A stretch of 38,298 bases of DNA from Nitrospirota bacterium (lineage in GTDB: Bacteria > Nitrospirota > Thermodesulfovibrionia > Thermodesulfovibrionales > JdFR-88), in NCBI GenBank assembly GCA_021789935.1, contig JAJYIR010000017.1, positions 12,112 through 50,409 of the forward strand, read 5' to 3'. The notes under the pieces are model-generated. The model did not search any database and was not told the origin of the DNA. It saw nothing but the letters and a program-made list of their open reading frames with translations. A program made the translations under genes and the position numbers. Position 1 is the stretch's first letter, and the number at the start of each line of letters is the position of its first letter. Below are positions 1-38,298 of this stretch, piece after piece.

Positions 1-1164
1 CCGCCCCTGGTTCAAAAGCGCCCCGGCATTTTTAAGGACGAGCGCCGAAAGGGCCGGCCAGTCTTCGCACTGGGTCCAGAGCCCCGCCGCATCCTCTGCA
101 TGGCCGTCCTCTTCAAGCAACACGGCCTCGGCTTTTTTTACGGCCGTGATCTCTTCTTTTGAATATGTCTCCCCCGCCTTGGCGTTAAGAAACTCCCTGA
201 ATAAAGGGTGGAACTGGTAAACGGGCGGGGTGCCCCGCCTCTCAATAAAATAATTGCTCCGGCTGAGCCCGGAGAGAATTTTTCCGGCCGCTTCCAGCCC
301 AGTGAGTTTTTCAGCCAGGCGGGCCGGTATCCTGGGCAGAAATGAAGCCTTTAAAAGAAAATCCCTGGTCGTCACGTCCATTTTTCCGAGTATTTCACCG
401 GCGAAATACTCGAATATCCTCTCAGGACGGACAGAGGCAAGAGAACCCGGTGCGCCCTCCGTTTTCATCTCCTCCAGGAAGAGGACAAGCCCTGCCGCCC
501 AGCCCCGCGTCTTTTCGTGCAGCTCGTGGAGGATGTTCATGGAGATCTTTTGTTTGCTGCAGGCATTGATGAAGGTTTCCGATTCGCCAAGGCTGAACTT
601 TATTTCTTCCCAGCCAATGGACCCCATCTTCCTGTTTGCCAGCAGATATACCAGCCGGGGCGGGGGCTCATAGCGGCTTATTAATATGCACTGGATTCCA
701 GGGGGGGTGAGGAGAATGGCTTTGGCGATGATTTCCTGTAAGGCCGGGCTCTCCAGGGCCTCCTGGCAATTATCAAACACAAGGATGTGCGGAGGTTTTA
801 GCCTCCGGAACAGGTCCTCGAAATATCCCGCCGTGAATGCTGAAAGCCCCCCAAGGTATTCCGCCGTGAAAAGGGGAAGGGGCTTTTGGGACCTTTTTCC
901 TGATTTTCCCAAGGCCAGTCCCAGGTAATAAAAGAAGGAGGCCGGGTCCGCATCGGTCTTGTCCGCCTGGTACCAGAGATGAGGGAGTTTGCGGTAACCC
1001 AGATAACTGGCAATCAGCGTTGTTTTACCGGCCCCGGCGGGACCGGATACCCAGACGGCGGGATAGTCTCTCATCGAATCCAGGGAGTAAAAAAGTTTTT
1101 CTCTTGGAAAAACGCCCGAAATAACAGGGCGGGTTACTTTGGCTGAAGGCGCCGGGCCTCTCAT
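1..1164 (-). CDS. MalT/LuxR-like STAND ATPase transcriptional regulator (3' end outside window)
   Basis: Only the first 388 codons lie in the window; the frame stays open to base 1. The reverse-strand translation has a P-loop near residues 35-45 (WVSGPAGAGKT) and a Walker B-like stretch (HILVFDNCQE) near residue 130, followed by the helical region usual in MalT-type signal-transduction ATPases. The segment before the P-loop (KVTRPVISGVFPREKLF) is typical of this large LuxR-type family. Family members bind ATP, oligomerise on a ligand, and usually carry TPRs and a C-terminal LuxR helix-turn-helix, neither of which can be seen here. The ATG at 1162-1164 is preceded by GGGGAG. It lies downstream of rlmN on the same strand, about 150 bp away, so it may be transcribed separately. 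The ligand and targets cannot be deduced. Confidence 0.8.
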   Translation of the reverse strand, partial: MRGPAPSAKVTRPVISGVFPREKLFYSLDSMRDYPAVWVSGPAGAGKTTLIASYLGYRKLPHLWYQADKTDADPASFFYYLGLALGKSGKRSQKPLPLFTAEYLGGLSAFTAGYFEDLFRRLKPPHILVFDNCQEALESPALQEIIAKAILLTPPGIQCILISRYEPPPRLVYLLANRKMGSIGWEEIKFSLGESETFINACSKQKISMNILHELHEKTRGWAAGLVLFLEEMKTEGAPGSLASVRPERIFEYFAGEILGKMDVTTRDFLLKASFLPRIPARLAEKLTGLEAAGKILSGLSRSNYFIERRGTPPVYQFHPLFREFLNAKAGETYSKEEITAVKKAEAVLLEEDGHAEDAAGLWTQCEDWPALSALVLKNAGALLNQGR

Positions 1165-1239
1165 TATCTCCCCACGGGATATATCAAGAATAAAAGCTTT
1201 AGTTATTAAAAACTACGTTATTTTAACAGAAATCGGGCC

Positions 1240-1257
1240 CCGGTTGATTGTAACCGG
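1240..1257 (-). other. Small inverted repeat between rlmN and the STAND regulator gene
   Basis: CCGGTT and AACCGG form a 6-bp stem around a 6-base loop. It lies about 60 bases past the rlmN stop in the direction of transcription. On the minus strand no clear U-tract follows; on the plus strand a run of six T's does. It may be a weak terminator or mean nothing. Confidence 0.3.
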
Positions 1258-1317
1258 CAATTTTTTACAAAACAAAAATCCCTTGGCCCATCCCTTTTTG
1301 TTTCGACGGGGAAAAAT

Positions 1318-2394
1318 TTATTTTTTCAATTCGTACTTTGCCTTCAGCTGTCCGCAGGCGGCAAGGATGTCCGCCCCCTTGCTTTTCCTTATGATCGCGG
1401 TGCAGCCTGAATCCAGAAGCGCTTTCTGAAAGGCCAGCACCTTTTGGGCTGAAGGCGCATGGAATTCCGAGCCTTCGTGCCGGTTAAACGGTATCAGGTT
1501 TACCTTGGAGGGTATGCCGTGGAGCAGTTTTACAAGGCTTCGGGCATCCGCCAGGCTGTCGTTTATCCCGCCAAGAAGCACGTATTCGAAAGTGATCCTC
1601 CCCCGGCTTGGTACAGGGAATTGCCTTAAGGCCTGCATTAGAGAGGGAAGCCCGTAGCGTCTGTTTATGGGCATGATATGGTTTCTGGTTTCATCCGTTG
1701 CCGCGTTCAGGGAGACGGCAAGATTCACCATCGGGGCCATTTCGGGGAGTTTTAATATACCGGGCACAATTCCGGAAGTCGACACGGTGATCCGTCTTTT
1801 TGAAAAATGGACTAGCTCCGTCAAAATCCTGAGCGCGTCCGCAACGTTTTCAATGTTATTTAGAGGCTCCCCCATTCCCATGAAAACGATATTGGTTATC
1901 TTCCGGGGCGTGATGTGCCTCTGGACTGAAAGGACCTGCTCCACTATCTCCCGGGAGGTGAGGTTTCTTATTAACCCCAGCTTTCCCGTAAGGCAGAACA
2001 GGCAGCCGGCCGCGCAGCCTGCCTGGCTTGAAATGCAGAGCGTGAGGCGTGGAGTTTTTGTTTTTTGATTTTGATCATCATTTGCCTGGTCCTCATCTGC
2101 CGGGATAAGTACGCTTTCAATGAAGTTTTCCCCGTCATCCAGCTCAAACAGGTATTTCTCCGTGCCGTCCCGGGACGTGAGCATTTCTTTTACCCTGAGG
2201 GTGCTGATGAAGGCTTTTTGAGAGAGGTTTTCACGCAGCGTTTTTGAAAATTCCGTTATCTCTCCGATGACGGTTATGTTTTTTTCATACATCCAGTGCA
2301 GAAGCTGGCCCGCCCGGAAGGCCGGCAGCCCCTCATTTTTCATGAATTCCCGCAGGGAGGACTTATCCAGAGATTTCAGATCCGTTAAAGCCAT
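1318..2394 (-). CDS. rlmN: Dual-specificity 23S rRNA A2503 / tRNA A37 C2-methyltransferase RlmN
   Basis: RlmN is a radical-SAM enzyme that methylates C2 of A2503 in 23S rRNA and A37 of some tRNAs. The 358-aa protein has the family length, the N-terminal helical RNA-binding part, the RlmN-type radical-SAM motif CX3CX2C (CAAGCLFC, residues about 125-132) followed by LTGKLGLIRNL, and the FMGMGEPLNN motif. A cysteine near the C-terminus (GCTAIIRKSKGADI) fits the methyl-carrying cysteine of the family. The insertion rich in D/Q/N/K after ESVLIPADED is slightly longer than usual. It is transcribed leftward and is isolated from ahcY by a strong terminator, so it has its own promoter. Confidence 0.95.
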   Translation of the reverse strand: MALTDLKSLDKSSLREFMKNEGLPAFRAGQLLHWMYEKNITVIGEITEFSKTLRENLSQKAFISTLRVKEMLTSRDGTEKYLFELDDGENFIESVLIPADEDQANDDQNQKTKTPRLTLCISSQAGCAAGCLFCLTGKLGLIRNLTSREIVEQVLSVQRHITPRKITNIVFMGMGEPLNNIENVADALRILTELVHFSKRRITVSTSGIVPGILKLPEMAPMVNLAVSLNAATDETRNHIMPINRRYGLPSLMQALRQFPVPSRGRITFEYVLLGGINDSLADARSLVKLLHGIPSKVNLIPFNRHEGSEFHAPSAQKVLAFQKALLDSGCTAIIRKSKGADILAACGQLKAKYELKK

Positions 2395-2483
2395 ACTCTT
2401 TATTTTAATTCCCCTCTTCCAACCCTTTCAAGCAGACTATCAATAAATGATGCGCCTCCCAAAAAAACAAAAAACAAAAACAA

Positions 2484-2521
2484 AAAAAGGGCACAAGGTT
2501 TTTGCGCCTTGGGCCCTTTTT
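2484..2521 (-). terminator. Rho-independent terminator after ahcY
   Basis: The arms AAAAAGGGCACAAGG (2484-2498) and CCTTGGGCCCTTTTT (2507-2521) pair with a single A-G mismatch around an 8-base loop. The A-rich tract at 2461-2488 becomes a U-tract in the leftward transcript. This ends the metK-ahcY unit 33 bases after the ahcY stop and could also work in the opposite direction. Confidence 0.85.
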
Positions 2522-2553
2522 GGATATCGCAATAAAAAACCGGGATAAAAAAG

Positions 2554-3810
2554 CTAAGTCCCCATCTCCCAGCTTTGAAGGTACTTTTTCTGTTCGGCAG
2601 TGAGTTTGTCGATTTTTATGCCCATGCCCGCGAGTTTCAGGCGGGCTATTTCCTGGTCTATGGCGCAGGGCACCGGATAGACTTTTTTGTCCAGCTTTTT
2701 GTAGTTTTTTGCCATGTACTCTGCGGACAGCGCCTGGTTGGCAAAGCTCATGTCCATCACCTGGGATGGGTGCCCTTCGGCTGCGGCAAGGTTTATGAGC
2801 CTGCCTTCTCCAAGAAGGTAAACCCGGTTTCCGTTTCTAAGCGTGTGTTCCTCCACGAAATCCCTTATCTGCCGTGTGGATTTGGAGAGTTTTTTGAGCG
2901 CGGGGATGTCTATCTCCACGTTGAAATGGCCGGAGTTCGCGATTATTGCGCCGTCTTTCATCTTTTTGAAAGAGCGCTCAGAGATGACGTTTATGTCCCC
3001 CGTTACGGTTATGAACATGTCGGCCTGGGCCGCGACTTCCTCCAGGGGCATCACGGCGAAGCCATCCAGCACCGCCTCAAGCGCCCTTAAAGGGTCAACC
3101 TCAGTCACGACGACCCTGGCCCCCATGCCCTTTGCCCGCATTGCGACCCCTTTGCCGCACCAGCCGTAACCGCAGACCACCAGTATGGAACCTGCGATGA
3201 GCCTGTTCGTGGCCCTGATCACCCCGTCAAGCGTGGATTGCCCCGTGCCGTAACGGTTGTCAAAGAGGTATTTGGTATAGGCGTCGTTTACCGCGATGAT
3301 GGGATATTTTAAAACCCCGTCTGCCGCCATTGCCTTAAGCCTTATGACGCCGGTCGTGGTTTCCTCTGTGCCGCCGAGCATATTTTTGATGAGACCGGCC
3401 TTTTCCTTGTGGACGGTGCTTACCAGGTCCGCCCCGTCATCCATGGTCATGTTGGGCATGAGCGAAAGACACTGCCCCATGTGTTTGTAGTATGTCTTGT
3501 TGTCTTCGCCCTTTATGGCGAATGTGGGTATTTTAAAGTGCTTTACCAGGGAGGCAGCCACATCGTCCTGCGTGCTCAGCGGGTTTGAAGCGCAAAGATG
3601 CACCTGGGCGCCGCCGGCGGCAAGTGTGTCCATGAGGTTGGCCGTCTCCGTAGTCACGTGCAGGCAGGCGGCAAGACGTATGCCCTTGAGGGGTTTTTCC
3701 TTCATGAACCTTGCCTTTATCCCCCTGAGAACGGGCATGTCCTTTGCCGCCCACTCGATCCTCAGACGTCCCTTTTCAGCCAGTTTCTGGTCCTTCACAT
3801 CGCTTTTCAT
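2554..3810 (-). CDS. ahcY: S-adenosyl-L-homocysteine hydrolase
   Basis: This enzyme reversibly splits S-adenosylhomocysteine into adenosine and homocysteine, removing the product inhibitor of SAM-dependent methyltransferases. With the ATG at 3808-3810 the protein is 418 aa. It has the N-terminal substrate domain ([16 protein letters not shown]), the [10 protein letters not shown]-like segment and the Rossmann NAD site ([20 protein letters not shown]). The frame is open for another 26 codons upstream, into metK, but the chosen ATG follows the metK stop by one base and has AAGGAGGT upstream. The conserved protein also begins near this ATG. ahcY is the second gene of a metK-ahcY operon ending in the terminator at 2484-2521. 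Confidence 0.95.
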
Positions 3811-3811
3811 C

Positions 3812-4963
3812 TTACAGACCGACCTCCTTCCTGAGCGCCTCAGCCTTGTCAGTTTTCTCCCATGTGAAATCGGCGTCGCTTCTTCCAAAATGGCCGTATG
3901 CCGCCGTTTTCTTGTATATCGGTCTCCTTAAGTCGAGCGAATCGATTATCCCCTTCGGGGTAAGCGGGAATATCTTTCTTACTGCCGCCGCCGTCTTCTG
4001 CGGATCCACTTTCGTGGTGCCGAATGAATCCAGGAGCAGGGAGACCGGTTCCGGTACGCCGATGGCGTATGCGATCTGGACTTCCATCTTGTCCGCAACA
4101 CCCGCGGCCACTATATTTTTTGCTATGTAGCGGGCCATATAAGCCCCCGAGCGGTCGACCTTTGTGGGGTCCTTGCCGGAGAAAGCTCCCCCGCCGTGGC
4201 TGCCTACCCCGCCATAGCTGTCTACTATTATCTTCCTTCCGGTAAGCCCGGTATCGCCCATCGGGCCTCCGGTCACAAACCTCCCGGTCGGGTTTATGTA
4301 ATACTTGATGCGCTCCTCGTCTACCAGTTCAACCGGTATGACCGGTTTTATTACCTTCTCGATCAGGTCATCCTTAAGGTCTTTCAGATGCACATCAGGG
4401 CTGTGCTGCGTTGAAATGACCACGGTATCTATCCTGAGAGGCTTCCCGTCCCTGTATTCGACGGTTACCTGCGTTTTGCCATCCGGCCTTAAATAGGCAA
4501 GGACATCGGACTTCCGTGCCTCCGCGAGTTTCATGGCCAGTTTGTGGGCCAGGGAGATTGGAAGCGGCATGAGATCCGGGGTCTCGTTGCAGGCGTAACC
4601 GAACATCAGTCCCTGGTCCCCGGCCCCTCCTGTATCAACACCCATGGCTATGTCTCCCGACTGCTCATGGATAGAGGTAACCACGGCACAGGTCTCGTAA
4701 TCGAAACCATATTTTGCGCGTGTGTACCCTATCCCTTTTATGGTTTCCCTTACAATTGACGGGATATCCGCGTAAGTCGAGGTGGATATCTCTCCGGCCA
4801 CGAAAGCGAGTCCTGTCGTTACAAGAGTCTCACAGGCCACCCTAGAGAAAGGGTCTTTGGCTATGATCGCATCGAGTATCGCGTCAGAGATCTGATCCGC
4901 TACCTTGTCCGGGTGACCCTCGGTCACTGACTCAGAAGTGAAAAAATAGTTCATTCTGGACAT
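3812..4963 (-). CDS. metK: S-adenosylmethionine synthetase
   Basis: MetK makes SAM from methionine and ATP. The 383-aa protein has the family length and motifs: [21 protein letters not shown] at the N-terminus (methionine/ATP site), the [12 protein letters not shown] motif, and [16 protein letters not shown] (P-loop-like). The start has AGGAGG upstream; an ATG three codons later is an alternative. The gene is followed after one base by ahcY, so SAM synthesis and SAH removal are co-transcribed. About 110 bp separate it from the end of ftsK. I saw no SAM riboswitch there. Confidence 0.96.
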
Positions 4964-5074
4964 TTTTGTAAAGCACCTCCTCTTTTTGAAAATCGCGACC
5001 TTTAAGTTTACTCCAAGAAGAATTTAAAGGAAAGAGGATTTTACAGGACGGCGGCAAAAAAATCGGGGAAGTTT

Positions 5075-7150
5075 TTAAAACTCCCTGCGGCCCAGGAAGG
5101 CCCTGGGTTTTCCGGCACCCCTCGGCGGCCCGATAAGGCTGTCCTCCTCCATGAGTTCCACAATCCTTGCGGCCCGGTTGAAGCCTATCTTGAGCCTTCG
5201 CTGTATGGCGGAGATTGAGACCTCGCCAGACTGGGCGCCAAGCTCCACCGCCTTGTCATAAAGCTCGTCCCTGGCGGTTTCTCCAGGTTGATTATTCTCC
5301 GGCTCCGCTTCCCTGATCGCATCAAATATGCTGTAGTCGGGCGGCCTCTGCGTCTTTATGAAATCGGTGATGGTTTTTATCTCGTCTTCGGATATGAAGG
5401 CGCCGTGTACCCGCAGGACTCTGGAGCCGGGAGACAACAGGAGCATGTCGCCCTTTCCTATGAGCTGCTCCGCGCCCTGGGCGTCCAGTATCGTCCTGGA
5501 ATCTATTCTGGATGCCACCTGGAAGGCGATCCTGGTGGGGAAATTGGCCTTTATCACCCCTGTGAGGACATCCACTGAGGGCCGCTGGGTGGCAAGTATA
5601 AGGTGGATGCCGGAGGCCCTGGCCATCTGGGCCAGCCGTGCTATGCTCTCTTCCACCTGGGCCGCCGAGGAAAGCATCAGGTCCGCAAGCTCGTCGATCA
5701 CAACCACTATAAAGGGAAGCCGCTCTTCTTCCGGCACGGCGCGGTTGAACCCCTCTATGCCCCTTACCCCTTTGCCCGCTATGAGCCGGTAGCGCCTCTC
5801 CATCTCGAAGACCATTTTTTTCAGGGCCTCCGAAGCGGGCTTGGGCCCGGTCACGACCGGACTTATAAGGTGAGGGATGCCTTCGTAAGCGGAAAGCTCC
5901 AGGAGCTTAGGGTCTATCATGAGCATCTTCACCTGTTCCGGAGATGCCTTATAGAGGATGCTCGTTATCATGGAGTTAAGGCATACGCTTTTGCCTGCCC
6001 CCGTTGCGCCCGCCACAAGCAGATGGGGCATGCGCGCAAGGTCCGCAACTACAGCCGCCCCGAATATGTCCTTGCCCAGCGCCAGAGTGAGGTTTGAAGC
6101 GCTCCGCCTGAACCCCTCCGAGTTGATTATGTCCTTTAAAAAAACGATCTCTCTCTGCTTGTTGGGCACCTCTATGCCGATTGCGGCCTTGCCGGGTATC
6201 GGGGCTATCCTTGTGCTTTGCGCCTTCAGGGAAAGCGAAAGGTCCTCCGCAAGCGAGACCACCTTCTGGATCTTTACGCCGGGGGCGGGCTCGAACTCAT
6301 ACATGGTGACTATGGGCCCCGCCTGTACCTGGGAGACCTTGCCCTGAATGCCAAAATCCCTGAGTTTTCTCTCTAGCAGGGCGGAACCCGAAATAAGCTC
6401 TTCCTTTGAGGGCCGCTCCGCCTGCCTGTCCGGATCGTCGAGGAAATTGACGGAGGGCAGCGTATAGGCCAGATGCCCGGAGGAGGCGGGGGCTACCGGC
6501 CCATATTCCCTGAAATCCCTGCCGTCATGCTCCTCCGGGCCGGCGATAAATACCGGTTCGCTCTCAGGGACGGAGTTTTCTTCATCGGCAGGCGAGGGTT
6601 CCGGAATGGATGTTCTCCCCGGTTGTTTTACCTGCTTGGGCTCCCTGGTTTTTTTTCTGGCCGGCACCAGTTCTTTAAGCGGTACCGGACTTAAAAGCAC
6701 CAAAGAGGAGATCAGGAGGAAAAGTGCAAGGATGTAACCGCCAGGGGCGGAAAGATACCTGACAAGGAAAAATGCGCCGCGCTCTCCTATGAACCCCCCG
6801 GAGTTCCCGCCCGTGAGCTTGAAGTCAAGCCCGGTGAGGCCCGAAAGAAAAGAAAAAGAAAGAATAAAGAGCGCCGCCCCCGCCACGTGGAGTTTAAATG
6901 TTTCCCGGTCCATGATTTTTCTGATGCCGGCGGCCGCGAAAAATAGCGGCGCAAAAAAAGCCGAAACCCCGAAAAAAGAAAAGAGCAGGTCCGCTATATA
7001 AGCGCCCACGGGACCGCCATAATTGCGCACACCGTAGGTGCTTTCGGTGAAAAAGGAGGGGTCCCATTTTGAGTAGCTGAAAAGGCACAGTGCAAGGTAT
7101 AGAGCGCCCAGAACGGAAGCGATGCCTATCAATTCGCGTTTCTTATGCAC
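5075..7150 (-). CDS. ftsK: FtsK/SpoIIIE-family DNA translocase
   Basis: FtsK couples cell division to chromosome segregation by pumping DNA at the septum. The 691-aa protein has four hydrophobic membrane segments (roughly residues 8-25, 50-78, 88-106 and 125-155), a short Pro/Glu-rich linker (160-240), the motor domain with Walker A GATGAGKS (381-388) and Walker B IVVVIDELADLM, and a C-terminal winged-helix gamma domain (about 620-690) that reads polar DNA motifs. The linker is much shorter than in E. coli FtsK and closer to SpoIIIE-type proteins. The start is a GTG with no clear ribosome site; an in-frame TAA lies three codons upstream, so no longer start exists. Confidence 0.95.
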   Translation of the reverse strand: MHKKRELIGIASVLGALYLALCLFSYSKWDPSFFTESTYGVRNYGGPVGAYIADLLFSFFGVSAFFAPLFFAAAGIRKIMDRETFKLHVAGAALFILSFSFLSGLTGLDFKLTGGNSGGFIGERGAFFLVRYLSAPGGYILALFLLISSLVLLSPVPLKELVPARKKTREPKQVKQPGRTSIPEPSPADEENSVPESEPVFIAGPEEHDGRDFREYGPVAPASSGHLAYTLPSVNFLDDPDRQAERPSKEELISGSALLERKLRDFGIQGKVSQVQAGPIVTMYEFEPAPGVKIQKVVSLAEDLSLSLKAQSTRIAPIPGKAAIGIEVPNKQREIVFLKDIINSEGFRRSASNLTLALGKDIFGAAVVADLARMPHLLVAGATGAGKSVCLNSMITSILYKASPEQVKMLMIDPKLLELSAYEGIPHLISPVVTGPKPASEALKKMVFEMERRYRLIAGKGVRGIEGFNRAVPEEERLPFIVVVIDELADLMLSSAAQVEESIARLAQMARASGIHLILATQRPSVDVLTGVIKANFPTRIAFQVASRIDSRTILDAQGAEQLIGKGDMLLLSPGSRVLRVHGAFISEDEIKTITDFIKTQRPPDYSIFDAIREAEPENNQPGETARDELYDKAVELGAQSGEVSISAIQRRLKIGFNRAARIVELMEEDSLIGPPRGAGKPRAFLGRREF

Positions 7151-7302
7151 AGGGTTTTAAACTTTTTTTATTCGCGCGGGAACACGCCAACGGGACCTCG
7201 AACATGGAGGATTATAACATTTTCGAAGGGCCGGTATGCCGCAGGATAACGGCGGCATGTGCCGGCTGCAGGGCGGCGCTTCCCGCAGGATCCTTTAATT
7301 AA

Positions 7303-7332
7303 TTGAAAATAGAAAGTCTTTTGTTGTAGTAT
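7303..7332 (+). promoter_or_regulatory. Candidate sigma-70 promoter of tRNA-Leu
   Basis: TTGAAA (7303-7308) and TAGTAT (7327-7332) are separated by 18 bases, with the -10 ending 8 bases before the first tRNA base. This would leave almost no 5' leader, so the exact assignment is tentative. Confidence 0.35.
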
Positions 7333-7340
7333 CTTAACTA

Positions 7341-7423
7341 GCCGAAGTGGTGGAACCTGGTAGACACGCACGTTTGAGGGGCGTGTGGGGCAACCCGTGC
7401 GGGTTCAAATCCCGCCTTCGGCA
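7341..7423 (+). tRNA. tRNA-Leu, anticodon GAG
   Basis: The 83-nt sequence folds as a class II tRNA. The acceptor arm is GCCGAAG/CTTCGGC with discriminator A. The D-arm contains GGTAGAC, the anticodon loop is TTGAGGG with anticodon GAG, a long variable arm is present (TGGGGCAACCCGT), and the T-arm is GCGGG-TTCAAAT-CCCGC. It closely matches bacterial tRNA-Leu(GAG). CCA is not encoded. A T-rich tract follows immediately and may terminate transcription. Confidence 0.95.
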
Positions 7424-7469
7424 TTTTTTATTTTTTCTTTCAAGTGCCCTGTCTTAGGGCCGCTGCACT

Positions 7470-9473
7470 TCAGGACGCCGGCAACCCGTCCAGGATTTCC
7501 CTCACCTTCGAGAGAAGGACCCCGGGCGTGATCGGTTTCAGGATGAAGTTCCGGTCAGTCTCCTCCATCCCGTTCCCGTTTATGACGTCCGGCGCATAAC
7601 CGCTCATAAAGATGGCCTTTGTTTCTGGGGACATGCGCCTTATCTGCTCGCGGGCCTCTTTTCCATTGGCCCTGGGCATGATCACGTCCAGCACGGCAAG
7701 GCGGATGTCATCGCGGTTTGCCGCGAACTTCTCCACGGCATCCTCCCCGTTTTCAGCCTCGATCACCGTGTATCCGTACTCGCGGAGGATGGCGCTTGTG
7801 AGTTTCCTTAACGAGGCGTCATCTTCGGCCACGAGTATGGTTTCGGCCCCGCCGCGCAAAGCGCTTTTATCCGGGACCTCTTTTTTTTGCTCCCTGGCCG
7901 GAGCGTCGATGAGGGGCAGAAAAATCTTGAAGGTCGTGCCGATCCCGGGCTCACTTTGGACATCAATGCGTCCGCCATGCTGCTCGATTATCCCGTATGT
8001 CATGGAGAGCCCCAGGCCGGTCCCCTTTCCCACTTCTTTTGTCGTGAAAAACGGATCGAATATTCTTTTTGTGGTTTGCGTCTCCATCCCGGAGCCGGTG
8101 TCCGTTACCGAGATCAGGGCATATCTGCCGGTCCTGAAATTGCCGCCCCCGATGAACTCATCATTCAAATCGGCGGTCCCTGTCTGGATAACAAGAAATC
8201 CCCCGCCGGGCATGGCGTCCTTGGCATTTGTCACCAGGTTCATAAGGACCTGTTCTATCTGGCCGCTGTCGACCATCGCGATAAGGTCTTCCCTGCAGCA
8301 CCTGACCACCAGCTCTATATCTTCCCGGATCAGCCTCAGAAGGAGCTTTTCAATCCCCTTTATCAGCGCATTTAACTCCACAGGGCATAGGCTAATAGTT
8401 TGTTTCCGGCTGAATGCCAGGAGGTTTTTAACCAGGTTAACCGCTTTTTGGGAGGCCAAAAGAATATGGTCCGCATAATTTTTGAGAGGATCGTTTCCCT
8501 CCACCCTGCCTTTCAGCAAATCGGCATAACCGATGATTGCGGACAGTATGTTGTTGAAATCGTGGGCGATCCCCCCGGCCAGTTGGCCCACGGCTTCCAT
8601 TTTTTGCGCATGCCTTAACTGTTCTTCAAGTTTTTTTTGCTGGGTGATGTCTGTTGTAATGCCCAAAAGGGCAGTGATTTTTCCGGTTGTGTCCCTGAAG
8701 GGCACGGATTGTGTCGAGAGACGCCGGCTTGTCCCTTTCATTCCCACCATATCGAATTCAAGGGAGGCGGATTCGCCCCTGAACACCTTTCCCAGAAGCC
8801 TTTTAAAGGCGTCCCGGTATTCCGGCAGTACCAGACCCAATACCGATTTGCCCTTGACCTGCTCGAATGAATCGGCCTCTATCATGGCCAGGCCGGAGGG
8901 GTTCATCGCAAGCAGGGCGCCATCGGGGGCCAGCAGCTTTACGCACTGCGGCTCAGACTCGATAATCATTCTTAAGCGGCGCTCGCTTTCCTTCAACGCC
9001 TCTTCAAGGTTTTTCCGTTCGGTGATGTCCTGAAAGGTTTCAGTCACGAACACCAGCCGCCCATTGGAGTCATAAGTCGGTGCCGCGCTGAGTATTATGT
9101 ACCGGTCAGCTCCGCCGAGGTTGCGAAACCAACCCTCAGACTCAAGCCCCTTGTTGATCAGCCTGGAATGGAAGTGGTCAGCATATAGCCGGCCAATATC
9201 CTCATAATTTCCGTCTATTATCACATCGGCCAGGGTTTGGCGCTTTTCGGGATAGAAAGGCTTCCAGTGGTCACGTGACCCCACCATGCCGGCTGCTTTC
9301 ACTCCGGTGAGTTCCTCGCAAGCCTTGTTCCAGACGACAACCTCGTGGTTTGCGTTGAGCACGAAGGCGGCCACTGCAAGGTTTTCAATAAGGCCGGCGT
9401 TCAGGGACTCGGCTTTTTGCTTCCAGTCCGTGAAGCTTGCCGCTATGCGCCGCCCATTCCCTGCGGTTTCCAA
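7470..9473 (-). CDS. Hybrid PAS-PAS histidine kinase with C-terminal receiver domain
   Basis: The 667-aa protein has no membrane segment and should be cytoplasmic. It has two PAS domains (about 28-155 and 165-280, the first followed by the ETFQDITERK coiled-coil signature), a HisKA domain with phospho-acceptor His304 in GGIAHDFNN, an HATPase_c domain (NLVTNAKDAMPGGG, then GTGLGLSMTYGIIEQHGG), and a receiver domain from about residue 545 (VAEDDASLRKL, phospho-acceptor in LAVLDVIMP). Hybrid kinases of this layout pass phosphate to a separate histidine phosphotransfer protein or use the receiver to tune kinase activity. No dedicated response regulator gene is adjacent, so it is an orphan. Its 3' end faces the tRNA gene. 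The signal sensed is unknown. Confidence 0.9.
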   Translation of the reverse strand: METAGNGRRIAASFTDWKQKAESLNAGLIENLAVAAFVLNANHEVVVWNKACEELTGVKAAGMVGSRDHWKPFYPEKRQTLADVIIDGNYEDIGRLYADHFHSRLINKGLESEGWFRNLGGADRYIILSAAPTYDSNGRLVFVTETFQDITERKNLEEALKESERRLRMIIESEPQCVKLLAPDGALLAMNPSGLAMIEADSFEQVKGKSVLGLVLPEYRDAFKRLLGKVFRGESASLEFDMVGMKGTSRRLSTQSVPFRDTTGKITALLGITTDITQQKKLEEQLRHAQKMEAVGQLAGGIAHDFNNILSAIIGYADLLKGRVEGNDPLKNYADHILLASQKAVNLVKNLLAFSRKQTISLCPVELNALIKGIEKLLLRLIREDIELVVRCCREDLIAMVDSGQIEQVLMNLVTNAKDAMPGGGFLVIQTGTADLNDEFIGGGNFRTGRYALISVTDTGSGMETQTTKRIFDPFFTTKEVGKGTGLGLSMTYGIIEQHGGRIDVQSEPGIGTTFKIFLPLIDAPAREQKKEVPDKSALRGGAETILVAEDDASLRKLTSAILREYGYTVIEAENGEDAVEKFAANRDDIRLAVLDVIMPRANGKEAREQIRRMSPETKAIFMSGYAPDVINGNGMEETDRNFILKPITPGVLLSKVREILDGLPAS

Positions 9474-9852
9474 AAACCCACCCCCACCTTTTTTTAAGGA
9501 TAATCAATTTTATAAAAAACCAGTAAATTATTTTAAAAAAAGAGCGGTATTGTCAACGTCCAACTGAAAAATCAAATCCGTTTAAAGCTGCCGCTTTAGA
9601 GTCTGGGAAATATATTCAGTTTTAAATGGTGGGATGTTTTTTCTCCGCAATAATTGTGCAATTTTGAAGGCATTGAATTAAAAGGAAAAATCTTTAACAA
9701 TGGCAGGAAGTGCCGCTGTTTACATGGGGCCTCAAATTAGGATTTCCACGATGACGATACTTTAATATAGACATAATCTCCTTTTTTAACATAAAATAGC
9801 GCACTTCTGTGCATCTCGTGGCGTATGCTCTGAAGGGGGAAAGAAGGCAAAA
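9474..9852. other. Divergent intergenic region between hybrid kinase and multihaem cytochrome
   Basis: No gene is supported here. The kinase-proximal side is A/T-rich and holds the TTGACA element described separately. A 12-bp palindrome, AATTGTGCAATT, lies at 9652-9663. The cytochrome start at 9853 has AAGAAGG upstream. No convincing -35/-10 or -24/-12 pair for the rightward cytochrome genes was found. Confidence 0.5.
9530..9556 (-). promoter_or_regulatory. Candidate promoter of the hybrid kinase gene
   Basis: On the minus strand a perfect TTGACA (9556-9551) is followed after 15 bases by TAAAAT (9535-9530), about 57 bases before the kinase start. The spacer is shorter than the ideal 17, so this is only a candidate. 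Confidence 0.35.
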
Positions 9853-11202
9853 ATGGCTAGGCGTAACGGTATTTCCAGTGCAGTGTTGGCGGTGGCGTTG
9901 CTGGGTTCCCTTGTTTTTCTTCTCGGGCCAGGCAGGGGCGCGGCAAGGGCTGACAACGTCGGAAAAGAAGGCTGCGTAACGAGCAAGTGTCACAGCAAAA
10001 TGGGGACAGACAAGTTCATCCATGGACCTGTAGCGGCGGGCGAATGTCTTTTCTGCCATCAGAAAACGGCGAAGCACAAATTCAAACCCGTACCGAACCC
10101 TATTTCACAGCTCTGTTACAAGTGTCATGACAGGATGGACTCAAAGTCCCACGTACACCCTCCGGTCAAGGCTGGCGCATGCACCGCGTGCCACAGCCCG
10201 CACCAGTCTCCCTTTAAGTACCAGCTGAGGGCTTCGGGGCAGGACCTCTGCTTCACGTGTCATGACAAAAAGAGAATGGCCGGCCCTTTCAAGCACGGGC
10301 CGGCTGCAACCGGCCAGTGCACCATCTGCCACAACCCCCATTCTTCAAATTACGACAAGATGCTTTTTGCCCAAGGAAATGACGTCTGCCTGTCTTGCCA
10401 TACCGACAAGGCCGATGAGCTGAAAAATGACAAATATATTCATCCCGCAGTGGAGCTTGGATGCGTGAATTGCCATAGCCCGCACAGCGCCGGCTACAAG
10501 TACAACCTGAGAGCGGACCGCCATGAAGCCCTCTGCTTCAGGTGCCACACGGGCAAGGAAAAACAGGTGGAAGAATCAAAGACGAAGCACGGAGCCATTA
10601 CCCAGACCAAGAAAAAATGTCTTAATTGCCACAACCCTCATGGCTCGAATCTGCCCAAGATGCTTCTGAAAAAACCAATAGATCTGTGCCTTTCCTGCCA
10701 TGACAAGAAGTTGGATACGCCTACCGGCAAGATAGTGAACATGAAGCAATACCTGGCCGACAACAAGGACTGGCATGGGCCTGTCCGGGAAGGAGACTGC
10801 CCGGCTTGCCACAACCCGCACGGTTCAAACTATTTCAGGATGCTAAGGAAACATTTTCCTTCTACTTTGTATACTCCTTATGATCCAAAGGCGTACGCCC
10901 TCTGTTTCATGTGCCACCAGAACACCATTGCGGCAGAGAAATATACCACAACGCTCACCAACTTCAGGAACGGCAATCTCAACCTGCATTATGTCCATGT
11001 GCACCAGCTTAAGGGCCGCGTTTGTGTGTTCTGCCATGATCCGCATGGCAGCAATAACCCTAAGCATATCAGGGACTATGCCCAGTTCGGCGCATGGCAT
11101 CTGCCCATAAATTATAAGAAGACGGAAACGGGCGGCCAGTGTTCTCCGGGGTGCCATGTTACGCGCTACTATGACCGGATCAACCCTGTAAAAAACAGGT
11201 AG
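9853..11202 (+). CDS. Periplasmic multihaem cytochrome c (about 15 haem motifs, doubled-CXXCH type)
   Basis: The 449-aa protein begins with a Sec signal peptide (hydrophobic core about residues 8-28, likely cut after AARA). It contains 13 canonical CXXCH motifs plus two atypical ones: CX4CH (CVTSKCH) at the start of the mature protein and CX3CH (CSPGCH) near the C-terminus. Repeated units of about 45 residues with CHSPH/CHNPHGSN are the doubled-CXXCH arrangement, with a histidine after the motif able to act as distal ligand. Such proteins move electrons in the periplasm of metal-, sulfur- or quinol-linked respiratory chains. It heads a four-gene block with a TPR protein, a thioredoxin/TPR protein and an octahaem cytochrome. 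The redox partner is unknown; the family assignment is secure. Confidence 0.92.
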   Translation: MARRNGISSAVLAVALLGSLVFLLGPGRGAARADNVGKEGCVTSKCHSKMGTDKFIHGPVAAGECLFCHQKTAKHKFKPVPNPISQLCYKCHDRMDSKSHVHPPVKAGACTACHSPHQSPFKYQLRASGQDLCFTCHDKKRMAGPFKHGPAATGQCTICHNPHSSNYDKMLFAQGNDVCLSCHTDKADELKNDKYIHPAVELGCVNCHSPHSAGYKYNLRADRHEALCFRCHTGKEKQVEESKTKHGAITQTKKKCLNCHNPHGSNLPKMLLKKPIDLCLSCHDKKLDTPTGKIVNMKQYLADNKDWHGPVREGDCPACHNPHGSNYFRMLRKHFPSTLYTPYDPKAYALCFMCHQNTIAAEKYTTTLTNFRNGNLNLHYVHVHQLKGRVCVFCHDPHGSNNPKHIRDYAQFGAWHLPINYKKTETGGQCSPGCHVTRYYDRINPVKNR

Positions 11203-11278
11203 GTGAATGCAGACTCCGGAAACAGGCGGTTTGTTTGATTTGCAGTTTTTTTTGAAAAATGGGAGACGTTTTTTTTAA

Positions 11279-11908
11279 GTGGGACATATGATTTCCCGGA
11301 AGTGGGCCTTAAAGAGGTCCCCTGTGTTTCTGATGGCCGGTTTTGCCTGCGTACTGGCGTTTGCTGCGGCGCGGCCCGTTTTTTCCGCCACGGCGCCAAG
11401 CCAGGTGCAGACACAGGTGCAGGGGCAGGGTACTGCGGACGCAAAACCTGCGGTGCAGAAAAAGAAAAAAACCCTTACCGGCACACCCCTGGCATTTTCC
11501 CTGTTAAGGGAGGCATCCATCCTTGAACGTGAAAACAAGCTGAATGAGGCAATAGCAAAGACAAAGGAGAGCATCGCGGCGGCCCCCACTTGCATGCCTG
11601 CCAAAGTCCGGCTTGGAGACCTGTTTATCAAAAAGGGCCTGCTCGATAAAGCAATGAAAGTCTTCGAGGATGCCCTGAAGCAAAATCCCGAATTGCACGC
11701 AGCAAAGGCCGGGGAGGGCATCGTGCTCTTCAAAAAAGGAGACCTCCCGGGCGCCCTTGCAGACCTGAAAGAAGCTCTTGTGCTCAATCCGGACCCCGTC
11801 CTGGCATATTATGAACTGGGCAATGTCTATGAGAAAATGGGCAAGCCGCAGAAGGCGCTGGAGGCATATAAAAAAGGCATAGAAAAATTAAAGCAGGGGA
11901 GGCACTGA
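11279..11908 (+). CDS. Exported TPR-repeat protein
   Basis: The 209-aa protein has a signal peptide or membrane anchor (about residues 15-37, FLMAGFACVLAFAAARPVFSA), a Gln/Lys-rich low-complexity stretch, then three to four TPR units (about 75-205; for example YYELGNVYEKMGKPQKALEAYKKG). TPRs form protein-docking solenoids. Its position between cytochrome genes suggests a scaffold or assembly role for periplasmic cytochromes, but that is inference. The listed start is GTG; the ATG three codons later (11288), preceded by GTGGGA, is equally plausible. Its TGA is immediately followed by the GTG of the next gene, implying coupling. Confidence 0.8.
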   Translation: MGHMISRKWALKRSPVFLMAGFACVLAFAAARPVFSATAPSQVQTQVQGQGTADAKPAVQKKKKTLTGTPLAFSLLREASILERENKLNEAIAKTKESIAAAPTCMPAKVRLGDLFIKKGLLDKAMKVFEDALKQNPELHAAKAGEGIVLFKKGDLPGALADLKEALVLNPDPVLAYYELGNVYEKMGKPQKALEAYKKGIEKLKQGRH

Positions 11909-13042
11909 GTGGCGGGAAGAAAAATTAAAACCTGGCAAAAGACAGGCCGCAGTCTTTTTCTCTTCCTGGTGGTCCCTGTGTTTTTGTCCGCCCAGGGGCT
12001 TGCCTTGGCCCCCCGGGCTTTCGGACAGAACCTTCAGGTGGGAACGAAGGCCCCCGATTTTACCCTCAAGGACTTGAACGGCCAGTCAAAAACATTCTCC
12101 GGCATAAAGGGGGCCAAACTGACCGCGCTTGTGTTCTGGGCCACCTGGAGCGTGAACTCCCCCCGTGAGCTCAAGATGATGGAGGATCTCTATCACAAGT
12201 ACAAGGCCAAAGGTTTCGCGGTGGTCGCAATCGACGTGGACCAGCAGAATATAGATGACCAGGCCATATCAAAGATAAAAGCCCGGATGGCGGAGCTGAA
12301 GCTTGACGTGCCCGTGCTCATAGACTACGGGCTTGTCGCCTTCCATGACTATGAGGTGATAGCCGTTCCGACTACCGTGATACTGTCCCCGGACATGAAG
12401 ATCCAATACGAGCTTTTCGGTTATCCGATAGTGGGCTCCTCGGATATGCTGGATTACATAAATGGGCAGTTCGGGGATGCCCGGAAGGCAAGCGGGGCAA
12501 AAAATGCTTATATGCCCAGCGACAAGGCGCTCAGATGTTACAACCTGGGCATGAGGATGCTTAAATCGGAACGCATGGCCATCATGGCCCCGGCCTGGCT
12601 TGAAAAGTCCATAGCCGCGGACCCCAAGTTCGCCCGTCCCAACATAAGCCTGGGGGAGTATTATGCGGCCAACGGTCAGCCTCTGCTTGCAAAGCAGCAG
12701 TTCGAGCAGGCCCTTACGAAGGAACCCGGCAACGTTATTGCTATGTGCGATCTGGGCAGCCTTCTGGCGGGCTCCGGCAAAACCAAAGACGGGATGGCCC
12801 TGATGGAAAAGGCCCTGAAACTTGACGAGTCGTATACGCCCTGTTACTATTTGCTTGGCTATTATTACGGGAAAGACGGCAACATGGTAAAAGCCCGCAA
12901 GATGTTTGACGCAGGGGCCAGGCTGAACCCTATGGATACCCAGGTCTATATGTATGAAGGCAAACTATATGAGGGGGAAAACGATGTGCGGGATGCCGCC
13001 GTTGCTTACGGAAAGGCCCTTAAGATCATGTTGAAGCGGTGA
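11909..13042 (+). CDS. TlpA/ResA-like thioredoxin-fold protein lacking active-site cysteines, fused to TPRs
   Basis: The 377-aa protein has a signal sequence (about residues 14-39), a TlpA/AhpC-type thioredoxin fold (about 42-190: GTKAPDFTLKDLNG, LVFWATW, and the cis-Pro motif AVPTTVIL), then TPRs (about 200-375). In active family members WATW is followed by CxxC. Here the text is WATWSVNSPRE, so both cysteines are replaced by serine and the fold cannot do dithiol/disulfide exchange there. Active relatives reduce apocytochrome c; this copy may instead bind or chaperone the neighbouring cytochromes. It starts with GTG directly at the stop of the previous gene and overlaps the next cytochrome start as TGATG. 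Confidence 0.85.
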   Translation: MAGRKIKTWQKTGRSLFLFLVVPVFLSAQGLALAPRAFGQNLQVGTKAPDFTLKDLNGQSKTFSGIKGAKLTALVFWATWSVNSPRELKMMEDLYHKYKAKGFAVVAIDVDQQNIDDQAISKIKARMAELKLDVPVLIDYGLVAFHDYEVIAVPTTVILSPDMKIQYELFGYPIVGSSDMLDYINGQFGDARKASGAKNAYMPSDKALRCYNLGMRMLKSERMAIMAPAWLEKSIAADPKFARPNISLGEYYAANGQPLLAKQQFEQALTKEPGNVIAMCDLGSLLAGSGKTKDGMALMEKALKLDESYTPCYYLLGYYYGKDGNMVKARKMFDAGARLNPMDTQVYMYEGKLYEGENDVRDAAVAYGKALKIMLKR

Positions 13043-14031
13043 TGAAACGGGTCGTTTTTTGCCTGTTTTTCTTCCTTCTCCTCTTCCCGCCAAAGAGTCA
13101 TTCCGAAACCGGCACTTTTAGGATCATCACCCCCGTGGATAAAACATACACACAAGGGGGGCAGACTATTTCGGTTGTATCAAAGGTAGTTAAAAATACC
13201 TTCGGTTCACTCCAGATATATGTAGACGGGCGGGTGCAAAAAAACCTCACTGATCTCAATGACAAGGAATATGTGTGCGCCGTCGTAAAGGTCCATCCCG
13301 GCATAAACAAGATAATGGTTTCGGGCATCGCGTCCGACGGAACGGCAAGCTCAAGCCAGGTCAGAGTCTTTATCATTTCGCCCATATCCGCCCAATACGG
13401 CTCGCCCCCTGATGGCTATGCCCGGTATCTGTTCCATAGCTCTTCGAGCACTTGCTTCACCTGCCATCAGATGGAGCCTCCGGCGTCTGACAGTTATCCG
13501 CTAAAACACTCAGATTCCAGCTGTTACGTCTGCCATAAGCATATAACGGACCATAAATATGTTCACGGCCCGACCGCGGCTTGGGCCTGTCTTATGTGCC
13601 ATGACCCAAAGGCGAACCCAAAATATGCCACATCCTCTCCGCCCGAGAAAATGTGCGAACAATGCCATGTTGACCAGATTAATCAATGGGAGAAGCTAAA
13701 ACATCAGCACGGCCCCTTTGCGTTGGGGATGTGCACTACATGCCACAGCCCGCATGGCTCCGACTGGCCTTTCTGGACCAGGAAATTCCCAACCGATCTC
13801 TGTCTGTCCTGCCATGTGGGGCAGACCGGAGACCATATAATCACTTTTTTTAACGGAGACCCCCATCCGATCCGCGGCAAGCCCGATCCCAGGCACCCGG
13901 GCCGGGAGTTGTCCTGCGCCTCGTGCCACAGCCCGCACGCATCGAATTACCCGTTCCAGCTCTTTGCAGACTACAGGGACCTCCGGCATTTCTGCATGGG
14001 GTGTCATTTCAAGAGCGGGGGAACATTTTGA
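13042..14031 (+). CDS. Periplasmic octahaem cytochrome c with N-terminal Ig-like domain
   Basis: The 329-aa protein starts with a signal peptide (VVFCLFFFLLLFPPKSHS) and a beta-rich, haem-free domain of about 100 residues (FRIITPVDKTYTQGGQTISV, probably immunoglobulin-like). Eight CXXCH motifs follow: CFTCH, CYVCH, CLMCH, CEQCH, CTTCH, CLSCH, CASCH and CMGCH. The doubled-CXXCH signature CHSPHGSDW links it to the larger cytochrome three genes upstream. The ATG at 13042 overlaps the previous stop (TGATG); a GTG one codon earlier is also possible. It probably exchanges electrons with the larger cytochrome in the periplasm. The physiological donor and acceptor are not evident. Confidence 0.9.
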   Translation: MKRVVFCLFFFLLLFPPKSHSETGTFRIITPVDKTYTQGGQTISVVSKVVKNTFGSLQIYVDGRVQKNLTDLNDKEYVCAVVKVHPGINKIMVSGIASDGTASSSQVRVFIISPISAQYGSPPDGYARYLFHSSSSTCFTCHQMEPPASDSYPLKHSDSSCYVCHKHITDHKYVHGPTAAWACLMCHDPKANPKYATSSPPEKMCEQCHVDQINQWEKLKHQHGPFALGMCTTCHSPHGSDWPFWTRKFPTDLCLSCHVGQTGDHIITFFNGDPHPIRGKPDPRHPGRELSCASCHSPHASNYPFQLFADYRDLRHFCMGCHFKSGGTF

Positions 14032-14098
14032 AAAAGCAAAAGCAGCACCTTAAAATCTGACCCGGTCCGCCACAGGCAGGCGGATGCCCTGTTTATGC

Positions 14099-14120
14099 GT
14101 TGCCCCGGCCGGGGGGCAAA
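14099..14120 (+). terminator. GC-rich inverted repeat after the cytochrome genes
   Basis: TTGCCCC and GGGGCAA flank a G/C-rich centre, followed by AAAATT. It lies 68 bases after the octahaem cytochrome stop and just before the sensor-kinase gene. There is no proper U-tract, so termination is only possible. Confidence 0.3.
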
Positions 14121-14135
14121 ATTCCCCCTCCCATT

Positions 14136-14144
14136 TGATATAAT
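14136..14144 (+). promoter_or_regulatory. Extended -10 element before the sensor-kinase gene
   Basis: TGATATAAT matches an extended -10 (TGnTATAAT) exactly. No good -35 is visible. Transcription would start at about 14151, on top of the GTG start codon, which would make the message leaderless; alternatively the element is fortuitous. Confidence 0.3.
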
Positions 14145-14149
14145 AGATC

Positions 14150-16186
14150 GTGGGCGCTTTGTTTCCCGAAGAGTTTGGCTTTCTCCTTGATTCGCTTGAC
14201 GCTCTTGGTATTCCCGCCGTTTTGGCCGATGAAAACCGGATGGTCCTGTTCGCAAACGCCGCGTCTGCAGCCGTTCTGGGATGCTCTCCGGAAGAGATGA
14301 AAGGCCTTGATCTTAATAATTTCATCTCCATTGGAGAAGCTCCTCCAGCAAAAGGAATGTCCTCAAAAGAACATGCGGGCCCAACAGGAGCGGCCGGGGA
14401 GAGCTTCGGCGTTTCACGCGGGCCGGCAGGCCTCTCCGGAGAAAAACCGGAACGGTCGTACTGTTTTGAATCCTGCTGCGCCAGGAAAAACGGCGAGGCC
14501 TTTGCCGCAAAAATCACCGTCATAACGCGGGGCTTCCCCGCCCGCAGCGCCGTTGTCATACAGGAGAGAAAGGACGACCCCCGGCACGCCGGGCTCATAA
14601 ATGAGCTGGGCGGGATAATTAATTCCAGCCTCAGTATAGGCACCATATTCAGGATGGTGGCCTCCGAAATAAAGAAAATCATACATTACGACAGGGCCAG
14701 CCTTCTCCTAAACAATGAGGAGGAGAAAAACCTGCTCATCTTCGCTCTTGACACCGGTATGAAAACGCTCATGCCAAAGGGCGTTAAGGCCCCGATAGAC
14801 ACCACCAGCGCCGGCTGGGTGGTTAAAAATAACCAACCCTGGATAAATTACGACCTCCGTGAAGATATCAGGTTCCCCGATGACAAGAAGCTGGCCGATG
14901 AGGGCATCCGCTCGACCATAAGCATCCCTCTTTTTAAAGACCGGATGCTTGGGGTGTTCAACCTGGACAGCACCATGCCTTCAAAATATTCCGGGAAAGA
15001 CCTTCAGATACTCCTTTCGGTGGCAAGGCAGATCTCGATGGCGCTGGAGAACGCCCTCCTTTTCGAGGAAATCTCGAAGGAAAAGAAGGAGTGGAAAAAG
15101 ACCTTTGACGCAATAACCGACATGGTGTGGATCGAGGATGGAAACCAGAGGGTAATAAGGGCAAACCAGACCGTTTTGGAGAAGACGGGCTTTACGGCCG
15201 CCCAGGTGGTGGGAAGACCCTGCAGGCAGATCATGGAAAAAATAGGCATACAGATAACATCGAGGCTCTGCCAGCAGACCGTCTCAAGCCGGATGCCCTC
15301 CTTCCGTGAGCTGTCGGGCAGGGACGGCGGGATCTTTTATTTCTGGGTCTACCCCTTGGTCGATGAAGAGGGGCGCATGTACGCCATGGTGCATTATCTC
15401 AAGGACGTTACAGACCAAAAGAGGCTCGAACAGCACCTTGTAAGGTCAAACAGGCTGGCCTCTCTGGGCACGCTGGTGGCGGGTATCGCCCACGAGATAA
15501 ATAATCCGCTTGGCATAATAGCCGGCTATTCCGACGCCCTCATAGACAGGGCCAGGGAAGAAAACCTGCTGAGGGTCCCGGAGTTCGGGGATTTCCCGGA
15601 ATACCTTGAGACCATAAACAAAGAGATATTCCGGTGCAAGGGGATCCTGCGCAGTCTTCTTGATTTTTCAAGCCCTTCCCCGGGTTCATTCCGCCAGCTG
15701 GACATAAATGAGATAATCAAGGAGGTCATCCTGCTTGTAAACCACAGGGCAAAGAGGCTCAACCACGTGATGGGTTTCAATCTGCGGAGGGACCTGCCTA
15801 AGATATACGGGGAGCCTGGTGCCTTAAGGCAGCTTTTTATGAACATCATAATAAATTCCATGTACTTTACTCCGGAGAAGGGGAGTATCACTATCACAAC
15901 GCTTATGGTGGACGGGCGCGATGACGAAGGTTTCGCTTCCCGGCCAGCCGCTGTAAAAGTAGTCATACGCGACACGGGCTCCGGCATACCGCCTGAGATA
16001 ATGGACAAGATATTCGACCCTTTCTTCACAACGAAGACGGCTGGAGAAGGCACAGGGCTGGGGCTTTCAATCTGCCATAAGATCGTAGAGGAGCATGGCG
16101 GCAGCATAGACGTCGAGAGCAGCCCGGGGGAAGGGACCGCCTTCACAATAAAACTGCCCGTGGATGCCGGGATAAGCAGCCGGTGA
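14150..16186 (+). CDS. Soluble PAS-GAF-PAS sensor histidine kinase
   Basis: The 678-aa protein has no transmembrane helix. Domains in order are a PAS-like start (about 8-60), a poorly conserved linker (60-150), GAF (about 155-305), PAS (about 315-425), HisKA with His448 in VAGIAHEINNP, and HATPase_c (IFDPFFTTK, GTGLGLSICHKIVEEHGG). GAF and PAS domains usually sense small molecules, redox state or gases. Eight bases after its stop begins an NtrC-type regulator, so the two form a cognate pair. Given the sigma-54 promoter about 1.1 kb further on, the pair probably controls the methyltransferase/CoM operon. The GTG start is the furthest upstream that keeps the PAS fold; a TTG three codons later is possible. 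Confidence 0.9.
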   Translation: MGALFPEEFGFLLDSLDALGIPAVLADENRMVLFANAASAAVLGCSPEEMKGLDLNNFISIGEAPPAKGMSSKEHAGPTGAAGESFGVSRGPAGLSGEKPERSYCFESCCARKNGEAFAAKITVITRGFPARSAVVIQERKDDPRHAGLINELGGIINSSLSIGTIFRMVASEIKKIIHYDRASLLLNNEEEKNLLIFALDTGMKTLMPKGVKAPIDTTSAGWVVKNNQPWINYDLREDIRFPDDKKLADEGIRSTISIPLFKDRMLGVFNLDSTMPSKYSGKDLQILLSVARQISMALENALLFEEISKEKKEWKKTFDAITDMVWIEDGNQRVIRANQTVLEKTGFTAAQVVGRPCRQIMEKIGIQITSRLCQQTVSSRMPSFRELSGRDGGIFYFWVYPLVDEEGRMYAMVHYLKDVTDQKRLEQHLVRSNRLASLGTLVAGIAHEINNPLGIIAGYSDALIDRAREENLLRVPEFGDFPEYLETINKEIFRCKGILRSLLDFSSPSPGSFRQLDINEIIKEVILLVNHRAKRLNHVMGFNLRRDLPKIYGEPGALRQLFMNIIINSMYFTPEKGSITITTLMVDGRDDEGFASRPAAVKVVIRDTGSGIPPEIMDKIFDPFFTTKTAGEGTGLGLSICHKIVEEHGGSIDVESSPGEGTAFTIKLPVDAGISSR

Positions 16187-16193
16187 GCAACAC

Positions 16194-17534
16194 ATGATAA
16201 GGGTCCTTGCGGTAGACGACGAAGAGCCGTTCAGAAGGCTCCTTAAACGGGAGCTCGCCAGGAAAGGCTTTTACGTGGAGGCGGCGGCCGACGGCGGAGA
16301 GGCCCTCAAGCTCCTCAGGGAAAAGACCTTCGACGTTATACTCCTGGACATCGTCATGCCCGGGATGGATGGGGTATCGTTGATGGAGAAGATGAAGGGA
16401 GATCCGGCGGCCCCGATAATCATAGTCCTTACAGGCAAGGCCACCGTTGAAACGGCAGTTGCCGCGATGAAAAACGGGGCATATGATTACCTGACAAAAC
16501 CCTACAAGCTGGACGAGCTCGTTATCATCATAAACAGGGCCTATGATTACGGAAGGCTTTCGACCAAGAGCAAGCTGCTGGAGCAGGAGCTGGTAAGGAA
16601 GGAATCGTCCGCCCGGTTCGTTTATAAAAGCAGGCAGGTTGCGGACGTGATCTCATTAATAAAAAAGATCGCCCCAACGGACTCCCCGGTCTTTATCCAG
16701 GGGGAATCCGGCACGGGCAAGGAGCTTGCGGCCAATATACTGTGGCGCAGCAGCAAGAGGCGCGAGCTGCCCTTCATTGCCCTTAACTGCGCCACTCTTT
16801 CTGAAAACCTTATGGAATCGGAGATATTCGGACATGAAAAGGGCGCCTTCACAAACGCCTACCAGACAAAGCACGGCATAGTGGAGGTGGCGGACACGGG
16901 CACGCTTTTCCTGGACGAGATCGGCGAGATGCCCATGAAGCTCCAGGCGAAGCTCCTCAGGTTCCTGGATTCGGGAGAGTTCAGGCGAGTGGGCGGCAAC
17001 AAGAACCTGACCGTGGATGTCCGGGTCATAGCCGCCACAAACAGGGACATAAGGGGCCTGATAAGCGGGGGCCTGTTCAGGGAAGACCTCTATTACAGGC
17101 TCAATGTCTTCTCTGTAAATATCCCTCCCCTGAGGGAGCGCCGCGAAGACATCGAGGAGCTTGCCGGATATTTTCTCCTTAAATACAGCCGCAAGTTTTC
17201 AAAAAGCGTGGCGGCAATCGCCAGGCCTGCCCTGGACGCCCTTATGGGCTACCGCTGGCCCGGCAATGTAAGGGAGCTTGAAAACATAATGGAAAGAGCG
17301 GTAATACTTTCAGACTCAGGGCTGATAGGCCGGGAGGCAATACTCATCCCGGATGCCCCGGCCGCAGACGGGGGAGGGCAGCTTTCCCTGGAGGAGATGG
17401 AGAAGGATTATATACTCCGGGTATTCAAGGCCGCCGGAGGAAATCAGTCCCGTACCAGCCAGATATTGGGCATCGACAGGAAAACCCTGTACCTAAAGCT
17501 AAGGAAATACGGGGCGGACCCGAAGACGGACTAA
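16194..17534 (+). CDS. NtrC-family sigma-54-dependent response regulator
   Basis: The 446-aa protein has a receiver domain (acidic pocket DDEE near residue 9, phospho-acceptor Asp52 in ILLDIVMP, conserved Lys in TKPYKL), an AAA+ activator domain (Walker A GESGTGKE at about 170-178, Walker B TLFLDEIGEM) and a C-terminal Fis-type helix-turn-helix (SQILGIDRKTLYLKLRKYG). The sigma-54-contacting loop reads GAFTNA (217-222) instead of GAFTGA. It follows the sensor kinase by 8 bases. The most obvious target in the window is the consensus -24/-12 promoter at 18654-18670 with the palindrome at 18542-18560. Confidence 0.95.
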   Translation: MIRVLAVDDEEPFRRLLKRELARKGFYVEAAADGGEALKLLREKTFDVILLDIVMPGMDGVSLMEKMKGDPAAPIIIVLTGKATVETAVAAMKNGAYDYLTKPYKLDELVIIINRAYDYGRLSTKSKLLEQELVRKESSARFVYKSRQVADVISLIKKIAPTDSPVFIQGESGTGKELAANILWRSSKRRELPFIALNCATLSENLMESEIFGHEKGAFTNAYQTKHGIVEVADTGTLFLDEIGEMPMKLQAKLLRFLDSGEFRRVGGNKNLTVDVRVIAATNRDIRGLISGGLFREDLYYRLNVFSVNIPPLRERREDIEELAGYFLLKYSRKFSKSVAAIARPALDALMGYRWPGNVRELENIMERAVILSDSGLIGREAILIPDAPAADGGGQLSLEEMEKDYILRVFKAAGGNQSRTSQILGIDRKTLYLKLRKYGADPKTD

Positions 17535-17643
17535 GGGCCGGGAACAAATAACAGGGACGGACTGTGAAGATGAAAGGCCGGTTTGAGACCGGGCGGGTCT
17601 GCTTGATATCCTGAAGAAAAAATCTTTATATCGGGAGGAATAA

Positions 17644-18432
17644 ATGAAGATCAGGCAATACCAGGTTGACGCCTTTGCAAACAAAGTGTTCGATGGCAAT
17701 CCCGCGGCGGTCTGCCCGCTTGATGCCTGGCTGGATGACGGACTTCTTCAATCCATTGCCACAGAGAACAACCTGGCCGAGACCGCTTTTTTCGTGCCGT
17801 CAGCAGATGAGGACGGTTTTTATGGGTTGCGCTGGTTTACGCCTGTTGCGGAGGTGGATCTCTGCGGCCACGCCACCCTGGCGTCTGCGCACATCATTTT
17901 TGAGGTTTTGGGGCATAAGGGTCCGGCGGTAACATTCGCCACCAGAAGCGGAGAGCTGTCCGTAAAGAAAAAAGAAGACCTGCTCGCCATGGACTTTCCC
18001 GCCGCAAACCCCGTGCCGTGCGCGCCTCCGGCCGCGCTTGCCCAGGGGCTGGGCATTTCCCCCTCCAAAGTGCTGTCGGATTATGATTATATTGCGGTAT
18101 TTGAAAATGAGGACGCCGTTAAATCGATTTCCCCCGATTATGGCAGACTTGCCGCGCTGGATTTAAGGGCGGTAGTCGCGACCGCACCGGGACTTAACTA
18201 TGATTTCGTAAGCCGCGTCTTTGCGCCAAAACTGGGCATCCCCGAAGACCCTGTAACCGGCTCCGCCCACTGCGAGCTTGCTCCTTACTGGGCGGCCAGG
18301 CTGGGCACGGACGTCCTGCGCGCAAGGCAGGTTTCAAGACGGGGCGGAGATGTCCATTGCGAGATCAGGGGCAGGCGCGTGGTCCTCTCGGGGCGGGCGG
18401 TCACCTTTATGGAAGCCGATATTTTTATCTGA
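17644..18432 (+). CDS. PhzF-family isomerase/epimerase-like protein
   Basis: The 262-aa protein has PhzF-fold hallmarks: the N-terminal YQVDAFANKVFDGNPAAVC, the conserved acidic residue in NNLAETAFF, the WFTPVAEVDLCGHATLASAH motif, and the C-terminal EDPVTGSAHCELAPYWA that mirrors the first half. PhzF relatives catalyse isomerisations of small metabolites, but most are of unknown substrate. It starts at an ATG preceded by GGGAGG. It sits between the sigma-54 regulator and the sigma-54 promoter. No link to methyl or CoM metabolism is shown by the sequence. Confidence 0.9.
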   Translation: MKIRQYQVDAFANKVFDGNPAAVCPLDAWLDDGLLQSIATENNLAETAFFVPSADEDGFYGLRWFTPVAEVDLCGHATLASAHIIFEVLGHKGPAVTFATRSGELSVKKKEDLLAMDFPAANPVPCAPPAALAQGLGISPSKVLSDYDYIAVFENEDAVKSISPDYGRLAALDLRAVVATAPGLNYDFVSRVFAPKLGIPEDPVTGSAHCELAPYWAARLGTDVLRARQVSRRGGDVHCEIRGRRVVLSGRAVTFMEADIFI

Positions 18433-18541
18433 TTTCAATCGATGCCGGGCCGGCAAATACCCCTCCGCAAAAAAATAAAAAAATATCCCCGTATCATCAA
18501 TAAGGCCATAGACGGTCAAGCCTTTCCAGGATTGGATCCCA

Positions 18542-18560
18542 CTGGGGAAAATTTCCCCAG
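18542..18560 (+). promoter_or_regulatory. 19-bp palindrome, candidate enhancer site for the NtrC-type regulator
   Basis: CTGGGGAAAATTTCCCCAG is a perfect 9-1-9 inverted repeat. Its centre is about 129 bases before the predicted start site of the sigma-54 promoter, a usual distance for an upstream activator site. Further half-site-like sequences follow: TTTCCCCA at 18573-18580 and GGGAAAAA at 18609-18616. It could also form a 7-bp hairpin with a 5-base loop, but no U-tract follows directly, so a terminator for the PhzF-family gene is less likely. Confidence 0.55.
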
Positions 18561-18653
18561 CGGCAGGTAATTTTTCCCCATGTTTATGTCCGGCCTTTTT
18601 TCTCTTTTCGGGAAAAACGTTTCAGGACGGGGGGTTAGGGCTTTAATAAATTG

Positions 18654-18670
18654 TGGCACGCCTGTTGCAT
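18654..18670 (+). promoter_or_regulatory. Consensus sigma-54 (-24/-12) promoter of the methyltransferase/CoM operon
   Basis: TGGCACG-CCTG-TTGCAT matches the sigma-54 consensus (TGGCACG-N4-TTGCW) in every conserved position. GG at 18655-18656 and GC at 18667-18668 are separated by exactly 10 bases. The expected transcription start is about 18680, only three bases before the first ATG of the operon (18683). It faces the 13-gene operon and lies about 1.1 kb after a gene for an NtrC-type activator. Confidence 0.85.
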
Positions 18671-18682
18671 TATTCAATGATC

Positions 18683-19039
18683 ATGAAGATCGTACTTTTC
18701 TGCACTCACGACCCTGTGCTGGCCAAAAGCCTTTACGGGTTGCTGCGGCACGAAGGATACCAGGTGGAGGTAGCGGACCGTCTTATTCTGGCCGTGCAGA
18801 TGATAACGCTGAAGGCTTACAGTTTTGCCATTATTGACCCCGGGCCTTTCGGGCTTTCCACTGAGGACGCTGTCCGGGTAATGAAGTCGGTTTCCCCTGG
18901 CCTGCCGGTAATAGTTGTGGGCAAGGCCTCCGCGGGAGCGGTGAACATCGAAGCTCCGGTTGATCTGGAGGAATTCAAAGAGGCAGTTCATGCCGTCCAC
19001 GCAATTTCCGGCGGAGGGACGGGGAATAATATTTTTTAA
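18683..19039 (+). CDS. Degenerate response-regulator receiver-like protein
   Basis: The 118-aa protein has the secondary-structure pattern of a receiver domain (MKIVLFCTHDP, then EGYQVEVADRL, then FAIIDPGPFG, then LPVIVVGKA, then a final helix). An aspartate sits at the phospho-acceptor position (about Asp52), but the acidic pocket is reduced to one Asp, the switch Thr/Ser is replaced and the conserved Lys is missing (APVDL in place of KP). It may be a phosphorylation-independent receiver that binds a partner. It is the first gene of the sigma-54 operon, 15 bases before the first methyltransferase. The frame extends upstream to a GTG at 18653, but that would overlap the promoter. The ATG at 18683 is chosen (an ATG at 18677 is possible); neither has a ribosome site. 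Confidence 0.7.
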   Translation: MKIVLFCTHDPVLAKSLYGLLRHEGYQVEVADRLILAVQMITLKAYSFAIIDPGPFGLSTEDAVRVMKSVSPGLPVIVVGKASAGAVNIEAPVDLEEFKEAVHAVHAISGGGTGNNIF

Positions 19040-19054
19040 AAAAATTCAGGGGGC

Positions 19055-20086
19055 ATGATGACACCACGAGAGACGATTCTAAAGGCATTTGAAGGCGGCA
19101 AGGCGGACAGGGTGCCAGCCACCCTTTTCGGGGCGGGTATGTGGAGCATCAAGCGTTACGGGGCCTCTTTTCAGGAGCTTTCGGAGGACGCTGTCAGGAT
19201 GTCCGATATGCTTGTGGCCATGTCGGACGTCCTGCTCTGCGACATGGTATATGCGGGCTCCGGGTATAACAACTTCCATGCCTCGGCCATGGGCGGATCC
19301 ATAAAGTTCAGGGAGATAGGGGCGCCGGACCTTGAGGCCCCGCTGATAGCCACCGAGGAGGACCTTCAAAAGCTGGACATAAGCCGGATAGACGGCGACA
19401 AGGTAGTTGAGACCACCAGGAAGGCCACGAAACTCACCAATGCAAAGATCGGGAACAACTACGCCGTGACCCTTACCGCATGGGGGCCTTTCACCTTGGC
19501 GGCGCGTTTGGTGGGCGAAGAGACGATGATGAAGGCCACCTTCAAGAGACCGGCCTTTGTCGAGCAGGTGGTGGATTTCGCAACGCGGCTGCTCATCCGC
19601 CTTTATGAGCCGCTGCTGGAGGACGGGACCCTGGAGGTCGCAAGCCTGGCCGACCCGACCGCCTCCGGAGACCTGATATCGAAGAAACAGTTCGAAAGGT
19701 TCGCGCTCCCGTACCTGAGGAAGTTTACGGACTGGGCCAAGTCCAAAGGGGCCCATACCCTCCTGCACATCTGCGGCAACACTACGGACCGGCTGGATCT
19801 GTTCCCGGCAACCGGGGCAAGCTGTATTAGCCTGGACCACAAGACCGACATCGTAAAGGCCAGGGAGGTGCTCCACGGGAAGATGTGTTTCGGAGGCAAC
19901 GTGGACCCGGTGAAGATAATGCTCAACGGAAGCGTGCAGGATGTGGAGGAGGCATGCAAGGGGATAATACGCGCGGCCGGTATGGATGGCGGTTTTGTCC
20001 TTATGCCCGGCTGTGACATCCCGCCTACCGTGCCTTACGAAAATATTCAAAAATTGATTCAGGTCGCCAGGGAATGGAAATTTTAA
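19055..20086 (+). CDS. MtaA/CmuA-family (uroporphyrinogen decarboxylase-fold) corrinoid methyltransferase, copy 1
   Basis: The 343-aa protein belongs to the UroD-like methyltransferases. Archaeal members (MtaA, MtbA) move a methyl group from a corrinoid protein to the thiol of coenzyme M; bacterial relatives (CmuA, MtvB) demethylate chloromethane or aryl ethers. It has MTPRETILKAFEGGKADRVP at the start and the zinc-ligand set H-x-C-x(n)-C (His238, Cys240, Cys320; HICGNT and MPGCDIPPT). The substrate is not deducible from the sequence. Because cysteate synthase and ComDE share the operon, methyl-corrinoid:CoM transfer is a candidate role for one of the two copies. Start ambiguity: consecutive ATGs at 19055 and 19058 follow AGGGGG; the second has better spacing. 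Confidence 0.88.
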   Translation: MMTPRETILKAFEGGKADRVPATLFGAGMWSIKRYGASFQELSEDAVRMSDMLVAMSDVLLCDMVYAGSGYNNFHASAMGGSIKFREIGAPDLEAPLIATEEDLQKLDISRIDGDKVVETTRKATKLTNAKIGNNYAVTLTAWGPFTLAARLVGEETMMKATFKRPAFVEQVVDFATRLLIRLYEPLLEDGTLEVASLADPTASGDLISKKQFERFALPYLRKFTDWAKSKGAHTLLHICGNTTDRLDLFPATGASCISLDHKTDIVKAREVLHGKMCFGGNVDPVKIMLNGSVQDVEEACKGIIRAAGMDGGFVLMPGCDIPPTVPYENIQKLIQVAREWKF

Positions 20087-20155
20087 CTTACCGGAAGGAG
20101 GTGGCAAGGGGGGGCGGAAAGGGAAAGCCTTTTGGGCGATTTTTTCTGGAAAGAT

Positions 20156-20209
20156 ATGAGTAAAAAGCCGTCCGGTTTAAGGAAAACCGGAAAGAGAAGG
20201 AGAAAGTAA
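20156..20209 (+). CDS. Possible 17-residue basic leader peptide before the AhpD/CMD-like gene
   Basis: An ATG at 20156, preceded by GGAAAG, opens a short frame MSKKPSGLRKTGKRRRK whose TAA is directly followed by the ATG of the next gene. Nine of the 17 residues are Lys or Arg. A strong hairpin (20171-20191) lies inside it. It could be a translated leader whose ribosomes melt the hairpin, or chance. No homology is claimed. Confidence 0.25.
   Translation: MSKKPSGLRKTGKRRRK
20171..20191 (+). other. Intercistronic hairpin before the AhpD/CMD-like gene
   Basis: TCCGGTTT and AAACCGGA pair perfectly (8 bp) around the loop AAGGA. There is no U-tract. It lies 18 bases before the ATG at 20210 and just before the ribosome site GAAGGAG, so it may affect translation or mRNA processing. 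Confidence 0.45.
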
Positions 20210-20656
20210 ATGGCGGAACAGAAAAAGATGACCGTTGAAGAAGTAAACGCGTACATGAAGCAGAAGTGCGGGTTTGTACCCAGGATGTTCCAGATAATAA
20301 ACACCGTCACCCCGGAGCCGGGAAGGACATTTGCCGATTTCTACGAGAGCATATTCGGAGACGGAGCTCTTTCGAGAAAACATAAGGAGCTCATGTTCAT
20401 GTCCGGCGGGGTGAGTTACTGCTCGCCCAGGTGCATCATCCATGTAGTGCCGGCGATAAACGCGGGGGCCTCGTCCGGCGAGATATTCGAGGCGGCCGCC
20501 GTGGGGATGATACTTGCGGGCTTTGTGCCTGGCGGGCCAGGCATCCCTTATGCCTTCGAGTACGCGCTCAAGTGCCTTGATATCGAGGCGAAGTACAGGA
20601 AGGGCGAAAAATGGGAGTACCTGCCGCAGCCCAGGTTCGACCACGGTGTGTTTTGA
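20210..20656 (+). CDS. AhpD/carboxymuconolactone-decarboxylase-like protein
   Basis: The 148-aa all-helical protein resembles the CMD/AhpD family: a helix rich in Met/Gly leads into the motif VSYCSPRCIIH (Cys71, Cys75, His78), followed by AINAGASSGEI. Classical AhpD proteins have CXXC three residues before a His and act as thiol peroxidase partners. Here the first Cys and the His keep their spacing but the second Cys is shifted by one, giving CX3C. A redox or thiol-handling role is possible, which would fit an operon handling CoM thiol and corrinoid chemistry. The reaction is unknown. GAAGGAG precedes the ATG. Confidence 0.7.
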   Translation: MAEQKKMTVEEVNAYMKQKCGFVPRMFQIINTVTPEPGRTFADFYESIFGDGALSRKHKELMFMSGGVSYCSPRCIIHVVPAINAGASSGEIFEAAAVGMILAGFVPGGPGIPYAFEYALKCLDIEAKYRKGEKWEYLPQPRFDHGVF

Positions 20657-20674
20657 TTTAAAAAATGCGGGGAA

Positions 20675-20699
20675 GGGGCGCGCCCGCAGGGCGGGCCCC
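20675..20699 (+). other. Strong G/C-rich hairpin between the CMD-like and MtrH-like genes
   Basis: GGGGCGCGCCC and GGGCGGGCCCC pair in 10 of 11 positions around the loop GCA. No U-tract follows. It lies between the two genes and could tune the relative level of the upstream and downstream messages. Confidence 0.5.
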
Positions 20700-20736
20700 C
20701 CTCCGGTTCAAACCAGAAACCTGTAAAGGAGAATGC

Positions 20737-21690
20737 ATGTTTGCGTTTGATGCGAAGCAGAAGATTTTTAATATAGGGGGGATCCCGATAGGCGGGCCAG
20801 CCGGATGGAACCCGCCGGTCCTCATAGCTTCCATGTTCCACAACAAAGACCGGATACTCGTGGACAGGAAAGGCAATTTCGACAGGCAAAGGGCAAAGGA
20901 GCTTATAAAAAACCAGCAGGAACTATCCTGTTCCACCGGCATACCGGGTATGGTGGCGATGGTGGCCAACACCCCTGAGGAAGCAAAGGTATATATAGAT
21001 TTCTTTCTTGAGACGGCCCCGGGGGAAATGCCCTTCGGAATAGATATGTGGGAGGCCGGGAAACGGGCCAGGGCAACTGAATATATCGCCAGGCTTGGCG
21101 TTCAGGATAGATTCCTGTACAACAGCATCACTCCCTGGGACAAGGACATAAGGGGGCAGGTAAACAGGCTCAGGGACCTGGGCATCAGGAACGTGGTCGT
21201 GCAGGCTTTTGATGACAAGGACCAGACCCCGATGGGGAGGCTCAGGTCGCTGGAGAACATACTCGCGCAGGGGGCGGACGGGTTCGATACGGTGATAGTG
21301 GACACATCTGTCATGAACCTGCCCGCCACCTCATTGTCACTTGTGGCGGGCAGGCTGATAAAGGAGAAGTTCGGGCTTCCCTGCGGGGGCGCCTATTCAA
21401 ACGGCACACATATGTGGAAGCAGTCCAAGGAAATGTGGGGGCTGGAAGGGTTCAGGGCGATGGACGCGGTGGCCCAGGGCATGTCCACGGTACTGTGGAG
21501 CGATTTTAATTTTTACGGCCCCATCGTCACGGCGCCCAGGATATTCCCGGCGGTGGCAACCGCCCATATACTGCTTTCCACGCTTGTGTACGCGGAGACC
21601 AATTCCATCGCCCCCAATGAGGGGCTCCCGATAAGGAAATTCTTCCCGGATTTCATACAGAAGCTCCTTTCAGGGGAGGCCAGAAAATGA
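20737..21690 (+). CDS. MtrH-family pterin:corrinoid methyltransferase
   Basis: The 317-aa protein is a homologue of MtrH, the catalytic subunit that moves methyl between tetrahydromethanopterin and a corrinoid in methanogens. Bacterial relatives (for example MtvA of O-demethylation systems) use tetrahydrofolate. It opens with MFAFDAKQKIFNIGGIPIGG and continues with the TIM-barrel segments FGIDMWEAGKRAR and DTSVMNLPATSLSL. The ATG at 20737 has AAAGGAG upstream; the longer frame to 20665 would run through the hairpin. Function here is probably methyl transfer between the corrinoid protein encoded two genes downstream and tetrahydrofolate, in either direction. No membrane Mtr subunits are present in the window. 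Confidence 0.88.
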   Translation: MFAFDAKQKIFNIGGIPIGGPAGWNPPVLIASMFHNKDRILVDRKGNFDRQRAKELIKNQQELSCSTGIPGMVAMVANTPEEAKVYIDFFLETAPGEMPFGIDMWEAGKRARATEYIARLGVQDRFLYNSITPWDKDIRGQVNRLRDLGIRNVVVQAFDDKDQTPMGRLRSLENILAQGADGFDTVIVDTSVMNLPATSLSLVAGRLIKEKFGLPCGGAYSNGTHMWKQSKEMWGLEGFRAMDAVAQGMSTVLWSDFNFYGPIVTAPRIFPAVATAHILLSTLVYAETNSIAPNEGLPIRKFFPDFIQKLLSGEARK

Positions 21691-21745
21691 AAAATACAGA
21701 AAAAATAAAAATAAAAATCTTAAAAAATCAGAAAGGGAAAAGCCG

Positions 21746-22795
21746 ATGGTAGAGACGAGGACAATGACACCAAAGGAAAGGGTCCTGAAACTTTTCGCCG
21801 GAGAAAAGGTGGACAGGCCCCCCTGCTTCAGCGGGATGGGAAATGCCACGACTGAGGGGCTCGGGAGACTTGGATATAAATTCGCCGCCCTCCACGCGGA
21901 CGCGAAAATGATGGCCGGTGTGGCCGCCTCGACTTACAAGCTCACGGGGTTTGAGTGCGGTGTCGTTCCGTTTGACCTCTGTGTGGAGGCTGAGGCCCTT
22001 GGGTGTGAGATAAACGTATACGCCCATCTGGACGACAACATCCTTTATCCCACGATCAAAAAGAAGATAATCCATAACGAAGATGAGATGGGCATAAGCA
22101 TCCCTCCGGATTTTACGCGCAGGGGAAGGATACCGCTTGTGAAGGAGGCGATAGAGCTTGTGAAGGCGGACATCGGCAATGATGTGGCCGTAGGCACCTA
22201 TGTGCTTGGGCCCTTCACCCTGGCGGGGCAGATAATGGAGCTGAATGACCTTCTTAAACTCTCTTTCAAGAAGCCCGAAAAGGTTGGCAACCTCCTGGAC
22301 ACATTGGCTGATGCAATAGTGCTCTGCGCCAGGGAATTCGAGGAGGCCGGAGCCGATTATATAACCGTAAGGGAGATGGGGGCCACCTCGGACGTCCTTT
22401 CCCCAAGGGTGTTTAAAAACCTGATCCTCCCCTATCTTAAAAAGATATTCGGGCAGTTAAGGACGAATACGGTCCTTCACATATGCGGCAAAACAAACGA
22501 TATAGCCCCTTTCATGGTAGAGTCGGGCGCCTCCGCCATCAGCGTGGACCAGAAAAACGATGCGGCAGAGACCAAGAAGAAGATAGGCAATGCGCTTCTT
22601 TTCGGCAATTACGACCCCTATAACGTTCTTGTGGCCGGCTCTGAGACCAATGTCCGCCAGGCCATCAGGAAATGCATGGATGACGGCGTGGACGCGGTCT
22701 GGCCGGGCTGCGACATCTGGCCCACCGTGCCCATAGAAAACATAAAAGCGATGATGGATGAAGTTATTAATTACAGGAGGCCAGTTTCCAATTAG
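21746..22795 (+). CDS. MtaA/CmuA-family (uroporphyrinogen decarboxylase-fold) corrinoid methyltransferase, copy 2
   Basis: This 349-aa protein is the second UroD-fold methyltransferase of the operon. It starts MTPKERVLKLFAGEKVDRPP, has the zinc-ligand set His245, Cys247 (HICGKT) and Cys322 (WPGCDIWPT), and the FDLCVEAEALGC segment typical of the MtaA/CmuA group. It is clearly diverged from copy 1, so the two probably take different methyl donors or acceptors. It sits directly before the corrinoid protein gene (9-base gap), so the corrinoid protein is probably its direct partner. Which copy handles the substrate and which handles CoM or another acceptor is not resolved by the sequence. Confidence 0.9.
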   Translation: MVETRTMTPKERVLKLFAGEKVDRPPCFSGMGNATTEGLGRLGYKFAALHADAKMMAGVAASTYKLTGFECGVVPFDLCVEAEALGCEINVYAHLDDNILYPTIKKKIIHNEDEMGISIPPDFTRRGRIPLVKEAIELVKADIGNDVAVGTYVLGPFTLAGQIMELNDLLKLSFKKPEKVGNLLDTLADAIVLCAREFEEAGADYITVREMGATSDVLSPRVFKNLILPYLKKIFGQLRTNTVLHICGKTNDIAPFMVESGASAISVDQKNDAAETKKKIGNALLFGNYDPYNVLVAGSETNVRQAIRKCMDDGVDAVWPGCDIWPTVPIENIKAMMDEVINYRRPVSN

Positions 22796-22804
22796 GAGGA
22801 AATA

Positions 22805-23497
22805 ATGATAACGGAAGAAAAAAGGCAGGAGCTTTTGGACAGGCTCAGAAACTCTGTCATCCAGTATGACGAGGATGGGGCCAAGGAGGCCTCGAACGAG
22901 GTGATTGAGCTGGGGATGGACGCCAATGACGCCATCTTTAACGGAATGGTCAGCGGGATGGAGGAGGTGGGCAGGCTTTTCGAGGCGCAGGAGTATTTTG
23001 TGCCCGAGCTCCTCATGTCCGCCGATGCCCTCTATGCGGGCCTTGATATCCTGAAGCCCCATGTGAAGCAGATGGACCTTGGGGTGAAGGGGTCGGTCGT
23101 CATAGGCACGGTCGAGGGAGACGTGCACGATATCGGCAAGAACATAGTCAAGATGATGTTCGATGTGGCGGGCTTCACCGTCTATGACCTTGGAAGGGAC
23201 GTCCCCTTGGACAAATTTGTGGAGGAGCAGTTGAAAACGGATTCCGACCTGGTCTGCCTCTCGGCCATGATGACCACAACAATGGTCGGCATGAAAAAGG
23301 TAATAGACGACCTGAAGGCAAAAAACCCCAATGTCAAGATAATGATCGGAGGGGCGCCGGTTTCTTCCGATATAGCCGGAAAGTGGGGCGCCGACGGGTA
23401 TGCCAAGGACGCAAATAACGCACTGAAGGACGCCATCAACATGGTGAGCTCGCTTAAGAAGATGAAGGAAGAAGCGGAAGCAAGAAAGAAGGGATGA
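22805..23497 (+). CDS. Methyl-carrying corrinoid protein (MtaC/MtbC/MtvC type)
   Basis: The 230-aa protein has a four-helix B12-cap domain (about 1-90) and a Rossmann-like B12-binding domain (about 95-215). The cobalt-ligand motif DxHxxG is DVHDIG (His108), followed by LSAMMTTTM and the GG at 182-183 that holds the nucleotide tail. This is the central methyl carrier: the cobalt accepts methyl from one methyltransferase and donates it to another. The GGAGGAAATAATG ribosome site is good. It lies between a UroD-fold methyltransferase and the Fe-S/activase genes needed to keep the cobalt in the Co(I) state. Confidence 0.95.
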   Translation: MITEEKRQELLDRLRNSVIQYDEDGAKEASNEVIELGMDANDAIFNGMVSGMEEVGRLFEAQEYFVPELLMSADALYAGLDILKPHVKQMDLGVKGSVVIGTVEGDVHDIGKNIVKMMFDVAGFTVYDLGRDVPLDKFVEEQLKTDSDLVCLSAMMTTTMVGMKKVIDDLKAKNPNVKIMIGGAPVSSDIAGKWGADGYAKDANNALKDAINMVSSLKKMKEEAEARKKG

Positions 23498-23547
23498 AAA
23501 TTGGCGGCTGGAAAAATTGACGGCGCGGCCGCTTGCGGGCGTCTATT

Positions 23548-24276
23548 ATGAATAAATCCCTTTCTTATAAATTCGCCCAAAAGGAAGAAACCCTGGGGTC
23601 CGAGTTGAAGGCGGAACTCATTTCCGCGGGGGGCGCCATAGTTGGGTTTGCGTGCGTGCGGGGTGCGGCAAGCGGTGAGATAGCGCATCTGGAAAGCGCG
23701 GTCTCGATAGGGGTGGTAAAAAACCTGAATGAAGAGACGGTGAAACTCCTGCTGGCCCTTCAGAAAAAGGCCTCGGTGTTTCTTAAAGCCCTGGGGTACA
23801 GGTATTTTTGCATCCCGCCTGATTCGGACAGGGTAAAAGACACCTTCGCGTCCAGCCTCTACCCGCTCTTTACGCACAAAATGGCGGCGACACTGGCGGG
23901 ACTTGGCTGGATAGGCAGAAACGGGTTGCTCATAAACCCGGTGCACGGCCCGCGTCTTTCCCTTGCCACGGTGCTCACCGATGCCCCGCTGGAATCCGGC
24001 GCCCCGGTTACATGCAGCCGGTGCGGGGAGTGCACCCTGTGCATGGATTTTTGCCCTTCGCATGCGATCGCAGGCAAGGAGTGGTCCATGGGAGAGCCTT
24101 ATATCGAACTGGTCAAAGCGAAAAGATGCGCGGCCCATAAGGGGCGCGCCAAGGCGACAAAAGGAAAGCCGAACTGCGGCCTTTGCATAAACATCTGCCC
24201 CTACGGCAGGAGAGATTTTTCCGCGGCAGGGGAAAATGCCGGTGATGCGGGCAGTTGGAAAGTTAAATCGAGTTGA
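23548..24276 (+). CDS. QueG-like iron-sulfur protein with two 4Fe-4S clusters
   Basis: With the ATG at 23548 the protein is 242 aa. The C-terminal third has two cysteine groups, CSRCGECTLCMDFCP and CGLCINICPYG, together able to bind two 4Fe-4S clusters. The region before them (LAGLGWIGRNGLLI) resembles the QueG family. True QueG has a corrin pocket and reduces epoxyqueuosine; this shorter relative sits between the corrinoid protein and its activase, so it may give electrons to the corrinoid. That is inference. A TTG five codons upstream is an alternative start. The gene overlaps nothing but ends 25 bases before the activase start. Confidence 0.8.
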   Translation: MNKSLSYKFAQKEETLGSELKAELISAGGAIVGFACVRGAASGEIAHLESAVSIGVVKNLNEETVKLLLALQKKASVFLKALGYRYFCIPPDSDRVKDTFASSLYPLFTHKMAATLAGLGWIGRNGLLINPVHGPRLSLATVLTDAPLESGAPVTCSRCGECTLCMDFCPSHAIAGKEWSMGEPYIELVKAKRCAAHKGRAKATKGKPNCGLCINICPYGRRDFSAAGENAGDAGSWKVKSS

Positions 24277-24301
24277 AAGTTTTTTATATGGAGGAAACGG
24301 G

Positions 24302-26293
24302 ATGAAGAAGCACAGGGTTATTTTTCAGCCCTCCGGCAGGAGGGGCGAGGTCCCGGACGGGACCGGCCTCCTCGATGCCGCCAGGAACCTGGGGGTGGAC
24401 ATAGAGTCCATATGCGGGGGCAAAGGCACATGCGGTAAATGCAAGGTAAGGGTGGAGGAAGGCTTTTTCGAAAAAGACTCTATGGACTCGCGGATGGAAC
24501 ACCTTTCCCCGCTTACGGACGTGGAAAGGAAATTTTTAAAACCTTCGGACGGGCCCGGCATGAGACTCGCGTGCGCCGCCCGCGCGCTTGGGGACGTAAA
24601 AATATTTGTCCCGGAGAAATCCAGGGCGGGCAAGCAGGTAGTAAGAAAAGCGGCGGGGGAACTCCACATAAAGATCGACCCGGCGGTGAAGAAGTATTTC
24701 GTCGAGCTGGGAAAGCCCTCGCTCCATGAGTCCATCAAGGGAGACCTGGAAAAGCTGCTGGAGGCCCTGGAAGGAAATTACGGGCTGAAGGGGCTGTCCA
24801 TAGACTTTCCTGTCCTGAAGGACCTCCAGGACACTATAAGAAAGGGCAACTGGGGCGTTACCGTTTCGGTATGGAAGGGGCGGGAAATTATAAAGCTTGA
24901 GCCCGGTTTCGTGGAGGTCTCATACGGGCTTGCCGTGGATGTAGGCACCACTACTGTGGTCGGTTATCTTACGGACCTCGCCACGGGCAAGGTGATAGCA
25001 ACGGAATCCATGATGAACCCGCAGGTCCCCTATGGAGAGGATGTGATGTCCCGCATAACCTATGCCATGACCAACCAGGAGGGCGTGCGCAGGATGCAGG
25101 GTTCGATAATAGAGGGCCTGAATGAGATAGTGGATAATATAATTATAAAAGGGCGGGAGTCGGGTGCGCTGGCCGCCGAAGCCACCGGCGGGGGCGAGGT
25201 GATTGCAGATATGACCATAGTATTCAACACCGCCATGCACCATATATTTCTTGGTTTCAACCCGGAGCACATCGGGCGCTCGCCTTTCATCCCGGCCATA
25301 CAGCATGGACTGGACATCAAGGCCAGGGACCTTGGGATAAGGATAAACCCCGGCTCCTACATCTACGTCCTGCCCATTGAGGCGGGGTTTGTGGGGGCCG
25401 ACAATGTCGGGGTCCTCATAGCCATGGAGCCTTATAACATCGAAGAGAACGTGCTGATTATAGACATAGGCACAAATGGAGAGCTTTTGCTGGGAAACAG
25501 GGACCGGGTCTGCTCGACGTCCTGCGCCACAGGGCCCGCTTTTGAAGGAGCGCAGATAAAGATGGGTATGCGCGCCGCCCCCGGGGCGATCGAGAAGGTG
25601 AGGATAGACCCGGCTACAAAAGAGCCCGTTTATAAGGTAATAGGCAAAGAGGAGTGGAATACCCACATTGAGAAGATAGACGCCAAGGGGATTTGCGGCT
25701 CGGGCATCATAGACGCCATTGCCTGGATGTACAAGGCGGGCATCATAGACAAATCCGGCAGATTCGATATGACGGCGGAGACCCCCAGGGTGAGAAAGGA
25801 CCACGAAGGGAAACCCGAGTATGTCCTGGCTTGGGCCCGGGAGACATCCATAGGGGCAGACATAACGATAACCCAGTCCGACGTTCGCGCGCTCCAGCTT
25901 GCCAAGGGGGCGCTGTATGCCGGCGCCAAGCTTATGATGAGCAAAATGGGCATCGAAAAGCTGGATAAGGTAATGCTTGCCGGAGCCTTCGGAAGCTACA
26001 TAGACAAAGAGTCCGCCTTGACGCTGGGCATGTTTCCGGACTGCGCTCTGGACAATATCTATGCCGTGGGCAACGCGGCCGGTGATGGAGCGAGAATGGC
26101 CCTTGTGAGCAACTTGAAAAGGAAAGAGGCTGAAGAAAAGGCCAGGTGGGTGGAGTTCGTCGAGATAGCTATCGAGCCCGCGTTCGAGAAAGAGTTCATG
26201 CAGGCAATGCATCTGCCCCACATGAAAGACGGTTTCCCGAACCTTAAAAAACTTATTGAAAAAGAAACTCCCCATGTGATGATAAAAGGATGA
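24302..26293 (+). CDS. RACo-type corrinoid reductive activase
   Basis: This protein reactivates corrinoid proteins whose cobalt has slipped to Co(II). The 663-aa product has an N-terminal plant-type 2Fe-2S ferredoxin domain (Cys38, Cys44, Cys47, with a fourth Cys at 91 in MRLACAA), a linker, and an ASKHA-type nucleotide-binding C-terminal part (phosphate motif VDVGTTTV near 212; IIDIGTNGELLLGN near 400). The layout and length match RACo of acetogens. The ATG at 24302 has GGAGG with normal spacing; the upstream in-frame extension overlaps the Fe-S gene. Its TGA overlaps the ATG of the next gene (ATGA). Confidence 0.92.
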   Translation: MKKHRVIFQPSGRRGEVPDGTGLLDAARNLGVDIESICGGKGTCGKCKVRVEEGFFEKDSMDSRMEHLSPLTDVERKFLKPSDGPGMRLACAARALGDVKIFVPEKSRAGKQVVRKAAGELHIKIDPAVKKYFVELGKPSLHESIKGDLEKLLEALEGNYGLKGLSIDFPVLKDLQDTIRKGNWGVTVSVWKGREIIKLEPGFVEVSYGLAVDVGTTTVVGYLTDLATGKVIATESMMNPQVPYGEDVMSRITYAMTNQEGVRRMQGSIIEGLNEIVDNIIIKGRESGALAAEATGGGEVIADMTIVFNTAMHHIFLGFNPEHIGRSPFIPAIQHGLDIKARDLGIRINPGSYIYVLPIEAGFVGADNVGVLIAMEPYNIEENVLIIDIGTNGELLLGNRDRVCSTSCATGPAFEGAQIKMGMRAAPGAIEKVRIDPATKEPVYKVIGKEEWNTHIEKIDAKGICGSGIIDAIAWMYKAGIIDKSGRFDMTAETPRVRKDHEGKPEYVLAWARETSIGADITITQSDVRALQLAKGALYAGAKLMMSKMGIEKLDKVMLAGAFGSYIDKESALTLGMFPDCALDNIYAVGNAAGDGARMALVSNLKRKEAEEKARWVEFVEIAIEPAFEKEFMQAMHLPHMKDGFPNLKKLIEKETPHVMIKG

Positions 26294-26613
26294 TGGGTAT
26301 GACAAGGCTTACTGTTGTTTCAGGCGCCTGTGGTTTCTTTTGCGCGGTTACTGCGGAAAAAGGCCCGGACAGGAAGATGTCCGTTCGCCTGGAGAGCCAG
26401 TGCGAGATGCTCAGAAAGTTGGGCGAGGAGATTGCCGGCATGGACACCATGGCCGCCGCCTTTACTAATTTCGCGAACAATCCGGTGTACAAGGCCGCGG
26501 CCAAACACCTGAAGCACGTGGCCTGTCCCGTGCCGGCCGGCATAATCAAGGCTGTGGAGGTGGAGGCCGGCTTTTGCCTTCCGAGGGATGTAAACATCAA
26601 ATTCGAGAAATAA
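26290..26613 (+). CDS. Small cysteine-containing protein of unknown function (methyltransferase-associated)
   Basis: The 107-aa protein has cysteines at 14, 18, 38 and 84 in the contexts GACGFFC, SQCEML and VACPVPAG, then a terminal AIEVEAGFCLP-like helix. I recall similar short proteins (I believe family DUF6951) beside corrinoid methyltransferases in acetogens and methanogens, but cannot check. Its ATG overlaps the activase stop, so the two are translationally coupled. The conserved cysteines could bind a metal or a thiol intermediate. No function is claimed. Confidence 0.7.
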   Translation: MMGMTRLTVVSGACGFFCAVTAEKGPDRKMSVRLESQCEMLRKLGEEIAGMDTMAAAFTNFANNPVYKAAAKHLKHVACPVPAGIIKAVEVEAGFCLPRDVNIKFEK

Positions 26614-26618
26614 GAAGC

Positions 26619-26738
26619 ATGGAGATACGTGAAAACATGATACCCGGGAAGGAGATAGGGAACCGCCTTCCAATCAAAAATGCCGTTGGGCAGGGCGGAT
26701 CGCAGCGGCAGAAAGTTCATTGCCTGTCGGCGTTTTGA
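26619..26738 (+). CDS. Possible 39-residue peptide
   Basis: An ATG at 26619, six bases after the stop of the small cysteine protein, opens a 39-codon frame ending TGA at 26736-26738. The frame lies in the only sizeable gap before the HdrE-like gene. It contains one cysteine and no recognisable domain. The upstream AGAAG is a weak ribosome site at short spacing. It may be only a spacer. Confidence 0.25.
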   Translation: MEIRENMIPGKEIGNRLPIKNAVGQGGSQRQKVHCLSAF

Positions 26739-26758
26739 ATTGATTTGGAGTGATAATA

Positions 26759-27496
26759 ATGATGGCTGAGGGTTTTTTATATTTTCTGGCGATTGCCGCC
26801 CTCTTGGTCTATGCCTCATTCATAATCAGGACGGCGGTGCATCTGGCCTCCTGGTTGAAGGGGCCGTCGCCGGAAAAACCCGGACACGGTCAATCTCCGG
26901 GGGGCGGGAACAAAAATATCCGGGCTGCGGCCCTAGATGTGATTTTCCTAAGGAGGCTTTTCAGGGTGAACCGGGTCTTATGGGTGGGCGAATGGGTTTT
27001 CCACGTGAGTTTCCTCCTGGTGCTTATCAGGCATCTGAGGTACTTTCTGACCCCGGTGCCGCAGTTCGTCTGGCAGATGCAGTCCGCAGGCAGGGCTGCG
27101 GGATATGTGCTGCCCTTTTCGCTCCTTTATATTATCATCATTAAAGCGGCCGCAAACCGGGGCAGGCAGATGTTTGCCTACAATTATTTCCTTCTTGCGG
27201 GTTTTTTTCTCATAAGCTCTCTGGGCGCCCTTATGACCCTGTATTTTTACCCGGACGTGGTGGCGGTAAAAGAGTTCATGATGTTTTCCCTTGATCCTCG
27301 GGCGCTCTTCTCCGGGGCCCTGCCGGAAAGCCCATTGGCCGGCATGTCCGGGGAGGTGCCGTTTCTGGCCCATTTCCTGCTTGCGCTTACGATCCTGTTC
27401 TACCTGCCCACCCATATATTTGCCGCGCCTTTTACCATTTACAAGGCTAGGAGGCGGGATGAGTCCATGAAAGGGAATTTTTACCCCTCGCCATGA
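26759..27496 (+). CDS. HdrE-like membrane cytochrome b subunit (NarI/HdrE family)
   Basis: The 245-aa protein has about five transmembrane segments (residues about 3-25, 75-95, 110-130, 145-165 and 210-232) of the NarI/HdrE/DsrM type. Histidines positioned as haem b ligands occur in WVFHVSFLLVLIRHLRY and in HFLLALTILFYLPTHIF. HdrE of Methanosarcina passes electrons from methanophenazine to HdrD; the bacterial equivalent would use menaquinone. The ATG at 26759 follows TTTGGAG. The stop overlaps the HdrD-like start (ATGA), strong evidence that the two make one complex. Its size is close to HdrE; DsrM and TmcC are family alternatives. Confidence 0.82.
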   Translation: MMAEGFLYFLAIAALLVYASFIIRTAVHLASWLKGPSPEKPGHGQSPGGGNKNIRAAALDVIFLRRLFRVNRVLWVGEWVFHVSFLLVLIRHLRYFLTPVPQFVWQMQSAGRAAGYVLPFSLLYIIIIKAAANRGRQMFAYNYFLLAGFFLISSLGALMTLYFYPDVVAVKEFMMFSLDPRALFSGALPESPLAGMSGEVPFLAHFLLALTILFYLPTHIFAAPFTIYKARRRDESMKGNFYPSP

Positions 27497-28701
27497 ACAG
27501 CCAGGATTCTTTTTCTTTTACCAGATGTCTTTCCGGCGGGCAGCTTTTGGAACTGGACGCATGCACCCAGTGCGGAGAATGTCTGAAGTACTGCCCGGTG
27601 CAGGAGGTGACGGGGGACCGGTCCGTGTCCCCGCCGGAGAAAATACGGCATTTTAAAGAGTTCATAAAAAAAACGAGCGGCCTGAGGCGGTGGCTTTTCG
27701 CCGGGGGCAGGATAGATGAAAATCTGCTTCAGGATTTTACAAAAGCTGTTTTTGAATGCACTACGTGCGGGGCCTGTGGACAGGCATGCACCGTGGGCAT
27801 TCATACCCAGAGGCTATGGCCCATGCTCCGCCGGGAGATGGTCAAACGGGGGCTTGGGCCGGTAGGCCAGCAGAAGGAAACTCCTGAGGCCGTAAGCAGG
27901 ACCGGCAACCCTTACGGCAAGCCCTCCGGGGAGAGGTTCTCATGGTTTTTGGCCTCGGAGGCGAAGGTGGCGGAGAAGGCAAAGCTTGGCTATTATGCTG
28001 GATGCACCGGGGCCTATGAGGCAAAACCCATGGTCCGGGGGGACGTGCTTGCGCTCTCCCGTGTGGGGGAACCCTTTACGATGCTTCCCCCGGAGGAAGA
28101 GGTCTGCTGCGGGTTCCCGCTGTTCATTACGGGGCAGTTCGAGTTGCTTGAAGGGCTTGTGAAAAGGCTGGCCGGCGCATATGCCGCAAAAGGAGTGGAA
28201 ACGCTTATATGCTCCTGCCCCTGCTGCGTGAACATGATCTCCAGGGACTGGCCGTCATTTTACGGCAGGAGGCTGCCCTTCAGGGCCATGCACATTTCCC
28301 AGTATATAGACCGCGCGCTCCGGGACAGCAGGCTGTCCATTGCAAAGGCCCTTGACGAGAGGCTTATATATCACGACCCCTGTTACTTGAGCAGGGGTCT
28401 GGGCATAACTGAAGAGCCGCGGGATATACTTTCACGAATACCGGGGGCGAAGCTTCTGGAGTTCGAAAGAAACAGGACAAATTCTCGTTGCTGCGGCTCC
28501 GGGGGGGCCGCAAGAAAGGTGTTTCGTGACAATGCGTTGGCCATATTCAGGCTGGCCATTAATGAGGCCTGCGAGAAAAAAGCGGACAGACTTGTCCTTA
28601 GCTGCCCCGCCTGTTATTCCGTTGCAGGGGCTGCGCTGGAGGGATATGACAGGCAGGTTGATGTTGTGGATATAATGGAGCTTCTATCGGAGGTTTTTTA
28701 A
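27493..28701 (+). CDS. HdrD-like heterodisulfide reductase catalytic subunit with two CCG domains
   Basis: The 402-aa protein has two 4Fe-4S ferredoxin motifs (Cys24, 27, 30, 34 and Cys89, 92, 95, 99) and two CCG domains. CCG1 is Cys171-X33-CysCys(205-206)-X35-CXXC(242-245). CCG2 is Cys297-X35-CysCys(333-334)-X36-CXXC(371-374). Both are complete, as needed for the noncubane 4Fe-4S cluster that cleaves CoM-S-S-CoB in HdrB/HdrD. The length fits HdrD. The gene overlaps the cytochrome b gene and is followed by cysteate synthase after 4 bases, so it is part of the same unit as CoM synthesis genes. The actual disulfide in a bacterium is unknown. DsrK and GlpC-like roles are alternatives, made less likely by the context. 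Confidence 0.85.
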   Translation: MNSQDSFSFTRCLSGGQLLELDACTQCGECLKYCPVQEVTGDRSVSPPEKIRHFKEFIKKTSGLRRWLFAGGRIDENLLQDFTKAVFECTTCGACGQACTVGIHTQRLWPMLRREMVKRGLGPVGQQKETPEAVSRTGNPYGKPSGERFSWFLASEAKVAEKAKLGYYAGCTGAYEAKPMVRGDVLALSRVGEPFTMLPPEEEVCCGFPLFITGQFELLEGLVKRLAGAYAAKGVETLICSCPCCVNMISRDWPSFYGRRLPFRAMHISQYIDRALRDSRLSIAKALDERLIYHDPCYLSRGLGITEEPRDILSRIPGAKLLEFERNRTNSRCCGSGGAARKVFRDNALAIFRLAINEACEKKADRLVLSCPACYSVAGAALEGYDRQVDVVDIMELLSEVF

Positions 28702-28704
28702 GAT

Positions 28705-29976
28705 ATGAGCCATTTCGCAATTGTATGCAGAAAATGCGGGAAAGTGCTTGAGAACGCCTATTGCGCCTTTTGCGAGCATTGCGCAAACGCGCTCCTTGTG
28801 ACGCAGTACAGGGAAAAGGAATTTTCAGGCGGACGTGGGGAAGGCGCCTGGAAATTTGGCTGGCTCCCTGTCCATTCGCCGGGATTCGAACAGCCCGCCC
28901 CTGCCGTCTACCGGTCGGAAGGGTTTGCGCGGAAGATAGGCGTTCCCGAGCTGTACATCTGTTTTTGCGGGTACTGGCCGGAAAAAGGCGCGCATCTTCA
29001 GACCTGCACATTCAAGGAGTTCGAGGCCGCCGTGGTTATCCAGAACGCGAAGGAAAACGGCATGCCGGGACTGGTGGTGGCCTCCGCAGGGAACACGGCC
29101 AGGGCGTTTGCCCACCTTTCCTCCGTCTCGGGCTTCCCGGCGATTATCGTTGTGCCTTCGATGTGCCTTCCGGAGATGTGGTATCTGGATGAGGACACCT
29201 CCGGGGCCGTCCCCACCATAGCGGTTTCGGACGGAGACTACTCTGATTCCATAAGCCTGGCCAGGAATATATCCCTTGTGGCCGGAATGCCGTTTGAAGG
29301 AGGGGTGAAAAACATCGCCAAAAGAGACGGGCTCGGCATAGCCATGTTGGAGTCGGTCAATGCAATGGGAATGCTCCCGCGCCATTATTTCCAGGCGGTG
29401 GGCAGCGGGGCTGGCGCGATTGCGGCGTGGGAGATGGCCGAAAGGTTTTTAAAGGATGGGCGTTTCGGTGATACCCTGCCCGCCCTGCACCTTGCCCAGA
29501 ACCTTCCCTTTGCCCCCATGGCAAAGGCATACTGGAGGAAAAGCCGGGAGCTCTCACCTGCCGATACGGACTTCTCGCTCATAGGCGAGACCACAACCAG
29601 GGTCCTTTCAAACCGGTATCCGGCCTACGGAGTGATGGGCGGAGTGTTCGACGCGCTTGAGGCCGCCGGGGGTGCGATGTACGGGGTAACGAATGATGAA
29701 GTCTATGCCGCCATGGATTTATTCGAGGAGACCGAGGGGATAGACCTGGTGCCGGCGGCGGGCGTTGCGGCGGCCGCCCTTATACAAGCGGTTAAAAACG
29801 CCGCGGTAAAAAAAGGGAAAGTGGGGCAAGACGGGCCCGTGCTGCTTAATATAACGGGAGGCGGCGAGAGGCGGCTCAAAAGGGACATGGCGGTAAAGAG
29901 GGTGAGCCCTCTTTTGATATCGAAAAACGCCTCTGAAAGCGAGATGGAGAAGCTCATTCGCCATGCGGTGCGCTGA
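28705..29976 (+). CDS. Cysteate synthase (coenzyme M biosynthesis, Methanosarcina type)
   Basis: Cysteate synthase makes L-cysteate from O-phospho-L-serine and sulfite, the first committed step of CoM synthesis in Methanosarcinales. The 423-aa PLP enzyme is a threonine-synthase relative. It has an N-terminal Cys-rich ribbon (Cys8, 11, 20, 23, 26), the SGYWPE-like segment (CGYWPEKGAHLQ), the PLP lysine in TCTFKEFEA (Lys104), ASAGNTARAFAHLS and the glycine-rich LNITGGG. As I remember them, archaeal cysteate synthases carry these same blocks (GYWPERGA, CSFKELEA), whereas threonine synthases read SFKDRG at the lysine. It directly precedes ComDE, as in Methanosarcina. I am fairly sure of the family and less of the substrate. 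Confidence 0.85.
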   Translation: MSHFAIVCRKCGKVLENAYCAFCEHCANALLVTQYREKEFSGGRGEGAWKFGWLPVHSPGFEQPAPAVYRSEGFARKIGVPELYICFCGYWPEKGAHLQTCTFKEFEAAVVIQNAKENGMPGLVVASAGNTARAFAHLSSVSGFPAIIVVPSMCLPEMWYLDEDTSGAVPTIAVSDGDYSDSISLARNISLVAGMPFEGGVKNIAKRDGLGIAMLESVNAMGMLPRHYFQAVGSGAGAIAAWEMAERFLKDGRFGDTLPALHLAQNLPFAPMAKAYWRKSRELSPADTDFSLIGETTTRVLSNRYPAYGVMGGVFDALEAAGGAMYGVTNDEVYAAMDLFEETEGIDLVPAAGVAAAALIQAVKNAAVKKGKVGQDGPVLLNITGGGERRLKRDMAVKRVSPLLISKNASESEMEKLIRHAVR

Positions 29977-31114
29977 AGAGATAATCACAGATATGCTGCG
30001 GGAAGGCGGAGTGGATTTTACCGCAACCCTGCCCTGCGACAGGATAAAGGGGCTTTTGGGCCTGGTCTCCCGGGGTTTTTTCCATGTGCCTCTTACCCGC
30101 GAGGAGGAGGGCGTGGGCATATGCGCCGGGGCCGCGCTTGCAGGAAAAAGGCCAGCCATGTTCATCCAGAACTCAGGTGTCGGTAACATGATAAACGCCC
30201 TTTTGTCGCTCACCGGTTTTTACGGGCTTCCGCTTGCCGTTTTTGTAAGCCACAGGGGTATTTATAAAGAGAAGATCGCCGCCCAGGCGCCCATGGGCCT
30301 GAAGCTCCCCGGCATTCTTAAGGGAGCGGGGATAGGTTTTACCTCCATAGACTCCGCCTCTGATCTTGAGCAAGTTCCTAAGACGCTTGAAGATGTCTAT
30401 ATGAAAAACAAAATCCATGCCTTCCTCCTCTCCCCGGCCCTATGGGAAGGCATGGAGCTTAAAGTAGAGAGGAATGAGGGACCGGAACAGAAAAGATACG
30501 GGGCTGAATTTGACGATCTCGGAGGCGAAAAGGAAAAAATGGGCCTGGCAAGAAAACTTGACAGGTATGAGATGCTTTCCTCTGTCTGGGCGGCCCTTGA
30601 TGGCGCGGCGGTGGTTTGCAATCTCGGGTTCCCGTCGAGAGAGCTATACCACATAGGCCACAGGCCCTCGCACTTTTACATGCTTGGCAGCATGGGGATG
30701 GCCACGCCGATAGGCCTTGGGATCGCCCTTTCAAATACCTCGAAAAAGGTCATTGTAATAGATGGGGACGGGAGCCTTTTGATGAATCCGGGCACCCTGG
30801 CCACCGCCGCCTGTCTTTCAGGGGGAAACCTGACAATTTTTGCGGTCGATAACGGCGCCTACGGATCAACCGGAAACCAGCCGACGCTTGCGGCCGGATG
30901 CATAGACCTCGGGGCCGTGGCGAGGGGGTTCGGATTGGAGACAATAAAGGCGGCAAGGGAAAAGGACCTGATCGATGCTCTTGAGAAGAAAGCAAAAGGC
31001 CCGAAATTCATTCATGCCCTTGCCCTGCCGGGCAACCGGGATGTCCCCGTCATTCCGCTCGGGCACATGGAAATAAAACACCAGGTGATGGAGTTTTTGT
31101 TTTTGCGGGGGTAA
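29963..31114 (+). CDS. comDE: Sulfopyruvate decarboxylase, fused alpha/beta (ComDE)
   Basis: The enzyme decarboxylates sulfopyruvate to sulfoacetaldehyde in CoM synthesis. The 383-aa protein contains the ComD part (about 1-170; REEEGVGICAGAALAGKRP with the TPP-activating Glu, and QNSGVGNMINAL) and the ComE part (about 195-383; TPP/Mg motif GDGSLLMNPGTLAT with DNGAYGSTGNQPT). Fused ComDE occurs in Methanosarcina, split ComD and ComE in other methanogens; phosphonopyruvate decarboxylase is the close alternative. The neighbouring cysteate synthase favours the sulfonate, because transamination of cysteate gives sulfopyruvate. The start overlaps the upstream gene by 14 bases. No aminotransferase or sulfoacetaldehyde-thiolating gene is present in the window. 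Confidence 0.85.
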   Translation: MRCAEEIITDMLREGGVDFTATLPCDRIKGLLGLVSRGFFHVPLTREEEGVGICAGAALAGKRPAMFIQNSGVGNMINALLSLTGFYGLPLAVFVSHRGIYKEKIAAQAPMGLKLPGILKGAGIGFTSIDSASDLEQVPKTLEDVYMKNKIHAFLLSPALWEGMELKVERNEGPEQKRYGAEFDDLGGEKEKMGLARKLDRYEMLSSVWAALDGAAVVCNLGFPSRELYHIGHRPSHFYMLGSMGMATPIGLGIALSNTSKKVIVIDGDGSLLMNPGTLATAACLSGGNLTIFAVDNGAYGSTGNQPTLAAGCIDLGAVARGFGLETIKAAREKDLIDALEKKAKGPKFIHALALPGNRDVPVIPLGHMEIKHQVMEFLFLRG

Positions 31115-31125
31115 TCAGGTTGCGG

Positions 31126-31146
31126 GCCAATGCCCCCGGGCATGGC
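31126..31146 (+). terminator. Hairpin after ComDE, possible operon end
   Basis: GCC-A-ATGCC, loop CCCG, then GGCAT-GGC forms an 8-bp stem with one bulged base, 12 bases after the ComDE stop. No U-tract follows, so it is at best a weak or Rho-assisted terminator, or a message-stabilising hairpin between convergent genes. Confidence 0.4.
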
Positions 31147-31238
31147 GTCCCGAAGCCAGCCGGAATTATATTTAAACGTACATGCATTATGAAGAGTTTT
31201 TTATCATTCTCTGAGATTTTTTTAAGTTGGCCCCTTTT

Positions 31239-31832
31239 TTACAACTGCCCGGTTTCCCGGTATTTTTTTATATAGAGTTTAAGCGCCCTGTATATGAGCC
31301 AGTCCATGTCCAGGTTATTGTCTACCGCGATCTCGAGGAGGCTGTCCATGATCTCTTTTTCAAGCAGGGAAACGTTTTTTTCTTCCGGCAGATGGCCTTC
31401 TTTATGTATAGCGCCGCCTTCGGTTTTTTTCTTTCCGTGTTGCGGCCCCGGTTCCCCATGTTCCCGTTTAAGCAGGTCCGCCAGCGTGCCCACGTTTCCC
31501 TCCATGGCGGCCTGAAGCACGTCTTTGGGCACTTTCATCGGGGGCGTTCCGGTCTCGCTGCTGTTAGCCCCTGTTTTGTTTGGCGCATTGCCTTCCGCGC
31601 CTTCCATTTTGCCGGTGAAAGGGCCCCCCGACATGCCCATCATGATCTCAACCAGTTTCCTCGCGTGTTGGCCCTCCGGCATGTTCTCCTTCATGAACTC
31701 TTCCATCCTGCCCTCGGCCATGGCCTCGTGGAGCTTATCGAAGACAAGACCTCCCGTTTCCTCCTCCTGTGAAAAACCGGGTCCTGCTTTTTTTCTGGGC
31801 GGCTGCGGCAATGCACGTTCTTTTTTTGGCAT
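31239..31832 (-). CDS. Hypothetical protein, polar and low-complexity with helical ends
   Basis: The 197-aa protein starts at the ATG 31832-31830, with AGGAGG further upstream than usual; the frame extends 30 codons upstream without support. It has no signal peptide or membrane segment. The first 30 residues are Lys/Pro-rich, followed by a helical block with FDKLHEAMAEGRMEEFM, a Gly/Thr/Glu-rich linker, and a C-terminal helical segment LLEKEIMDSLLEIAVDNNLDMDWLIYRALKL. I do not recognise the family. It may be a small regulatory or partner-binding protein. It is convergent with ComDE and lies 120 bases after the binding-protein gene on the same strand. Confidence 0.6.
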   Translation of the reverse strand: MPKKERALPQPPRKKAGPGFSQEEETGGLVFDKLHEAMAEGRMEEFMKENMPEGQHARKLVEIMMGMSGGPFTGKMEGAEGNAPNKTGANSSETGTPPMKVPKDVLQAAMEGNVGTLADLLKREHGEPGPQHGKKKTEGGAIHKEGHLPEEKNVSLLEKEIMDSLLEIAVDNNLDMDWLIYRALKLYIKKYRETGQL

Positions 31833-31952
31833 TTTTATCTTTTGTCCTCCTGAGGGAGTATCAGCTCCGGATTTCCTAATGCAATGATAGCACAGGGGCC
31901 AATGATTTTTATGGCTGGGCATTCAGAAAAAACCTTGCCTCCCGCACCGTTT

Positions 31953-32996
31953 TCAATCCCCATGGATCACATGGGACGCAGAATAATGGTGGCCCGGGGG
32001 ATGCACCCTCCTGATGAATCCGGTTTCGAATATGTCTTCACGCGAAAACTCCCTGTCTTTACGCGTCCCAACTCCGATATAGCCGAGCCTCTTAAGTGCG
32101 CCCGCAAAATCCATGGTTGTCTTCATATACTCTTCCGTGAGCTGGGCGCAGTATTTTGGGGACATATTGATGGCCTCCAGGACAAACTCCTCATCCGCAA
32201 CGCCTGTATAGGAGGAAATCCTCCTGGCGCATTCACGAGGGTTTTCCCTGAGTTCGCGGGAGGCCTCTTCATGCTTGACTAAAAACTTTTCAATCGCATC
32301 GGGGCGGGATTCAATGAACTCCATGCCGGCCACTATCCCATAGCTCGGGTTGCCAGGCCATATAAGGCGGGGCGGATATAGCGTCTTGCCGCCCGCATAA
32401 CGCTTGACGGCGACGGCAAGCGAAGGGGTGCCTATGGCCGCCTGGACCTGATTTTTTGAAACGGCCTCCGTAATCGCGTCGGCCCATTTGAAATTTACGA
32501 CTTCGACAGATTTTGCAAGTCCATAGCGCGCCAGGGCATCTGAAAGTATTACGTCATGTATGGAACCCTTGCCGGGCACGCCTATCTTCAAACCTTGGAG
32601 CTGGCCCAGTACCTCATCAAAATCCCGTAAATCGGGATAGCCTTTGAGCCCTTTAGCGCCCGCCATTACGGTGCCTTCCATATGTCCGCCGGCCACGCAC
32701 TTTATCCTTACGCCCTGGTCGATGCCGATAATGGCGGGGGGGAGCCCTATGTAGGCGATGTCGATAAGCCTTTGCCTGAAGGCGTTCACAATATCGGGGC
32801 CGGTGGCGAAAAGCTGCCATTCAAAAAGCGCCTCCGGTTTTCTTGCCATCAGAAGCATGGCGGTATGGTAAAAGGTAGACAGGTGTCCCACCCGGACCAC
32901 CCCCCCCTTCGGAGACCGGGCATCAGGGCGGCTTCCCGATTTGCCGTATTCGCCCGCTTTACGCTCGCTATCCATCAGATAGACGTATTTTAGCAC
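31953..32996 (-). CDS. SsuA/NMT1-like periplasmic-binding-fold protein without signal peptide
   Basis: The protein (347 aa from the GTG at 32996; ATG at 32975 is an alternative) shows the bi-lobed binding fold of nitrate/sulfonate/taurine/thiamine-precursor ABC transporter subunits: VVRVGHLSTFYHTAMLLMA, the LFATGPDIVNAF segment, YIGLPPAIIGID, and LKIGVPGKGSIHDVIL. The N-terminus is charged and has no export signal or lipobox, and no permease or ATPase gene is adjacent, so it may be a cytoplasmic sensor or enzyme of this fold. A sulfonate ligand would be attractive next to the CoM operon, but nothing in the sequence proves it. Confidence 0.7.
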   Translation of the reverse strand: MLKYVYLMDSERKAGEYGKSGSRPDARSPKGGVVRVGHLSTFYHTAMLLMARKPEALFEWQLFATGPDIVNAFRQRLIDIAYIGLPPAIIGIDQGVRIKCVAGGHMEGTVMAGAKGLKGYPDLRDFDEVLGQLQGLKIGVPGKGSIHDVILSDALARYGLAKSVEVVNFKWADAITEAVSKNQVQAAIGTPSLAVAVKRYAGGKTLYPPRLIWPGNPSYGIVAGMEFIESRPDAIEKFLVKHEEASRELRENPRECARRISSYTGVADEEFVLEAINMSPKYCAQLTEEYMKTTMDFAGALKRLGYIGVGTRKDREFSREDIFETGFIRRVHPPGHHYSASHVIHGD

Positions 32997-33360
32997 TCCC
33001 TGCCGCGTCTTGGAAAAAATTCATGCCGTTCAGCCAGGACGCCCTGAAGGCGCGCTAAGCCTGCTTTCCATTTTTTAAAAACCGGCCCCCGTTACCCCGG
33101 ATAGGCCCCGTTCCAATAAAATTCCTGCGGGAATGGCGGCATAATGCCGGACCATTTTTCAGACCATAACCACGAGATTGCGGATGAGGGTATTCTGCCC
33201 TATAATGGGATCTGTGAATCCGGTCAGAAAGTTTTTCTCCGGCCGCCCGGGCGGCAAGGGCAAGCCAGGGGAAAGCGGACCTAATCAATTCAAAGATGTG
33301 CAGAGGCACATAAACAAGTCAAGTCAAATCAAATCAAAAAGACCCAGGGGACTATATTTT
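32997..33360. other. Divergent intergenic region upstream of the polysaccharide genes
   Basis: No gene is supported between the binding-protein start and the 2-epimerase. It holds the sigma-70 promoter described separately and a run of short direct repeats (GTCAA/ATCAA, 33316-33340) just before the epimerase ribosome site AGGGGAC. Upstream frames joined to the epimerase were rejected because the conserved protein begins at 33361. Confidence 0.5.
33178..33206 (+). promoter_or_regulatory. Sigma-70-type promoter for the 2-epimerase gene
   Basis: TTGCGG (33178-33183), a 17-base spacer and a perfect TATAAT (33201-33206) give a good match to the consensus. Transcription would start near 33213, leaving a leader of about 148 bases. 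Confidence 0.55.
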
Positions 33361-34569
33361 ATGAAAATCGTTCAGGTAGTTGGCGCGCGTCCGCAGTTCA
33401 TAAAGTGCCTCCCTGTATCCAATGCCGTTCGCGGCCATAACGCCGGTTCAAAGGAGCTGCTGGAAAATGTCCTCATACACACTGGGCAGCACTATGATTA
33501 TGCGATGTCCCAGGTCTTCTTTAATGAGCTTGGAATAGAGGAGCCAAGGTATCACCTTGGCGTGGGCTCCGGTTCTCATGGGGCCCAGACCGGACAAATC
33601 CTTATTAAAGTGGAGGAGGTCCTTGCCCATGAGCGGCCCGATGCCGTCGTCGTGTACGGGGACACCAACTCTACGATAGGCGCGGCCCTTGCCGCGGCAA
33701 AGCTGCATATCCCGGTTGCGCATGTGGAGGCCGGTTTAAGAAGCCGCAACAAGGCGATGCCCGAGGAGGTAAACAGGGTGCTTACCGACCATATCTCCAC
33801 CCTTCTTTTTTGCCCGTCAAAGGCCGCCGTGGAGAACCTGCGAAGCGAGGGTTTCCGGGATGCCATGATGGAAGGGGAACTGACAGGCAGAGGAAAATTG
33901 ACGGCTGTAAATTTCAGAGAGGCCGGCGCCAAAAAAGATCATAAAACGGACATGTCTCATCCCCTGGTGTGCAATGTTGGAGACGTAATGTATGACGTTT
34001 TAAAGTTTGCAGCGGGGATTGCCGGGGGGAAATCGGACATTCTGAAAACTCTGGGCCTCACGCCGGGGGAATACTCCGTCCTGACCGTCCACAGGGCTGA
34101 AAACACGGACGGGGAGGGCAAGCTCGCGGAGATAGCGGATTTTGTAAATCGCGCCGCGGCCGGCTCATCTGTTGTTTTCCCGGTGCATCCGAGAACGCGG
34201 AAGCTTCTGGAGGGTTTTTCCCGGGGTCAAAGACTTTTTGCGGACAACGTGATCCTGGTTTCCCCGCTTGGCTATTTCGACATGCTGTGGCTGCTTAAAA
34301 ACAGCAGACTTGTCCTCACTGATTCCGGGGGGCTGCAGAAGGAGGCTTACTGGTTTAAGGTGCCATGCATCACCTTGCGGGAAGAGACGGAATGGGTGGA
34401 GACAGTGCAAAGCGGGTGGAACGTTCTGTATAAGGATTACGCCGGGGGGGGCGGCCCGGCACTCGATTTATCAAGGGCGGGGGCGGCCATCACTTCATAC
34501 GGAGACGGCGAGGCGGCGGGAAGGATCGTGAGCGCGCTAGTGGAAATATTCGGCAAGGAGAATTTTTAA
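33361..34569 (+). CDS. UDP-N-acetylglucosamine 2-epimerase family (WecB/WbpI-like)
   Basis: The 402-aa protein has the non-hydrolysing 2-epimerase signatures: VVGARPQFIK at the start, HTGQHYDYAMSQVF, YGDTNST, HVEAGLRS, PEEVNRVLTDH, VHRAEN and LTDSGGLQKEA. Such enzymes invert C2 of UDP-GlcNAc or of UDP-2,3-diacetamido sugars. Its neighbour is a dehydrogenase fused to an acyltransferase of the kind that acts in 2,3-diacetamido-uronic acid synthesis, so a WbpI-like role on the diacetamido sugar is as likely as WecB. The start ATG follows AGGGGAC at normal spacing. Two bases separate it from the next gene. Confidence 0.9.
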   Translation: MKIVQVVGARPQFIKCLPVSNAVRGHNAGSKELLENVLIHTGQHYDYAMSQVFFNELGIEEPRYHLGVGSGSHGAQTGQILIKVEEVLAHERPDAVVVYGDTNSTIGAALAAAKLHIPVAHVEAGLRSRNKAMPEEVNRVLTDHISTLLFCPSKAAVENLRSEGFRDAMMEGELTGRGKLTAVNFREAGAKKDHKTDMSHPLVCNVGDVMYDVLKFAAGIAGGKSDILKTLGLTPGEYSVLTVHRAENTDGEGKLAEIADFVNRAAAGSSVVFPVHPRTRKLLEGFSRGQRLFADNVILVSPLGYFDMLWLLKNSRLVLTDSGGLQKEAYWFKVPCITLREETEWVETVQSGWNVLYKDYAGGGGPALDLSRAGAAITSYGDGEAAGRIVSALVEIFGKENF

Positions 34570-34571
34570 AC

Positions 34572-36206
34572 ATGAAATCCGGCGGCAAAAATAAAAAATT
34601 TATCGCGCACCTGGGCCTGGGCTACTGGGGGAAAAACATCCTCAGGAACCTTTACGAACTTGGCACGCTCCATACGGCATGCGACCAGGACCCCGGCATC
34701 ATAGAGGAGAGGAAAAAGCAGTTTCCCGATGTCCATTTCACGACCGATACGGCAGAGATACTGATGGACCCCGGTATCAAAGCGGTGTCCATAGCGGCCC
34801 CGGCGGCCATGCACTACAGGCTGGCAAAAGAGTCCCTCCTTGCCGGCAAGGACGTTTACGTGGAAAAGCCACTGGCGCTCACCACGGCCCAGGGGGAGGA
34901 GCTTGTGGAGATCGCCGGCAGTGAAGGCAGGGTGCTCATGGTCGGGCACATCCTTCAATACCACCCGGCAGTAATAAAGCTCAAGGAGCTCATAACCGGG
35001 GGCGTGCTTGGCAGGATCGAATACATATACTCCAACAGGCTGAATATAGGAAAGTTGAGGACGGAGGAGAATATACTGTGGAGTTTCGCACCGCACGACA
35101 TATCCGTTATCCTCATGCTCTTTGGCGAAGAGCCGGAGAAGGTGTCTGCGCAGGGCGGGGATTATCTGAACAAGGGTATCTATGACACCACCCTTACCAT
35201 GCTTGAGTTTGCAGGAGGGGTGAAGGGGCATATTTTCGTAAGCTGGCTTCACCCGTTCAAGGAGCAGAAGCTTGTTGTCGTTGGCTCGCAGGCGATGGCT
35301 GTTTTTGATGATGTGAGCAAGGAAAAACTTTTTCTTTATCCCCACCAGATAGAATGGAAAGAGGGGAGGATCCCGGTGGCGCATAAGGCCGGGTGCCAGG
35401 TGGTCCCGATAGGGCCCGGCGAGCCGCTCAAGCTGGAACTTACCCACTTTGCCGAATGTGTCCTGGACAGGAAAAATCCTTTCACTGATGGCCGTGAGGG
35501 GTTAAGGGTGCTGAAGGTGCTTGAGGCGGCCGAGATGTCCATTGCCTCAGCTTCTCCCAAAAACCCGGACTTTCCGGATAAAAGCAGAAAACAGGGGAAA
35601 AGGAGTTACTCCCTTCCGGCGGATGTGTTCGTTCACGGGAGTGCGGAGGTGGATGCCGGGGTCCGTATTGGCGCGGGGACGAAGATATGGCACTTTTCAC
35701 ATATAATGAGCGGCTCCGGGATAGGTGAGGGATGCATTATAGGGCAGAACGTGGTGATAGGCCCTGATGCTTCGGTTGGCAGAGGGTGCAAGATACAGAA
35801 TAACGTGTCGGTCTACAAAGGTGTCGTCCTGGAAGAAGAGGTTTTTTGCGGCCCCTCATGCGTTTTTACAAATGTATACAACCCAAGGGCCTTCGTGGAA
35901 AGAAAGCATGAATTTCTGCCCACCATTGTCAGGCGGGGGGCGACGATAGGCGCAAACGCAACGGTCGTTTGCGGAAATACCATCGGAAGGTATGCGCTTG
36001 TGGGCGCGGGGGCCGTCGTAAAAAACGACGTGCCAGATTACGCGGTGGTCGCGGGCGTGCCCGCCAGGCAGATAGGCTGGGCATGCAAGTGCGGTGTGCC
36101 GCTTAAATTCAAGGGACAAAAAGAACAGGAAGCCGTATGCGCTAATTGCGAAAGCCGCTATGCGCTCAAAAACGGGGCTTTCAGCGCAGTAAAGGAGAAT
36201 TTATAG
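34572..36206 (+). CDS. Gfo/Idh/MocA dehydrogenase fused to hexapeptide N-acyltransferase (WbpB/WbpD-like)
   Basis: The 544-aa protein joins two enzymes. Residues 1-330 are a Gfo/Idh/MocA NAD-dependent oxidoreductase (GLGYWGKNILRNLYELG Rossmann motif, EKPLALT, PHDISVILML). Residues 350-510 are a left-handed beta-helix acyltransferase with hexapeptide repeats (IGAGTKIWHFSHI, VVIGPDASVGRGC, ATVVCGNTIG). A C-terminal zinc-ribbon-like CxC...CxxC follows (CKCGVPLKF...CANC). In Pseudomonas the WbpB and WbpD activities are separate proteins that oxidise C3 and acetylate the 3-amino group. The aminotransferase between these steps is not in the window. The fusion may channel the nucleotide sugar or mark co-regulation. 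Confidence 0.88.
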   Translation: MKSGGKNKKFIAHLGLGYWGKNILRNLYELGTLHTACDQDPGIIEERKKQFPDVHFTTDTAEILMDPGIKAVSIAAPAAMHYRLAKESLLAGKDVYVEKPLALTTAQGEELVEIAGSEGRVLMVGHILQYHPAVIKLKELITGGVLGRIEYIYSNRLNIGKLRTEENILWSFAPHDISVILMLFGEEPEKVSAQGGDYLNKGIYDTTLTMLEFAGGVKGHIFVSWLHPFKEQKLVVVGSQAMAVFDDVSKEKLFLYPHQIEWKEGRIPVAHKAGCQVVPIGPGEPLKLELTHFAECVLDRKNPFTDGREGLRVLKVLEAAEMSIASASPKNPDFPDKSRKQGKRSYSLPADVFVHGSAEVDAGVRIGAGTKIWHFSHIMSGSGIGEGCIIGQNVVIGPDASVGRGCKIQNNVSVYKGVVLEEEVFCGPSCVFTNVYNPRAFVERKHEFLPTIVRRGATIGANATVVCGNTIGRYALVGAGAVVKNDVPDYAVVAGVPARQIGWACKCGVPLKFKGQKEQEAVCANCESRYALKNGAFSAVKENL

Positions 36207-36272
36207 GGGAAAAATTCCAAAAGCCCCCGGTTTTTCATTCAGGGGCAATAAATAATATTTTTTTCCGCTGGA

Positions 36273-37277
36273 TCAATAATATTTGTTATACCACTCGACA
36301 AATTTACCGATTCCTTGCGCGATCGGCGTGGCAGGCCTGAACCCGATCTCCTTCTCAAGGTCTTCGATGTCCGCATAAGTGGCCGGGACGTCTCCGGGCT
36401 GGATCGGCAGCAATTTTTTTACCGCCTTTCTTCCCAGGCAATCCTCAAGGCAGGTTATGAACGTTTCCAGCTCAACAGGGTTGTTGTTGCCTATGTTATA
36501 GAGCCTGTAAGGAGCGTAACTGGTGGCCGGGTCCGGAGCATCACCGCTCCATTCCGGGTTGGGGACGGGTAAATGATCGATCAGTTTCACTACCCCCTCT
36601 ACGATATCGTCCACATATGTGAAATCTCTTCTCATTTTCCCGTAATTGAATACCTCTATAGGTTTGCCCTCCTTAATGGCTTTGGTGAACAGGAAGAGGG
36701 CCATATCGGGCCTTCCCCACGGCCCGTAAACCGTAAAGAAACGCAATCCGGTGCAAGGCAAGCCATAAAGGCTGGAATAAACGTGGGCCATTAGCTCATT
36801 GGATTTTTTGGTGGCGGCATATAAAGAGACGGGGTGGTCCACATTATTATGCACTGAAAAAGGCATCTTCGTATTCGCCCCGTATACGGAGCTGGATGAC
36901 GCGAATACCAGGTGTTTTACACCGTTATGGCGGCAGCCCTCAAGTATATTGACGAACCCCACAATATTGCTGTCTATATAGGAATATGGATTAATAATGG
37001 AATAGCGCACCCCTGCCTGGGCGGCCAGATTCACGACATAATCGAACTTTTCATTTTCAAAAAGCCGGCGGATGCCATCCCTGTCCGACAGGTCCATCTT
37101 GTGGAGCCTGAACTTGTCCCTGCTTTCAAGCTGCTTCAGCCTTGAGAGTTTCAGATTCACGTCGTAATAATCATTCAGGTTGTCCAGCCCCGCAACCTCA
37201 TCTCCGCGCGCCAGCAGACGGCTGGAAAGATGGAAGCCTATGAAACCGGCGCCGCCGGTTACGAGTATTTTGCTCAT
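36273..37277 (-). CDS. NAD-dependent nucleotide-sugar epimerase, UDP-glucuronate 4-epimerase-like
   Basis: The 334-aa short-chain dehydrogenase/reductase has [10 protein letters not shown] for NAD, the catalytic SYK-type set with YAATKKSNE, and [32 protein letters not shown] near residue 35 is typical of CapI/UDP-glucuronate 4-epimerases, which make UDP-galacturonate for surface polysaccharides. The ATG at 37277 follows GGAAGG. It is transcribed away from the flanking transferase gene and converges with the dehydrogenase fusion gene, 66 bases apart. A perfect TATAAT lies upstream on the minus strand (37322-37317), with no good -35. Confidence 0.9.
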
Positions 37278-37668
37278 CTGGGGTCTTCCTTCCCTTCTTT
37301 TTTCGTATGGGAGTAATTATAAAGGAATATAAGGATTAATGATAGGCCTGCAATGCTATCCCCGGTAGCATGATTGCCCTGATTTACTATAGAAAAATGC
37401 TGAAACTGACGGGCCTGACAGCCCGAGGGCAAAAAAATTCCCTGGGCCGTGGCCGCCTGAATTCTGGCAGGCCAGCCGGGCGCCTGTTGCTTTCGCGTAG
37501 AGCTTGCATTACAATTTCTATGTAAATCGAACATCTTAACCAATTTGAATCCGGGATTTGGAATCGGGCAATTTTAATCGGGAGGGGATTTGAAATCAGG
37601 TCAAAATTTTTGCCCTATGGATTGAAGAGCATCCAATCTCCAACCCGAAAAGCGCGGTATTGTTTCGC
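37278..37668. other. Divergent intergenic region with short 14-bp-spaced direct repeats
   Basis: No gene is supported. The epimerase side has TATAAT on the minus strand (37322-37317). The transferase side has an inverted repeat TTACA-N7-TGTAA (37509-37525) and three direct repeats: GAATCCGGG at 37547, GAATCGGG at 37561 and TAATCGGG at 37575, exactly 14 bases apart, plus a weaker AAATCAGG at 37593. These may be regulator sites. No -35/-10 pair was convincing. Confidence 0.5.
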
Positions 37669-38298
37669 ATGATTAAAAAACAATTCGAATCCTGGATGAG
37701 GTCTGCGATAGGCATTTCCCTGCTTGTTTGCTCAGACCTGCTGATCCTGGGCATAATTATATTTTTTTCCGTGACGGTCAGAAAAAGCCTTTTGCCGGGC
37801 ATATTCCATTCCATGCCGGATTTTGAATTCCGGCCCTGGAAATACCACTGGATTTTTCCTTTCTGGCTTGTTGTGCTTGCATATAATGGCGCATATACGA
37901 AAAGATTTACCTTCTGGGACGAAGTAAGGGCGCTATGGAAAACCACTTTCATCATCTCCGTTGCCGCTGTTACCTTGTTATTCATTGGCAAGGCTGGGGC
38001 GTTGATTTCAAGGGCCTTCCTGTTCAGCGGATGTTTTTTATCGCTGGTTTTTTTCCCGTTGCTGAGGCCGTCGATGAAGCGCCTGATCTACCGGCTGGGG
38101 TTTTTGAAGAGGAAGCTGCTGATTCTTGGCTCCGGGGATGCGGCCCTCATGGCCCTTCGGGTGGTGCGCAGGGAAAAGAACCTGGGCTACGACGTGGCCG
38201 GTTTCATTGGCGACAGCCCAGACATGGGTGGTGAAGGCTCCAATAAAAAGGAACGCATCGAGGGGATGAAAGTGCACGGCTTCCTGGACAAGGCGCAG
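37669..38298 (+). CDS. Polyprenyl glycosylphosphotransferase (exopolysaccharide initiating transferase), 5' part
   Basis: Only 210 codons lie in the window; the frame runs off the end. The N-terminal part has four to five membrane segments (about residues 12-36, 58-74, 95-115 and 118-140) and then a Rossmann-like domain with LLILGSGDAALMALRVVRRE and LGYDVAGFIGD. That is the layout of WbaP/exopolysaccharide polyprenyl glycosylphosphotransferases, whose catalytic sugar-phosphate transferase domain would follow. They load the first sugar onto undecaprenyl phosphate. A CapD/PglF-type dehydratase shares the N-terminal layout and cannot be excluded. The start has no clear ribosome site. Confidence 0.75.
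   Translation, partial: MIKKQFESWMRSAIGISLLVCSDLLILGIIIFFSVTVRKSLLPGIFHSMPDFEFRPWKYHWIFPFWLVVLAYNGAYTKRFTFWDEVRALWKTTFIISVAAVTLLFIGKAGALISRAFLFSGCFLSLVFFPLLRPSMKRLIYRLGFLKRKLLILGSGDAALMALRVVRREKNLGYDVAGFIGDSPDMGGEGSNKKERIEGMKVHGFLDKAQ

Follow-up and report, generated by a model that had tools for sequence, protein, structure and literature searches.

Does a bacterium make coenzyme M (CoM) and use it for methyl transfer? This question is raised by a Nitrospirota locus that carries CoM-type biosynthetic genes beside genes for corrinoid methyl transfer and an HdrDE-like complex. CoM is a methyl carrier regarded as the signature of methanogens and of archaea that oxidise alkanes, and one distinct route to it is found in a few alkene-oxidising aerobes. 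The window, that is, the whole stretch of DNA that was analysed, comprises 38,298 nucleotides. We favour, with modest confidence, the reading that the locus is an operon under sigma-54 control which serves CoM-dependent methyl transfer through corrinoid, and that its bacterial host has no methyl-CoM reductase.

Organization and Origin of the Operon

Positions 18654-31114 of the plus strand form a single conserved operon. It encodes two MtaA/CmuA-type methyltransferases (MT1 and MT2), an AhpD-like protein, MtrH, a corrinoid protein, an Fe-S protein, a corrinoid activase, DUF6951, HdrE-like and HdrD-like proteins, cysteate synthase, and fused ComDE. All genes are on the plus strand, and most of them abut or overlap. 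Gene order and strand were identical in all 26 related loci that span the operon; therefore, the grouping is not due to chance. Every gene named in the original prediction was located on the plus strand, the family tests described below support the identities assigned, and the view that CoM-type genes are linked to those for corrinoid methyl transfer and HdrDE is supported phylum-wide. The AhpD-like protein, the Fe-S protein, DUF6951, and a downstream TauA-fold gene are additions to the earlier gene list.

An origin of the operon in archaeal contamination or a chimeric contig has a negligible probability and was rejected. The host genome is bacterial (Nitrospirota), with a completeness of 100% and a contamination of 0.6%. 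The same operon occurs in more than 50 genomes of other species, two of which are recorded as chromosomes, and the cysteate synthase tree contains a bacterial-only clade. The bacterial origin is thus upheld. The view that such an operon had not been described also stands, as far as the open-licence literature is concerned: a published account was sought there, and none was found.

Control Region

The following features were assigned at and upstream of the start of the operon.

14150..16186, plus strand, PAS/GAF sensor histidine kinase, probable operon regulator (Pfam; L131 has a homologue ahead of its operon)
16194..17534, plus strand, sigma-54-dependent response regulator of the AtoC/NtrC type (Pfam and NCBIfam; L009 and L131 likewise have one ahead of the operon)
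18654..18669, plus strand, sigma-54 promoter TGGCACGCCTGTTGCA with the full -24/-12 consensus (sequence match)
18683/18689-19039, plus strand, possible degenerate receiver-like first gene (Pfam Response_reg, E 0.0098, below the cut-off)

The promoter TGGCACGCCTGTTGCA is the sole exact match to the sigma-54 consensus in the window, and the first gene begins a few bases downstream of it. Homologues of this gene are present in seven further loci. In 10 of the 15 sequences having upstream DNA, a sigma-54 site with two or fewer mismatches lies at about -400 from MT1. As judged from these sequences, sigma-54 two-component control suggests that the operon is induced.

Methyltransferases and Corrinoid Proteins

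19055..20086, plus strand, MT1, MtaA/CmuA-family Zn methyltransferase (PF01208)
20210..20656, plus strand, AhpD/CMD-like protein (PF02627)
20665..21690, plus strand, MtrH-family methyl-H4F:corrinoid methyltransferase (NF002142, 326 vs 287 bits)
21746..22795, plus strand, MT2, methylcobalamin:CoM methyltransferase-type (NF004889, 283 vs 244; TIGR01463, 254 vs 235)
22805..23497, plus strand, corrinoid protein (B12-binding domains)
23533..24276, plus strand, two-[4Fe-4S] protein related to the C-terminal region of QueG/reductive dehalogenase (family models, alignment)
24236..26293, plus strand, AcsV/RACo-type corrinoid activase (family models)

Family models place both MT1 and MT2 in the URO-D/MtaA type, and the HxC...C zinc ligands of the MtaA/CmuA type are invariant in alignments of both: H238, C240, and C320 in MT1, and H245, C247, and C322 in MT2. 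MT2, which can be aligned over its full length with MtaA (4ay7), lies above the subfamily cut-offs; MT1 lies below those of both the methylcobalamin:CoM methyltransferase and the mtaA_cmuA (TIGR01463) models. The corrinoid protein scores slightly under the TIGR02370 cut-off (205 vs 215), and H108 of its DxHD motif is invariant. The AhpD-like gene is among the most conserved of the operon (65-97%), with C75, H78, and E60 invariant in the alignment. In nine loci FolD is inserted within the operon, which ties it to the H4F pathway. Acetyl-CoA synthase and DsrA are encoded in the window's own genome, according to the targeted searches by which the remainder of the C1 pathway was sampled.

It should be mentioned that MtaA homologues occur in methanol pathways and operons of bacteria without a reported CoM pathway (PMC11206085); this counts against a CoM-dependent reaction here. 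In addition, the mec cassette of dichloromethane-degrading Firmicutes shares multiple methyltransferases including the CmuA/MtaA type, a corrinoid protein, a pterin-binding methyltransferase, reactivation genes, and two-component regulation (PMC9768040). Together with FolD and the suggested induction, this likeness would fit catabolism of a methylated or halogenated C1 compound, in which MT1 would demethylate the substrate and MtrH would pass the methyl group to H4F for oxidation, CoM or a similar thiol being accessory. Such a role seems unlikely. Compared by its gene listing, mec has no CoM biosynthesis genes (cysteate synthase, ComDE), HdrDE, AhpD-like protein, or DUF6951, and the broad occurrence of the operon in subsurface lineages hardly points to a rare pollutant.

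Probable Coenzyme M Biosynthesis Branch

28705..29976, plus strand, cysteate synthase (TIGR03844, 447 vs 325 bits; tree)
29963..31114, plus strand, fused ComDE, probable sulfopyruvate decarboxylase (TIGR03845 above the cut-off, TIGR03846 at the cut-off)

Threonine synthase-like stretches of the same genome score 35-36 bits against TIGR03844. In the tree, the bacterial cysteate synthases form a clade beside those of methanogens, and the threonine synthases are far off, separated by a long branch. Misannotation of a threonine synthase is therefore rejected, and the predicted identity holds. The ComDE scores are 181 vs 148 for the alpha model and 218.3 vs 221.5 for the beta model. The phosphonopyruvate decarboxylase model fails at 198 vs 312, which favours ComDE over that enzyme. 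ComDE is 44-47% identical to archaeal ComDE adjoining cysteate synthase.

The remaining known CoM synthase and Mcr were searched for, as suggested in the original prediction. The known CoM synthase MMP16/ComF (PF01837) was found neither in the window's own genome nor in any of 49 relatives' genomes, all 50 being operon-bearing; as a positive control, Methanoculleus has two. McrA (PF02249) is absent from the window's own genome. A hidden ComF in the 50 genomes, or a hidden Mcr in this one, is thus rejected. The gap at the last step of CoM synthesis had not been foreseen, and a candidate replacement has now been found.

Candidate for the Last Step

26290..26613, plus strand, DUF6951 (PF22263; predicted IscU/SufU-like fold, AF2 pLDDT 90)
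31239..31922, minus strand, small conserved protein with no family match (linked downstream; in 19 of 58 loci)
31956..32897, minus strand, cytosolic TauA/SsuA-fold protein (predicted structure, co-distribution with the operon)

The TauA-fold protein is a candidate for the enzyme that completes CoM. Its predicted structure (AF2 pLDDT 87) matches SsuA with a Z of 29.6, and C67, H72, H114, H209, C250, H299, and H304 are invariant. An exported TauA/SsuA substrate-binding protein was considered and rejected: the protein starts directly at the fold with no signal peptide, neither the window nor L129 has transporter genes adjoining it, and it scores 79 bits against a cut-off of 163.5 for that family. 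The fold is common to TauA/SsuA, Thi5, MqnA/MqnD, and DszB, from which this protein differs by having no signal peptide and its own invariant Cys/His/Asp/Glu set. The TauA-fold gene is present in 63 of 396 genomes, 58 of these with the operon; cysteate synthase is present in 61 and the AhpD-like protein in 65. All three occur together in 58 of the 396, counts which ignore shared ancestry.

In DUF6951, C14, C38, H76, and C79 are invariant in the alignment. Its best structural match is IscU (Foldseek, VIA-align; Z 6.7, rmsd 3.3 over 91 residues), with Z under the safe level of 8; the predicted model hints at an IscU-like protein.

Four loci contain a sulfonate ABC importer (SsuA-family) within the operon, and in each of them cysteate synthase, ComDE, or both are disrupted or absent. 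In L043 ComDE is missing at the locus, in L063 residues 35-370 of cysteate synthase are deleted, and in L132 and L133 both genes are missing at the locus, with no cysteate synthase match genome-wide.

In three archaeal genomes (L128-L130), ComDE is followed by the TauA-fold gene, without the methanogen CoM synthase. Cysteate synthase-ComDE is also retained by archaea presumed to be Geoglobus/Ferroglobus; the TauA-fold gene accompanies it in three of these, and Mcr is reported to be absent from Geoglobus ahangari (PMC4600277). This retention, together with the absence of ComF/MMP16 from all 50 genomes, would suit a sulfonate branch whose product is not CoM. The product might be, e.g., isethionate, taurine, or some novel thiol with a sulfonate group; the TauA-fold protein would then convert or sense it, and the methyltransferases would use it or H4F only. 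We regard this as improbable, since the thiol-activating Zn site is kept in both methyltransferases, MT2 is above the CoM methyltransferase cut-off, HdrD has both CCG domains, and CoM is the simplest sulfonate that doubles as a methyl-accepting thiol.

In G488, also presumed Geoglobus, the same methyltransferase operon was rejected: MtrH is present (L152, 6344-7222), and no other operon genes lie near it in the 184 kb examined. Nor was Thermoleophilia Kmv30 (L050) accepted as a case from another phylum: in the tree, its cysteate synthase falls inside the Nitrospirota clade, which implies transfer or misbinning, and it was left out as independent evidence. The relatives of L051, from an uncultured bacterium, are drawn from Nitrospirota genomes already sampled.

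HdrDE

26750..27496, plus strand, HdrE/DsrM-like membrane cytochrome b (weak DsrM match; four invariant His)
27493..28701, plus strand, HdrD-like protein with two 4Fe-4S sites and two complete CCG domains (PF02754 twice)

The 4Fe-4S sites and both CCG motifs of HdrD are intact and invariant in 51 sequences. These motifs, with the adjoining cytochrome b and its four haem-ligand His residues, are the sequence features of HdrDE. The best NCBIfam match of HdrD is TfrB CoM/CoB, below the cut-off. HdrD-like proteins and their relatives (HdrD/DsrK/GlpC/LdhH) also work in lactate, glycerol-3-phosphate, and sulfite pathways.

Such varied partners might mean that HdrDE carries electrons to menaquinone from another donor (e.g. 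methylene-H4F reductase) instead of acting on a CoM disulfide. CoM would then serve for methyl transfer only, which is compatible with the CoM synthesis and methyl-transfer steps. Two operon-bearing genomes, G352 and G290, are in line with this, as they keep the methyltransferases without HdrDE at the locus. However, both are without HdrDE and the CoM genes together, the HdrE-HdrD-cysteate synthase-ComDE block is a constant part of the operon, and both CCG domains are complete; another donor is accordingly somewhat doubtful.

Proposed Pathway

From the observed gene identities, the intactness of the catalytic motifs, the conserved gene order, the co-occurrence, the lack of ComF and McrA, and the importer swap, we infer the following chemistry. 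Cysteate synthase would form cysteate from phosphoserine and sulfite, as in the archaeal phosphoserine route. A general aminotransferase would convert cysteate to sulfopyruvate, and ComDE would convert the latter to sulfoacetaldehyde. The final step to CoM might be carried out by the cytosolic TauA-fold protein in place of methanogen ComF, perhaps with DUF6951 as a sulfur or Fe-S donor. Alternatively, sulfide alone might suffice in a sulfidogenic cell. MtrH, the corrinoid protein, and MT2/MT1 would shuttle the methyl group between methyl-H4F, corrinoid, and CoM, and would thus do in soluble form what the Mtr complex does in methanogens; a second methylated thiol might also be a partner of the methyltransferases. 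The activase would rescue Co(II) corrinoid, and HdrDE would link menaquinone by electron exchange to a disulfide that contains CoM. The net direction might be either methyl-compound oxidation or CoM methylation.

CoM-dependent methyl transfer is favoured because of the families and motifs, the synteny (26/26), the co-occurrence (58/396), the cysteate synthase tree, the importer swap (4/4), FolD in nine loci, acetyl-CoA synthase and DsrA, and the reported abiotic formation of CoM from sulfide and sulfoacetaldehyde (PMC12068725). Counted against it, besides the methanol operons, are the lack of the known CoM synthase in all 50 bacterial genomes and of Mcr in the window's own genome, the varied pathways of HdrD-like proteins, and co-occurrence counts that ignore shared ancestry.

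Comparison with Known Systems

Cysteate synthase and fused ComDE are adjacent and in the same order in the type 2 (L-phosphoserine) CoM pathway of Methanosarcina, which consists of cysteate synthase, ComDE, and MMP16/ComF (PMC12068725). The present operon differs in being bacterial, with a separate bacterial clade, and in having neither MMP16/ComF nor Mcr; the TauA-fold protein shares its distribution instead. The bacterial CoM pathway of Xanthobacter Py2 is a parallel in that the present host, too, is a bacterium expected to make CoM; in Xanthobacter, CoM serves alkene/epoxide metabolism. The Xanthobacter route begins with phosphoenolpyruvate and relies on a different gene set (PMC12068725).

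The methanogen methyl-H4MPT:CoM methyltransferase (Mtr) and HdrDE have in common with the operon MtrH-type transfer to corrinoid, a CoM-type methyltransferase, an HdrE with conserved His residues, and an HdrD with two CCG domains. In contrast, the operon has soluble MtaA-type enzymes and an MtaC-type corrinoid protein, with no membrane Mtr and no Mcr, and H4F is expected in its host in place of H4MPT. The sigma-54 promoter, the absence of ComF and McrA, the co-distribution of the TauA-fold protein, and the importer swap are new here.

An apparent archaeal-type CoM branch with corrinoid methyl transfer and HdrDE is present in about 15% of the sampled Nitrospirota species. The cluster is conserved in many uncultured members that seem to have no methane-forming enzyme, which suggests a one-carbon pathway not recognised before. 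More tentatively, and at less than an even chance, this might be a phylum-wide respiratory or one-carbon pathway on self-made CoM without Mcr, which combines soluble methyl-H4F:CoM transfer, coupling of HdrDE to menaquinone, and a new TauA-fold CoM synthase common to non-methanogenic archaea. If the proposal is true, CoM-based C1 chemistry would extend into a widespread bacterial phylum, which would suggest that it can function without Mcr, and the TauA-fold protein would be put forward as a candidate CoM synthase of another kind.

Genomic background and gene content

The window lies on contig 2 of a bacterial genome (G000) of 2.47 Mb, which is 100% complete and 0.61% contaminated and whose relatives are Nitrospirota, part of them Thermodesulfovibrionia. 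This genome contains both CdhC/acetyl-CoA synthase and DsrA, so that a background of sulfur metabolism and the Wood-Ljungdahl pathway is likely. The closely packed set of plus-strand genes that had been predicted at 18683-31114 was borne out by gene calls and family searches.

Operon genes (18654-31114) assigned by family search
19055-20086, +, methyltransferase MT1, URO-D/MtaA type
20210-20656, +, AhpD/CMD-like protein
+, MtrH
21746-22795, +, methyltransferase MT2, above the methylcobalamin:CoM methyltransferase cut-off
+, corrinoid protein
+, two-[4Fe-4S] protein
+, activase, AcsV/RACo type
+, DUF6951 protein
+, cytochrome b, HdrE/DsrM-like
+, HdrD-like protein
+, cysteate synthase
+, ComDE, fused

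A sigma-54 promoter of full consensus is found at 18654-18669, the sole exact match in the window, and 10 of 15 sequences carry a site with two or fewer mismatches around position -400 relative to MT1. Upstream, 14150-17534 encodes a histidine kinase together with a sigma-54 response regulator, as does the upstream DNA of the related locus L131. Still further upstream, at 9853-14031, multihaem cytochrome c-type proteins were seen by eye to cluster with TPR/thioredoxin-like proteins, which suggests periplasmic or extracellular electron transfer.

Catalytic residues

The zinc sites of MT1 (H238, C240, C320) and MT2 (H245, C247, C322) are invariant in the alignments. MT2 aligns over its length with MtaA from M. 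mazei (4ay7), and MT1 over the C-terminal two thirds. The corrinoid protein retains the DxHD motif. In HdrD, the 4Fe-4S sites (C24-C34 and C89-C99) and both CCG motifs (C171-C205C206-C242..C245 and C297-C333C334-C371..C374) are invariant in 51 sequences; HdrE has four invariant histidines, H85, H95, H208, and H222. Few proteins of the operon are as well conserved as the AhpD-like one, which reaches 97% identity and has a single invariant cysteine (C75) and an invariant H78.

The predicted model of DUF6951 (pLDDT 90) matches IscU best (Foldseek E 0.018; Z 6.7 for 91 residues), and its invariant C14, C38, H76, and C79 resemble the ligand set of IscU. This hints at a role in sulfur or Fe-S delivery. 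Between DUF6951 and HdrE, FolD is encoded at nine loci, which connects these operons with H4F metabolism. Look-alikes of a methyl-accepting chemotaxis protein are inserted near DUF6951 at L044:6512-8062 and L016:5788-7245, so that some operons may be linked to chemotaxis towards the substrate. Near the operon, a cob(I)alamin adenosyltransferase look-alike was noticed by eye at five loci (L017:13660-14214, L025, L045, L047, and L052).

Conservation and distribution

With the cysteate synthase as query, a single scan across 84,980 species genomes gave 59 loci; the scan requires short exact peptide matches and thus recovered near relatives only. Records of 57 loci are labelled Nitrospirota, Thermodesulfovibrio(nia), or unnamed bacteria; the other two are from a Thermoleophilia bin and Methanoculleus. 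Gene order and strand of the core are identical in all 26 loci with DNA spanning MT1 to ComDE, 22 having all 12 core genes and four having 11. Among these four, the window-type HdrE is missing from L017, L032, and L051, where another NarI-type cytochrome b adjoins HdrD, and the Fe-S protein is missing from L050. This last operon (L050:1167-13782) sits in the Thermoleophilia (Actinomycetota) bin with its cysteate synthase nested among those of Nitrospirota, and a sigma-54 site was not found upstream of it; either transfer or misbinning would account for it. In two loci (L024:5813-8000 and L035:5500-8000), the operon's own HdrE/HdrD-like pair is directly preceded by another such pair, whose HdrD is 29% identical.

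Among 396 sampled Nitrospirota genomes, the cysteate synthase occurs in 61, the AhpD-like gene in 65, and both in 60 (Fisher p = 6e-64, a descriptive value only, since shared ancestry is ignored). Presence is patchy: genera with and without operon genes occur side by side in the family to which the window's genome belongs and in families f2, f3, and f4. Genomes G352 and G290 (L133/L135 and L134/L136) keep the methyltransferase set, but HdrDE, cysteate synthase, and ComDE are missing from their loci, and the TauA-fold gene described below from the genomes altogether.

Proposed coenzyme M biosynthesis

In a tree of 66 rows, the bacterial cysteate synthases form one supported clade beside those of methanogens. 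Four divergent archaeal sequences fall outside both clades, and the threonine synthases of the own genome lie on a very long branch. The original assignment as cysteate synthase is thus upheld.

Of the three known CoM pathways, methanogens have two and bacteria (Xanthobacter) one; the archaeal ones terminate with MMP16/ComF, and sulfoacetaldehyde and sulfide can also react abiotically (PMC12068725). A search for the remaining CoM genes and for Mcr had been proposed. No member of PF01837, the family of the known CoM synthase, was found in G000 or in 49 other operon-bearing bacterial genomes, and no McrA in G000. The Methanoculleus control has two PF01837 copies, one immediately before cysteate synthase.

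A candidate for the last step is encoded downstream of the operon (31956-32897, minus strand). Its product has the NMT1/TauA/SsuA fold and lacks a signal peptide. The gene occurs in 63 of the 396 genomes, 58 of which also have cysteate synthase and the AhpD-like gene. It is frequently on a different contig from the operon, so that physical linkage alone does not explain the shared distribution. Three archaeal genomes (L128-L130) have a gene 38-40% identical to it directly 3' of ComDE; a fourth (G469) has none there. These four archaea have a single PF01837 protein each, of the long type (about 500 aa). In three methanogen-type genomes, a shorter PF01837 protein is encoded as well, and in two of these it adjoins cysteate synthase. 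A gene of the TauA fold is therefore present where MMP16 is absent.

The AlphaFold model (pLDDT 87) matches SsuA (Z 29.6), TauA (28.5), Thi5 (25.5), MqnD (22.1), and the desulfinase DszB (17.9). H11, C67, H72, E74, H114, D115, H209, E210, C250, H299, and H304 are invariant across bacteria and archaea, a residue set that looks more like that of an enzyme than of a carrier. This protein might be the CoM-forming enzyme.

Four operons (L043, L063, L132, and L133) contain a complete ABC importer, whose binding protein exceeds the aliphatic sulfonate (SsuA) cut-off of 163.5 bits in L063 (196) and L043 (194). Biosynthesis is incomplete at all four loci, although these are single assemblies in which errors are possible: ComDE is missing at L043, residues 35-370 of cysteate synthase are deleted at L063, and both genes are missing at L132 and L133, in whose genomes cysteate synthase has no match. 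This suggests that an imported sulfonate can substitute for the one made in the cell.

The analysis establishes which genes are present, that their catalytic residues are intact, and that the genes share synteny and distribution. Every reaction of the proposed pathway is our inference, with the least certainty for what becomes of methyl-CoM and for the partner with which HdrDE interacts. All modules have known relatives. The gene combination had been considered undescribed, and no description was found in the open papers searched. There is a fair chance that the operon encodes a new pathway.
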